This document shows positions 1 to 49,093 of a stretch of DNA of 49,093 nucleotides, in pieces. The translations under genes and the position numbers were made by a program. Under the pieces are notes generated by a model. The model did not search any database. It had not been told where the DNA came from and worked only from the letters and a program-made list of their open reading frames with translations. Position 1 is the stretch's first letter. The number at the start of each line of letters is the position of its first letter. This DNA comes from a virus: positions 1 to 49,093 of IMG/VR virus record IMGVR_UViG_3300027503_000759. One strand, 5' to 3'.

Positions 1-1
1 C

Positions 2-124
2 AAGACGGTCATGACCCGCAGGATTGTGGCGGTGGATTATGTGCGGGATGAACAGTCTGTCTGCATCAAGGTCTTCCGTGAGGACGGCCTGTATTTGACC
101 GACAACTTCATTGTCACCCACAAC
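2..124 (+). other. C-terminal end of an intein in the recombinase P-loop
   Basis: The residues just before the recombinase core match intein C-terminal splicing blocks. A beta-strand block CIKVFREDGLYLTDNFIV is followed by THN and a +1 Thr. The final His-Asn is the catalytic pair for asparagine cyclisation, and Thr is the +1 nucleophile. The rest of the intein, including any homing endonuclease domain, lies upstream of the window. Insertion in an ATP-binding P-loop is a well-known intein site because it is highly conserved. Confidence 0.85.
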
Positions 125-991
125 ACTTCCACGGCGTTGTCCTTTGCCGCCCAATGCCAGAAACCAGAATACGGCAATCGGCATGTCTACTACCTGAATA
201 TTGAGGGGCGCCTCAAGGAGATGAACCTCAAGGGGACGGCGGGACTCAACCTCGACAAATTCACCATCTTCCGGTCAACGCCCGAGCGGATTCTGACCGC
301 CAAGGATTACTTGACCTTGGCCATGAAGGCGATCAACACCGATCCCGGCTGTCTGGTCATCATCGACTCGGTCTCCGCTTTGTGCGACGAGAAGGAAATG
401 GACGAGGGGGTCGGCTACGAGAACCGCGGTGCTGGCAACAAGATTTTTGCCGGGTTCTGCCGTCAGGCTTCCAATGTTGTGCCCGTTCGCAATTGTTTTG
501 TCTGGGCGATCCTTCACCTGACACAGTCCCAGGGGATGTATGGCGGTTTTGTCGAAAAAGGAAGTCGCACCCTGCAATACCAGGCCGATGTCCAGATGCG
601 GGTCAAGTTTGATCGGGCCTGGAAGGTCGGTTCTGGCGGCAACGAAAAACAGATTGGCCAGCAGGTTCACTGGCTGATTGAGTCGTGCGCCCTCGGCCCG
701 CCCCAGATGGAAGTGGACAGCTATATCCGCTATGGCATCGGTATCGACCATGTCTACGAGGCGATCAATCTGGGTGCGCAACTCGGCTTGATCGGCAAAG
801 CCGGGGCGTGGATGAGCCTAGACTACATGGAACGGCACCTCGACCTGATGGGCGTCGACAAGTGGAATGATGATGCCATCAAGAGGGTCAAGACCCAGGG
901 TGGAGAGAAGCTGTACAAACTGCTTCAGGACAACCCCTCCTGGATTGCGGCGCTTGAGTCCGAAATCAACGCCATGCTCCACCCGTCATGA
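2..991 (+). CDS. RecA/UvsX-type recombinase, 3' part, interrupted by an intein (gene begins before the window)
   Basis: The frame is open from the window edge, so the N-terminus lies outside. The first 41 codons are the end of an intein and the mature recombinase resumes at Thr (125-127). The junction reads VTHN then TSTALSFAAQ, so the intein sits inside the Walker A motif (GK|T). The extein then shows a Walker B strand (CLVIIDSVSAL, about 350-385) and an L2-like segment after HLTQSQGMYGG (about 515-600), as in RecA family strand-exchange ATPases. The 288-residue extein part is compatible with a RecA C-terminal core. The role would be homologous recombination, repair and recombination-dependent replication. 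It is followed by an ATGA overlap with the next gene. Choosing between RecA, UvsX and Sak4-like families needs a profile search; the family-level call is solid. Confidence 0.85.
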   Translation, partial: KTVMTRRIVAVDYVRDEQSVCIKVFREDGLYLTDNFIVTHNTSTALSFAAQCQKPEYGNRHVYYLNIEGRLKEMNLKGTAGLNLDKFTIFRSTPERILTAKDYLTLAMKAINTDPGCLVIIDSVSALCDEKEMDEGVGYENRGAGNKIFAGFCRQASNVVPVRNCFVWAILHLTQSQGMYGGFVEKGSRTLQYQADVQMRVKFDRAWKVGSGGNEKQIGQQVHWLIESCALGPPQMEVDSYIRYGIGIDHVYEAINLGAQLGLIGKAGAWMSLDYMERHLDLMGVDKWNDDAIKRVKTQGGEKLYKLLQDNPSWIAALESEINAMLHPS

Positions 992-1392
992 AAGTCAAGG
1001 GCTTAGACGGCAGGACCTACACTTGGTCCTTCACCGGCAGATCTCATTCGGGGGCCGAGCTGGCCCCTCTCCGTTCCGGTTTGCACGGCCGCGTCCGGAC
1101 GATCCTGCGCAGGATTTATCCCGTCGACAGGATCATGGAGGAGGTCGGATTGCCGGGGTCGAACGGCTTGCGGGTGGACTTTTATCTGCCCCTGCGCAAT
1201 CTGGTGGTCGAGGCGCACGGGGAGCAGCACTATCGTTTTGTCGCCCATTTTCATGGGACGATCATGGGTTTTCTGGAATCAAAAGCCAGAGACCAGAAGA
1301 AGTTGGACTGGTGCCATCTGAACGGCATCCAGGTGATTGAGTTGCCCTACAACGAGGAGGACGAACAGTGGGAGAAGAGGCTGAGGCAGTAA
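988..1392 (+). CDS. Small free-standing endonuclease, PD-(D/E)XK / DUF559-like
   Basis: A 134-residue protein whose start overlaps the recombinase stop as ATGA. The middle contains RVDFYLP followed about eight residues later by VVEAHGEQHY. This resembles the catalytic D...E-x-x-G-x-x-H-Y pattern of Vsr/DUF559-type small nucleases, and a QKKLDWCHLNGIQVIELPY segment supplies a typical final strand. It probably cuts DNA, either in recombination and repair beside the recombinase or as a homing-type enzyme. The position directly after an intein-bearing gene fits both ideas. The catalytic assignment rests on motif reading; no HNH or GIY-YIG motif is seen. Confidence 0.6.
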   Translation: MKVKGLDGRTYTWSFTGRSHSGAELAPLRSGLHGRVRTILRRIYPVDRIMEEVGLPGSNGLRVDFYLPLRNLVVEAHGEQHYRFVAHFHGTIMGFLESKARDQKKLDWCHLNGIQVIELPYNEEDEQWEKRLRQ

Positions 1393-1841
1393 AGTCATCG
1401 TCCCAGTCGGTCGATGAAATGCTGGACAGTTACGAGAAGATGATCCTCCCAGCGGAAGACAAGGGCGCAATGCGCTACATCAACATGTCGCAGCACGAGC
1501 TGAACGCCATGTCCGCAGAGGAGTGCAATGAGGCCGCCGTCATGTTGACGAGTCTGGCTTTCCATGTCGCCAAAGCCTGCAACAAGCTGCGGGCGAAAAT
1601 CCGGTATTGCAACGAGGCGATCCTCAAGTGTATTGCCAGCAAGACCGCAAATTATCGGTACAACTCGCCCGACGAAAGGAGGGCGTTGGCAATCCAGGAG
1701 GATGATTTCGCCAGCAACACGAAAAGGCAGGAGGTTTCCCTCTCCTGTCGTCTGGAGAGGATTGATTACCTTTCCCTGCGTCTGGAAAAGGTGGCTGATA
1801 TGTTTGCGTCTTTGGCTGCGACCAAGAGGAGACAACAATGA
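1368..1841 (+). CDS. Hypothetical protein, alpha-helical, recombination operon
   Basis: 157 residues from a GTG start, chosen because GAGGAGG lies seven bases upstream (about 1354-1360); it overlaps the endonuclease gene by 25 bases. The sequence is mostly helical, with a motif DKGAMRYINMSQHELNAMS near residue 30 and a likely coiled coil over the last 100 residues (many Leu, Arg and Glu). I do not recognise the family. Lying between a recombinase and the helicase, it might be a mediator or loader in the manner of UvsY, but there is no visible sequence match and this is only a positional guess. Confidence 0.7.
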   Translation: MGEEAEAVKSSSQSVDEMLDSYEKMILPAEDKGAMRYINMSQHELNAMSAEECNEAAVMLTSLAFHVAKACNKLRAKIRYCNEAILKCIASKTANYRYNSPDERRALAIQEDDFASNTKRQEVSLSCRLERIDYLSLRLEKVADMFASLAATKRRQQ

Positions 1842-2257
1842 GTGACAAGGATTTGCTGAAAAAGATGGCTCTGGCGATGGCGTCGGAGGACTGGGCGACC
1901 GTTGCCGAGGTGGCCAGCCAGATGGCTGGCAAGGAGACTACCCCTCCCGAGGTCGCTGCAAAACCGAAGAAAGCGCCCAAAAGCAAAAAGGCACCAGAAC
2001 CTGCCAAGTCTGTATCGACCAACCAGTTCAAGGATGACCTGTCTCTTGAGAAGGGACATATTGCCACCGACAAGAAGCTAAACCGGAAGATGCGCCCGGC
2101 AGCCCGCAGACCTCCTTCGCAAAACCAGAGGATGGTTGATGTGGTCTGTCCAAAGTGCAACAGGACGCATCAGGTGGCAGCCGTGCAGGCGGCGTTGCGG
2201 CGCGAGATCGATTCCGGGGTGGTTTGTCCTGGTTGTCTGAAGAGGGGGAGATCATGA
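1838..2257 (+). CDS. Hypothetical protein with C-terminal zinc ribbon
   Basis: 139 residues, ATGA overlap with the preceding gene. The N-terminal part is helical, followed by a low-complexity Lys/Ala/Pro linker (about residues 40-60). The last 40 residues hold two paired cysteines, CPKCNRTH and VCPGC, spaced like a small zinc ribbon. Such proteins often bind nucleic acid or other replication proteins. A role at the fork is inferred only from its place immediately before the helicase gene, with which it again shares an ATGA. Confidence 0.7.
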   Translation: MSDKDLLKKMALAMASEDWATVAEVASQMAGKETTPPEVAAKPKKAPKSKKAPEPAKSVSTNQFKDDLSLEKGHIATDKKLNRKMRPAARRPPSQNQRMVDVVCPKCNRTHQVAAVQAALRREIDSGVVCPGCLKRGRS

Positions 2258-3705
2258 ATCAAGATCCGGCAGCAGAGAGGGCCGTTTTGGCGGCTCTTCT
2301 CAAGGGTGGGCACGAGGCATGGGTGGATGTCTCCGATGTGTTGTCGGCAGACTGTTTCAGCTGTGGCACCAACGCCGTCTATTACCGTTGCCTGGAGAAG
2401 GTTCTTGCCGAACCGAACTCCAAGGCAGACATCCCCTCCATTGTGTCGGCGGCTGGCACTCTGGGGTTTGCGGACACCTTCAAGTCCCAGGAAGAGCAGA
2501 AATACCTGCGGGCCTTGGCTGTTACTCCGGTTGAACCATCCAATTTGCGCAGGTTGGCTGCGCGTTTGGTGAAACTGCACAAGGCCAACGAATTCTCGGA
2601 AGTGATGAAGGAGTCGGCCCAGAAATTGGCCAGCATTTCCGGGGACGAGACGCTGGGCGAAATCCTGGGGATCGGTGAAGAAGCGGTTTTCAATTTCGTT
2701 GGGAGCCTGGGCAACCAGTCCGAAAGCCTGGCGCATATCTCCAAGGATCTGGACGAATACATCGACTATCTGGCCGCAAACCCGTCAGATGTCATGGGGA
2801 TCAGTTCTGGTCTTCCCCAGTACGATGCCGCCATTGGCGGGGGGTTCCAGCGTGGCACAGTCAATGTCATCGGTGCCCGACCCAAGACAGGCAAAACCCA
2901 GCTGGCAGACAATATCGCCCTGCATGTCGCCTCCAAGCTGAATATTCCCGTGCTCAACCTGGACACGGAAATGTCCGCAAAGGAGCATTGGCACCGCATG
3001 TTGGCGAACCTAGCCAATGTGACCGTGGACGATGTCAAGAGTGGCAAGTTTGGCGCCGACGAGGTGAAGTCCAAGGCGGTCTATGAGGCCAAGGAGAAGC
3101 TGAAGAACATCCCCTACCACTATGCCTCCATCGCCGGCCAGCCGTTTGAGGAGACGGTCGGGTCGATGCGTCGCTGGCTGTACCGGCATGTCGGTTTCGA
3201 CGAGTCTGGACAGACCAAACCGGCTCTCATTGTCTTCGATTACATCAAGCTGATGGACGACCGCAGCATCACCAAGAACATCTCGGAATTCCAGGCGTTG
3301 GGTTTCCTGATGACTAACTTGCACAATTTTGCGGTGCGTTATCAGGTGCCTGTCTTGGCTTTTGTCCAGTTGAACCGGGACGGCATCAACGCCGAGGACA
3401 CAAGCACGGCCAGCGGTTCCGATCGCATCATCTGGCTCTGCTCAAATTTCAGCATCTACAAGTGGAAGTCCCAGGAGGAAATGGCCGAAGAGGGTGTGGG
3501 TCCGGACGGGGTCAGGTACAACCTGAAGCTCATTCCGGTGGTGTCTCGGCACGGCAAGGGTCTTGATGGTGGGGATTACATCAACATTCAGGGGCAGTAC
3601 GAATATGGCAGACTCAAGGAAGGACCGACGCGGAACGGACTACTCCGAAGCAAACCCACGCGGTCAGGCTTCGACAATCCCACCCAAGAGTCCGCAGAAT
3701 TTTGA
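2254..3705 (+). CDS. Replicative DNA helicase, DnaB family
   Basis: 483 residues from the ATG that overlaps the previous stop. An in-frame start further upstream at 2155 would overlap the preceding gene heavily. The N-terminal region (about 1-110, starting NQDPAAERAVLAALL) is the DnaB N-terminal domain. The RecA-like core carries Walker A GARPKTGKTQLA (about 206-217), Walker B LIVFDYIKLM (about 325) and a FVQLNRDG motif near 370. DnaB-family hexamers unwind the fork 5' to 3' and recruit primase. The gene is followed by, and overlaps, the primase gene. No intein is present in the core. Confidence 0.9.
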   Translation: MNQDPAAERAVLAALLKGGHEAWVDVSDVLSADCFSCGTNAVYYRCLEKVLAEPNSKADIPSIVSAAGTLGFADTFKSQEEQKYLRALAVTPVEPSNLRRLAARLVKLHKANEFSEVMKESAQKLASISGDETLGEILGIGEEAVFNFVGSLGNQSESLAHISKDLDEYIDYLAANPSDVMGISSGLPQYDAAIGGGFQRGTVNVIGARPKTGKTQLADNIALHVASKLNIPVLNLDTEMSAKEHWHRMLANLANVTVDDVKSGKFGADEVKSKAVYEAKEKLKNIPYHYASIAGQPFEETVGSMRRWLYRHVGFDESGQTKPALIVFDYIKLMDDRSITKNISEFQALGFLMTNLHNFAVRYQVPVLAFVQLNRDGINAEDTSTASGSDRIIWLCSNFSIYKWKSQEEMAEEGVGPDGVRYNLKLIPVVSRHGKGLDGGDYINIQGQYEYGRLKEGPTRNGLLRSKPTRSGFDNPTQESAEF

Positions 3706-4726
3706 GCGGCTGCGCAAAATAGCAGCTGCCGCCACCCAAAAGCTGGAGACTGTTCTTGACGCCCTCGGGCTGGAGTACAAGCCTGCCGAGAATTCCTTCT
3801 TTACGGCATGCCCAGTCCATGGTGGCGACAACCCGACCGGCTGTAGGGTTTACTACAACGCCTCGATGGGCTACTGGCAATGCTTCACTCGTGGTTGCGA
3901 GAAAGTCTTCCGGGATGACACTTTCGGGTTTGTGCGGGGAGCATTGTCCCGCCAGCGTTACGGGTGGGTCGCTGAAGGAGACAAGGTCGCCACGGTCGCA
4001 GAAACCGAGAAGTTCCTTTCGGCTCTGTTGGCGATTGCCCCGGGGGCAGACATACCCCAGGTTGACAAGAGTCAGCGGGAATTCGTCACGGCAACCCGGA
4101 TCATGCAGGTCGAGAGCGGTCCCGTGGGCAAATGGGGGCGTGATCTTGTCCGATCCCGGATGGAGATACCCAGCAAGTTCTTCCAGGGGCGCGGATTTGG
4201 CCAGGAGGTCTTGAACCATTTCGATGTCGGCGACACGAAGCAGGGGCCTTTTGCTGGCCGCGCTGTTGTCCCCGTTTATGACTACACGGGCCGCATGGCC
4301 GTTGGTTTTTCTGCCCGGGCCATCGGGGACATGCAGCCAAAGTGGCGTCATTCCGAGGGGTTCTCCCGCTCCCGCGTCCTTTACAACCAGTTTGCTGCGT
4401 TTCGGGATGCTCGTCGCAACGGAACCATCATCCTGACTGAAGGCCCCTGTGATGTTTGGCGCCTTTGGGAAGCCGGTTATCACAATGCGGTGGCACTGTT
4501 TGGCGTTGCCTTGAGCGATGCCCAGCAAGTCCTGCTGGAGTCATCTGGAGCAAGCCGTGTGATCGTCTTCCTGGATGACGATGAGGCTGGCCAGATAGCT
4601 TCACAAAAAATCATCGGCCAGCTTTCTCGGTCTTTTCGAGTGCTTTCAGCCCAGGCTGGCAAGGGACGCGATCCTGCCGATTTGTCTGTCGACGAAATGA
4701 AAGAGATTTTAGGGAGACTCAAGTAA
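3605..4726 (+). CDS. DNA primase, DnaG type (zinc-binding and Toprim domains)
   Basis: 373 residues starting at ATG 3605, preceded by AGGGG. It overlaps the 3' end of the helicase gene by about 100 bases in another frame. A zinc-binding module CPVHGGDNP...C...WQCFTRGC (about residues 69-100) is followed by a Toprim domain with ILTEGPCDVWRLWEAG (about 275-290, catalytic Glu) and FLDDDEAG (about 321-328, metal-binding acidic cluster). It synthesises RNA primers for lagging-strand replication. At 373 residues it is shorter than a host DnaG (about 580), lacking an obvious helicase-binding C-terminal domain, which is usual in phages. The next gene starts on its last base. Confidence 0.88.
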   Translation: MADSRKDRRGTDYSEANPRGQASTIPPKSPQNFERLRKIAAAATQKLETVLDALGLEYKPAENSFFTACPVHGGDNPTGCRVYYNASMGYWQCFTRGCEKVFRDDTFGFVRGALSRQRYGWVAEGDKVATVAETEKFLSALLAIAPGADIPQVDKSQREFVTATRIMQVESGPVGKWGRDLVRSRMEIPSKFFQGRGFGQEVLNHFDVGDTKQGPFAGRAVVPVYDYTGRMAVGFSARAIGDMQPKWRHSEGFSRSRVLYNQFAAFRDARRNGTIILTEGPCDVWRLWEAGYHNAVALFGVALSDAQQVLLESSGASRVIVFLDDDEAGQIASQKIIGQLSRSFRVLSAQAGKGRDPADLSVDEMKEILGRLK

Positions 4727-5343
4727 TGCTGATAGGAATCGCTGGACGCAAGGGTGCCGGTAAAGACACTTTGGCCATGGATTTGGTGAGAAGTTCCTAC
4801 CGCATCAACAGTTATTTCGGCGGCGGCAAGGTCTTCCATATGGCCGACACACTCAAGGAAGTGTGCATCAAGCTGCTTGGTCTTCAGGCTGAGTTGGTCT
4901 ATGGCACCCAGCAGGACAAGGAAAAGCCCACCCATCTGAAATGGGAGGATATGCCCACCTACCCGCTGATGACGAATCCGAAACCTTCCGGGGTCATGAG
5001 TGTGCGGGAGGTACTGCAATATTTTGGCACCGAAATCTGTCGCAAAATGTACCCGAAAGTTCACATTGACGCAACATTGAACGCAATTGCGCAATACGAG
5101 GAAAAGTCAGACTCCAAAGGGATTTATGTCGTTGCCGACCTGCGTTTTCCCAACGAGTGCCAAGCCATCAAAGAAGATGGTGGAATCGTCATAGGTTTAA
5201 CACGAGGTGAAAAAGGTGACAATCATACTAGCGAAAATGCTTTAGACGACTATTCTTTTGATGTGTTGATAGACAATATCGGCATGTCTCGCGAAGAACA
5301 GCTTGAAGCCGCCATAAAATCCCTGAGAAGGAGCTACCGTTGA
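4726..5343 (+). CDS. Deoxynucleoside monophosphate kinase
   Basis: 205 residues. The N-terminus MLIGIAGRKGAGKDTLA is a P-loop of the phage dNMP-kinase type (T4 gp1-like), and VREVLQYFGTEICRKMYP and VADLRFPNECQAI are further family-like segments. It would phosphorylate dNMPs released from host DNA towards dNTPs for phage replication. It is part of a nucleotide-supply group with the MazG and nucleotidase genes downstream. The gene starts at the final base of the primase stop and ends with TTGA shared with the next gene. Base composition becomes more AT-rich from about 5200 onward. Confidence 0.85.
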   Translation: MLIGIAGRKGAGKDTLAMDLVRSSYRINSYFGGGKVFHMADTLKEVCIKLLGLQAELVYGTQQDKEKPTHLKWEDMPTYPLMTNPKPSGVMSVREVLQYFGTEICRKMYPKVHIDATLNAIAQYEEKSDSKGIYVVADLRFPNECQAIKEDGGIVIGLTRGEKGDNHTSENALDDYSFDVLIDNIGMSREEQLEAAIKSLRRSYR

Positions 5344-6401
5344 TCGTCACTTTTTTGCGATCCAGCTCAGTTGGGTCTTACGGGTGGTGTCCTCATAAGT
5401 TCTTTATCACAAGCAACTTAGGACACAAGGAACCATCCGGCAAAAAAGCAGAATCTGGCAATATTGTTCACAAGGCCCTGGAGTTGTTGGCCCGCAAAAA
5501 ATTAGCGCATCAAAATAGAGAGCGAACTTTTTCTGATCCAGAAGTCGAAAAAGAGTTTGATACGGCCACCTTCACCCCGGAATTGGCTATAGAAGCTGGT
5601 TGGGATCACTACACCAACCCAGAACGGACTATTCATCCCTGGACCAAAGGTGATCGTAAAAAATGTGAACAATGGACTTGGGATGTCCTGCTGTTTAACG
5701 ACGGCATGTTCTCTCCGGTCAATCGCAATGTTGTCATGCCAGAGCAATATTTTGAAATCACTCTGCCGCACGACTGGGCCAAGTACGAATATTCCCTGCC
5801 TGATGGTCGTCGCTATGAAGGCCAGTTGATTTTGCGTGGCACGATGGATCTCGTCACCAGGGTGAGGCCTGGACTCATCGAATACATCGATTGGAAAACA
5901 GGCAAGCGTCGATGCTGGGTAAAAGACAAGGTAAAAGAATACGAAGATATGTACGAAGATTTTCAGCTTCGTCTATATCATTATGCATTGTGCGAGCTTT
6001 ATCCAGACGACGATATCTTAATGACGATCTTTTTTGTGCAGGATGGTGGTCCTTATTCTCTCTGCCTGCAACGATCCGATCTGCCCGACACCCTCCAGAT
6101 GATCCGTCGTGAGTTTGAGAAGATCAAAAGAGACAACGCTCCCAGCCGGATTCTTGACCGCGACCCAAACAACTGGAAATGTAGTCGCCTCTGTTCTTTT
6201 TTTGATGACGAACATCCAGAGTCTGGTCTTTCGACCTGTCAACACTACAGGAACGAAATTGTTCAACTTGGCATCGACCGGGTTGTTGCCAAATACGCTC
6301 TGGGCGAACCCTGGGCTGGATATGGGTCTGGTGGCGGTAGAACAGAAAGGGTTGACGAAACCGCCAATCAAACCGTAGTATCTTCGGGAGTTGTGTCGTG
6401 A
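5340..6401 (+). CDS. PD-(D/E)XK nuclease, RecB/Cas4-like, with cysteines suggesting an Fe-S cluster
   Basis: 353 residues. The TTG start overlaps the kinase stop. Recognisable RecB-family nuclease pieces in order: SGNIVHKALELL (catalytic His, about 40), GTMDLVTRV (Asp, about 165), IEYIDWKTGK (D-x-K, about 182-190) and QLRLYHYALCELY (Gln/Tyr motif, about 210). One Cys near residue 17 (WCPHKF) plus C-x3-C and a later Cys near residues 281-301 resemble the Fe-S-coordinating layout of Cas4/AddB nucleases. The likely role is exonuclease processing of DNA ends in recombination or host-DNA degradation. The Fe-S idea is inference from cysteine placement. The gene is more AT-rich than its neighbours. 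Confidence 0.75.
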   Translation: MIVTFLRSSSVGSYGWCPHKFFITSNLGHKEPSGKKAESGNIVHKALELLARKKLAHQNRERTFSDPEVEKEFDTATFTPELAIEAGWDHYTNPERTIHPWTKGDRKKCEQWTWDVLLFNDGMFSPVNRNVVMPEQYFEITLPHDWAKYEYSLPDGRRYEGQLILRGTMDLVTRVRPGLIEYIDWKTGKRRCWVKDKVKEYEDMYEDFQLRLYHYALCELYPDDDILMTIFFVQDGGPYSLCLQRSDLPDTLQMIRREFEKIKRDNAPSRILDRDPNNWKCSRLCSFFDDEHPESGLSTCQHYRNEIVQLGIDRVVAKYALGEPWAGYGSGGGRTERVDETANQTVVSSGVVS

Positions 6402-6898
6402 CTAACTGTCATTTGAAGATCGGGACTAAGACCACATTAAACGAAGCCGAGCAAAGATTGGCTAAGTTCTTGGCAAAGTCCAGATATATGCAAAACAGGA
6501 AGTCCAACACAAAAGACGGCAAGGTGGGGCCGCAGGACTGCGAGACAACTGATCTGGAAGGAATCGCTGCCGAGATCGCTTTCTGCAAGATGACCAATGT
6601 TTATCCAGATTTGCAACTGGATGAACGCCCCGACTTCGACGCAACTTTGCCCTGTGGCACCACTGTGGATGTCAAGGCCACTCGCTATAGAAGCGGTCGC
6701 CTTTTGGCTGTCCCCGGCAAGGCCAACAAATCAGACGATCTTGATGCGTATTCGCTCATTGTGGGCGAGTTTCCAGGCCCCTATGAGTTTAGGGGCTTTA
6801 TGAGAAGTGATGACCTCTTGCGGCAAGAGAGACTCACCAATTTGGGCCACGGCCCGACCTACGCCGCGGATCAGAAGGAGCTTGTTGAACAACCATGA
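6398..6898 (+). CDS. Putative restriction-endonuclease-fold protein
   Basis: 166 residues from a GTG that overlaps the previous stop. A helix LEGIAAEIAFCKM is followed by PDFDATLPCGTTVDVKAT, which fits the E...D...(D/E)-x-K layout of PD-(D/E)XK enzymes, with DVKAT as the D-x-K strand. The segment GRLLAVPGKANKSDDLDAYSLIVGEF would form the next strand and helix. The substrate is not evident. It may act on DNA in the same recombination and degradation steps as the adjoining nuclease, or be an inactive structural relative. Confidence 0.55.
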   Translation: MTNCHLKIGTKTTLNEAEQRLAKFLAKSRYMQNRKSNTKDGKVGPQDCETTDLEGIAAEIAFCKMTNVYPDLQLDERPDFDATLPCGTTVDVKATRYRSGRLLAVPGKANKSDDLDAYSLIVGEFPGPYEFRGFMRSDDLLRQERLTNLGHGPTYAADQKELVEQP

Positions 6899-7221
6899 GT
6901 CTTGCCAATTATCAGGTGGATGCCCGCACGACTGCTATCTACCCGCCCGAAGTGAAGGTGATCTATCCGGCTCTTGGTCTGGCCGGGGAGGCCGGTGAGG
7001 TCTGCAACAAAACCAAGAAGATTTTGCGCGATGACGGTGGAAGGATGACTGAGGAGAAGCGGACTCAGCTGATCGACGAGTTGGGCGATGTCCTCTGGTA
7101 TGTCGCCAACCTCGCCACCGATCTGGGAGTGACCCTTGACGAAGTGGCCAGGATCAATCTGGCCAAATTGAACAGTCGCAAAGAGCGTGGCACCATCACG
7201 GGCAGCGGGGACAATCGGTGA
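6895..7221 (+). CDS. MazG-like nucleotide pyrophosphohydrolase
   Basis: 108 residues, ATGA start overlap. The signature GLAGEAGEVCNKTKK (about residues 29-43) and IDELGDVLWYVANLA (about 62-76) supply the acidic E-x-x-E and E-x-x-D metal-binding clusters of all-alpha NTP pyrophosphohydrolases. These enzymes hydrolyse (d)NTPs or ppGpp-like nucleotides, and in phages they are thought to adjust nucleotide pools or the host stringent response. It lies between nuclease and nucleotidase genes and overlaps the next start (GTGA). Confidence 0.88.
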   Translation: MSLANYQVDARTTAIYPPEVKVIYPALGLAGEAGEVCNKTKKILRDDGGRMTEEKRTQLIDELGDVLWYVANLATDLGVTLDEVARINLAKLNSRKERGTITGSGDNR

Positions 7222-7799
7222 CCAAGCTGACCTGCTATTTGGATTTGGACGGGGTCCTGGCGGATTTTACCGCCGGGGCCATCTCCCTCCACAAGCTCCC
7301 GGTCACCCACAAGGATGTGGACTGTTGGGATTTTCACCACAAGCTAGGCTTCCAGGGCGACAACGAGAAGAAGTTTTGGGAGCCTATGGGCTTCGACTTC
7401 TGGGCCAACCTACCCAAGACCAGAGAGCACGATGCCGTACTGTCGATCGTGGAAGAGGTTTTTGGCGACAAAGTAGTAATAGCTACTTCTCCAGCATCAA
7501 CGCCAGGGTGTGTTGAGGGCAAGATTGCCTGGATCAACAAACATCTTCCGGCTTATTCGCGTAGGTTTGTTGTGGGCGCCTCCAAACACCTCATGGCCAG
7601 TTACGGCAAAATCCTGATAGACGATTACGAAGTCAACACAAAACGCTTTTTTGAGCACGGTGGAACAGCTATTCTTTTCCCTAGGTTATACAACAGTCGT
7701 GGTCATCTGACTGTCAACGGTCATTTTGACAAGATGGACACCTTTCATATGTGGCTAAAGGATGCGGTGCGTTACCATAATTTTTTCGGGGATGCTTAG
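7218..7799 (+). CDS. HAD-superfamily 5'(3')-deoxyribonucleotidase-like phosphatase
   Basis: 193 residues from a GTG overlapping the MazG stop. It has the HAD motif I YLDLDGVLADF (about residues 7-17, nucleophile Asp), motif II near VIATSPAS (about 90-95), and a motif IV-like LIDDYEVNTKRF (about 132-143). This combination and length match the 5'(3')-deoxyribonucleotidase (NT5C) family, which dephosphorylates dNMPs. With the dNMP kinase and MazG genes it suggests active tuning of nucleotide pools. Its stop is followed by a G-rich leader for the polymerase gene. Confidence 0.8.
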   Translation: MTKLTCYLDLDGVLADFTAGAISLHKLPVTHKDVDCWDFHHKLGFQGDNEKKFWEPMGFDFWANLPKTREHDAVLSIVEEVFGDKVVIATSPASTPGCVEGKIAWINKHLPAYSRRFVVGASKHLMASYGKILIDDYEVNTKRFFEHGGTAILFPRLYNSRGHLTVNGHFDKMDTFHMWLKDAVRYHNFFGDA

Positions 7800-7836
7800 G
7801 GGTAGGGGTTGGTCTTTGTCTTTCAGGGGTGGGGGT
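7799..7836 (+). promoter_or_regulatory. G-rich leader overlapping the ribosome-binding region of the polymerase gene
   Basis: Four G-runs (7799-7802, 7805-7808, 7826-7829, 7831-7835) lie in the 42-base gap before the ATG at 7842. The last two act as the purine-rich ribosome-binding site. The set could also fold as a G-quadruplex with a 17-base middle loop, which would hide the ribosome site. The structure is a prediction from the sequence only. Confidence 0.4.
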
Positions 7837-7841
7837 TGTCA

Positions 7842-9767
7842 ATGAGTTGGGTTCCGCTGCATTGTCACAGCATGTATAGCTTGCTTGATGGGCTTAGCAA
7901 GCCTGATGCTATTGCTAGCAGATGTGAGAAGTTGGGCTACAAGGCTTGTGCGATTACTGATCATGGCACGCTTTCCGGCGTCGCCGCTTTTTCCAAGGCC
8001 CTTCGCAAGAAAAATATCAAGCCGATCCTTGGGTCGGAATTTTATCTTTGTTCTGGACCCGCACACGACAAGCGCCCCGAGAATGGATCGCTGTCGCACC
8101 TGTGTGTGTTGGCAAAGGGCGAGGAGGGATGGAAGAGACTCGTTCAAGCCTCGAGCGACTCGAACGACCCCAATCATTTTTACCGCAAGCCTAGGCTGGA
8201 CTTGGAGTTGCTGGCAAAACATGCGGACGGCAAGTTCATCGTTTTTTCTGGACATCCTGGTAGCGACCTCTGCAATGCCTTGTTTGAAAATCCCAAAGCT
8301 GCGTATGGCTGCCAGACATATGAGCAGGCCAGGGCAATGGTGCCTTCCGACTGGGAAAAGCGCCTTCTCGCAGTTACAAATCGATACAGGAATCTGTTCG
8401 GGGACAAAAATTTTTGGATTGAGATCCAAGCTGTCGATCAGGACAACCTTCCGGCCGCTGCCGTGACGGTCAAGGCATTGCGTCATTTTGCCAAGAAATA
8501 CAACATTAAAACGCTAGCTACTCCAGACGCCCACTATCCAGCCAGCGAAGATGCTGCGGATCAAAGAGTTCTGCTTTGTTCTGCTATGCAAACAACTCTT
8601 CCTACGATACACTCAGCATTATCCAAGCAAGAAGATGTTTCTCTTGGTGGTTTCTTCAGGTCTAATCGCTATCATATTCCAGATTTTGATGAGGTGAAAG
8701 GCCTGCACACGCCTCAGGAAATTGATGCGTCTCTGGAGATCAGCGATTTATGCGGGGATTATGACATCCTTTCCAAACCTCAGCTGCCTGAGTTTGCCTG
8801 CCCCAACGGCATGAGTGCCGACGAGTATGTGCGTCAGCTTTGTCGTGAAGGCTGGAAAAAGAAATTGAAGCACGCTGCTCAGGGCACGCCTGAATTTGTC
8901 GCCTACGGCGATCGGGTCAAGAAAGAGCTTGGGGTTATCACCGAGGCTGGGTTGTCTGCCTACTTCCTGATCGTGTCTGAATATTGCGATTGGGCGAGGA
9001 GCCAGGGGTGGTTGGTTGGCAAAGGACGCGGTTCTGGTGCCGGATGTCTGGTCAGCTACCTGCTCGGCATCACCAATGTTGACCCCGTCAAATACAACCT
9101 GCTGTTTGAGCGTTTTTACAACGCAGGTCGCAACCAGCCTGGTCGCGTGAGCCTGCCGGATATTGATTGCGACTTCCCCATCTCGCACCGCGATGAAGTT
9201 GTGCAACACATGCGCGACCGCTACGGCGAGGATCGTGTTGCCCAGATGGTCACTTTTTCTAGACTACAGGGGCGTGCTGCCATCAAGGATGTTTTAAGGG
9301 CGCATGAAAAGGGGACTTTCGATGAAATCAACAAGATTACCGACCATATTCCTGACGAGGCAGCCATCTCTGATGAACTTCAGGAAATGCGCGAGGAGAC
9401 AGGCGAAGCATCAATCTTGATGTGGGCCTTGGAGAACAACGCCAAGGAACTAGCTCCCTGGTGTCGCATCGGAGACAGCGGTCAACTGGAAGGGCCTCTG
9501 GCCGTAGAGTTTGCCCAAGCTATCCGTCTTGAAGGAACTAAGCGAAATCAATCAAAACATGCGGCTGGCGTGGTGATTGCGCCTAGATCGTTGGCCGACT
9601 GCTGTCCTATGGTATTTGACAAGTCTACGAACCGTCGCATCTGCGGTGTGGAAATGTCCGACTTGGAAGCCATGGGCTTTGTCAAGTTTGACATCTTGGG
9701 GGTCGCAGCCCTCGACAAGATGCAAGGTGCTATTTCTTTGCTGAAGGGGGGGTCTGTCCGTGTTTGA
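7842..9767 (+). CDS. DNA polymerase III alpha subunit (C family), N-terminal half: PHP and palm domains
   Basis: 641 residues from ATG 7842, placed just after a G-rich ribosome site; an upstream TTG would add eleven residues with no homology. The PHP domain is recognisable by LHCHSMYSLLDG (H-x-H, residues 7-9), AITDHGTLSG and LGSEFYL. The polymerase core has GKGRGSGAGCLVSYLLG (about 393-410) and LPDIDCDF (about 438-445), which holds the first two catalytic aspartates. The third is in FVKFDILG (about 613-620). The protein stops about 25 residues later, exactly where DnaE passes into the fingers. It therefore has all three catalytic aspartates but needs the partner at 10703 for fingers and OB domains. 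No intein sequence is seen at the end. Confidence 0.92.
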   Translation: MSWVPLHCHSMYSLLDGLSKPDAIASRCEKLGYKACAITDHGTLSGVAAFSKALRKKNIKPILGSEFYLCSGPAHDKRPENGSLSHLCVLAKGEEGWKRLVQASSDSNDPNHFYRKPRLDLELLAKHADGKFIVFSGHPGSDLCNALFENPKAAYGCQTYEQARAMVPSDWEKRLLAVTNRYRNLFGDKNFWIEIQAVDQDNLPAAAVTVKALRHFAKKYNIKTLATPDAHYPASEDAADQRVLLCSAMQTTLPTIHSALSKQEDVSLGGFFRSNRYHIPDFDEVKGLHTPQEIDASLEISDLCGDYDILSKPQLPEFACPNGMSADEYVRQLCREGWKKKLKHAAQGTPEFVAYGDRVKKELGVITEAGLSAYFLIVSEYCDWARSQGWLVGKGRGSGAGCLVSYLLGITNVDPVKYNLLFERFYNAGRNQPGRVSLPDIDCDFPISHRDEVVQHMRDRYGEDRVAQMVTFSRLQGRAAIKDVLRAHEKGTFDEINKITDHIPDEAAISDELQEMREETGEASILMWALENNAKELAPWCRIGDSGQLEGPLAVEFAQAIRLEGTKRNQSKHAAGVVIAPRSLADCCPMVFDKSTNRRICGVEMSDLEAMGFVKFDILGVAALDKMQGAISLLKGGSVRV

Positions 9768-10050
9768 TGAAGAATCTGAAGAAGTTGGTCTTTCCAAGCG
9801 CATGGTGGCACACAATCTGGCTTTGTTGGACGCCCTTGCTGAAGCTTCTGAGGCCAAGAAACGCATGGCCGAGGAGATGGGCAATGTCATCAAGGCGATC
9901 CTGATCAAATTCGGGGGGGAGATCACGCTGGATGGCACATTCATCGCCGCTGCTGAATCGCCAACCTGCACATTGAATCACGAGATTCTGTCCAACGGCG
10001 AAGTCCTGCGGTTTTGGGTCGAGGAAGTCGAAGAGGGGGATGACGAATGA
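9760..10050 (+). CDS. Hypothetical small protein between the polymerase halves
   Basis: 96 residues from GTG 9760, with a run of seven G eight bases upstream (9746-9752) as ribosome site. It overlaps the polymerase N-half by eight bases and the exonuclease start by four. The N-terminal half is a probable helix (LALLDALAEASEAKKRMAEE), the rest mixed, with an acidic tail EEVEEGDDE. I do not recognise a family. Its position suggests a small accessory factor of the polymerase-exonuclease complex, but nothing in the sequence proves that. Confidence 0.7.
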   Translation: MFDEESEEVGLSKRMVAHNLALLDALAEASEAKKRMAEEMGNVIKAILIKFGGEITLDGTFIAAAESPTCTLNHEILSNGEVLRFWVEEVEEGDDE

Positions 10051-10703
10051 CCACCAACATCATTATTTGTTTTGACTTTGAGACGGGCGGTTTGGACATC
10101 AGAACCACCGAGCCAATCGAAATCGCTGCGGTCGCCATCAACCCCAGGACTCTGTCGGTAGTGCCGGATGGCACATTCTACAGCCTGTGCAAGCCGACCG
10201 ATTTCTCCCTCCTGCAAGACCAGGCTCTGGCCGTCAACGGCAAGACGCGTGACCAGCTGAGGGCTGCGCCTGAGCAGGAAGCGGTCTGGCGTTCTTTCTG
10301 TTCTTTCATCAAGCGGTTCAATCCCAAGGGGAACAGCTTCACGACGGCGCCCATTGCCGCCGGGAAAAACATCCGCGCTTTTGACCTGCCGATTTTCAAT
10401 CGTCTTTGCGCCAAGTACGGCTTTGCCGACAAGAACGGGGATCAAAACCTGTTCCATCGCCGGAAGGTCTATGACTTGGAGGATCTGCTGGAGTTCTGGT
10501 TTCATGACTCCGAAGAGCTTCCCGATCGCAAGATGGACACCTTGCGCGGATATTTTGGGATGAGCCGGGACGGGGCGCATTCGGCCATGGTGGACACGAA
10601 ACAGACGGCAGAATTGATCGTCCGCTTTTTGAAAGTGCATCGGTATTATGCCGCCAAAATCCCGTTCCGTGGAGCTTGCGCCAAGAACCCGGTGATCATC
10701 TGA
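10047..10703 (+). CDS. DnaQ-like 3'-5' exonuclease (proofreading subunit)
   Basis: 218 residues, ATGA overlap. DEDDh exonuclease motifs are in order: FDFETGG (Asp10 and Glu12), KNIRAFDLPIF (Asp, about 112) and GAHSAMVDTKQTAEL (His about 175 and Asp about 180). This is the domain plan of epsilon subunits and RNase T-type enzymes, and the length is close to E. coli DnaQ (about 243). Lying between the two polymerase genes, it most likely proofreads for that polymerase. Its stop overlaps the C-half start by one base, which implies translational coupling and balanced synthesis of the three parts. Confidence 0.88.
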   Translation: MTTNIIICFDFETGGLDIRTTEPIEIAAVAINPRTLSVVPDGTFYSLCKPTDFSLLQDQALAVNGKTRDQLRAAPEQEAVWRSFCSFIKRFNPKGNSFTTAPIAAGKNIRAFDLPIFNRLCAKYGFADKNGDQNLFHRRKVYDLEDLLEFWFHDSEELPDRKMDTLRGYFGMSRDGAHSAMVDTKQTAELIVRFLKVHRYYAAKIPFRGACAKNPVII

Positions 10704-12334
10704 TGGCCGAGTATCACATGTCCTGTGGTTGTTCCTGGCCGATAGTCGGGGATTCGCCACGCCAAGGCGCTCTTCCCCTGCTTGATGTCGATGTGTCCAA
10801 GCTGCCGGATTGTCATCTGGCCTGGGACATCATGTCGATTGGCAATACCAAGGGTGTCTTCCAGCTGGAAAGCCGGCTGGGGGCAACCTGGGCCAAAAAG
10901 CTCAGGCCCAGGAATGACGAGCACCTTTCGGCTTTGGGCGCTTTGTTGCGCCCGGGCTGTTTGGCCGCCAAAGACGAGAACGGCATCAGCCTGACCGAAC
11001 ACTACTGCCGTCGCGTCAACAAAGAAGAGCCTGCTGACTCGTTCGACCCCGCCCTAGACGAAATACTCGGGCCGACTGAGCAGATTTTGGTTTATCAAGA
11101 ACAAGCCATGCAGATTGGAGCAAAGTTTGCTGGCTTCGATCTTAAAAATGTCGACAGGCTACGCAAGGCCATCGGCAAGAAGGATCAGAAGGAAATGGCC
11201 GAGGTCAAGCGGCTTTTCCTTGAGGGGGCAGAAAAGGTCAAGGTCGTTTCCATGGATGTGGCCGAGACCGTTTGGGGCTGGATCGAGAAGGCTGGACGGT
11301 ACTCTTTCAACAAGTCCCACAGCATGAGCTACGGGCTGACTGGGTACGACACCGCCTATCTCAAGTCCCACTTCCCGGTGCAGTTCTATACCTCGTGGCT
11401 GGCCTACGCCGAAGACAAGGTTGATCCGGATCAGGAAGTCATGGAGTTGGTCGAGGATGCCCGCAGGGCCGGGATCACCGTGTTTCCGCCCGATGTCCGC
11501 CACAAACAGATGATTTTCTGGACAGATGGCGTCGATATCTTTTTCGGGCTGTCAAACATCAAGGGGTTGGGACAGTCCAATCTACACAAGCTGTTTGAGA
11601 TTATGGAAAAAGCCGAGAAGGATTTGGGCAAGAAATCCACCGAATTCACTTGGGTCGAATGGCTTGTGCATGTTGCCGCAGAAACACCTTCGGTGAATCA
11701 CAAGCTGATCATGGCGGGCGCCCTGGATTGGGCGGGACGCAAGCGGCAACGAATGCTGGCCGAGATCGATGTTGTCGCCTCGCTCACCAAGAAGGAGCAG
11801 GCCTGGATTCTGAAGAACTGCAATGGAGACGAGCCGTTTGTCGATGTGCTTCGACGGTTGGCCAAACCGAAGAAGGAAGGCGGTGGTGTGGCCAATGTGA
11901 AACGCGGGTCTCTGGTGAATGGCCAGGCGACCCTTCTGGAGAATCCACCCACCCCGTTGAGCGACCATCCGGCTTGGATGGCTTGGGCAGAAGAGCAGGT
12001 CTTTGGGTTCGCCCTGACCTGTTCTCGCGTTGACGGTTGCGATCTGGGTGACGCAAACACGACCTGCGGCGAATTCTTGGCTGGAAAGACTGGATTTCTT
12101 CTCCTTGGCGTTGAGGTGAGAGGGGTCAGGTCGTTTAAGACAAAGAAAGGGACCATGATGGCTTTCCTTTCTCTATCGGATTCGTCCGGGATGCTGGACG
12201 ATGTGGTGTGTTTCTCTGAGCCTTGGGAGGAGTACAAGCATCTCCTGTCTGAGGGGAACACGGTTTTGGTGCAGGGCGAACGAGACCCCAAGAAAGGTTC
12301 GTTGGTCGTGCGCAAGGTTTTTCAGATGTCATGA
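10703..12334 (+). CDS. DNA polymerase III alpha subunit (C family), C-terminal half: fingers to OB fold
   Basis: 543 residues from ATG 10703, overlapping the exonuclease stop (TGATG). An upstream in-frame ATG at 10676 would overlap more. A short N-terminal segment with MSCGCSWPI has no counterpart in ordinary DnaE. It is followed by the DnaE fingers motif GVFQLESRLG (about 51-60), ILVYQEQAMQIG (about 126), SFNKSHSMSYGLTGYDTAYL (about 200-220) and an OB-fold region near 467-541. With the N-half the total is 1,184 residues, close to a whole DnaE. The site used by cyanobacterial split DnaE inteins (before FNKSH) is intact and intein-free. The half-proteins must associate non-covalently. Confidence 0.92.
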   Translation: MAEYHMSCGCSWPIVGDSPRQGALPLLDVDVSKLPDCHLAWDIMSIGNTKGVFQLESRLGATWAKKLRPRNDEHLSALGALLRPGCLAAKDENGISLTEHYCRRVNKEEPADSFDPALDEILGPTEQILVYQEQAMQIGAKFAGFDLKNVDRLRKAIGKKDQKEMAEVKRLFLEGAEKVKVVSMDVAETVWGWIEKAGRYSFNKSHSMSYGLTGYDTAYLKSHFPVQFYTSWLAYAEDKVDPDQEVMELVEDARRAGITVFPPDVRHKQMIFWTDGVDIFFGLSNIKGLGQSNLHKLFEIMEKAEKDLGKKSTEFTWVEWLVHVAAETPSVNHKLIMAGALDWAGRKRQRMLAEIDVVASLTKKEQAWILKNCNGDEPFVDVLRRLAKPKKEGGGVANVKRGSLVNGQATLLENPPTPLSDHPAWMAWAEEQVFGFALTCSRVDGCDLGDANTTCGEFLAGKTGFLLLGVEVRGVRSFKTKKGTMMAFLSLSDSSGMLDDVVCFSEPWEEYKHLLSEGNTVLVQGERDPKKGSLVVRKVFQMS

Positions 12335-12343
12335 GGTGAATTC

Positions 12344-12766
12344 GTGAACAATTGCATTTTCATTGGGAACTTCGTGCGTGACCCCGAGCTTCAGAGCGTG
12401 GGGGCTGAACACCGCGTGGCAAAATTTGCCATCGCTGTCAACGGTGGCCGCAAGAACCGCAACGGAGAGGAGGAGGTCGCATTCATTGAGTGCGAAGCCT
12501 GGGACAAATCCGCTGACACCATCAGCAAGTACATGAAGAAGGGGTCGAAGATCGCCATCCAGGCGACCGCACGCACCGACACCTGGACTGACAAGTCGAG
12601 TGGCACCAAGCGTTCGACCTTGCGTTTTCGGGTGAACAACTTCACCTTCCTGGGAGCCAAGAACACCGAAGCCAGATCGGATAAGGCCGTAGCAGCCGGG
12701 GTGGGTGCCGAGGACGAGGGTGTCGGTTTTGCCAGTGGTGCTGACGGCGAAGAAATCCCCTTCTGA
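12344..12766 (+). CDS. ssb: Single-stranded DNA-binding protein
   Basis: 140 residues from GTG 12344 with GAGGTG just upstream. NNCIFIGNFVRDPEL at the N-terminus, IECEAWDKSAD in the middle and LRFRVNNFTFLG before residue 110 are bacterial-type SSB OB-fold strands. The tail is acidic and ends EEIPF, matching the interaction tip (DDIPF-like) used to recruit replication partners. It coats single-stranded DNA at the fork and closes the replication gene block. The first sugar-related gene begins eight bases later. Confidence 0.92.
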   Translation: MNNCIFIGNFVRDPELQSVGAEHRVAKFAIAVNGGRKNRNGEEEVAFIECEAWDKSADTISKYMKKGSKIAIQATARTDTWTDKSSGTKRSTLRFRVNNFTFLGAKNTEARSDKAVAAGVGAEDEGVGFASGADGEEIPF

Positions 12767-12774
12767 GAAAAACA

Positions 12775-14376
12775 ATGGCACGCATCCTTCTGGTTGGTGA
12801 GGCGACTTGGTTGCAGACTGGCTATGCCACATACGCAAGCCAGATTGCCCACAAGCTTAAAGCAGCCGGTCATGAGATCGGGGAGTTGGCTTGTTACGGT
12901 GTTCCAAGTGATCCGAGGCGGGCGTCAAGCCCGTGGCCGGCTTTCTTCGTGACCACGAACACGGACAACTATCCGCCTCTGGCCATCAACCAGTCCAATC
13001 CCGCGCTGGGGGCCACGATCTTTGAGGAAACCGTCCTGCGTTTCAAGCCGGATGTTGTTATCTCATTGCGTGACCCCTGGCAGGATGCGTTCATTGCTTA
13101 TTCGCCGCTGCGTTCTTACTATCGCTGGGTGTTCATGCACCCCGTCGACGGCGAACCTCAGGATGACGAATGGATTTCGGTATTGAATCAGGCCGATGCC
13201 GTACTGTGTTATTCGGAATACGGCCTGAATGTCCTGAAGCAGTATCCCGGCCTAAACCTGGCCGGGGTCGCTTCCCCCGGAGCTGAGCCGGATGTATTCT
13301 TCCCGCACTCTCAGCACGAATCCCGCGAGGCTCTGAACATCCCGCAGGATGCCCTGGTCGTGGGCACGGTGATGCGCAACCAGGGGCGCAAGCTGTACCC
13401 CGATCTTTTTGAAAGTTTCAAGAAGTTGCTGGACACGGCACCATCCCACATAGCCGACCGACTTTACCTGTACTGCCACACGGCTTGGCCCGATGTTGGC
13501 TGGGACATGCCCAAGTACCTGCTGCGACACGGTGTTGCCCACAGAACCCTGTTCACATTCGCCTGCAAGAAGTGCGATCGGGCCTCTGCCCTGCTCTGGC
13601 AGATGCCAGCCGGGTACTGTCCGTACTGCGCAAGTGGCGAATTAACCACCCCCGGCGTGGCTTCCGGCCTTCCTAGGTCGTTCATGCGGCCGGTGTATTC
13701 ATCCATGGACGTATTCGTGCAATACTCGGTGTGCGAGGGCTTCGGAATGCCGCAGGTTGAAGCAGCCTGTTGTGGTGTCCCGGTGGTCTCGGTTGACTTC
13801 ACCGCCATGTCTTCTGTGGCCTCGGCTATCGGGGCCGAAACCATCCCAGTCCAACGCGCTTTCCCCGAATTGGAAACCGGACGGATGATGGCTTTGCCGG
13901 ACAACAATGCCTTGGTGTCCGCCCTGACCAACCTCTTCTCGTCGCCGCCCGCATTGCGTCGAGCGATTGGTCAAAAACATAGAGATATGGCTAGTGCTAC
14001 ATTCAGCTATGAAAAAGCAGCTAATGTGTGGCTAAATACAATATCAAGCTTGCAAAAACCAACAAAAAGCTATCAAGATAATAAAAGAATATTGCCTAAT
14101 TTATCTAAACCAGAAGAATATCTATCAAATAAAGAATGGGTTGACAAGGCTTTTGTTTCAGCCCTGGGAATCTCTTCTGCTCAGGCCGGATACCTAGCCC
14201 AAAGGATGCTGCGGGATCTTTCTCGTGGTTATTGTGATACCACTTTTGTCCCCTCTCAATACACAAGTTTTGGCCCGGGTGGCAAGCTGGGAGCTTTCAA
14301 CCGGGAACATGCTTGGGAACAACTGTGTGCCGAACGTCACAGGATTGAGTTTTGGGAGGAAATGCGGGCATCATGA
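12775..14376 (+). CDS. GT-B glycosyltransferase (GT4-like) with an inserted cysteine motif
   Basis: 533 residues, longer than typical GT4 enzymes (about 350-400). It opens with a Rossmann strand RILLVGEATWLQTGYATYA. The donor-binding half has DVFVQYSVCEGFGMPQVEAA (about 312-331), the E-x(7)-E pattern of GT4 enzymes. An insertion holds FACKKCD and YCPYCASG (Cys 264, 267, 282, 285), a probable structural zinc site. Codons from about 13975 to 14160 are clearly AT-rich compared with both sides and encode a linker before a 90-residue C-terminal segment of unknown role. First gene of the sugar cassette; overlaps the next glycosyltransferase by ATGA. Acceptor and donor unknown. Confidence 0.8.
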   Translation: MARILLVGEATWLQTGYATYASQIAHKLKAAGHEIGELACYGVPSDPRRASSPWPAFFVTTNTDNYPPLAINQSNPALGATIFEETVLRFKPDVVISLRDPWQDAFIAYSPLRSYYRWVFMHPVDGEPQDDEWISVLNQADAVLCYSEYGLNVLKQYPGLNLAGVASPGAEPDVFFPHSQHESREALNIPQDALVVGTVMRNQGRKLYPDLFESFKKLLDTAPSHIADRLYLYCHTAWPDVGWDMPKYLLRHGVAHRTLFTFACKKCDRASALLWQMPAGYCPYCASGELTTPGVASGLPRSFMRPVYSSMDVFVQYSVCEGFGMPQVEAACCGVPVVSVDFTAMSSVASAIGAETIPVQRAFPELETGRMMALPDNNALVSALTNLFSSPPALRRAIGQKHRDMASATFSYEKAANVWLNTISSLQKPTKSYQDNKRILPNLSKPEEYLSNKEWVDKAFVSALGISSAQAGYLAQRMLRDLSRGYCDTTFVPSQYTSFGPGGKLGAFNREHAWEQLCAERHRIEFWEEMRAS

Positions 14377-15503
14377 ACGACATCCTCTACATTGGCAATT
14401 TTCATGACGGAACGGGTTATGCCAGGGCCTGTTGCGAGACAGCCATTGCGTTAGAGGAGGCTGGAGCCAGAGTTATTTGTCGGCCAATCACCTTCAACGG
14501 TGCCTCCCACCCCTGCCATGAGAAAATCTACGGGCTGGAAGAACGCGCTATGCCCGCCAGGTTTGATGCGGTCATTCAGCACACCCTGCCGCCCATCATG
14601 AAGTTTGACCGCAGGCTCGGTCTGAATGTGGCCAATTTTTACTACGAGGCTAGCAGGTTCACCAGCGCAGGGTGGGATTTGCACCTGAACATGATGGATG
14701 TGGTTGTCACGACACCAGGAATCTCAACGAAAGCTTGCTCCAACAGTCGGGTGAACAAGCCGACCATCAGCCTGCCCCTACCCAGCGATGTCCATCGCTA
14801 TCTGAAAAAGTATCCGGTTCCGGATTTCATTCGACAGTACGTCAACGAGAAGAAGTTTGTCTTCTACACGATCGGCGAGAATGTCCGACGCAAAAATTTG
14901 GGTGGGTTGATCAAGGCCTATTACAGCGAGTTTCTGCCGACCGAAAATGTCGTGCTCGTCATCAAGACAAACGGCGATCCGCGCCATGTCCAATCGATGA
15001 TGCGCGAGATCGGACAGGGCATGAAACTGCCTTATCTTCCAGAAATAGTCGTGATCACGGAACGGTTGACAGAAGATCAGCTGATGGGTCTTCATGCTCA
15101 CGGATCATGTTTTGTCCAGGCCTCTTGTGGTGAAGCCTGGTCTTATCCGGCCTTTGACGCAATGGCGATGGGCAGGACTCCGGTTGTGCCAGACACCGGA
15201 ACCTATCGCTCCTATATCTCGGATGAGACCGGCTATCTCGTTCCCGTCTACGACGAGCCATGCTCGGGCGGTCAGGACGAGTCAGCCGAGCTTTACCGTG
15301 GCGACGAACAATGGGAGGTTCCTTTTACCAAGGATCTGTCCCATGCGATGCGAAGGGCTTACAGGGAGGATGACCAGCGTCAAGCGAAAGCTTCGCTCGG
15401 TCTGGAAGTGGCGTACCAATTCATCCCCCTGAAGGTCGGCAAGACCTTCCTGGAGGCTCTTGACCATGCGACGCAAAAACAAGCTGTGGACCGATTTTCT
15501 TGA
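14373..15503 (+). CDS. GT-B glycosyltransferase (GT4-like)
   Basis: 376 residues starting at the ATG that overlaps the previous stop. It starts ILYIGNFHDGTGYARACCET, the usual acceptor-domain first strand and glycine loop. The second domain shows VFYTIGENVRRKNLGGLIKA (about 167-186) and ASCGEAWSYPAFDAMAMG (about 250-267), where Glu residues and a Pro/Gly turn bind the nucleotide sugar in GT4 enzymes. It is similar in plan to the preceding enzyme but without the cysteine insertion. Together they may add successive sugars. The end overlaps phoH by 38 bases. Confidence 0.82.
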   Translation: MNDILYIGNFHDGTGYARACCETAIALEEAGARVICRPITFNGASHPCHEKIYGLEERAMPARFDAVIQHTLPPIMKFDRRLGLNVANFYYEASRFTSAGWDLHLNMMDVVVTTPGISTKACSNSRVNKPTISLPLPSDVHRYLKKYPVPDFIRQYVNEKKFVFYTIGENVRRKNLGGLIKAYYSEFLPTENVVLVIKTNGDPRHVQSMMREIGQGMKLPYLPEIVVITERLTEDQLMGLHAHGSCFVQASCGEAWSYPAFDAMAMGRTPVVPDTGTYRSYISDETGYLVPVYDEPCSGGQDESAELYRGDEQWEVPFTKDLSHAMRRAYREDDQRQAKASLGLEVAYQFIPLKVGKTFLEALDHATQKQAVDRFS

Positions 15504-16209
15504 AGATGATAATGACCCAGAACTGATTCCGTGGCAACAAGTTAGGGACGCCGATGTTGAAAAACGGTTTGATGCTAAGAAGCCTGTTAAGAAGATCAAG
15601 GCCAGGACGCCCAACCAACAGAACTACATCAACAATATTGAGGCCTGCACTCTGACTATCTGCACTGGCCCGGCTGGTTGCGGTAAAACCTACATCCCCT
15701 GCGGTCTCGCCGCCAACTGGCTCCACGAGAACAAGATCGAAAAGGTCATTCTGACCCGACCCATCGTTGAGTGCGGTCAAAGGCTGGGCGCCCTGCCTGG
15801 CACTTTGGGTGAAAAGACCGACCCTTTCATGGCCCCCATGTTTGATGCCTTCGGGGATTTTCTCGACCCGGGATTCCTCAAGCACTGCCGGAACAAGGAG
15901 ACCATTGAGGTGGTCCCCCTGGAAACGATGCGCGGTCGAACATTCCACAACTCGGTGATCATTCTGGACGAGGCCCAGAATGTGACCCGTCGCCAGATGA
16001 AAATGTTTCTCACCCGTTTTGGTGAGAATTCCAAGGTCATCGTTTGCGGAGACGTTACCCAGACAGACTTGCCCCACTCTGAAGGCAATCCGCTCATCTG
16101 GGTGTGGGAAAAGTTAGGTCATCCTGACATCGCCAAGGTCACTCTGGGGCCAGAAGATGTTCAGCGCCATGGCTTAATTCGCCATATCCTTGAGCGTTTG
16201 GGAGACTGA
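15466..16209 (+). CDS. phoH: PhoH-family ATPase
   Basis: 247 residues. I chose ATG 15466 because TGGAGG ends nine bases upstream; a TTG at 15460 is too close to it. Walker A is GPAGCGKTYI (about 68-77) and Walker B is VIILDEAQNVT (about 164-174); VILTRPIVECGQRLGALPG is typical PhoH sequence. PhoH proteins are cytoplasmic P-loop ATPases, often carried by phages, with proposed roles in RNA metabolism or phosphate stress. Its place between glycosyltransferase genes is unusual and gives no clear functional link. Confidence 0.9.
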   Translation: MRRKNKLWTDFLEDDNDPELIPWQQVRDADVEKRFDAKKPVKKIKARTPNQQNYINNIEACTLTICTGPAGCGKTYIPCGLAANWLHENKIEKVILTRPIVECGQRLGALPGTLGEKTDPFMAPMFDAFGDFLDPGFLKHCRNKETIEVVPLETMRGRTFHNSVIILDEAQNVTRRQMKMFLTRFGENSKVIVCGDVTQTDLPHSEGNPLIWVWEKLGHPDIAKVTLGPEDVQRHGLIRHILERLGD

Positions 16210-16240
16210 CCCCTGTGCGGCATGGGTAAGATCGTTAGCG

Positions 16241-16257
16241 ACGGCCATCCGGGCCGT
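16241..16257 (+). terminator. Short hairpin between phoH and the next glycosyltransferase; weak terminator or mRNA processing element
   Basis: The 65-base gap contains a perfect 6-bp stem ACGGCC/GGCCGT with a 5-base loop, followed by only three T. This is too weak for confident intrinsic termination but is the only structured element in the gap. It could attenuate transcription or stabilise the upstream mRNA 3' end. Confidence 0.35.
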
Positions 16258-16274
16258 TTCAACGGGTCTTATCC

Positions 16275-17297
16275 ATGCCAGACATTGCCAGCATCCTAAA
16301 ATCTGCCGTCCGCAAGACTGACAGGATCAATGTCCTCACTTTTGTTACCCACGAGCGGTACCAAAGTGCTTGGGGCGGGGTGGACGCCAATTTTTTCCTG
16401 TGGAATGATGAAAACGCCAAGCCGTGGATGCGCCAATATGCGCCCATGCCAGCCAACCACATCCTGCTGCCCTTCCATCCGTCGACGCCAAATGTTCCTG
16501 TCGGCATAGACATAGACCTCGTGATCACGCACCATCTCAGCCAGTACGACCGGGCTTTGCAGGCTGCGACGCATTTGGGTGTCCCGTTGCTGCGCCTGGA
16601 ACATTGTCTGCCCGACGAGACTTGGTCTCCTGAGCAAGTTCGCTTCGCCAAGGCCAAATCGGGCGATGTGAATGTCTTCATCACCCAACACCAGCTGAAA
16701 GCCTGGGGTGGGTGCGAGGACGATTTCGTGATCTACAACGCCATCGACACGGATTTGTTCCGGCCGCGGGATGGTGGCAGCCGAGATCCGGTTTGCCTGA
16801 GCGTGGTCAACGACTGGATCAAGCGTGATTATGTCTGCGGCTTCAGTTTCTGGAAACTGGCCACGAAAGACCTTCCCGTCCGTGTGCTGGGCGACACGCC
16901 AGGCCTGTCCAAAGCAGCCGCCAACGTCGAAGAGTTGGCTGATGCCTACCGCAGTTCGTTGTTGTTTCTCTGTACTGCCACCAACAGTTCCCTGCCCACG
17001 ACCGTCCTTGAGGCCATGGCCTCCGGTTGTTGTGTGGTGGCCTACCGTGCGACCGCTATCGAGGAAGCCATTGAGCATGGCGTGAATGGTTTTCTCGTCG
17101 ACAGTCCAGAGGAGATGAACGCCACCGTCAAAAGACTGCTGGCGAATCCGTCCTATTGCGAGATGATCGGCGCAGCAGCCAGGGAAAGGGCTGTTGGCCG
17201 TCACAACCTGGATGTTTTTGTGGAGAAGTGGAGCCAGGCCCTGCGTCTGGCCGTAGACGCCCCGTGGTGGAGGAAACAATGGTCAAGTTGCGCTTGA
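16275..17297 (+). CDS. GT-B glycosyltransferase (GT4-like)
   Basis: 340 residues after a 65-base gap. FVIYNAIDTDLFRP (about 155) is the classic hinge segment of GT4 enzymes. TNSSLPTTVLEAMASGCCVV (about 236-255), with VLEAMASG, is the nucleotide-sugar binding motif, followed by NGFLVDSPEEMNATVKRLL. It probably transfers an activated sugar in the cytoplasm. It overlaps the next start by 19 bases. Acceptor unknown. A large open frame on the opposite strand here is a composition shadow. Confidence 0.85.
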   Translation: MPDIASILKSAVRKTDRINVLTFVTHERYQSAWGGVDANFFLWNDENAKPWMRQYAPMPANHILLPFHPSTPNVPVGIDIDLVITHHLSQYDRALQAATHLGVPLLRLEHCLPDETWSPEQVRFAKAKSGDVNVFITQHQLKAWGGCEDDFVIYNAIDTDLFRPRDGGSRDPVCLSVVNDWIKRDYVCGFSFWKLATKDLPVRVLGDTPGLSKAAANVEELADAYRSSLLFLCTATNSSLPTTVLEAMASGCCVVAYRATAIEEAIEHGVNGFLVDSPEEMNATVKRLLANPSYCEMIGAAARERAVGRHNLDVFVEKWSQALRLAVDAPWWRKQWSSCA

Positions 17298-17728
17298 GTG
17301 TGGGCGACTCAAAGATGAGCCTGCCTGGATTTGTCCATATCGACCCGTTTAGCCAAGAGAATCCAGGCAATCCAGCCGATCTGTCCAGGCATGCCGAGGA
17401 AGGCGAGGCCCTTGAGATCGTCGCCGCTGATGTCTTGGATTTCTATCCCGGTGAATTCCGGCATCGCTTGCTGGGCCATTGGGTTTCCAGGCTCAGTCGT
17501 GGCGGCGTGATCCTTGTCGGCACCCGAGAAATCGTCGAGGTTTGTCGCCATGTCATGTTGGGCGAAACCGACAGCTTCAGCCAGCTGGTCTTTGGGAGCA
17601 GCGGTCAGCGTCGCCAGAGTGCTGGCACACTGCCCGAGTTGAAGTCGATGCTCTCGCTGATGGGCACGACCCTTGTGCGTTCGTATGTAAAAGACTTCAT
17701 GAGCTATGTGGAGGCAGTCCGTGATTAG
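17279..17728 (+). CDS. Degenerate SAM-methyltransferase-like protein
   Basis: 149 residues starting at ATG 17279 with AGGA nearby. The opening LRLSVGDSKMSLPGFVHIDP resembles the start of small class I methyltransferases found in glycan clusters (motif I, then a short insert and a D-ending second strand). AADVLDFYP is like motif II/III, and LSRGGVILVGT like the post-motif GG strand. However, the glycine-rich loop is degraded (VGDSK rather than G-x-G-x-G), and the protein is short. It may be an inactive or non-SAM relative acting as a partner of the neighbouring glycosyltransferases. Medium-low certainty. Confidence 0.55.
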   Translation: MVKLRLSVGDSKMSLPGFVHIDPFSQENPGNPADLSRHAEEGEALEIVAADVLDFYPGEFRHRLLGHWVSRLSRGGVILVGTREIVEVCRHVMLGETDSFSQLVFGSSGQRRQSAGTLPELKSMLSLMGTTLVRSYVKDFMSYVEAVRD

Positions 17729-18518
17729 TACATCGTGCCATAATTGCCGGTTCGCCATCAAGGATGTGGGTGGCAATCAGACCGGATGTTGGACCAGCAT
17801 GCTCAAGCGTTTCCAGGAGCAGGGCAGGGTCGAACTGGAGAATGTTGCTGGCGCCGACTCGTACAGGACGATCGATTGCTTCTGCCCGATGTTCCGTCCG
17901 GCAGACTGGATGAGCGAACTGAATCACGACCAGGCGATCGCCGAAGCCCGCAAGGAGCGAACGCTGGCTGTCGCCGCAATTGTCTCGTGCGAGAAGGGCG
18001 AACTGTCTGATGTCGCCCGAACCGCCGAGATGCTGGAACAGCAGACCCTCAAGCCCACCGAGGCCGTTTTCGTCATCACCCCGCGCTCCGTTGTCAAACC
18101 AAAGGATGTCTTGTCAACCCTGCGCGACCTTGACCTGTCCTACCAGTATTCGTTGCGTTTTGTCATGGACGCCTCGTACACCGAGACGGACGCCCTACAG
18201 GAAGGGGCCGGCAACAACCTGAAGTCCGTGTTCATCCTGTTCGCCGAAGCGGGACAACATCTGGAAAACTGCTACCTAGCCGATCTGGATCATCTGATCA
18301 ACGAACAGAACCAGCGGGTTGTGCTAGTCGATCCTGGCAAGATTCACGGCATGCTCGTCCAGACCATGGCCTTCAACATGGTCGGAGGCTTCCACGAGGT
18401 GGTCTGGGAAGGAACCGAGGAAAAGATCGCCAGCGTTGCCGAGAAGCTCAAGCGCATCGCCAAAAGCCAGAACTCGCAGTATCTGATCCTTGACGGGGAG
18501 GTTCCCCATGTCGCTTGA
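17721..18518 (+). CDS. Cys-rich N-terminal domain protein, possible glycosyltransferase relative
   Basis: 265 residues from GTG 17721, chosen over the ATG at 17706 because GGAGG (17710-17714) fits the GTG. The N-terminal 60 residues carry SCHNCRF, a later GCW and DCFCPMFRPADW, a four- or five-cysteine layout that could bind a metal. The remainder (VAAIVSCEKGELSDVARTAE, QQTLKPTEAVFVI) alternates strands and helices like a GT-A fold, but without a visible D-x-D. It overlaps both neighbours. I infer a role in the same glycan pathway from context only. Confidence 0.6.
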   Translation: MISTSCHNCRFAIKDVGGNQTGCWTSMLKRFQEQGRVELENVAGADSYRTIDCFCPMFRPADWMSELNHDQAIAEARKERTLAVAAIVSCEKGELSDVARTAEMLEQQTLKPTEAVFVITPRSVVKPKDVLSTLRDLDLSYQYSLRFVMDASYTETDALQEGAGNNLKSVFILFAEAGQHLENCYLADLDHLINEQNQRVVLVDPGKIHGMLVQTMAFNMVGGFHEVVWEGTEEKIASVAEKLKRIAKSQNSQYLILDGEVPHVA

Positions 18519-19257
18519 CCGGGTGTCGGTTGTCATCGCCAACCACAACTACGGTCATTTTTTGGCAGAAGCACTTGACTCTGCCGCTTCCGAGAAGCCT
18601 GGCCGCATCATCGTTGTCGACGACGGGTCAACCGATGACTCCGTGAGCGTTGTCTTTCGCAAATTGTCCGATGCGACCGAGCAGGATCATGCTGGGGTGC
18701 CATCTCTGGTCGGCCATATTGATGGCGTGCAGGTTCGTTTGTTCTCGGCCCACGAATCCCGCGGCCCTGCCGCAGCCCGCAACTGGGCCATGCGCGTAGC
18801 CTGGGATCAGACGGACTACTTTGCCGTCCTAGACGCCGACGACAGATTCCTGAGCGGAAGACTCGGTGCCTGCGTGCAACTACTGGAAAAATACGGAGAA
18901 TCAGCCGGTGCGATTTATACGGACTATTACCATGTGCGCAATGGTGTTCATTTTCGTCACTGCAAAAAATCTTTCGTAAAACGCGAACTGGCTTTTGACA
19001 ACATGGTGCATTCAGCCTGCGTGATAAGGAAGTCTGCTTTGAACGAAACCGGACTGTATGACGAATCGATGCCTCCAGCGGAAGATTATGAATTGTGGAT
19101 GAGGATAGCAAGGAACCGAGTCATCCTTCATTTGCCGGAGGCGATGATGGATGTGAACGAGGGCGATTACCAGCTTTCGCGCCGAACCAAGCCTGACTTC
19201 TACGCCCAACAACTCCGAACCATCAGGGAGCGACATTGTCAGAGCTTGTTGTCGTAA
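18508..19257 (+). CDS. GT-A glycosyltransferase, family 2
   Basis: 249 residues from the ATG at 18508, eleven bases before the previous stop. Typical GT2 elements are VSVVIANHNYGHFLAEAL (about 6-23), IIVVDDGSTDDS (about 33-44), AAARNWAMRVA, VLDADDRF (about 107-114, metal-binding D-x-D) and PPAEDYELWMRIA (about 189, the catalytic ED region). It transfers a sugar from a nucleotide-sugar donor by inversion. The core motifs are intact, so it is probably active. Confidence 0.88.
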   Translation: MSLDRVSVVIANHNYGHFLAEALDSAASEKPGRIIVVDDGSTDDSVSVVFRKLSDATEQDHAGVPSLVGHIDGVQVRLFSAHESRGPAAARNWAMRVAWDQTDYFAVLDADDRFLSGRLGACVQLLEKYGESAGAIYTDYYHVRNGVHFRHCKKSFVKRELAFDNMVHSACVIRKSALNETGLYDESMPPAEDYELWMRIARNRVILHLPEAMMDVNEGDYQLSRRTKPDFYAQQLRTIRERHCQSLLS

Positions 19258-19940
19258 TATCGGCCGCTGGAGCCGGTCGTCGCATGAAAGCCAGGGGGCC
19301 TAAGGCTCTCATCGATATTGGCGGTGGCGAGACCGTTCTCAGCAGACAGCTTGCGCTGGCGAGAAGAGCCATGCCGAATGCCGAATTGATCGTGGTGGTC
19401 GGCTACCAAAAGGAAAGGGTGATCAAGACCCTGCCCAAAGATGTTCGCTGGGTAGAAAATGCGGATCACGAGCAGACCAATGTAGCCCGCTCATTGTTGA
19501 TGGGAATTGCTGAGTGTCCGACGCGCAGAGCCGTGCTCATGTGCGGCGACCTCGTTTTTGGCCCTGAGTTTTTATCCAGCGTACCCAACGAGGGTTCTGT
19601 CGCCGTCATCGACGAAAACCACAATCACCGTTCCTCCGAAGTCGGCTGCAATATCGACCAGGGACGAATCTGTCATTTTAGTTACGGCGTCTGGCCCAAG
19701 TGGGGCCAGGCTGTGGCGCTTGGGGACAAAGAACTTGATCTTTACCGCAGGATAGCGTCGAGGGATCAATGCGCACGATGGTTTGCTTACGAAGTGTTGA
19801 ACGGCGTCATCGACGCTGGTGGCGTGATTTCGCCAGCCTATCCCAAAAAATCCTATCTCGTTGAGATCGACAGCACCCAGGACATCGACAGGGCCAAAAG
19901 TATGGTCAGCAAACTGCGTCGGAAAGGAGTGGTCGCATGA
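19236..19940 (+). CDS. Sugar-phosphate nucleotidyltransferase-like protein
   Basis: 234 residues from a TTG start preceded by AGGGAG. The N-terminal SAAGAGRRMKARGPKAL (residues 9-25) is the nucleotide-binding loop of the GlmU/MobA/HddC nucleotidyltransferase superfamily (G-x-G-x-R...PK). VLMCGDLVFGPEFL provides the D-containing strand that binds metal. These enzymes activate sugar phosphates to NDP-sugars. It is the only obvious donor-activating enzyme in the cassette, pairing naturally with the GHMP-kinase-like gene at 22214. The substrate cannot be read. Confidence 0.75.
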   Translation: MSELVVVISAAGAGRRMKARGPKALIDIGGGETVLSRQLALARRAMPNAELIVVVGYQKERVIKTLPKDVRWVENADHEQTNVARSLLMGIAECPTRRAVLMCGDLVFGPEFLSSVPNEGSVAVIDENHNHRSSEVGCNIDQGRICHFSYGVWPKWGQAVALGDKELDLYRRIASRDQCARWFAYEVLNGVIDAGGVISPAYPKKSYLVEIDSTQDIDRAKSMVSKLRRKGVVA

Positions 19941-20731
19941 ATGTCTTGATAGTCAACGACGACAACGGTGTTGGCAGCGGTGCTTTGGCCCACGGTTTTG
20001 CCATGCTGAAACATGATGTGGCGATGTGGTCTCCGGAAAAGATGCCAGCCTATCAGGCGTTCGGAAGACAAAAGCCAGACTTGTTCATCGGCCCGACATC
20101 CTCTTACACACCAGCTGTTCAGCGTTCAGCAGGCAATGCACAAATGGCCCTGTGGCAGGATGACACCACTTTTTTCGACAAGGTTCCGCCGAATGTCTTT
20201 CTGTTCGCCGCCGACGAGGGGAAGGGCGACCTGCCCCACATCCCCTGGCCGTATCTGCCACTCGCCGAAACTCCTTACCGGGATGAGATGGCGACCGACA
20301 TTCTGTTCCTGGACGAGTACAGGCCCGGGTTCGACGCTTTCTTCATGCCGCTTTTTGAAAAACAGGGTGTCGTTGCCAGAATCCACAGCGACAAACCCTG
20401 GCCGGTGCCCTATTACGCTGGCAGCCTCAACCAGCAGGAGAGGATTGCCGCCATCGCATCGACCGTGATTTGTCCGATGTATGCCGACGAGGCGGCCGAC
20501 ATCCGCAAGATGTACGAGATCGTGCGGGCCGGGGCGGTGCCGATGGTTGTCGGGGACGAGAAGCTATTGCCCTACGGCGGTAAGCCGGACGGCTACATCG
20601 AGCTAATGCTTGAGATCATCCACGAAAGTGGCTCCAAGGAGAGAATCAACGGCTATCTTGCCGATCTGTTCTCGGCCAACAATCCAGTTGATGCAGCGCA
20701 AACCCTCCTGAGGACCATGATCACATGCTGA
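19937..20731 (+). CDS. Hypothetical protein, possible GT-B (CgeB-like) glycosyltransferase
   Basis: 264 residues, ATGA start overlap. MNVLIVNDDNGVGSGALAHG is a Rossmann-type first strand and loop. KPDLFIGPTSSYT and a C-terminal part (YADEAADIRKMYEIVRAGAV, MVVGDE) resemble the second half of CgeB-like GT-B proteins, where an E/R-rich helix contacts the donor. The similarity is structural in feel rather than clear-cut. Placed among glycosyltransferases and overlapping the next start by seven bases. Confidence 0.55.
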   Translation: MNVLIVNDDNGVGSGALAHGFAMLKHDVAMWSPEKMPAYQAFGRQKPDLFIGPTSSYTPAVQRSAGNAQMALWQDDTTFFDKVPPNVFLFAADEGKGDLPHIPWPYLPLAETPYRDEMATDILFLDEYRPGFDAFFMPLFEKQGVVARIHSDKPWPVPYYAGSLNQQERIAAIASTVICPMYADEAADIRKMYEIVRAGAVPMVVGDEKLLPYGGKPDGYIELMLEIIHESGSKERINGYLADLFSANNPVDAAQTLLRTMITC

Positions 20732-21351
20732 GTCTCATCCTTGACAAGCCACACAATCTGGATGTGTTGTGCCGATGCCTGTCCATGGTTGCGGCCTATC
20801 GACCCTCGCCTGACACGGAAGTCATCGTGCCGTGGGACGGCAAACCCAGAGAGGTGCTGCCAATACTCAAGGCGTTCAGCTCGCGTTTCTTCTGGAAAAT
20901 CGGATTGTGTCCGGAAGGGACAGCCGGCTATTTGGCCGTTGCCCACCTCGCCAAGTCCGAACATCCTGTCTTCATGAGTCATCGCCTGCTGATGACCGGC
21001 GAGGCTTTTTCAGCCCTTGAGTCGGCCACATCCGGCAGGGCGTGCGTCTACAAGACAGATGGCATGCTGCTGGAATATGACCCGTACAGCTACTGGTTCC
21101 CGGAAGGTTACCGCCAAAACTGCCTGAAGATGCCGCATCAGATCCAGGAGGTTCAGGTTGACCAGCTTCCTTACTGCGTGGTCGGTAAGGCAGAATCGCT
21201 GGGTGGCGTGGCTGACCTTCCTTTTGTCGACGCTCAGGTTTTTCTGATGGACGGACCACCTGTGTCGCTTGGCCAGGCTCTTCCTGAAGACATCCCCATC
21301 CTGTCCAGCACCGACACCCCTTGTTTTCCTCCCGATGAAGATCGAGTTTGA
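20725..21351 (+). CDS. Hypothetical protein, possibly a degenerate GT-A domain
   Basis: 208 residues. The start LSLILDKPHNLDVLCRCLSM, then PDTEVIVPWDGK, looks like the first strand-helix-strand of a GT2 enzyme, but no D-x-D or ED motif follows. Several Cys residues are scattered through the protein. It may be a non-catalytic partner or a very divergent transferase. The end overlaps the next gene by 17 bases. Confidence 0.55.
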   Translation: MLSLILDKPHNLDVLCRCLSMVAAYRPSPDTEVIVPWDGKPREVLPILKAFSSRFFWKIGLCPEGTAGYLAVAHLAKSEHPVFMSHRLLMTGEAFSALESATSGRACVYKTDGMLLEYDPYSYWFPEGYRQNCLKMPHQIQEVQVDQLPYCVVGKAESLGGVADLPFVDAQVFLMDGPPVSLGQALPEDIPILSSTDTPCFPPDEDRV

Positions 21352-22024
21352 CCATGTCGAGGGCTGGGGCAAGATCACCCAGCACGATCTCATTCACGCC
21401 CCCTGCTGGGTTGTCCGGGAGTGGGAATCTCACGACCAGATGCTGGAGGCGGGATTCCTGCCGTGGGCTGGCAAGTGGTTCCCGGCCCGCTCCGTCCGTT
21501 ACGATCTGGAGCGCATGACCTTCGGGCGCACGGTCGAGAAAAGCTTTCGCAAGGCCATCAAGACCGTCAGCTGGCACGAGGAAAAGCCCAACGAGGATGA
21601 CTACGGGCGTATCGTGTCTGGCTATCTGGCCCACCACCAGTTTGACAGCGGGCATGTGTTCGCCGAATTGGCAGAAAACCGGGAGTTTTCCTGGCTGACT
21701 TACAAGGCAGACGGCAGGGCGGTCGCCTTCCTGGCCTATCTGAGTTATCCCCGCTCCTTTGTCGGTCTCCAGTTCGCCTGGGACTACGCCGACCCCAAGC
21801 TCTCCCTTGGCTCGGTTAGTACATATGTCGAAGCCACGCTTGCCCGGTCAAACGGCTGCCGCTGGTATTACGTCATGGGAGGTTACGAGAATGCCAGTCT
21901 CTACAAGTCAAACCACGAAGGCTTTCAGTTTTGGACCGGCAAAGAATGGTCGGAAGACAAAGAACTCTATATCCAACTCTGTCAGCGAGACTCGAGGATC
22001 ACATACGAAAATGTTTATTCTTGA
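21335..22024 (+). CDS. GNAT-fold transferase resembling Bpt/ATE aminoacyl-transferases
   Basis: 229 residues from ATG 21335; longer upstream starts overlap the preceding gene. The C-terminal third reads YADPKLSLGSVSTYVEATLA, then CRWYYVMGGYENASLYKSNH. This is close in pattern to the SLG...(Y)LG-Y...M-x-YK stretch of leucyl/arginyl-tRNA-protein transferases and their GNAT-fold relatives. The central LAHHQFDSGHVFAELAENRE also recalls that family. The N-terminal CxxC cluster of true ATE/Bpt enzymes is absent. It may transfer an acyl or aminoacyl group to a sugar or protein in the cassette. The fold call is moderate, the reaction unknown. Confidence 0.5.
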   Translation: MKIEFDHVEGWGKITQHDLIHAPCWVVREWESHDQMLEAGFLPWAGKWFPARSVRYDLERMTFGRTVEKSFRKAIKTVSWHEEKPNEDDYGRIVSGYLAHHQFDSGHVFAELAENREFSWLTYKADGRAVAFLAYLSYPRSFVGLQFAWDYADPKLSLGSVSTYVEATLARSNGCRWYYVMGGYENASLYKSNHEGFQFWTGKEWSEDKELYIQLCQRDSRITYENVYS

Positions 22025-22217
22025 GCCAAAACAGTCTCTGGAAGTGGAAACCCCAAAGGGTAAAGGGCGCGTCTGGCTTGTCACAGACTACGGGCCGGAG
22101 ACAGAAAAGTTGTTTGCGGTCATCCTTTACGAGTCCGGAGAAATCTGGGAATTCACCAACAAGGATGTGAAGGCCACAAAAAACCTAACCATGGGGCGCG
22201 GGAGCTGGTCAAAATGA
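22011..22217 (+). CDS. Small hypothetical protein
   Basis: 68 residues from ATG 22011, overlapping the previous gene by 14 bases and the next by four. The sequence is beta-rich (VETPKGKGRVWLVTDYGP, ending TMGRGSWSK), consistent with a small SH3-like barrel. No family recognised. Tight coupling to the genes on both sides argues that it is translated. Confidence 0.6.
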   Translation: MFILEPKQSLEVETPKGKGRVWLVTDYGPETEKLFAVILYESGEIWEFTNKDVKATKNLTMGRGSWSK

Positions 22218-22948
22218 GAATCGCATTTTCGCCCTATGTGTTGACCTTGGTGGGCACCGATCAATGCGGTGTCGTCAACGGTGAGATTCACACCATCAAG
22301 GTGGCTCTCCGATCCGGCGTCTGGGCGGTTCGACACAAGGAACGGGTTCAATGTTTCCAGGACTTCCCGGACGCGCATCTCAGCCAGGATTTGTCCTGCA
22401 ACCTCTCGACAAAAATCTTGCAGGATGACGGGTGGTATCCCGGCAAGGTGGACATATCCGAAAGCATCGATGAAATCTGTGCGCGGGCTGGCGGGTTGGT
22501 TTCTCTGGCCAAGGACAGCATCGGTGTGAACGGCCCGTTTGTCTTGCCCTTTGGCGAAGGGCTGGAGAAAAACGGCATTCTGCTGCGCGTGGACGGCAAC
22601 GCAAACGAGTGGCAAAGACCATATGATCCCAGACACGCCACCAGCCTGACGATCATGGCAGGCATGCTGGTCAAGAACATGGCTGCGGGCGACTGGGAAA
22701 AGGCCGGGGATGTGCTGGAGCAATCCTGGAAACTCATCCGCGAGGAGGCTCCGGCAGAGATCATCCGCGCTTACGCCGACGCCAGAATGCATGGTGCCTG
22801 GGGTTGCGTCTGGTGTGGCGACAATACGCTGTTTTGTCTTGCCTCCCCAGAATGGCACGCGTCGATTTCAAGCATGGTCGGCGTGGAGAAGCTGCCTTTC
22901 CAGATCAGCTATCAAGGGGCAGGCCTGAGGGCTGCGCTGAAGCCATGA
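22214..22948 (+). CDS. GHMP-kinase-like protein, degenerate (heptose/sugar kinase relative)
   Basis: 244 residues against about 330 in sugar GHMP kinases. The C-terminal half (MAAGDWEKAGDVLEQSWKL, then AYADARMHGAWGCVWCGDN, then FQISYQGAGL) follows the order of HddA/GalK-type C-terminal domains: the helix before the G-A-x-G loop, the loop itself and the last strand. The N-terminal half begins RIAFSPYVLTLVGTDQ, like the first GHMP strand, but the ATP-binding GLGSS motif is missing and the middle is shortened. It is probably not an ordinary kinase; it could have a different catalytic role or only bind a sugar. Start chosen by the ATGA overlap. Confidence 0.45.
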   Translation: MRIAFSPYVLTLVGTDQCGVVNGEIHTIKVALRSGVWAVRHKERVQCFQDFPDAHLSQDLSCNLSTKILQDDGWYPGKVDISESIDEICARAGGLVSLAKDSIGVNGPFVLPFGEGLEKNGILLRVDGNANEWQRPYDPRHATSLTIMAGMLVKNMAAGDWEKAGDVLEQSWKLIREEAPAEIIRAYADARMHGAWGCVWCGDNTLFCLASPEWHASISSMVGVEKLPFQISYQGAGLRAALKP

Positions 22949-23397
22949 AAGTCCAATTCCTTGTCCCGACATTGGCTTCGTCCCACCAAGCCCTGGCTCT
23001 CGTCCATTGTGGCAACGAACTCGTGCGCAAGGGCCATGAAGTCCATGTCTTTGTGGAAGACAAGGGGTCGCCGCCTTCCAGACCCCATTTTCCAGTCTTT
23101 GACGCCGCCTACGCCTACACACAACCGGGACCACTCATTGTCACGACACTTTCAAGCTTGGCTTTGGCCGTGAGTTCGCCAATCAAGCGGGAACTCTGGT
23201 TTTATGCCTGGGACATGGAATGGCTCAATGGCGAGTCGTTTGCCTGGCGAGACTTGCATCCCATGTACACAGCAACCCCCCTAGTCGCAAGATCAAGCCA
23301 CCACAGGCGCATTCTTGAAAACACCTGGGGAAAAACCGTGAACCATATCGTCGAAGATTTCAGCGCAGATCAGATTGAGAGGCTGCTATGTCCATGA
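22945..23397 (+). CDS. GT-B N-terminal-domain-like protein (half glycosyltransferase)
   Basis: 150 residues from the ATG overlapping the previous stop. It opens like a GT4 acceptor domain: VQFLVPTLASSHQALALVHC and KGHEVHVFVED. It then ends before any donor-binding domain. The next gene begins inside its 3' end (23388), so there is no room for a second half. It is either a genuine single-domain protein, perhaps pairing with another cassette member, or the remains of a glycosyltransferase cut down by the endonuclease gene that follows. Confidence 0.55.
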   Translation: MKVQFLVPTLASSHQALALVHCGNELVRKGHEVHVFVEDKGSPPSRPHFPVFDAAYAYTQPGPLIVTTLSSLALAVSSPIKRELWFYAWDMEWLNGESFAWRDLHPMYTATPLVARSSHHRRILENTWGKTVNHIVEDFSADQIERLLCP

Positions 23398-24170
23398 CCT
23401 ACGAGTATCTCGTGGAAGAATACGTCAACAAGCAACGGTCAACCCACGAGATTGCCGAGGAGCTTGGGACTTACCCCAACCGGGTTCGTCGGGCACTGAA
23501 CAAGTTCGGCATCCCCGTCCGCAGCCGCTCGGAAGCCCAGTTGGTCGCCCTGGAGCAGGGTCGCCAGGAACACCCGACCAAGGGCAAGAAACTGTCTCCT
23601 GAGCGCAAGGCCCAGATTGGCGAGAGGATGGCCGAGCAGTGGGGGTCGATGTCGGAGGAGGAACGGAAGCGCCGCTCGGAAATCTCCAAAAAGCAATGGG
23701 AGACCATGGACGAAGGGCGTCGGGAATCCTTGCAGAAAAAAGCCCTGGACGCTGTGCGTGTCGCCGCTGACACCGGTAGCCGTTTGGAAAAGTACCTGAT
23801 CCGCGGTCTGACCCAGGCCAGGTATCCGGTGGATTTTCATGTCCAGCTGGATCGCCAGCATATCGACATGGTTGTTAGCCGTAAAGTGGGTTCCTTCAAG
23901 GGGATAGCGATCGAAGTCAACGGTCCTTCCCACTACAAACCGATCTGGGGGGATGATTATTATGAAAAAAGAGCAGCCTCTGATGCGAAGAAGGTAGGGA
24001 TGCTCGTCGGAAGTAATTTCCTAGTGATCATTATCAAAGACACTAAGGGAAGTCCTTCTGAAATTCGTATGAAGCACACTTTACAAAAGTTGTTGAGCAT
24101 CATAGAATTGGCGAAGACCGACCCCGGGGTGGGGTCATATCATGAGATTGAGGTGGCGGTCGATGGCTAA
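23388..24170 (+). CDS. Helix-turn-helix endonuclease, homing-type candidate
   Basis: 260 residues with GAGAGG upstream of ATG 23388. The N-terminal helix-turn-helix contains STHEIAEELGTYPNRVRRAL (residues about 18-37). A Lys/Arg/Glu-rich middle with NUMOD-like short repeats (ERKAQIGERMAEQWG, EERKRRSEISKKQWE) follows. The C-terminal nuclease-like domain has DRQHIDMVVS and IAIEVNGPSHY, then DAKKVGMLVGSNFLVIII. The E-x-x-G-x-x-H-Y pattern is shared with the small endonuclease at 988. The plan of DNA-binding repeats plus PD-(D/E)XK-like domain suits a free-standing homing endonuclease. Its 3' end (23940-24110) is AT-rich. Confidence 0.6.
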   Translation: MSMTYEYLVEEYVNKQRSTHEIAEELGTYPNRVRRALNKFGIPVRSRSEAQLVALEQGRQEHPTKGKKLSPERKAQIGERMAEQWGSMSEEERKRRSEISKKQWETMDEGRRESLQKKALDAVRVAADTGSRLEKYLIRGLTQARYPVDFHVQLDRQHIDMVVSRKVGSFKGIAIEVNGPSHYKPIWGDDYYEKRAASDAKKVGMLVGSNFLVIIIKDTKGSPSEIRMKHTLQKLLSIIELAKTDPGVGSYHEIEVAVDG

Positions 24171-25014
24171 GAAGAAACCCGTTTCCGTTGCGGATTTGGA
24201 CGGCGAAAGCGTTCTGGACACGGTCTCTCTGGACACCCCTGTGGTGGTCGAGGACGGCATCCAGTTCAACAGCGATGTTCTGGTAACCCAGGTTGGCCAG
24301 GAAGTGGTGGACAAGCCCAACTTCGATGCTGATCTGTACAAGGAACACTGTCCGACCGACCCGGACTGGACCGAGTATGTGTTGTCCAAACTGTCCCCAG
24401 ACGAACTGTCCCCTGAAGGCCGTCCGACCTGCGATGGCCTGCGCCGGGTAGCAGAGTTGGTTTTGGGGCCGACCCTGAAATCGACTGTGCGGATCGTCCA
24501 GTCCCCCGCTCCCGACAACGGCATGACGGCTGTGGCTGAATTCAGCTACACCTACCATTCCATCCACACCGACCGGGAGGTGACTTTCACCGCTGCGGCC
24601 GATGTCAACTCGGGCAACACCGACGGGATGTTCTCCAAGTTCGCCACGGCGATGGCTGAAACACGCGCCGAGGGGCGGGCCTTGCGCAAGGCTTTGCGTC
24701 TGCGTCGGGTGCTGACCGCCGAGGAGCCTTCGGCCCTGTTCCACGATGTGGATTTGAGCAACGGCGGCAAGTCCACCGAGATGCAGCATTCCTTCATCAA
24801 GACCCTGTGTGAACGCAACGATATCAACATCGACGCCTACCTGGGATCATCCAAATCATTCAAGTGGAACGGCAAGCTGGAGGATATCCCCCACAAGTCT
24901 GCCGTACTCATCATTGCGCATCTGAACGAGCTTCAGAGGGACAGAGCTAAAATCGACCCCAAATTCAAGGGGTACGATGCTAGCTGGAAAAACAGCAACA
25001 AGACCACGGAGTAA
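24163..25014 (+). CDS. Hypothetical protein, candidate DNA recombination/annealing factor
   Basis: 283 residues from ATG 24163 with GAGGTGG ahead; it overlaps the previous stop by eight bases. The first 60 residues are low-complexity and acidic. The core contains GRPTCDGLRRVAELVLG (about 87), TFTAAADVNSGNTDGMFSKF and AMAETRAEGRALRKALRLRR (about 164-183). That last amphipathic A-E-T-R-A-x-x-R-A-L-R segment is reminiscent of single-strand-annealing proteins of phages, but I cannot confirm a family. Followed immediately by a zinc-ribbon protein. Confidence 0.6.
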   Translation: MAKKKPVSVADLDGESVLDTVSLDTPVVVEDGIQFNSDVLVTQVGQEVVDKPNFDADLYKEHCPTDPDWTEYVLSKLSPDELSPEGRPTCDGLRRVAELVLGPTLKSTVRIVQSPAPDNGMTAVAEFSYTYHSIHTDREVTFTAAADVNSGNTDGMFSKFATAMAETRAEGRALRKALRLRRVLTAEEPSALFHDVDLSNGGKSTEMQHSFIKTLCERNDINIDAYLGSSKSFKWNGKLEDIPHKSAVLIIAHLNELQRDRAKIDPKFKGYDASWKNSNKTTE

Positions 25015-25016
25015 CC

Positions 25017-25382
25017 ATGAAAGCCCACATCCCGACAGCGCACGGCACGATTGAAATTGATGCCACCGATGTCAAAGAACTGTTCCGTCAAATTGCCGCC
25101 ACCCACGAGGTTTTCGGGGATCATCGTTGCGGTGCCTGCGGTGAGGATCGCATCGCCCCCCGTGTTCGCCGGGTGACCAAGGGCAAGGTTGAGTACGAGT
25201 ATTTTGAAATCTGCTGCAACAATCCGAAATGCCGGGCGAAGCTGGCTTTCGGGCAATACCAGGATGGTAGCGGCCTGTTCCCGGTGCGGAAGCTGGACAA
25301 AGACGGCCAGCCAGACCGGGAAAACGGCACCTACGGCCCACACAACGGGTGGAGTAGGTACCGAGGCGAACAGAAGGACTAG
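25017..25382 (+). CDS. Zinc-ribbon hypothetical protein
   Basis: 121 residues, two bases after the previous stop, GGAG ahead of ATG. It contains HRCGACGEDRIAPRVRR (about 36-52) and EICCNNPKCRAKLAFGQ (about 63-79), giving C-x2-C and C-x5-C pairs for one zinc. The C-terminus has a Gly/Asn/Trp-rich ending. Small zinc ribbons of this type occur in phage replication and recombination regions. It is the last gene of the plus-strand operon, ended by a strong terminator. Confidence 0.7.
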   Translation: MKAHIPTAHGTIEIDATDVKELFRQIAATHEVFGDHRCGACGEDRIAPRVRRVTKGKVEYEYFEICCNNPKCRAKLAFGQYQDGSGLFPVRKLDKDGQPDRENGTYGPHNGWSRYRGEQKD

Positions 25383-25411
25383 GGAACCTTGGCGGGATTC
25401 CCTTGAAGGGG

Positions 25412-25443
25412 GCGGGGGGTGTGTTGCCCCCCGCTCTTTTTTT
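25412..25443 (+). terminator. Strong intrinsic terminator of the plus-strand operon
   Basis: An 8-bp stem GCGGGGGG (25412-25419) and CCCCCCGC (25427-25434) with a 7-base loop is followed by TCTTTTTTT. This is a textbook rho-independent terminator, oriented for plus-strand transcription. The minus-strand operon ends right beside it, and the other flank lacks a T tract, so it appears to be one-directional. Confidence 0.9.
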
Positions 25444-25627
25444 ATTCTGCCGCTGGCGGGCTAGGAAGCTCGGTCTCGACCACCACCAAATCGATGGGGT
25501 GGGCGACGACCTGGAACGGCAAAAAGACTCGCGGGTCGATCAACACGCTCTGGTCTGTCGTGGCCGTAAACTCCGGGGTCGGAGATTCGAGGGCCGGAGT
25601 AATATCGATTTCTTCTGGACCTGTCAT
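25442..25627 (-). CDS. Small hypothetical protein at the end of the minus-strand operon
   Basis: 61 residues, Pro/Thr/acidic-rich, starting MTGPEEIDITPALE and ending SPPAAE. GAGGATT precedes the ATG, and it overlaps the upstream gene by four bases. Its stop overlaps the T tract of the convergent terminator. No family recognised. The repeated P-T/S-P composition suggests a flexible protein. It is accepted because of its ribosome site and coupling. Confidence 0.5.
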   Translation of the reverse strand: MTGPEEIDITPALESPTPEFTATTDQSVLIDPRVFLPFQVVAHPIDLVVVETELPSPPAAE

Positions 25628-25860
25628 GGTTGAATCCTCGTTCGTTCATCAGTCACTTCACCTTTGATCGGCCCACCGGCTAGGGCGCCACGCAAGTTAC
25701 GCATCAGGCCAGCAACCAGAGGGCCAATCTCGGGTTGATATCCGCCCCACTCACAGAAGGGCAGTCTTTCTTCGAGCGTCGACAGGAAAGCGTCAGCAGC
25801 CGCCCATCCCGCCATTTCCACGGCGTCTCGAATGTCCTTGGGGAAGTCTTCCAGTCGCAT
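25624..25860 (-). CDS. Small hypothetical protein
   Basis: 78 residues from the ATG at 25860 (GAGGAAG ahead), sharing ATGA with the glycosyltransferase stop. A longer in-frame start at 25950 would run inside that gene. The sequence is helical (EDFPKDIRDAVEMAGWAAAD) and has ERLPFCEWGGYQPEIGPLVA. Function not recognised; co-translated with the glycosyltransferase. Confidence 0.6.
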   Translation of the reverse strand: MRLEDFPKDIRDAVEMAGWAAADAFLSTLEERLPFCEWGGYQPEIGPLVAGLMRNLRGALAGGPIKGEVTDERTRIQP

Positions 25861-26897
25861 CAGACTTCCTCGTAGTCGTTGCAGTTTTGACAGCAGCGAA
25901 TCCCATCGCCGTAGTCCCTGAACGGTCGGCATTTCTCGTGAAGTTCGCACTTGTACACAAACTTGAGCGGGCAGTTGCAGTCCCCGGTGTCGATCGGAGT
26001 GGTGCTCCGATGGAAACAGGGGAGGGTCCGCCGAACTGTTTTGATGGTGCGAAAGCGTTCAGGAAAAACACCTTGGTTTGGGTCAAGAGCTTCGGCTTCC
26101 GCAAGCACATTGTTGAAGTTGGCCTCGGGCACTTTGGGACGAAAATGTTCAACCACATCCTCGTAGGGCAGGCCGAGTTCACGGCGACCAACGACATAGT
26201 TGAAGATTCTGTCTTCCAAAAACAGGCGATAGGGAACACCCTTGGGTCGGCCGAACCGGTGCAGCCAAGTCATCCAGGGGACACACATCGCCTCGCCGCC
26301 GAACTTGCGGACCTTGGCATGTATATACCCCTCCTCACCCCCGAAGCCTCTGAATAGGGTGGAGAAGCCTGGCCACTCTTCCTTGCACATCATGAACTGG
26401 CCGAGGCCCTGCATGGGGATCGGGAACGGCTCACCGAGCTTCACTCTTTCGTCGGTCGCCCAAGTGCCATACATGGAGTCGCGCCAGACTGGGTCGAAGT
26501 GCGTGGCCATGTTGATGTGGTCGTCGTACAACAACGGGCCTTGATAGAGGTTCTTCCTCCCGGCCTTGCCTGAACGGATGAACTCCTTGACCTTGGACAC
26601 AACCCCTTGCGTGAGCAAGACATGGCTATCCACACACATCACCCACTCGCCCTGTGCCTCTTCAAAGACCAGTTGGCGCGGCAGGGAGGTGCCAGTAGCG
26701 TGGCCCCTGTGCAGGTAGCGGGCCTTGGCCCATTCGGCGGCACTCTTGGTGTGGGGACAGCCATTGGGCAGATTGTCCACCACCAGCAACTCGACATCGT
26801 TCAGATCGTGATAGGCCCGCAACGCTTGCAGGGTGAAGTACACCCCATCGTAGTCGTCGTAGGTCGCCATGCCGATAGTCAGAAGTGGTTCCGCCAT
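25860..26897 (-). CDS. GT-A glycosyltransferase with a Cys-rich C-terminal domain, in the late operon
   Basis: 345 residues with GAGGAGG ahead of ATG. The GT2 fold shows LLTIGMATYDDYDGVYFTLQ (about 5-24), VELLVVDNLPNG, WVMCVDSHVLL (D-x-H in place of D-x-D, about 95) and GFGGEEGYIHAKVRKFGG (about 190). The last 50 residues hold at least eight cysteines (DCNCPLKFVYKCELHEKCRP, then RCCQNC), a compact metal-binding or disulfide-rich module. Separated from the tail genes by a terminator but on the same strand, so it may be expressed late and modify virion parts or the host surface at release. Confidence 0.75.
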   Translation of the reverse strand: MAEPLLTIGMATYDDYDGVYFTLQALRAYHDLNDVELLVVDNLPNGCPHTKSAAEWAKARYLHRGHATGTSLPRQLVFEEAQGEWVMCVDSHVLLTQGVVSKVKEFIRSGKAGRKNLYQGPLLYDDHINMATHFDPVWRDSMYGTWATDERVKLGEPFPIPMQGLGQFMMCKEEWPGFSTLFRGFGGEEGYIHAKVRKFGGEAMCVPWMTWLHRFGRPKGVPYRLFLEDRIFNYVVGRRELGLPYEDVVEHFRPKVPEANFNNVLAEAEALDPNQGVFPERFRTIKTVRRTLPCFHRSTTPIDTGDCNCPLKFVYKCELHEKCRPFRDYGDGIRCCQNCNDYEEV

Positions 26898-26944
26898 ACA
26901 TCCTCCTCGTCATATGGTTGTATGCACGCCAAGGAGGGTTTGGT

Positions 26945-26978
26945 TAAACGAAAAGACCCGCCGTTTTGGGCGGGTCTT
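26945..26978 (-). terminator. Intrinsic terminator after the tail genes
   Basis: A perfect 10-bp stem AAGACCCGCC (26953-26962) and GGCGGGTCTT (26969-26978) with a 6-base loop. Read on the minus strand, the hairpin is followed by TTTTCGTTTAA. It sits directly after the stop of the structural gene at 27003 and before the glycosyltransferase at 26897. The latter therefore depends on read-through or on its own promoter in the 55-base gap, where I see no convincing promoter boxes. Confidence 0.85.
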
Positions 26979-27002
26979 CTCGCTGCGGTAGGAGGGGATC
27001 GA

Positions 27003-27674
27003 TCAGAGGTATTCCAGTTGGACCCAGAGTCCGAACTGTTTGCTTCCGATCCCGTCCGGTGATGCCGACAACGCCAGATACCAGTCGTGACGCACATCTG
27101 TCGTGTTTGCACCCGACGGACGCAGTCCCGAGGTTCCTGGCGAAGCGGTCAATGTAACTGGCTCACGCTGCGCCGGATTGGCCTGGTTGGCGGTCGTGAA
27201 GACCTCCCAGGCTGTCGAACCCGAACCCGTTGGATTTCCTGAATCCTGCACGGTCACGGGATGAATAATTTCGGCTAGATAAGTGGTTACACCGGAAGCG
27301 GGGTTGGTTGGCAAAACTCTGTCGTAAATGTAGGCCTTGACATTCTGCGTCTTGACCGCCGAGTCAGCGGTAAAACGCACATTCAGGCTGCTTTGCCAGT
27401 TGGGTATAGCTCGGAGGGGAATGGCAGAAGTGCCTCGTCCCACCAAGCCACTTCCTGCGTTGGCGTATTTGACATTCCAAGCTTCGGGGCCTTGGCTGGT
27501 GCCCGTCGAGTTGGTGATGAAGGTTTTGTCCTGCGCTTCGCCGACCGGTACGGACATACCGAACCCGCCGCCATAGAAACCAAGACCTGAGCCAGCCAGA
27601 CTGGCTATTTGGAACGTTGAGAACGTGCCGCCGTCCTCAAACTGTCCTGCATAAAACGAAAGCGACGCTGGCAT
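27003..27674 (-). CDS. Probable virion structural protein
   Basis: 223 residues with a strong GGAGGT site before ATG. It is rich in Gly, Ser, Thr and Ala with alternating beta pattern (LAGSGLGFYGGGFGMSVPVG; KTQNVKAYIYDRVL; DWYLALSASPDGIGSKQFGL), few charges, no enzyme motifs. This composition and its place at the end of the tail module suggest a decoration, tail or fibre-associated protein. No family recognised. Confidence 0.65.
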   Translation of the reverse strand: MPASLSFYAGQFEDGGTFSTFQIASLAGSGLGFYGGGFGMSVPVGEAQDKTFITNSTGTSQGPEAWNVKYANAGSGLVGRGTSAIPLRAIPNWQSSLNVRFTADSAVKTQNVKAYIYDRVLPTNPASGVTTYLAEIIHPVTVQDSGNPTGSGSTAWEVFTTANQANPAQREPVTLTASPGTSGLRPSGANTTDVRHDWYLALSASPDGIGSKQFGLWVQLEYL

Positions 27675-27704
27675 GGTCTAGTACCTCCTTCAGAAATTAC
27701 ACCG

Positions 27705-28094
27705 TCACCACTTGCCGTCCGGACACTTCTGCTCATCCCAGGACGCCTTCAGGTTCATATAGCACCCACAGCCTGAACAGCGGTTATCGGGCCGGAGTTT
27801 GGGGCAGGTTTTGCAGATTGCCATCCTCTTTTGATATGTCTCGCTATCAGCTGATTGCAAACCTCCGGCGACATGTTGAGCGAGGGCCGCAACGAAATTG
27901 ACCCCCTGCTGGAGCAGGCTGGGCAGTTTGTTCTCCTTGTCCCACATCAGTTTGCCGGTACACAAATCCTTGATGAAAGCGATGCGTTCTTCTGGGGTGA
28001 CGCCCTCCCCGTTGCAAACGCGGTATTCTGCCTCGGAGAGGACATAACCTTTTCCTTGGCTGCACGGCACATTGGGTTGGCAGGGGCAATTCAT
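27705..28094 (-). CDS. Cys-rich protein, tail region
   Basis: 129 residues starting MNCPCQPNVPCSQGKG. The C-terminus has AICKTCPKLRPDNRCSGCGC and later KCPDGKW, a multi-cysteine module probably binding one or two zinc ions. A helix-rich middle (EERIAFIKDLCTGKLM) separates the two clusters. The C-terminal module (CKTCP...CGC...WxxxKCPxxxW) recurs in phage structural regions, but its role is unknown. Overlaps the upstream gene by four bases. Confidence 0.65.
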   Translation of the reverse strand: MNCPCQPNVPCSQGKGYVLSEAEYRVCNGEGVTPEERIAFIKDLCTGKLMWDKENKLPSLLQQGVNFVAALAQHVAGGLQSADSETYQKRMAICKTCPKLRPDNRCSGCGCYMNLKASWDEQKCPDGKW

Positions 28095-28600
28095 GAGTAG
28101 TCCGGCATCTCAAAGGTGAAACTGAAACTCGCTCCGCTACCGCCAGAATAGACTGTGTTCAAAAAACGGCGACACATGACCCATTTTTGCTGTTCTTCGT
28201 CAAAGTAAACTCCAGCCACGACCACATTGCCGAAGTTGCCGTTGTTGTTGTTCTGGATGTTTTGCATCACCAACGTGTTGGTCCTGCCTTCCAGTAGATC
28301 GCCAGGATTGAGGGTCACTCTGGTCATACCTTTGGGTGTGCCGTTCTCGGCATCGTTGCCACAGCAGGAAATACCTGGCTCCAGCAGGTCGATGGTCGGC
28401 TCGATGGTGGGGTTGGTGCGGAAAAACTTGCCTATGCAGTTGTTGGAATTGAGGATGATGTCACCCATGTTCTTGCCATTGAGGATCAAACGGTAGTTGT
28501 CGTCGGTGGCTGCATTGCTGTTGCAGACATAGATGATGTAGTCGGTTTCGCGATCACAGCCCAGACAGCAGGGGGCGCAATCGATGTACTCAATCTCCAT
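28091..28600 (-). CDS. Hypothetical tail-region protein with N-terminal cysteine cluster
   Basis: 169 residues from the ATG at 28600, sharing ATGA with the large gene upstream; a longer start at 28669 would overlap it. The N-terminus IDCAPCCLGCDRETDY has four cysteines, with GISCCGND further on. The remainder is beta-rich (YIIYVCNSNAA, NYRLILNGKNMGDIILN, NVVVAGVYFDEEQQKWVMC, ASFSFTFEMPDYS), like a small beta-sandwich. A structural or tail-tip accessory role is inferred from the location. Confidence 0.6.
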   Translation of the reverse strand: MEIEYIDCAPCCLGCDRETDYIIYVCNSNAATDDNYRLILNGKNMGDIILNSNNCIGKFFRTNPTIEPTIDLLEPGISCCGNDAENGTPKGMTRVTLNPGDLLEGRTNTLVMQNIQNNNNGNFGNVVVAGVYFDEEQQKWVMCRRFLNTVYSGGSGASFSFTFEMPDYS

Positions 28601-31600
28601 CAGACGACCTCCACGGCACCCAGGAAGTCGTAGGTCTTCTTGGTGACCTGGAGCAAGCCACTCTGGCAAACGAGATTGGTGACAACCGTGATGCGCTTGT
28701 AGTCGCTGGCGTCAAAGCTGTTGCCACCGCCGCCGCTGTACCATTTGCCCTCATTGGGCACAAAATGGGCCAGCGCAAAGCCAGCCTTGATCTGGCCGGA
28801 GCCGACCGGGTAAACCGGGATCGCCTTATTGACCAGAGAGTTGCCGACATAGGGATAGCCAGAAGCTGGTGTTCCGGAAGCTGCGGCTGCGTAGACGTAA
28901 ACCCGGGTAACTCCCACCCCAGACCAGACCTTGCGGATATCGTCCCACAACAGGTCGGTCGGTCCTGCTTTGTGCTGGTCAGATCGATAGGCGAGATCGA
29001 CATTGGCCGGGGCGATCTGGCCCGGATTATAGATATCCTGACCGTAGCCGACCACCATCAGGGGGCCGCGCAGCCCCATGCTGCGCCCTTCAAAAGCGCC
29101 GTTGCCAGCACCGGAATTCCAGTTGTTGATCTCGCACGGCAATCCGTTCGCCTGCTGATAGGTGACAATGGAGATGTCTGTCTGTCCAGGGTAGGCGGTC
29201 GGAGTCAGGCTGGTTGCTGTTGTCGTGCTGGAGATGTTGACAGGAAGCTCGACCTTCGGCAACAGGGAAGTGCTGGGCAGGGATTTGTACGACAAGCCAT
29301 ACTGGTTCACCGTGACACCGCCGTTGACTGTCGGCGTTCGATACGGCCTGAAGAGGGCGTCCTGGCTGGTGATCGCCCTGTTGGCGTAGACATCCGGGCT
29401 GTCTGCGTCCGTGTTCGACATCAATTCATGCAAGGGGGCCGATTTCACATCCAGTCGCACGGCACTGCCGTTGGCGCTGGCAAATCCAGCCATGCATTCG
29501 TGCGGCGTTTGCACGCGATGGAACTTGTCAAAGGCCCCGGCGGTCATAGACAAAGAGAACGCCCCGGCACTGGCTCTGGTCGCCCCCTGACGAACCTTGT
29601 TCTGGTCGATGGCCAGCTTGTAGAGATTTCTGCGCAGTTGAAGACCGAGTTGGCCGGTCTTGCGCATTCGATCAATAGTTTGCCTAGGAATAACGCCGAA
29701 ACGCGGGCTGTAATTCTGGAAAGCGTAGGTTGACGTGACGCCACCCGTGCCGATGGAAATCTCAATTGAGGTCACGGCTGGACCGCTGGCCTGAAGAGCC
29801 TGACCCAGAGAAACTTTTGGGTAGTCCACCTGGGTGACTCTCCCGTGTTCCGTCAAAGCCATGCGACTTGATCCGTCAAAAAGTCTGGCCATGGCCACCC
29901 GGTTCATCACATATATTGAACCGAAGTTGCTCGGCACCAACTCGTTGTCCACCTCCACCTTTACCCGACCAGGCACACCCGAATAAACCCAGTAAGGGCC
30001 GTAGGTGATGCGATTGCTTTTGAGTGGAACCACAAAAAAAGACGGATAAACTGGGGGTGGATGGATGCGTGTTTTTGACGATTCAGCATTAGTTTGGTAG
30101 AGGTTTGCTGGCGTTCCCAGAAGCCTGCTGATAATGCTGTGGTCACCGGATGGATCTAGAGTCTTTGAAAAAATAGGTGTTTGAACGGTCACCCTGACCA
30201 ATGGGCCACCCAGATAAATCATGCCAGCACCAGCAAGGACATAGCCGATATACTGGCTGGTTCTGTATGGTGTTGTGACTGAGGGATAATACATTTCCTC
30301 AATCTTCTCGCCCAGCGACGCCTTGACATAGGCGCCCAGCGAATCCATGACCACATCCTGCGGATTGTCGATGGAAGCTCTTGTTTGAATCAGTCGAGCA
30401 TAGTTGTAGACGACGAAAGGCTCAAAACGACTCTGGTCATCAGAAAAATAGGTGCAGGAAAGTGGGCTTAAACCAAAGGGGGCGCCTTCAGCCTCCATGA
30501 AGGCGCTTCTGGCGATATCGAACTCGTAACGGATATTGGGGCGCAGGTCGGCTTTGAACGGCACATTGGCGTCGAGCGTCGACGCAGAAATGCCAAGGCT
30601 GACGATGAACTCCTTGCCAAGATGCTGGTTGGCCACCCCAGACAACCAACTGAAGAATCTCCGACGCGCCTCTGATCTGTCGTAAGTGGCCTCTAGAGCG
30701 CGGGCCAAGATGGCTTGTGGGTTGGTTTGCACCAGACTGCCAGTATTGACGCCGCTCAAGAGGACCTGATTCCCGCGGGTGCTTTCAAAGCCGGTCATGG
30801 CGAAGAAGACATCTGGGCGGTATTTCTCGATGTATTCCATCCAGCTATCGATGCCAGCCATGGCGAACTGAAGCTCAAGCGTCGAGCAGAAATAATATGA
30901 TGACCCGATGACATCCTCGACACCCTGAGCGTAGAGATTCATCATCTCGCAAGGGTAGGAGATGGCTGGTTCGCCTGGCAACTTAGGAGCGAGGATGACG
31001 AAGCCGGGATGCCCAAGGATTGGATTCTTATTTTGGTCGTATCCCCAGAAAGAGCAATAGTTTGCTTTTCCGTACATACCCTCATACGGACCACCGATCA
31101 GCATCGCCGCCGTCTGGTGACCCTGCGCCATTTCAATGCCGTGCTCGATGGCTGTAGCATTGGAGCCTGGCTGATTGACGATAGCTCCGATAGTCCCTAG
31201 GCTGGGCGCAAACCTTCGATCGATGACACGAATCTTGATCGTGTAGCCGACTAATTCAACGACAAAATCAAACCCGGCATCTTGACAGACCTTGTTGATG
31301 ACATCATACAGGCTGACTACCGAGTTGCCTTCGATGCGATAATAGGGGTCGGGTATGGGAAGTTCGCTCAGATCAAGCGAATAATAAACGCCATCAGGGA
31401 ATTCGCGTGTCGGCAGACCCCACCGCATCGGCCCACCGAACGGTGTTGTCAGAGGCTGGTTGCAGATTGACAGCACAGCCCTGAAGAAAGTGATCCACGG
31501 CATGCCGATTTCATCGGAGCCTGAAAAACCAAAACCGACATTCTCCCAAAAACCATAGGCGTTGATGACATTGGTGACGCCTACCGGAATCGCCCCGACA

Positions 31601-31953
31601 TATTGACCAATGATTACTTGTGTGGCTTGCAAGATTTCTCGGGGGTCCACCACGACGATATCGTAGCCAAGACCCGAAACCTGTTTTTTCTGTGTGACCT
31701 TGGACAGGATGCCGCCGAAAAAATAACCGCCCAAGCGAAAACGCAAGGGATGGCCAACCTGGCAGGGGAAGTCATTGTAAGAATAATTAAAATCAGAATT
31801 TTCTTTAACAAGAGATATATTTAGAGAACTTCCGTTATCTCCCCAAGAGACGCTGCTGCTAGCTTGTTGAACATAAAATCCCAACAAGGTCCGGTTATTG
31901 GAACCGTGTGTGATTTGCGGAACAAGGTATTGGAAGTCACTTTCCGTAGGCAT
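28600..31953 (-). CDS. Large tail protein, hub/baseplate-like
   Basis: 1,117 residues, two genes downstream of the beta-repeat protein that follows the tape measure, overlapping the preceding gene by 17 bases. The first 260 residues alternate strands (SSVSWGDNGSSLNISLVKEN, then FPCQVGHPLRFRLGGYFFGG). A segment NSVVSLYDVINKVCQDAGFD then VVELVGYTIKIRVIDRR (about 210-250) resembles the hub domain of phage tail proteins of the gp27/gpD class. The rest is long, beta-rich and poor in enzyme motifs. Position and size suit the central hub or tail-tip protein that nucleates the tail. No lysozyme or protease motif was noticed. Confidence 0.6.
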   Translation of the reverse strand: MPTESDFQYLVPQITHGSNNRTLLGFYVQQASSSVSWGDNGSSLNISLVKENSDFNYSYNDFPCQVGHPLRFRLGGYFFGGILSKVTQKKQVSGLGYDIVVVDPREILQATQVIIGQYVGAIPVGVTNVINAYGFWENVGFGFSGSDEIGMPWITFFRAVLSICNQPLTTPFGGPMRWGLPTREFPDGVYYSLDLSELPIPDPYYRIEGNSVVSLYDVINKVCQDAGFDFVVELVGYTIKIRVIDRRFAPSLGTIGAIVNQPGSNATAIEHGIEMAQGHQTAAMLIGGPYEGMYGKANYCSFWGYDQNKNPILGHPGFVILAPKLPGEPAISYPCEMMNLYAQGVEDVIGSSYYFCSTLELQFAMAGIDSWMEYIEKYRPDVFFAMTGFESTRGNQVLLSGVNTGSLVQTNPQAILARALEATYDRSEARRRFFSWLSGVANQHLGKEFIVSLGISASTLDANVPFKADLRPNIRYEFDIARSAFMEAEGAPFGLSPLSCTYFSDDQSRFEPFVVYNYARLIQTRASIDNPQDVVMDSLGAYVKASLGEKIEEMYYPSVTTPYRTSQYIGYVLAGAGMIYLGGPLVRVTVQTPIFSKTLDPSGDHSIISRLLGTPANLYQTNAESSKTRIHPPPVYPSFFVVPLKSNRITYGPYWVYSGVPGRVKVEVDNELVPSNFGSIYVMNRVAMARLFDGSSRMALTEHGRVTQVDYPKVSLGQALQASGPAVTSIEISIGTGGVTSTYAFQNYSPRFGVIPRQTIDRMRKTGQLGLQLRRNLYKLAIDQNKVRQGATRASAGAFSLSMTAGAFDKFHRVQTPHECMAGFASANGSAVRLDVKSAPLHELMSNTDADSPDVYANRAITSQDALFRPYRTPTVNGGVTVNQYGLSYKSLPSTSLLPKVELPVNISSTTTATSLTPTAYPGQTDISIVTYQQANGLPCEINNWNSGAGNGAFEGRSMGLRGPLMVVGYGQDIYNPGQIAPANVDLAYRSDQHKAGPTDLLWDDIRKVWSGVGVTRVYVYAAAASGTPASGYPYVGNSLVNKAIPVYPVGSGQIKAGFALAHFVPNEGKWYSGGGGNSFDASDYKRITVVTNLVCQSGLLQVTKKTYDFLGAVEVV

Positions 31954-33580
31954 AGGTCACACTGAAGTTGTAGCGGCCAGTCGTGTAGTTGAATCCATCG
32001 GTTATCTTTTCGATGAATAACTTTGGGTAAATGGCTGTGTTGGGGATGATGTTCAGTTGAGCAAGCGCCAAGAAAGCGTCTTCCCTGCTCGGCTTCAACG
32101 GGCGCCCGTCCAACTGATTGATCGTGCCCACCACCACTTCCATGTTGATGTCGCGGGTCGTCTTGGTGATATTCATCAAGTTCTGATAAATAGGCCCCTT
32201 GCCGAGGGGGTTAGCTCCATCGACTCGACCCAAGACATCGATTGCGGCAAAAAGCGGCCCGCCACCATTGTCTGTGAAGCTGACCTCAAAGAACTTGGCG
32301 TCAACAAACACAGGTGGGCGGTACTTGTTGTTGAACTCGACATTGTAGGTGATCGTGCCAGCCACCTTGTTGTGGCCGATGGTTACTTGGGCTGGCTTGT
32401 TTGAAAGGTACTCGGAACCCAAAACCGCCACTACTCGATCACGAACTAGCTTGTAGTTGTTGGCGGCTAGCAAATCCCATTTGCTTTTGGCGTGAACATA
32501 TTTGGTTTCTGGCTGTTCAAACGCCCCTGTCCTGCTGGTCCGCAAAGCAGTAATCGTGCCGTCGATTGAGATCGTTTTCAGCGTGGATTCCGCAGAATCC
32601 TTAATGCTGATATTGAACTCTTCCAAAGCTGGAATGTAATTGCTGCCAGACAAGGCTCCAAATAGATCGGCGTTCGCCTTGGCCAAATCAACGATGGTCC
32701 ACGACTCGCTGACGCTGAATTTGCCGCCCGCCTCGTCAACAGTAATGGTGCGGATAGCATCGTAGGCCCTGACGGTATCTTGGCCCGAGGATGGCTGTTC
32801 GCTGAAGGCGTTGGCTAACGACCCGCCGAGACCAAAGTAGCTGAGTCCAGCTGGTTGATCATTCAGCTTGAGTCTGCTGGAAGGTGGGGATGATAAAGCG
32901 GCATTGTCGGAAAGATCAAGATCCGACGCCAGCTTCTTCAGGACAGCAGCCCGGGCAATCTCAAACCCGCGGACATTCCGGTTGGTCGTGCCCCCCACCC
33001 AGCGCGTTGTCGCCTGTGCGCTGACCTGATGCGTCAGCTTGTATTTGCGTAAACTGTCATCCGGCTCCATCGACCAGGATTCTTCCACTCCCACATCGTC
33101 CTCAGCATCCATGCCGATGGTGTTGGTACCAATCCTGAGATAGTCGGCTTCCAGGTTGATCGTGTATTCAAAGTAATCGGTAAATGGCCCTTCAGGTATT
33201 TCGATTGATTTGACACGCGGATAGCAAAGAATGGTGGAGTTTGCGCCAGAGGCATCCCAGGGGGTGATCTGAAGGCTCACTCGTTCAGTAGGATTGAGCG
33301 GGGATTTGGGTCGGAACAATTCATTAAGTTGACCGATTTTTTGTTGAATTTTTGCTTGGCGACTATTTGGTGGTACAACTTCCAAAGCGCCTTGAAGCGG
33401 ATCAGTCGTGTTGTTAAGAACGCCACCCTTGTAGGCCAACATCCGGCCCTTCAATGTGATGTTGAACAAATACTTTTTGACACGACCGTCTTCAAATCTG
33501 TCAATCTGAGTGGAGATAGACACAAACGGGGCGGGAGTCAGGAGTTTTTCTTGTCCCTGTGGTCCGTAAAGAACAGGCAT
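31937..33580 (-). CDS. Tail structural protein
   Basis: 547 residues, TAATG coupled to the gene upstream and overlapping the hub-like gene downstream. It is beta-rich with repeated strand pairs (VSISTQIDRFEDGRVKKYLF at the start; TTGRYNFSVTYAYGK at the end), and many Asp/Asn/Gly turns. No catalytic motif is visible. In long-tailed phages, proteins encoded just after the tape measure form the distal tail ring and tip. I place this one there by position; the family is not recognised. Confidence 0.6.
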   Translation of the reverse strand: MPVLYGPQGQEKLLTPAPFVSISTQIDRFEDGRVKKYLFNITLKGRMLAYKGGVLNNTTDPLQGALEVVPPNSRQAKIQQKIGQLNELFRPKSPLNPTERVSLQITPWDASGANSTILCYPRVKSIEIPEGPFTDYFEYTINLEADYLRIGTNTIGMDAEDDVGVEESWSMEPDDSLRKYKLTHQVSAQATTRWVGGTTNRNVRGFEIARAAVLKKLASDLDLSDNAALSSPPSSRLKLNDQPAGLSYFGLGGSLANAFSEQPSSGQDTVRAYDAIRTITVDEAGGKFSVSESWTIVDLAKANADLFGALSGSNYIPALEEFNISIKDSAESTLKTISIDGTITALRTSRTGAFEQPETKYVHAKSKWDLLAANNYKLVRDRVVAVLGSEYLSNKPAQVTIGHNKVAGTITYNVEFNNKYRPPVFVDAKFFEVSFTDNGGGPLFAAIDVLGRVDGANPLGKGPIYQNLMNITKTTRDINMEVVVGTINQLDGRPLKPSREDAFLALAQLNIIPNTAIYPKLFIEKITDGFNYTTGRYNFSVTYAYGK

Positions 33581-34191
33581 TAGATGTCCCCTATGTAACC
33601 ATGCGTGATCAAATCAACAGAATTGGTATCCACGCCTGTGCCTGCCGTGATCATGTCCAGCGACCCTGTCGATCCCACGGGACCAACCAAATACAATACG
33701 CAGCCAGCACTGGCCTCCTGGGCATATCCGGTGATAGTGAGCGGCAACGTGGAAAAGGTTTCGGGCGTGCGCCAAACCACGAGATTCAGCCCGGTTCCGA
33801 AGACCGGAGCTTCCAGAATCAGCGGCAATGCGTTCTCCACCAACTCGGTGGCGCTGTTGACTGTCAGCAAAGGCAACGAACTGGAAAGGTTTTTGTTCGC
33901 CCCCTCTACAAACAGGTTCATGTTCTGTTGGATATCAGATTTATTACACAATATATATAAATTTAGCCCTTTGCCATAAGTTTTACCACTGATAATCAGG
34001 GGTAAGGTGTTGGCAACGCCAGAAAACACGCCGAGGGTGTGGAGGGGAAGAGAATCCCCACCCGAAGGTATTTCGGCAACCTTGAGGAACAGGTTGAGCG
34101 GTTCCCAGGAGAGAGACTCGCCCCCGAACCCGAGGACTAATCCCCCGGGTGTGGCCAGTATGTCCCCCAGCCTGCCCGTGAAGACACTCAT
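33580..34191 (-). CDS. Tail protein built of about ten 15-residue beta repeats
   Basis: 203 residues, directly after the tape measure (one-base overlap) and TAATG coupled to the next gene. Residues 32-176 form a tandem array whose units begin LNLFL, SLPLH, TLPLI, LNLYI, MNLFV, SLPLL, ALPLI, LNLVV, TLPLT and VLYLV. The flanks carry weaker copies. Such short beta repeats usually build fibres or prisms, so this may be a fibre- or spike-like tail component. I cannot name the family. Confidence 0.6.
   Translation of the reverse strand: MSVFTGRLGDILATPGGLVLGFGGESLSWEPLNLFLKVAEIPSGGDSLPLHTLGVFSGVANTLPLIISGKTYGKGLNLYILCNKSDIQQNMNLFVEGANKNLSSSLPLLTVNSATELVENALPLILEAPVFGTGLNLVVWRTPETFSTLPLTITGYAQEASAGCVLYLVGPVGSTGSLDMITAGTGVDTNSVDLITHGYIGDI
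33664..34098 (-). repeat. Tandem LPL/LNL repeat of about 15 residues
   Basis: About ten consecutive units of 13-16 residues, each starting with a hydrophobic triplet (LPL or LNL), a beta strand of three to five residues and a Gly/Asn/Ser turn. The repeat is visible only at protein level; codons differ between units, so it is old or under selection rather than a recent DNA duplication. Confidence 0.65.
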
Positions 34192-37100
34192 TACTGCGCC
34201 CTCTGCTCAACCGGCTGGCTATCCCGGATTGCCTGGGCGATCATCGGCCCGATAGCCTCGGTGACCGCCTTGACGATGGAATCCTGACCCATCAGGTTGA
34301 CCGAGATGTCGTTCGCCCCGGACAGTTCGATCTGGCCTGGAATCTTGCCAACCGCCTCGTCGAACTTGTCCACAAAGGTGCCGAAATTAGCCACGGCCCC
34401 GTTAAAGGTACTAACCGAGGTGGAGAAGCCGGACAACCCCTGGCTGATCTGGGTGGCGGCTTGGTTGAAGCGGGCGGCGACGTCCAGAAGGTCAGGTCCG
34501 CCCTGTGCCATTCCTCCGTTGGCGAACCCTTGAATGCCGCCCACTACGCCACCGTTAGCAAACTTCTGGACCTGCCTTTTGGGGACAACCAGTTCGCCAG
34601 GTTCCAGCATGGCTGGCACAATATCTCCGGAACCGACGCCGGGAACAATGCCGCCGGAGGCGCGCTTGATTGCAACCCCAAGGTCCTCTCCTCGTATTTT
34701 CCTGCGCAGTTCGTCAGCAGCCACGTCATTGGAGGCCAGTTTTGCCTCGAACGCCTGCCTGCTCTTGGCTTTTTCCTCATAGAAAGCCCGCATCTTCTGT
34801 TCTTGGGCTTCCTGCTCCTTCCTCTCCCGCTCGGCCTTGCGCTTGACGCCGCCTGGATCGCGAATGTCCTCGATACCCTCTTGCACATGCCATTGGGCAA
34901 TCTTGTTGTTCTCTGCGTCCTTCTTTTGTTGGGCGCGGTATTCGTCCATGACTCGTTGAGCTTCGGCTTGTTCCTGGGCTTTGACTTGTCCTGGGTTCTT
35001 TAGTTTGTTGATTTCTTCGAGGAAACGCGGATCTCCGGTCTTCAGGTAGTTCTCCTGGGCGGTGTCCAGCATCTTCTTGAGATGGTCGGCCCTGGCAGCT
35101 TCCGGATTGGGGGCGGGACGATCCTGTTCCCTAGCCTTGACCCTGGCGTTATGAGCAGCAACCGCTTCGGGTCCGCTCAGCTGCTTGCCGCGACGAATCT
35201 CCACGCCGATATTGTGTTGCTCAACAGCTTCTGGGCCGTTTTTGGGAATTTTTCCGGTGGCGCGCATCCGTTCGTTGTGAGCCGCGACATCGGCGCGTTT
35301 CTTTTCCCACTCTTTTGCGATCAGGTCATTGTTGGCTGGTCCCTTCGGCTGATTGTTTCCGGCCATTGCCGCCCGCAGAGCCTGTGGAGGTATCATTCTG
35401 GCCGCAAAAGAATACTCTTCGTATTTTTCTTTGGCTGCTAGGCGCTCCTTGTAGGACTTCTTCTTGTCTGACATTTCGGCGCGGAAGCTGTTGACCAGGG
35501 CGAAGAATTCCTTGGGGGAATTCTGGAAAAGTGCGAGAGCCTCCTCGGCGCTGCTTCTGCGTTTTTCAGCATCCATCTGGGCAATCACCGGATTGCTCAG
35601 TTGGGCGTAGAGTTCGCGTAGTCTGGCGACATTTTCCTTGGTCCTGGCGCGTGGGTTGCGCATCTGGTTGCGAAGCTGATAGAACTCCGCTTTCGCGCCC
35701 AGGATATCAAGGTCCTTATTGGCGGCCATCAGGTTGCCCGCCATGATTTGCTCAAGCTCGGCGGCAGCGTTGCCTTCATTCTGACCAGGCATCTTGACGG
35801 CGCCTGCATTGCCGTTGGCCCCCTGACCCATGGCCATGCCCATCAGCGGGTTGTTGATCGGCATACCAACCTGGGCGGGCGGCATTTGGACGTTGACGCC
35901 TGGCATCATGCCGGGCATCATGTTTTGCGCGGCACCCCAACGCGCCCCACCGGCTTGCACCAGACGGAATGTGCCGTCCCCGTTGGGGATCATCTGCCAG
36001 TTGGGATCGTTGAATGCTGGAGGCTTTGGAACCCCGAAGCCATTGGCCGCAGCTGCCCGCGCATTAGCGTCTGCTTTGACGCCACCTGGCGTGCCCCTTT
36101 CAAAGCCTGGCAATTTGCCGTTCTTGTTGATGTAATCGAGATTGCCAACGCCTATCTTGGAAGCTTCTTCCGGAGTGTAGATGTGTTCGCCGGGCATGAC
36201 CATGGCCGGGACCACGCCACCCTTGGCCAGGTGTGGCAACGAGGCCAGGGTGTTCGCGCCCAGACTTTGCACCGAGGACTTCCGGATGACATAACTGCCG
36301 ACCGGGAGATTAGTGCGAACGGAGTCGGTGTTGCCGACGCCCGGGACCAGACCGCCCGTGGCAAATTTCATCCCGCCCGCTTCTTCCATGCCGAATTCGG
36401 CCGGGGCAACCGGCGCTTGTTCCGCGCCCACCTTGGCGCCCGGAGTGATCGGTCTGTCCTTGAACACCTTGGCCACGCTGGGGAAGGTGGTCGGTTTGCC
36501 AAGTAGACCCAGGATCATGCTGAGCAAGGCCGCTTCTTCAGCGTATGTTTTAGCTCCTTTTTCTTCCGCGTCGGACATACGGGCCTGGATCAGCGCCGGA
36601 TTGGCAATCAGGAAGCGGCCAAACCTGTCGAGCTTGATGCGCTCCTCTTTGTCTTGAATCCTTTCTAGGGCATAAGATTGAGCGATCCTCTCTTGGTTCA
36701 TCAGATAGAGAGTTTTTTCACCTTCGTTAAAAGTGTTTGGGTCCCTTTTTAGGAGATCGGCCTTAAAGCTTGCTTCTCTCATTAGGTGACGCAAGTAGGC
36801 ACGTTGAATCACCGGCATGTTCGGTTCTTGTTCGCGGTATTTCTCTAGCTCTTCAGCTGAAATATTGGACGTGTCTGTTAGGTCCAGACCCATGCTTTTA
36901 ATCAAATCCAGCTCACCGGGCTTGTATTTGCCGGTTTCAATCCGACTCATAGCGTCGTTAAGTATTTTGGTCTGCAACGCCGGATTGACTTTGTTGAAGA
37001 GTTCTGCTTCTTTGGCCAGTCCCTGCTGTTTCACCAGACCAACCATGGTCTTCGCGTCTATTGCTTCCGGTTTGACGCTCGACACCATTTCCGCCAGACG

Positions 37101-40100
37101 CTTTTCCGGCGTGACAAAAGCATTTCGGCGATTGTCCGCAGATACCTTTGCTGTACCAAAATTGGCCATCAGCCCAGGGAATTGTTTGTTGTCCTCCTTC
37201 AGTTTGGCGATCGTCTGGTCGATGGCCTCCAGGATGGCCTGGTCGAAATCGGGAGCTTTGATCTCATCGAACTTGCGTCGGCTTCTGAGGACCGACTCGA
37301 CATTCTTGCGCAGATCCTCGGCGGACCTGATCTTGGCCGACACCTCACCAACCATCAACGCGTAGATTTCCTTGGTGTACTCCTCAGGCCCCTGGGGATA
37401 ATTCTGTTCGGACAGTTCCTGGTTGGCCTTTTCGCGCAGCGCATTCTTGCCTGTGTACAGTCCTTCGATGACAGAGATCGGATGGTTTTTCCGGATCATC
37501 CGCAGCGACTTGTCTTTTTCCATTTGTTTGTCGGTATAATTCCACTCTCCCAGTGTTTCAAGACCGCGGAAAGCCGGGGACGACAAGGCCTGGCGGTACA
37601 TGAAGTCGTTGATCAGATTCTTGAACTCAATGAGCCGGGGTTCGTTGTTGATCAGATCTTCAATGCTCTCGCCGGCCGAGGCGGAAAACGCCTTGCTCAC
37701 ATCCTTCGCGGCGGTCCTTTGCGCTTCTTCCTGGGCAGCCAGGCTGTCGACCGTGTCCTTGATGCCGGAGATGATGCTTTCAACCTGGAACGGCGGACTG
37801 CCAAAGGCCTTGCTGACGGAGGCCTGTCGCAGGGACAGGTGGTACCCGTCCAGTTTTGGCAGAAGATCCGGGAAAACAGGGGCGTTCTTCTGGTCTTCCT
37901 GGGCCTTGATGGCGTCGTCGTAAACCTTTTTCTTTTCCTGGCGAATCTTGATGACCTGCATCAGAGCGTCGAACACCCCGGCCTGCTGATCGTTCTTGGG
38001 CAGCTCCTTGCCGATCATGCCGATCTGCTTGTCGAGGAAAGCTGTCCGCTTCTCCTTGTCCATGCTCTTGATCTGGGACAGGAACAGCAGGGTGGCGTTC
38101 TTCCGGATCAGCTCTTTGGACTTCTCAAGGTCATCCTTGCTCATGGTCGAATTGGCAAGATTGGAGTCGAATTTGACGCCCTTGCCAAGATCACCGATGC
38201 GGCCAAAGGCCTCGTTTGCCTCGCCTCCCTCGGCAAAGGCCGGCATGCCGGAATTGATCCGCTCCAGGAGGGCCTTGTTCTTTTGGGCGGCGACGGAAGA
38301 AACCACAAACTCGTTCGGTGCGATGCGGGCGTTGACCGTGTCGGAGGAGTGGGGCGTGCTACTGCCCTCCGAACCCCACCCACCCTTGTTGAAGAATCTG
38401 ATCGGACCACCGCCAGCCCGTCGGACAGGAGCCACATCCCCTATGGCCTTGTTCAGGCTGTCCAGCTTGTCTTTGGCTTCCTTCAGCAACTCGCCCATCT
38501 TGGTGAAGCCGACATTCATGCCGTTGACGATGCCGACCGACCTCTCCAGCGATGACAGCGTGACGGTGTCGAAGTCCCTCTGGGCACCCTGGGCAAGATT
38601 CTTGATGATCGAATCGGGCAGGGAGGTGCTGTTGCGCAGGCCCGTTTCAGCCCTGGAGAAATCGTCCCGGGCGGACTTGGTGCGCTCCCCGATCACGGAC
38701 GCCGACGCAGCAATCAGGGCCTTCTTCACATCCTCTTCGGCGTTGACGAAGTTCTTGTTGATGCCGCGATCGCGGAAATACTGATCCATCTTGACGAGGA
38801 TGTTGCTGCGGTCCTTCTCGTCGGTGAAGCCGATTTCCTCAAGCTGGGTCTTGATGGCCCCAGCCGCCGTGCCGACGGTCTCCCGGACACTCATCTCCCC
38901 GACCGAACCCGCAAGCTTGCCGGCGAAATTGTCGGCCCCGCCGCGGGCGCGTTCCATCAGCTTGTCGCCGCCCATGATCCTGTTGCCAGCTTCGAGCATG
39001 GCGCCGACATTTGGATTCCTGATGGCTCCGGCGAACATCTTGAACTCGTCGTCGGTCTTGACGCCAAGCTTGCCAAGGATGGAAGTGTCCCCGACATTCT
39101 TCTCCAGGTCCTTGACGCGGGTGATCGCCATCGACCGCTGCGTTTCCAGACCCTGTTTGGCGACGTCTGCCATCGCCTTGGCCATATTTTCAAGGAAAGC
39201 CTGCTGGTTGCTTTGCAGCTTTGTGAAGAAGTCCCCGAGCAATTGCTCCTGGGTGTCGACTTGAAGTTGCGCTGCCCTGGAGGCAATATCAAAATTTTGC
39301 TGAACAAAGCTGTCGAGCGCCTTTTCCATGGCGGCGGACTGCGGGTCCAGATCGAACGCTCCCCCAAAGGTGCTGTTGAGAAGCTGGGTGGTCAATTCCT
39401 TGACCGAAATACCGCCGAGACCTTGCAGGCGCATCTGCGGCGACAGCGAAGAGAGGGTGCTGAAGATCTGATTCTGGTCGCGCACAGAGAACGGCGCGGC
39501 GCTGCCCATCTGTGCTGCCTGACTGATCAACGAGAAGGACTTGGCGATTTCCGAGCGACCTTCCAGATTGGAAGTGGCGTAGCGAAGGCCGAGGCTCTGC
39601 CGTCCCTCGCGGTCTGCCTGGATCTTATTCAGTCTATCTTGGGCAACAGCGTTCCTCTCGGTAGTGTCGGTAAGGTTCTTGAGGGCTTGTCCAAGGTCGG
39701 CGGCACGCACCTTCAGTTTGGACATCTCGTTCTGGGCGTCAAACTGCGCTTTGTTGTTGCCGTCCCTGTTGGCGGCGTTGATTTTCTTCTCTACAGCGGC
39801 TATCTGGGCGACGGTCGCACGCAGGGCTTCGTTGATTTTCTCGGGATTCTGGGCGTTGGCGATGTCCTGAGGTTTCCTGAATACCGCGTTGCCGCCGAAA
39901 CCGGTCAGCCTGGCCTGTCGCAAATCCTGCTGGCGCAACGCTAGATCGAACAGGGCTTCTTCGCCGGAGTCGTCGCGGATAGCGCCTCGGCGCAGCATTG
40001 TCTGCACGCGATTCCGTTCGGCGTTGATCTGGGCGCTGTTGGCGCGGTCCATCAGCTCCCCGACAGCGCGGACCCTGGAACCGAGTTCGCTCAGGTCGTT

Positions 40101-43100
40101 GGCGAAAATCTTGGCTTTTTCGGCCAGGTTCTGCCCCATGCTGCCGAGGTTTTTTCTCAGGGGTTCGGCGATCGGGGCCAGGAGGTCGTTGACGACCGCC
40201 CCCATGTCCTCGCCGGTCTTGCGCAGCAGTTTGGTGAAATCCTCCTCGCCAAGCTGCGACTGGATCAGGTTGGTGACGGACGAGATGGCATTGGCGTCGA
40301 GACCCTGGTCCTGGAGTCTCTGTCGCAGCATATCAGCGATCTGTACGGAGAAGTTCTGGCCGACTGCCAGTTCACGCGAAGGTTGCGACCTGATGGCACT
40401 GATGATGCTCGGCAGAATCCTGCCGGTGACGGACACGACCTCGGCTGACTTCTCGACGTCGCCGCCAGCGGCACCGGCCATCGATGTGATCGACCTGACA
40501 GCCGACATGAACTCGCTGGTGTCGCCCGAGAAGGGGCGCTGCAACGAGTCGGCCAGGCTGGTTCCAGCCGAAACCGACACGGAACCGTCCATGATGTCGG
40601 TCAGGCTCTTCGTGGCCGAAGCCATCGATGTCAGCCTCTGGGTGGCAAAACTCAGAACCGAACTGAAGTTGTTGAACATGGCGGCGGCGTTGTTGACGCT
40701 GCTTTCCACCGTTTCCTGCTTTTTGCGGGACACCTCGTTCTCTTGGATGCGCTTGAAGGAGTCGAAAAGCTTCTTTTCGAGGGACTCGAAGCTCTGGTTG
40801 GTGCCGGATGCCACCCGACCCAGCAACGATCCGCCCAGCCCCTGCCTGGACCGGTAGATGGCTTCCTCGAACAACTGACGCCGGGTGCGCTCATTGTTGA
40901 TGGCATTGTCGTTGGCGTTGTTTTTGGCCTGCTCCTCGATGATCTTGGTGAGGGCGTCCATCTGGGCCGGGACCTGAGCCGATGCCATCTCGCGTCGACG
41001 CACGTCCAGTTCGCCGTTGAAGCTTTCGTTGGAGTAGTAGGGGATCAGTCCGAAGATGGAGGAGTTCCTCCGGGCCACCTGCGACATCTGGTTGTCGATG
41101 TCAGTCTGGAGCCTGCGGATGGTCGTCGGGTCGATCGTCGTCATGCCCTTGGCGAAGTTGGACAACGAGTCGTTCATCTTCTTCATGGAGGAGGCGATGG
41201 AGGCCTCGGACACCTCGTTGGCAGCCGCCTTCAGCGAGTCGGTGAACATCAGGAGGGCGCCGGCAGCCGCCGACACGCCAAGGCCTATGCCGGTGAAGCC
41301 AAGCCCCATGGCCACAGAGGCACCCAGACCGGCCCCCTGGAGGGCCGAGCCGCCGGCCCTGGTGTTAACAAAACTGTTTTGTGAACCCGATTCAACGGCC
41401 GCCTCGGCGCTTCCGGCCGAACGGCTGGCGTAGTCGCCCAGGAAGGAGGCTCCGGCTTGCAAGGCAAAGAATCCGGTTTGGCTAGTGAACATGCCGCCGA
41501 TTTTCTGGGCAGCCATGCCGCCAAAAGCGGAAAGCCTGGAGCCTGGACGATCGTACCCGCGCCTTGCCGTGTCCTGGAGGACAGCGCGTCCGTTCCTGTC
41601 TTGAACATCTACGTTGTTTTCGATAGCGTCGGCCAGCCGCCTGTTGGCCATCTCGAGCACGACTTCGCTGTCGTTGATCCTGTTTTCCAGGCGGACATGC
41701 GTTTGCAGCGACGCGAGGAGCTGCTCGTTGGTCTGGTTGATCACCCTTTGCAGGAGTCTGGCTCTGGTTTGTTCCGGCAGATTGGCACCAGCTCCAGTTG
41801 GATCTACCCTTCGCATTTCGGTTGCTAGACGCCGATTGATCACATCTTGATAGCTGTTTGACCTGGCGTCGCCAGTGTTGCCTCGGTCGAAAGACTGCCT
41901 GTTGACAACGACATTACCGGTGGCCGTTTGCCGCTCGATTGCACGAGTGCCATTTTCAAGCGAACGCATGAATTCTTCTGAGGCGGCTGTGGTGGCAGCC
42001 GTCATATTAGTCAATCCGCGCTCTGCTGCGATCTGATTGCGACGACCATTGACCCATTCGTCATGTAGACGACGGGTTTCTTCTTGTTCAACAGACTGTC
42101 TAGTAGCGTCGCTGATGTTTCGACCACGACCATTTGGATCAATTTGTGCGATGCGATCGTTGATTCTGCGCTCAAGAATTCTACCAAGAGAATCTTGAGG
42201 CATTTCGTTGACAATATTGGTGCCGGCGCCAAAAAGATTGGCCCCTCCCGCAAACTGAACAGACTCCAGCCCGTTGGCGTCGCGGCTTATGTTGGCACCA
42301 ATACCCTCAAGTTGACGGGCAAGCTGTTCGGCCTGTTCACGCGCTCTTGTTGCTTGACGAGTGGCGTTTTCCGCCATGATGTCGTTTTCACGAGCGGACG
42401 CATCAAGATTTCCTTGGTGTACCGTCGACATCCGCATGCGGCCGTTTTCCATGCCGACAAGAAGATTCGGGTCGATGCCCTCATTCATGCCGATCCGACG
42501 AGCAGTTTCGTTTAGCTCGTTAAAAACACGCGTATATTCTGCATGAAAAGTCGGGTCAGCAATTGCCCGTTCACGCAAATCGTTGACGGTGCTGACCATT
42601 TGCGGAAGATTGCGGATATCTTGCGACCGCTGTTGCGCTTGTGTTCTCCGAAACTCAGCCTCGTTTGCTGTCTCTTGTGCTCTAATGATAGAGTTTGCAT
42701 TATCAAAAATATTTGTGGCTTGCTCTTGAGCCATTTGATAACGCTGATTATTACTGAGTTCTGGGCGAGTACGCTCCAAAGCCCGCAATATGGTTCTTGA
42801 AAGAATGTTGCCAGTTTCTTGCGTTCGAGACATTTCAGACAAAAAGCGTGGCATATCTTCCGCGCCAATTGTCGAAACTGTCCTGCTGAGCGGACCAATA
42901 TCGTTGTTGTTTCTAGATATTGTCGCCAACCGAGCAAAAAATCGATCGGGAGAACCACCGTATAGATCAAAGTTTCTGCCGTAGGTGCGGGCTGGATCAA
43001 AAGGGTTGTCGGGAGGACCACCACCACCTGAACCACCTCCAGGTCCGCCTGGACCACTAGGACCGCCTGGGCCACCACCCCCAGGACCGCCTGGACCGCC

Positions 43101-46100
43101 TGGGCCACCACCCCCAGGACCACCACCGCCACCTCCTGGACCCCCAGGACCACCACCGCCTGGACCGCTACCCCCACCACCACCTGAGCCATTTCCACCA
43201 GATCTACCTGAACCGCCTTGGCCGCTACCGCCAGACCCACCCGAGCCACCACCACCAGGACCGCCAGGTCCACCGCCACCTCCAGGTCCACCTGGGCCAC
43301 CGCCACCCGGACCACCAACCATCAGCCTCATAGACTCAAAGTCAGGCAAGATGTCCATCATATTGGTGGGGCCAGCACCAGCTCTAGAGCGTGAACGACG
43401 ATTTGAGCCATCATCGCTACCGCCACTGTCACCGCCAGAAACAGAAGGTCTTAAAACCAAATCGGGCAAAACATCAGGCAAATTAGTTGGACCAGCACCA
43501 ACCGTTAAGCGCCAACGACGTGGTGTTTGATTTCCGGTTGGGATTGGCTTCAGATCGTCTGGAATAGTGCCGCCTGCCGGATCAATCAAATTACCTTGAT
43601 TTTTGGGTTCTTGATAAATAGGCAAAGTCTGCAAGAATTTTTCGGTCGCGCCAACAGCTGGTTGTGTCGATAAAGATTCTTGCTTTTGAACGTCTGCCAC
43701 CTTGGCGTCTACTGCTTCCTTTTTAACCTTGGCGGCAGTTTTTTTCGCGTTGGATTTGACAGCTTCTTTTGTTGCCGTTTTCGCCGCAGCAATGTCCTTG
43801 CTTTCTTGTTCAGCGGCTTGTTCACGCGCCTTCATGGCGGCTACAAGAGCCGGCGGGGCCTGTCCGCTGAATCCGGGACTGCTGACTGCGTCGGCGATCT
43901 CGTCGTACTGTTCCTGGGAAAGCAGACTTTGCTTCTTCAGCTTTTCCGCCAGCCTTCGCAAATGCATGGGCGACATGTCATTGATGTCGACCCCGGTCCT
44001 TTGAGGCAAACCACTTTGAAGAATCTCTGTCTTCTGTTCAAGAGTGGCCACTTCTGCAAACTGCTGCCTCCTTGCTGAAACAGCTTTTGCGGTCACAATG
44101 TTCTGACCCAGGATGCCTGTCGACGGAGCTTGTCCGCCAACTTTTTCCAGTTCTTGTTGATCAATCCTCGCTCGTTTCTCTAGTTCTTTTTGTTCAGCTT
44201 TCAGCCGCTTCGCTTCGGCCATAGCCTCTTCGCGTTCTTTTTTCTTGCGTTCTTTTTCTTTTCTGTCCTGGTATTCTTTCTCTTTCTTTGCTTCTTCTTT
44301 TTGTTGTTTTTTAATGGCGGCTTCGCGTTTTGCCAATTCAGCTTTGGTGGGCGGTTTGACATCTTTGCCAGTCATGCTGGCGTAATCGGCTACAGATTTG
44401 CCTTCATCCTGAAAAGGAACCAGATATTTGCGTACTGACGCTTCGAGAGGATCAAAATCAGATCCAATGTCATATGTCGACCTCAACTGATCGTATTGCT
44501 CGACCAGCTTTTCGCTGAGTCCAGGCTTGGGGCCAACACCGCTTTTCAGCAGATTCCAAATTTGATTTGTGTCGAAGCCAGCCCCAGAACGACCAGGCCT
44601 TGTGACGTCAGCGATAATGTCATCAATGCCGAGCGAATCAATATCTTCGTATTTCTCGCCAAGCTGAAAAGCCGGAGGGAATTTCTTCTTGTTGCGCGCC
44701 TCGTACTCCTTGACAATTTCGGAGCGCAGTGTCTTCATCGTCTCATAACTTGATCCTTCTCCTGTCGAACTTTTCAGGTTGGCTTTTGCTTCTTCAAGTA
44801 TCTGCGAAAAAACATCGCCAGACGAATATATTGTTCCGTTAGTTTGGAGGCCGGTTCCGGCCATGTCCATGCTGAGAATATTTTTAATGCGTCCTTGAGT
44901 GCTGGTCGGATTCAGTTTGTCCATCAAGGAAGTTCTGAGACCGGCGCCGGTTTTGCCAGTGATATCCAACCCCATAGTATCGGCAAGTGTTTTGACGCCC
45001 TCGTTGTTTAGTTTTTTAATGGCTTTTTGGACATCGTGCATGCCCGTGCCAATCATGTTCACGTCGGTGGCCGAACGGGCCTTTCCCCTGATCTCACCGA
45101 TCATTTTCATGTCAGGCAAAGCTTTTTCGACGTTTTCAAGTAGTTTGTTCAATTCGGTTGCGGTCAAATTAAAACCATTTTTACGAGCTATCTGCTCAAT
45201 CCGATTGCGCAAAAAGATGCCAGACTCTTCGATCTCGCCGCCATCATTGAAGCCCGGAACCATGCCGGACGCGTTCAGATGCTTCAGTCGGGACAGGCCG
45301 ATCTTCCTGGCTTCGCTGGGGGAGAAGACATATTCGCCGGGCGTCAACATCGTGGGCACGGCACCGCTGGCCATGCGCGCCAGGTTGGAGGCGCCAGCTT
45401 TCTTGACCGAGGACTTGCGGACGACAAAGGAACCCGGCTGCAACGCCATGGGCACGCTGTCACTGTCGCCGACACCGGGAACGATACCGCCGCTGGCCCT
45501 GGTCAGCAGGTGCTGGTTGCCGGTGGTGGCGCCTCGGCCAAAGTTGGCGATAAACGGGCCGATATTGGAGCCGATCCGGACAGCGGCGAAGGCGGTCAGC
45601 AGGGGCAGGACCGGACGCAGGGCGTTGGTAATCGACAGGATACCCTTGGCGATCTCCTCGAACGCCCCGAAGGTCGCCTTGAATCCTTGCGTATCCATCA
45701 TGGAACGCCCGAACTCCAGGTAGCTCTCCTTGAGCTTGGTCAACTTATTGGCGTAGCTGTCAGCAGCCTGGGCGGCATTGACATTGAGGCTGATGCGCCC
45801 GGCTTCCGCCACCATCAGGGCGCGTTCGCTGACCGCGAACTCCTGGATTAACGGAATGACCTTGGAGATTTGACGATAACCACCCAGGTTTTCGACGATG
45901 GCGCTGTAGCGTGGATCAGCCTGGGGAAGCTGGGTGAGGGCGGCCGAAAGTCGACGCACCGCCTCGTAGGCACCGACGAACTGGTTCTCCAGCCCCAGAT
46001 CCCCCGCCTTGGAGGCCTCGTCACGCGTGAAGCGCAATTGTACGCCGATCTGCTTCAGCGACTCCACGGTGTCGTTACGCTGGATGCGGGTGAAGATGGT

Positions 46101-46892
46101 GCGCAAGCCGGTGGCAATCGATTCGGCCGATTCGCGAGTCGTCTGACGCACCGAAGTGAACAAACCGAGCAGTTGGTTGAGGTCGCCACCCGTCGCGGCG
46201 AACGCACCACCAGCCCGACGCACCACTTCGATCAAGTCGCTGGCTTCGACGGCGAACTCGCCGGCTACCGCGTTCATGGAGCCGAGGGCGGCCTCCAGGT
46301 CCTTGCTCTTGATCTTGAACTGGTTCATCACGGCGATGGCGCCTTCGACCGTCTGCTCGACTGAGTCGAAGTTGGGGGCCAGGGCGGACTTGGCCAGCGC
46401 CTCCAGGGCGTCTCGGGTCTCATTGATCGACAAGTTGGCCTGTTTTAGCGTCACCGCCGTCTTGATCAGGTCTTGGCTGGAAACGCCCAGGCTGGTCGAC
46501 AAACGGCTGACCTCGCGGCCAATCGCCCCAACCTCGGAACCCGCCCCGGTGGCAACCTGTCGCAGGCGGACCATCTGTTTGTCAAATTCAACAGCCTCGC
46601 TGATGGCGGACCTGATACCTGAGGCAACCTGGATAAAAGGGATAGCGGCGATACTGAAAGCGGTGAAACGCTTGAAGGCCAAGCCGGACTGCTGGGCGAA
46701 CCGCTCCACAGCATTGGTGGCCTGACCAATCTCGTTGACCACGCTACGGATGGCATTGACGTCGGCACGGACTGGCACATTGACGGCGCCAACGCCCGAA
46801 GCGCGTAGTCCTGAGTTGATTTCATTGGCGATTTGGCGAACCGCCCCAGAGGCCAAACGAAGATTTAGCTGTCCAGTGATATCAAATGCCAT
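34191..46892 (-). CDS. Tail tape measure protein, 4,233 residues
   Basis: The N-terminal 430 residues have the phage tape-measure pattern (VEFDKQMVRLRQVATGAG, LGVSSQDLIKTAVTLKQAN, MNAVAGEFAVEASDLIEVVR, TRESAESIATGLRTIFTRIQ). Then come a GG-x-VPG module (about 465-552), a Lys/Glu-rich coiled coil (about 840-920), a Gly-rich linker (about 1192-1294), long helices, a hydrophobic Gly/Ala segment (GAGLGASVAMGLGFTGIGLG, about 1850) that may span a membrane, and further GG-x-VPG-like modules (about 2824, 3510, 4075). The protein sets tail length and may help DNA entry. By the usual 0.15 nm per residue the tail would be about 600 nm. It starts shortly after a hairpin. Confidence 0.9.
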   Translation of the reverse strand: MAFDITGQLNLRLASGAVRQIANEINSGLRASGVGAVNVPVRADVNAIRSVVNEIGQATNAVERFAQQSGLAFKRFTAFSIAAIPFIQVASGIRSAISEAVEFDKQMVRLRQVATGAGSEVGAIGREVSRLSTSLGVSSQDLIKTAVTLKQANLSINETRDALEALAKSALAPNFDSVEQTVEGAIAVMNQFKIKSKDLEAALGSMNAVAGEFAVEASDLIEVVRRAGGAFAATGGDLNQLLGLFTSVRQTTRESAESIATGLRTIFTRIQRNDTVESLKQIGVQLRFTRDEASKAGDLGLENQFVGAYEAVRRLSAALTQLPQADPRYSAIVENLGGYRQISKVIPLIQEFAVSERALMVAEAGRISLNVNAAQAADSYANKLTKLKESYLEFGRSMMDTQGFKATFGAFEEIAKGILSITNALRPVLPLLTAFAAVRIGSNIGPFIANFGRGATTGNQHLLTRASGGIVPGVGDSDSVPMALQPGSFVVRKSSVKKAGASNLARMASGAVPTMLTPGEYVFSPSEARKIGLSRLKHLNASGMVPGFNDGGEIEESGIFLRNRIEQIARKNGFNLTATELNKLLENVEKALPDMKMIGEIRGKARSATDVNMIGTGMHDVQKAIKKLNNEGVKTLADTMGLDITGKTGAGLRTSLMDKLNPTSTQGRIKNILSMDMAGTGLQTNGTIYSSGDVFSQILEEAKANLKSSTGEGSSYETMKTLRSEIVKEYEARNKKKFPPAFQLGEKYEDIDSLGIDDIIADVTRPGRSGAGFDTNQIWNLLKSGVGPKPGLSEKLVEQYDQLRSTYDIGSDFDPLEASVRKYLVPFQDEGKSVADYASMTGKDVKPPTKAELAKREAAIKKQQKEEAKKEKEYQDRKEKERKKKEREEAMAEAKRLKAEQKELEKRARIDQQELEKVGGQAPSTGILGQNIVTAKAVSARRQQFAEVATLEQKTEILQSGLPQRTGVDINDMSPMHLRRLAEKLKKQSLLSQEQYDEIADAVSSPGFSGQAPPALVAAMKAREQAAEQESKDIAAAKTATKEAVKSNAKKTAAKVKKEAVDAKVADVQKQESLSTQPAVGATEKFLQTLPIYQEPKNQGNLIDPAGGTIPDDLKPIPTGNQTPRRWRLTVGAGPTNLPDVLPDLVLRPSVSGGDSGGSDDGSNRRSRSRAGAGPTNMMDILPDFESMRLMVGGPGGGGPGGPGGGGGPGGPGGGGSGGSGGSGQGGSGRSGGNGSGGGGGSGPGGGGPGGPGGGGGGPGGGGPGGPGGPGGGGPGGPSGPGGPGGGSGGGGPPDNPFDPARTYGRNFDLYGGSPDRFFARLATISRNNNDIGPLSRTVSTIGAEDMPRFLSEMSRTQETGNILSRTILRALERTRPELSNNQRYQMAQEQATNIFDNANSIIRAQETANEAEFRRTQAQQRSQDIRNLPQMVSTVNDLRERAIADPTFHAEYTRVFNELNETARRIGMNEGIDPNLLVGMENGRMRMSTVHQGNLDASARENDIMAENATRQATRAREQAEQLARQLEGIGANISRDANGLESVQFAGGANLFGAGTNIVNEMPQDSLGRILERRINDRIAQIDPNGRGRNISDATRQSVEQEETRRLHDEWVNGRRNQIAAERGLTNMTAATTAASEEFMRSLENGTRAIERQTATGNVVVNRQSFDRGNTGDARSNSYQDVINRRLATEMRRVDPTGAGANLPEQTRARLLQRVINQTNEQLLASLQTHVRLENRINDSEVVLEMANRRLADAIENNVDVQDRNGRAVLQDTARRGYDRPGSRLSAFGGMAAQKIGGMFTSQTGFFALQAGASFLGDYASRSAGSAEAAVESGSQNSFVNTRAGGSALQGAGLGASVAMGLGFTGIGLGVSAAAGALLMFTDSLKAAANEVSEASIASSMKKMNDSLSNFAKGMTTIDPTTIRRLQTDIDNQMSQVARRNSSIFGLIPYYSNESFNGELDVRRREMASAQVPAQMDALTKIIEEQAKNNANDNAINNERTRRQLFEEAIYRSRQGLGGSLLGRVASGTNQSFESLEKKLFDSFKRIQENEVSRKKQETVESSVNNAAAMFNNFSSVLSFATQRLTSMASATKSLTDIMDGSVSVSAGTSLADSLQRPFSGDTSEFMSAVRSITSMAGAAGGDVEKSAEVVSVTGRILPSIISAIRSQPSRELAVGQNFSVQIADMLRQRLQDQGLDANAISSVTNLIQSQLGEEDFTKLLRKTGEDMGAVVNDLLAPIAEPLRKNLGSMGQNLAEKAKIFANDLSELGSRVRAVGELMDRANSAQINAERNRVQTMLRRGAIRDDSGEEALFDLALRQQDLRQARLTGFGGNAVFRKPQDIANAQNPEKINEALRATVAQIAAVEKKINAANRDGNNKAQFDAQNEMSKLKVRAADLGQALKNLTDTTERNAVAQDRLNKIQADREGRQSLGLRYATSNLEGRSEIAKSFSLISQAAQMGSAAPFSVRDQNQIFSTLSSLSPQMRLQGLGGISVKELTTQLLNSTFGGAFDLDPQSAAMEKALDSFVQQNFDIASRAAQLQVDTQEQLLGDFFTKLQSNQQAFLENMAKAMADVAKQGLETQRSMAITRVKDLEKNVGDTSILGKLGVKTDDEFKMFAGAIRNPNVGAMLEAGNRIMGGDKLMERARGGADNFAGKLAGSVGEMSVRETVGTAAGAIKTQLEEIGFTDEKDRSNILVKMDQYFRDRGINKNFVNAEEDVKKALIAASASVIGERTKSARDDFSRAETGLRNSTSLPDSIIKNLAQGAQRDFDTVTLSSLERSVGIVNGMNVGFTKMGELLKEAKDKLDSLNKAIGDVAPVRRAGGGPIRFFNKGGWGSEGSSTPHSSDTVNARIAPNEFVVSSVAAQKNKALLERINSGMPAFAEGGEANEAFGRIGDLGKGVKFDSNLANSTMSKDDLEKSKELIRKNATLLFLSQIKSMDKEKRTAFLDKQIGMIGKELPKNDQQAGVFDALMQVIKIRQEKKKVYDDAIKAQEDQKNAPVFPDLLPKLDGYHLSLRQASVSKAFGSPPFQVESIISGIKDTVDSLAAQEEAQRTAAKDVSKAFSASAGESIEDLINNEPRLIEFKNLINDFMYRQALSSPAFRGLETLGEWNYTDKQMEKDKSLRMIRKNHPISVIEGLYTGKNALREKANQELSEQNYPQGPEEYTKEIYALMVGEVSAKIRSAEDLRKNVESVLRSRRKFDEIKAPDFDQAILEAIDQTIAKLKEDNKQFPGLMANFGTAKVSADNRRNAFVTPEKRLAEMVSSVKPEAIDAKTMVGLVKQQGLAKEAELFNKVNPALQTKILNDAMSRIETGKYKPGELDLIKSMGLDLTDTSNISAEELEKYREQEPNMPVIQRAYLRHLMREASFKADLLKRDPNTFNEGEKTLYLMNQERIAQSYALERIQDKEERIKLDRFGRFLIANPALIQARMSDAEEKGAKTYAEEAALLSMILGLLGKPTTFPSVAKVFKDRPITPGAKVGAEQAPVAPAEFGMEEAGGMKFATGGLVPGVGNTDSVRTNLPVGSYVIRKSSVQSLGANTLASLPHLAKGGVVPAMVMPGEHIYTPEEASKIGVGNLDYINKNGKLPGFERGTPGGVKADANARAAAANGFGVPKPPAFNDPNWQMIPNGDGTFRLVQAGGARWGAAQNMMPGMMPGVNVQMPPAQVGMPINNPLMGMAMGQGANGNAGAVKMPGQNEGNAAAELEQIMAGNLMAANKDLDILGAKAEFYQLRNQMRNPRARTKENVARLRELYAQLSNPVIAQMDAEKRRSSAEEALALFQNSPKEFFALVNSFRAEMSDKKKSYKERLAAKEKYEEYSFAARMIPPQALRAAMAGNNQPKGPANNDLIAKEWEKKRADVAAHNERMRATGKIPKNGPEAVEQHNIGVEIRRGKQLSGPEAVAAHNARVKAREQDRPAPNPEAARADHLKKMLDTAQENYLKTGDPRFLEEINKLKNPGQVKAQEQAEAQRVMDEYRAQQKKDAENNKIAQWHVQEGIEDIRDPGGVKRKAERERKEQEAQEQKMRAFYEEKAKSRQAFEAKLASNDVAADELRRKIRGEDLGVAIKRASGGIVPGVGSGDIVPAMLEPGELVVPKRQVQKFANGGVVGGIQGFANGGMAQGGPDLLDVAARFNQAATQISQGLSGFSTSVSTFNGAVANFGTFVDKFDEAVGKIPGQIELSGANDISVNLMGQDSIVKAVTEAIGPMIAQAIRDSQPVEQRAQ
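34500..34670 (-). repeat. Tape-measure module, copy 4 (C-terminal, short)
   Basis: Protein-level repeat beginning ASGGIVPGVGSGDIVPAMLE and continuing PGELVVPKRQVQKFANGG. It matches the first half of the copies at about 36095-36370 and 45238-45500 and is followed by extra G-G-V/M turns near the protein end. Confidence 0.65.
36095..36370 (-). repeat. Tape-measure module, copy 3
   Basis: Protein-level repeat: ATGGLVPGVGNTDSVRTNLP, then GSYVIRKSSVQSLGANTLAS, then KGGVVPAMVMPGEHIYTPEE and ASKIGVGNLDYINKNG. The two halves each have a VPG/VPA-x-x-x-PGE turn followed by a helix, so the module is itself a duplication. Nearly the same order is seen in copy 1. Confidence 0.7.
38210..38425 (-). repeat. 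Tape-measure module, copy 2 (divergent)
   Basis: Divergent relative of the GG-x-VPG modules: RRAGGGPIRFFNKGG, then HSSDTVNARIAPNEFVVSSV and AAQKNKALLERINSG. The D-T-V...P-x-E-F-V-V core and the following helix are kept while the first turn differs. Confidence 0.5.
43010..43320 (-). repeat. Gly/Pro-rich low-complexity tract in the tape measure gene
   Basis: About 100 codons encode almost only Gly, Pro and Ser (GGPGG and GGSGG units). The coding strand is extremely G-rich, made of GGT/GGA/GGC and CCT/CCA codons. It forms a flexible or collagen-like linker between a low-complexity Lys-rich region and the central helical region of the protein. Confidence 0.85.
45238..45500 (-). repeat. Tape-measure module, copy 1
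   Basis: Protein-level repeat: ASGGIVPGVGDSDSVPMALQ, then GSFVVRKSSVKKAGASNLAR, then SGAVPTMLTPGEYVFSPSEA and RKIGLSRLKHLNASGMVPGF. It follows the conserved N-terminal tape-measure domain and has the same two-part plan as copy 3, which lies about 9 kb away in the gene. Confidence 0.7.
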
Positions 46893-46902
46893 ATTAACCC
46901 CG

Positions 46903-46953
46903 CAAAATAAATAGGCGGTGGCCCCTGCTCACAAAGGAGAAGAGACCACCGCC
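46903..46953 (-). terminator. Hairpin before the tape measure gene; leaky terminator or attenuator
   Basis: The 90-base gap contains GGCGGTGG (46914-46921) and CCACCGCC (46946-46953), an 8-bp stem with a 24-base loop. Read on the minus strand, it is followed by TATTTATTTTG. It lies between the heptad-repeat gene and the tape measure gene, so it could lower tape-measure expression relative to upstream tail genes. Confidence 0.55.
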
Positions 46954-46982
46954 CGCAGTAAGCCTGTCCGGTTCAACAGAAA

Positions 46983-47807
46983 TTACACCGGGGGAACAAC
47001 CTCGGGAGCACTAACAATCGGGTTTCCTTCGTCATCCAGGAAGGGTTTCTCGTCGACGAGGAAATTGCCTTCCTCGTCCACCAGATTCCCCTCCCGATCG
47101 ACAAATTGACCCGCCTCGTTGATGTACCGGCCGTTCTCGTCCACCAGCCGACCGTCGGCATCGACCTTGCGGCCCTGCTTGTCGATCAGATGGAGGGTTT
47201 CGTCGGCAAACTTGTACTTGACCAGGAACTGGTTCTCGGGGAGCTTCTTCTCGTAGTCGTCCTCGAGGTTGTAGATGATCTTGGCCAGGGCGGATGCGGC
47301 GGGGCCGACGGCGGGGTCATCCTCCTTGGTCATGTACTCCTCGTAGGACCTGAAGTAGGGCTTGCCGTCGTTGGCGTGGACGGTGCAGACCGATACCCAG
47401 TAGTTGAACTGGGCGTTGTCGGCCTGGGCTTCCGCCGAGTTGTTGTCCAGGCTCATGCGCTCCGAATTGAGGCTGCGCAGCTCGGCCCGGTCACGGCGAA
47501 GCTGGATGGCCAGATCGCGTGCCTCGGACAGCTTGATGCCGCCGGAGCGGACCTTGCGTTCCTTGTCGCCGATCGCAGCCTGGAGCTTGCGCAGCTCGGC
47601 TTCCTTGTGGTCGTCCCAGAGCTTCTGTTCGCGCATCACGCTCTCGATCTTCGCCCGGAGGATTGCTCCGGACTCGACCGCCTCACGGAAAGCCTTGTTG
47701 TAGACTTTCTGTGCTTCCTGGCGCTGCTTGGCGTTGGGGCGAAGGACGGCCAAATCGACCTCCTTGCCACCGATCTCAACCTTAAACGTCTTCTTGTTGG
47801 CGCTCAC
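46983..47807 (-). CDS. Tail-region protein with C-terminal heptad repeats, chaperone candidate
   Basis: 274 residues from the GTG at 47807, chosen for GGAGGAGG just ahead and the GTGA overlap with the previous stop. The N-terminal part has FKVEIGGKEVDLAVLRPNAK (a small beta domain) followed by a long coiled coil (about 40-130). A globular part with FNYWVSVCTVHANDGKPYFR follows. Residues 209-264 are eight seven-residue repeats of type D-x-x-G-x-x-V. The gene immediately before a tape measure is commonly a tail assembly chaperone, and the coiled coil suits that. No slippery heptamer was seen that would link it by frameshift to the previous gene. Confidence 0.6.
   Translation of the reverse strand: MSANKKTFKVEIGGKEVDLAVLRPNAKQRQEAQKVYNKAFREAVESGAILRAKIESVMREQKLWDDHKEAELRKLQAAIGDKERKVRSGGIKLSEARDLAIQLRRDRAELRSLNSERMSLDNNSAEAQADNAQFNYWVSVCTVHANDGKPYFRSYEEYMTKEDDPAVGPAASALAKIIYNLEDDYEKKLPENQFLVKYKFADETLHLIDKQGRKVDADGRLVDENGRYINEAGQFVDREGNLVDEEGNFLVDEKPFLDDEGNPIVSAPEVVPPV
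47016..47183 (-). repeat. Eight-unit heptad D-x-x-G-x-x-V repeat
   Basis: Units in order: DKQGRKV, DADGRLV, DENGRYI, NEAGQFV, DREGNLV, DEEGNFL, VDEKPFL (degenerate), DDEGNPI. Seven-residue period with Asp/Asn at position 1, Gly at 4 and an aliphatic at 7. The pattern recalls calcium- or beta-roll-type repeats, though the calcium idea is inference. Confidence 0.8.
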
Positions 47808-48172
47808 GATTCCTCCTCCACGGGTAGGGTCTTCTGACAACGGTTCCAGCTAACCGTGTATTGGGCCAGTTCTGATTCGACGGCACGCAGCTGGGCGTTG
47901 CCGTTGTTCAGGATCGAGGAGCGACAGGTTTCCCAGATCTGCTTCCATTTCTCCTTGGCTGCTTCCCGCTGCTCCGGCGTAGCGTTGTGGCCCCACAACT
48001 CGCCGAAGCTTTGTTCCACGGCGCTCAGGGCGCCGATGAAAGCGGTTCGCATTTTCGTGGAAAGAATCCTCTGGAGACGAACGCGTGAATTGCGCTCGTG
48101 GTTCCTGGCGGCTTCCTCCTCCGTCCGACGGGCCGCGTCCGCAGCGGCCTCCATCTGGTTATAAGCATCCAC
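47804..48172 (-). CDS. Hypothetical tail-assembly-region protein
   Basis: 122 residues with GGAGG before ATG, eleven bases after the previous stop and overlapping the next start by GTGA. The N-terminus is helical and charged (AADAARRTEEEAARNHERN). A central motif TAFIGALSAVEQSFGELWGH, then SSILNNGNAQLRAVESELAQ and YTVSWNRCQ follows. No family recognised. It sits where tail assembly chaperone genes usually lie, upstream of the tape measure. Confidence 0.65.
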   Translation of the reverse strand: MDAYNQMEAAADAARRTEEEAARNHERNSRVRLQRILSTKMRTAFIGALSAVEQSFGELWGHNATPEQREAAKEKWKQIWETCRSSILNNGNAQLRAVESELAQYTVSWNRCQKTLPVEEES

Positions 48173-48183
48173 GGGGGTCCTCC

Positions 48184-49093
48184 TTATTGACCGGGCAGGG
48201 ACCGCTGAGCCATCATCATGATCTCCCGACGGGAGTCGGGCATGTGCTGTTCCTCGACCTCGCCCTTTTTGGCGATGTGTGCCAGTCTCTCTCTTTTAAT
48301 CGCGGCAGCCTGGGGGCTGTTCAAAGATTCGATGTTTTGCAGGTCCTCGTCGGTTTCCGCGACCAGGAAGATCTCGCCGGAGTCGGGCAGTTTCATCCCG
48401 GAAAGCACGGCCTCGGCTGTGGCTTCCTTCCGTTGGCGCTCACGCTCCTTGCGCTGGATGATCAGCCACCCGTCGAACGCGTCGTCATCTTTCAAGATGT
48501 CGTCATGCGGCGGATTGGGGTGTTCGGCGACATTGTCGTAGAGTTGCGACCAGGAGAGCAGGCTGCGCTGTTCCTCGGTCAGATCAACGGCGCACTTACC
48601 GAAGATATCCAGGCAGTTGGCCTTGCAGTTCCAGACCGAACGCCAGTGGTCGGATCGGGCGATGGCGCGCATGGCGGAATCGGATATCTGGGCGTCCGAA
48701 TAGGCCGTCACGGCCTCGTCCAGCAGGGAGTCGTTTCCCTTGTAGAAATCGTCACCTTTCCAGACCCGCTTGCCCTTGTCGTCCAACAAGCCACTGCCGA
48801 CCAGATAACGGGTGCGGGCAACTTGCGCAAAACCGCTGGCGCCCATCGACGCGTAGACATTCTTCTGGTTGTAGAGGGAGGCGAGTTCGATCCTGGCGAC
48901 CTGAAGAGCTTTCCGTGAGAAATCCCGCTCCTTGGACTTGAAGAAAGCCCTGAAGAGGCCGACTTTCAGTTTCTCGATATCCTTGTTGAGCGTCTCGATC
49001 TTTTTCTCGCGCTCATCATCCCAGAGACCGCTGGAACGCATCAGGGCGTCTATCTCGTCATCGCTGTAGAGTTCGTCGACCAAACCCTCAGCC
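48184..49093 (-). CDS. Partial tail-region protein, possible chaperone or tail completion protein
   Basis: The frame stays open through the window edge, so the true N-terminus is probably outside; a TTG at 49083 is possible but unproven. The visible 300 residues begin LYSDDEIDALMRSSGLWDDE, followed by a coiled coil (KKIETLNKDIEKLKVGLFRA) and YNQKNVYASMGASGFAQVAR. The C-terminal 90 residues are charged and helical (IIQRKERERQRKEATAEAVL), ending MMMAQRSLPGQ. I do not recognise the family. The location before two more small genes and the tape measure suggests tail assembly. Confidence 0.6.
   Translation of the reverse strand, partial: AEGLVDELYSDDEIDALMRSSGLWDDEREKKIETLNKDIEKLKVGLFRAFFKSKERDFSRKALQVARIELASLYNQKNVYASMGASGFAQVARTRYLVGSGLLDDKGKRVWKGDDFYKGNDSLLDEAVTAYSDAQISDSAMRAIARSDHWRSVWNCKANCLDIFGKCAVDLTEEQRSLLSWSQLYDNVAEHPNPPHDDILKDDDAFDGWLIIQRKERERQRKEATAEAVLSGMKLPDSGEIFLVAETDEDLQNIESLNSPQAAAIKRERLAHIAKKGEVEEQHMPDSRREIMMMAQRSLPGQ

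What the first reader, a model, noticed from the sequence alone, without database searches (positions are those of the whole stretch)
7842..12334. Replicative polymerase split in two, with its exonuclease and an unknown gene between the halves
The N-half ends just after the third catalytic aspartate (FVKFDILG) and the C-half restarts at the fingers motif GVFQLES. The split therefore lies at the palm/fingers border, not at the site used by cyanobacterial split inteins, and no intein blocks are present. The exonuclease is encoded exactly in the gap and all four genes overlap by 1-8 bases, which suggests equal, co-translational assembly of a multi-part replicase. The C-half carries a new N-terminal segment (MSCGCSWPI...) that could be the docking element, and the 96-residue protein could be the staple.
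Basis: partly seen in the sequence, partly recalled or inferred. Interest (0 to 1): 0.7.

Follow-up and report, generated by a model that had tools for sequence, protein, structure and literature searches.

The report
Two-piece phage replicase with nested exonuclease
A large family of uncultivated phages encodes its copying enzyme as two separate proteins, with the gene for a likely error-correcting nuclease between them, which suggests that a bacterial-type replication polymerase can be kept in pieces over long evolutionary time.

Summary
The window carries a complete PolIII-alpha (DnaE-type) polymerase core in two genes (7842-9767, 10703-12334), with a 96-aa gene and a DEDDh exonuclease between; the genes overlap by 8, 4 and 1 bases. 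The halves meet on Taq DnaE at about residues 635/637, the palm/fingers border. It is no sequencing error: 86 of 86 dereplicated split loci and 64 of 64 loci from a deeper scan (27 new) have the order N-half, exonuclease, C-half. The split tips form one clade in every tree, with SH support from 0.43 to 1.0. Polymerase aspartates are kept in at least 77 of 78. No intein or known intron lies at the split, so the likeliest form is a non-covalent two-chain polymerase with a trans-acting exonuclease; assembly is inferred, not shown. The 'staple' idea is weak: its slot holds three unrelated families and is empty in 6 of 27 deeper loci. The Cys-Gly-Cys hairpin opening the C-half occurs in 72 of 113 loci. 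Split phage polymerases are known, and two cultured phages are split at the same border without an exonuclease between. New here is the clade-wide cassette: a new variant of a known kind.

The parts
7842..9767 (+). N-half of PolIII alpha: PHP, palm, thumb, all three catalytic Asp (D440, D442, D617), GRGS nucleotide motif
9760..10050 (+). 96-aa protein P0002 (family F3): long N-terminal helix plus C-terminal beta-hairpin in a middling model; function unknown; under purifying selection against L003
10047..10703 (+). DEDDh 3'-5' exonuclease (RNase_T/DnaQ type), putative proofreading subunit
10703..12334 (+). C-half of PolIII alpha: fingers, HhH, OB; model mean pLDDT 91.4; matches Taq PolIII alpha 636/637-1122
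10703..10750 (+). new N-terminal Cys-Gly-Cys hairpin of the C-half (residues 1-16; C8, G9, C10); residues 1-10 aligned to none of the listed PolIII structures
9760..9767 (+). 8-base overlap of N-half stop and P0002 start
10047..10050 (+). ATGA overlap of P0002 stop and exonuclease start
10701..10705 (+). TGATG: exonuclease stop and C-half start share one base
2155..4726 (+). context: DnaB-like helicase (2155-3705) and DnaG-like primase (3563-4726) of the same replication gene run
12344..12766 (+). context: single-strand DNA-binding protein directly downstream of the C-half

Best explanation
A phage replicase in pieces. The PolIII alpha chain of an ancestral phage was broken at the loop joining palm and fingers, most likely once for this clade. 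The two chains are translated from overlapping genes of one gene run and reassociate without a covalent bond to rebuild the polymerase active site (Asp triad and nucleotide motif from the N-half, fingers/HhH/OB from the C-half). The DEDDh exonuclease encoded between them acts in trans as the proofreading subunit, as epsilon does for bacterial DnaE. Shown: the split, its site, gene order, one clade, conservation of catalytic residues, purifying selection, no intein or known intron at the split, and no PolA or PolB match in 20 large relatives. Inferred: reassembly, proofreading role, coupling, use of a host sliding clamp. The small protein in the N-exonuclease gap is a lineage-specific accessory, not a required staple. 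The Cys-Gly-Cys hairpin is a possible docking aid in part of the clade.
For: Order N / exonuclease / C in separate ORFs in 86 of 86 dereplicated split loci and in 64 of 64 further loci with both halves (27 new after dereplication). Halves meet on Taq DnaE (N-half match ends at Taq 635; C-half model from residue 22-23 at Taq 636-637). Catalytic Asp kept in 77, 77 and 78 of 78 (one gap each in the first two); C-half Q54, Q132, R154, K155 in 78 of 78; exonuclease D10, E12, D113, H178, D183 in 78 of 78. dN/dS against L003: 0.031, 0.020, 0.025, 0.038 for N-half, P0002, exonuclease, C-half. 20 large records chosen by size: 0 with PolA, 0 with PolB, 20 with PolIII alpha. One clade in each tree: 78 of 78 tips (SH 0.92) and 27 of 27 (SH 1.0), 35 of 35 (SH 1.0). 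Precedent: the split PolB 43A/43B of phage 25 co-purifies and is active, the split NrdA of Aeh1 is fully active (passages of PMC2988022).
Against: No complex could be modelled and no biochemistry exists. Clade support is low in two trees: SH 0.45 (78 tips) and 0.43 (97 tips). The close correlation of N- and C-half distances (r = 0.95) is not specific: exonuclease against either half gives 0.93. A few loci separate exonuclease and C-half by up to 4.4 kb, so tight coupling is not obligatory. All split loci were found with queries made from split members and capped lists, so the survey is of this clade, not of all phages. The exonuclease is only distantly related to epsilon (RNase T, PolC-type exo and ExoI come out better), so its pairing with the polymerase rests on synteny. 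The 20 records may be fragments.
Confidence: 0.85

Rival explanations
1. The halves are rejoined before use, by an RNA intron removing the middle genes or by protein trans-splicing.
For: Related loci carry an intein (L009) and split inteins with endonuclease-like genes (L075, L114, L130/L131) inside the halves at other sites.
Against: No intron family in the window (E up to 1: three sub-threshold matches, none an intron) or in 10 relatives (gathering threshold, no match). Nothing intein-like at either side of the split: N-halves stop shortly after the conserved helix, C-halves start shortly before the fingers. The interval varies from under 1 kb to several kb and carries conserved genes with their own starts.
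Confidence: 0.05
2. A refinement of the best reading: the small gap protein and the Cys-Gly-Cys hairpin are obligate assembly factors, a four-part replicase with staple and docking element.
For: 84 of 84 loci of the first set and 21 of 27 of the deeper set have an ORF of 40 aa or more in the gap (mechanical ORFs); the window's own is under purifying selection against L003; the hairpin is ordered in the model. The split cultured phage phiT1 also has a 49-aa ORF between its halves.
Against: Three unrelated families share the slot; 6 of 27 deeper loci have no such ORF; 41 of 113 C-halves lack the Cys-Gly-Cys (19 of 86 and 22 of 27); P1201 is split at the same border with neither.
Confidence: 0.15
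3. The halves do not reassemble: each has a separate role, or they are relics and the host polymerase copies the phage.
For: No direct evidence of assembly here.
Against: Active-site residues from both halves are kept over up to 64-69% divergence, strong purifying selection against L003, full set of replication genes around, no PolA or PolB in 20 relatives.
Confidence: 0.06
4. Sequencing or assembly error, or a recent pseudogene.
For: None found.
Against: Same break in 86 + 27 dereplicated loci from many samples.
Confidence: 0.005

Closest known systems
Split PolB (gp43A/gp43B) of Aeromonas phages 25 and 44RR, and split NrdA of Aeh1 (genes-in-pieces; PMC2988022, passages)
   Same: An essential phage enzyme in two chains that co-purify and are active (phage 25 polymerase; Aeh1 reductase), with other sequence between the two genes
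   Different: Family B polymerase or reductase; the interval holds a homing endonuclease or untranslated sequence; few phages named. Here family C, the interval holds the exonuclease and usually a small gene, clade-wide
Split minimal PolIII alpha of group 2.2 jumbo phages (PMC7824862, section 13 read, passages elsewhere)
   Same: C-family polymerase in two proteins in phages
   Different: That one is minimal, split between NTP- and Mg-binding subdomains, encoded by distant genes beside a PolB; here full PHP-to-OB enzyme, split palm/fingers, one gene run, no PolB found
Corynebacterium phage P1201 gp59/gp58 and Rossellomorea phage phiT1 gp20/gp18
   Same: PolIII alpha in two genes at the same palm/fingers border
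   Different: Independent origins by the trees (beside unsplit Hawkeye, SH 1.0; beside unsplit Bacillus-type phage polymerases, SH 0.69-0.95); no exonuclease between; phiT1 has a 49-aa ORF, P1201 a direct gene overlap
Cellulophaga phage phi19:2 (gp044/gp045), Bacillus phage Jayan, Bacillus phage vB_BpsS-140
   Same: Phage PolIII alpha in two ORFs
   Different: Broken elsewhere: between the GRGS motif and the catalytic DxD (phi19:2, Jayan) or between PHP and palm (BpsS-140)
Cyanobacterial DnaE split intein (site recalled; mentioned in PMC3919608, passages)
   Same: DnaE from two genes
   Different: Intein halves and trans-splicing at another site; absent here
PolC and exonuclease-fused Bacteroidetes DnaE1 (PMC3919608, passages)
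   Same: Polymerase and proofreading exonuclease kept together
   Different: There fused in one chain; here a separate gene between the halves

Membership tests
C-family DNA polymerase (DnaE/PolIII alpha) | PHP, palm, fingers, HhH and OB modules in that order | tested here: met
   summed over the two chains
C-family DNA polymerase (DnaE/PolIII alpha) | three catalytic aspartates | tested here: met
   77, 77, 78 of 78 (one gap each in the first two)
C-family DNA polymerase (DnaE/PolIII alpha) | one polypeptide chain (usual, not defining) | tested here: not met
C-family DNA polymerase (DnaE/PolIII alpha) | C-terminal tau-binding domain after OB (DnaE1) | tested here: inconclusive
   the C-half ends with the OB fold, at about E. 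coli 1074; no dedicated test of the domain
Split-intein DnaE | intein halves at the break | tested here: not met
   no room for one and no Hint match in the window halves
Genes-in-pieces (Aeh1 NrdA, phage 25 gp43) | one coding region of relatives split into two polypeptides with other sequence between | tested here: met
Genes-in-pieces (Aeh1 NrdA, phage 25 gp43) | homing endonuclease as the intruder | tested here: not met
   for the window; other loci's gap genes were clustered, and only single F1 and F2 members were searched; L036 has a Cys-rich ORF there that looks nuclease-like by eye
Genes-in-pieces (Aeh1 NrdA, phage 25 gp43) | the two chains assemble into an active enzyme | not testable with these tools
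   needs expression
Split minimal PolIII alpha of group 2.2 jumbo phages | accompanied by a family B polymerase | tested here: not met
   0 of 20 records (possibly fragments)
Split minimal PolIII alpha of group 2.2 jumbo phages | minimal enzyme without the other PolIII domains; distant genes | tested here: not met
DEDDh exonuclease | D-E-D-H-D catalytic set | tested here: met
   78 of 78 at all five positions

The most novel reading that the evidence does not exclude
The cassette N-half / small protein / exonuclease / C-half is a purpose-built multi-chain replicase: order and overlaps set an assembly line in which the exonuclease binds the nascent N-half before the C-half closes the active site, in many lineages through its Cys-Gly-Cys hairpin, and lineage-specific small proteins regulate or stabilise the joint. 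The split would then be adaptive (for example allowing exchange or control of the fingers half) rather than a frozen accident.
Probability: 0.13. Interest if true: 0.75.

Novelty: new variant of a known kind. Interest (0 to 1): 0.5.

Why it matters
It gives a natural experiment of some depth in which a bacterial-type replicase seems, by the sequence signs, to work as two chains broken at the palm/fingers border. By the trees the same border was broken at least three times in phages (this clade, P1201, phiT1), which marks it as a natural fission point and offers a ready design for a two-chain PolIII alpha. The clade's profiles each gave over 590 relatives in a viral metagenome scan (lists capped, and not all of them checked for the split), yet no record of the phage collection searched reached 60% identity (best listed 36.5% for a deep member), and annotators may take the halves for fragments.

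Tried and rejected
Intron or intein at the split: no intron family found, no intein signature, rejected. Staple role for P0002 in general: rejected for the clade, open for the window. P0002 by structure: model pLDDT 71.6, pTM 0.37 from 8 sequences; best BFVD match E 0.084 to an unnamed phage protein; PDB profile search best E 0.43: no function assigned. Hairpin as ancestral trait: parsimony on the first 78 tips gave Cys-Gly-Cys at the root with 5 changes; with the deeper loci (97 tips) the root set is still Cys-Gly-Cys with 5 changes, but the main basal branch of 95 tips is ambiguous and the call rests on two basal tips, so I no longer press it; this is why the novel case went from 0.15 to 0.13. 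Host genomes: the one genome-contig scan kept 80 loci, 31-35% identity; 73 had full fused polymerases by my filter, none had the halves in different ORFs; no prophage member was seen among those best 80. Beta clamp: 0 of 20 records by PF02768; a G-Q-A-x-L stretch near, but not exactly at, the place of the DnaE clamp motif is seen in the five window-subclade rows shown; not pursued. IQ-TREE runs hit the time limit before bootstraps; support values are FastTree SH values only. Literature: the ten searches listed no paper whose listing, abstract or passages, as far as I saw them, describe this cassette; the library holds open-licence papers only. The 2009 fractured-genes paper (seen in reference lists) and the 2011 viral replicase survey (recalled) are not held, so priority cannot be excluded. 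Origin by loss of a split intein from a fractured gene is attractive, because such elements sit at two other sites of the same polymerases, but no intermediate was found.
Full report
WHAT IS THERE. The window is a 49,093-base virus record. Its + strand carries replication genes in a row: UvsX-like recombinase, HNH endonuclease, DnaB-like helicase, DnaG-like primase, dNMP kinase, an exonuclease (phrog_69), MazG-like, nucleotidase, then the finding, then SSB. The finding is four genes: N-half 7842-9767, P0002 9760-10050, exonuclease 10047-10703, C-half 10703-12334. The C-half begins at ATG 10703, inside TGATG shared with the exonuclease stop.

WHERE IT IS CUT. By profile, TIGR00594 is matched 1-572 by the N-half and 579-903 by the C-half. 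On Taq DnaE the N-half match ends at residue 635 and the C-half model starts at 636-637; in the alignment with Salmonella DnaE the two pieces meet in the stretch after the helix that follows the third catalytic Asp. That is the palm/fingers border (domain limits of E. coli alpha recalled). Nothing of the core is lost; the C-half ends with the OB fold.

HOW WIDESPREAD. Viral-contig scans with the two halves gave L001-L040. Profile scans gave over 590 relatives each, of which the tool kept the best 80 each. One search scanned 205 loci (196 from these scans and the window's own record, 9 comparators): 186 showed both halves, 96 after dereplication (more than 95% ungapped identity of end pieces of both halves); 86 are split and all 86 have the exonuclease between. 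The 10 rows labelled fused are L039 and the nine comparators; three of those nine are in fact split at other sites, because my label only asks whether any N-piece shares an ORF with the C-piece. In two of the 86 (L068, L071) only the last 64-73 positions of the N-half lie inside the locus. A scan with a profile of deeper members kept 80 loci, 77 of them new to the session; 64 of the 77 show both halves, 64 of 64 split with the exonuclease between, 27 new after dereplication. These scans rank by similarity to split members, so they describe this clade, not all phages. In the phage collection no record reached 60% identity (best listed 36.5%), and the exonuclease had one match, at 27.6%.

ONE CLADE. 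In FastTree trees of joined halves the split tips always group together: 78 of 78 with SH 0.45 and, with more comparators, 0.92; 27 of 27 with 1.0; 35 of 35 with 1.0; 97 of 97 with 0.43. The 78 are those of the 86 with enough of both halves. IQ-TREE gave the same clade of 27 but no bootstraps. Single origin is therefore likely, not proven. Two cultured phages are split at the same border but fall elsewhere: P1201 beside unsplit Hawkeye (SH 1.0), phiT1 beside unsplit Bacillus-type phage polymerases (SH 0.69-0.95) (architecture). Other cultured phages are split at other places: phi19:2 and Jayan before the DxD motif, BpsS-140 after PHP. Jayan is nearly identical to unsplit PS1, so some breaks are very recent. 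I fetched 25 polymerase-bearing records of the phage collection in all (one is a bacterial contig), a hand-picked part of over 1,200 matching records.

FUNCTIONAL SIGNS. In 78 loci the polymerase Asp are kept in 77, 77 and 78, GRGS Arg and Ser in 78; C-half Q54, Q132, R154, K155 in 78; exonuclease D, E, D, H, D in 78. The six PHP metal-site residues tested are kept in 74-78 of 78; the L034/L036/L038 group has a shortened PHP region. Pairwise distances of the halves correlate at r = 0.95, but either half against the exonuclease gives 0.93, so this shows shared descent, not binding. dN/dS against L003 is 0.02-0.04 for all four genes; against L004 and L005 most synonymous estimates are saturated, and P0002 is the least conserved of the four there (61% and 50% identity). 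Of 20 large records (72-231 kb, chosen by size), none matches PolA, PolB or the beta-clamp domain tried, all match PolIII alpha (the records may be fragments).

THE SMALL GENE AND THE HAIRPIN. In 84 readable loci the N-exonuclease gap holds one ORF of 40 aa or more (73), two (10) or three (1). Three families account for 76: F1 41 loci, F2 21, F3 (P0002) 14; profile comparison finds no relation, and each sits in its own part of the tree (5 changes). Among 27 deeper loci 21 have such an ORF and 6 do not. So a small gene is usual, its identity is not. The C-half opens with a new stretch, Cys-Gly-Cys between two strands, pLDDT 93-96. Residues 1-10 are aligned to none of the PolIII structures listed; residues from 11 on are aligned in E. 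coli entries. The Cys-Gly-Cys is present in 67 of 86 loci of the first set and 5 of 27 of the deeper set. Parsimony puts it at the root of the clade, but on two basal tips. Whether it touches the N-half is unknown.

MOBILE ELEMENTS. L009 has a mini-intein in the C-half between FNK and SHS; L130 and L131 have intein halves with an endonuclease-like gene between at that site; L075 and L114 have the like between GRG and S of the N-half. Pfam support, run on L009, L075 and L130: Intein_splicing at E 3e-8 to 3e-6, each under its curated cut-off; Hint over its cut-off in L130 only. The L130 endonuclease matches homing-endonuclease PHROGs. In those phages with split elements the polymerase is encoded in three pieces, two of which would be spliced while the palm/fingers break remains. 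This shows that fracture of the gene goes on in the clade and suggests, without proof, how the ancestral break arose.

MECHANISM AND RIVALS. Best reading: two chains reassociate, exonuclease acts in trans (0.85). Passages of PMC2988022 tell of a split PolB whose halves co-purify and polymerise, and of a fully active split NrdA. Splicing at this site (0.05) has no support. Obligate staple (0.15, a refinement of the best reading) is contradicted as a clade rule. No assembly (0.06) does not fit the conservation.

COMPARISON WITH PRINT. PMC7824862 (section 13 read, passages elsewhere) reports a split minimal PolIII alpha beside a PolB, distant genes, other split place. PMC6892783 (passages) has a split-intein PolB; PMC10580990 (passages) has split phage DNA polymerases with a small ORF inserted, polymerase family not stated in the passages seen. 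PMC3919608 (passages) lists exonuclease placements in bacterial PolIII alpha. The ten paper searches showed no description of this cassette in what I saw. Verdict: new variant of a known kind, interest 0.5.

Noticed in passing
L009 6613-7101 (also L030, L064): Mini-intein in the C-half between FNK and SHS, three residues from the recalled cyanobacterial DnaE split-intein site (Pfam match just under its cut-off).
   Followed up: partly
L075 4130-5424, L114 4142-5434, L130/L131 10412-11806: Fractured polymerase genes: intein halves with an endonuclease-like gene between, at GRG|S (N-half) and FNK|S (C-half).
   Followed up: partly
L302 44915-48275 (P1201) and L288 4489-7771 (phiT1): Cultured phages with PolIII alpha independently split at the palm/fingers border, no exonuclease between.
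   Followed up: yes
record behind L052 and L131 (206,326 bases): Two different split-polymerase cassettes in one record; a chimeric assembly is one possible reason.
   Followed up: no
L060 3352-3426: Cys/His-rich stretch of about 25 residues inserted in the PHP domain of the N-half, zinc-finger-like by eye.
   Followed up: no
L034, L036, L038 N-halves: N-half shorter by about 95-150 residues, mostly in the PHP region, while the exonuclease gene is kept.
   Followed up: no
window 34191-46892, - strand: 4,233-aa ORF whose only Pfam match is PhageMin_Tail near its N-terminus: a giant tail-type protein taking a quarter of the window.
   Followed up: partly
window 12775-17297, + strand: Three glycosyltransferase-like genes around a PhoH-like gene after the replication genes.
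   Followed up: no
gap slot of L038, L049, L066, L143, L147, L148 and one more: A shared family of about 182-194 aa, uracil-DNA-glycosylase-like by eye, sits between N-half and exonuclease in 7 loci.
   Followed up: no
BFVD hits of the C-half model: Short PolIII alpha entries of C-half length in named phages, e.g. Bacillus phage G Gp339 (606 aa) and Mycobacterium phage Fowlmouth (463 aa), suggest more split cases; P1201, also on that list (476 aa), proved to be one.
   Followed up: partly
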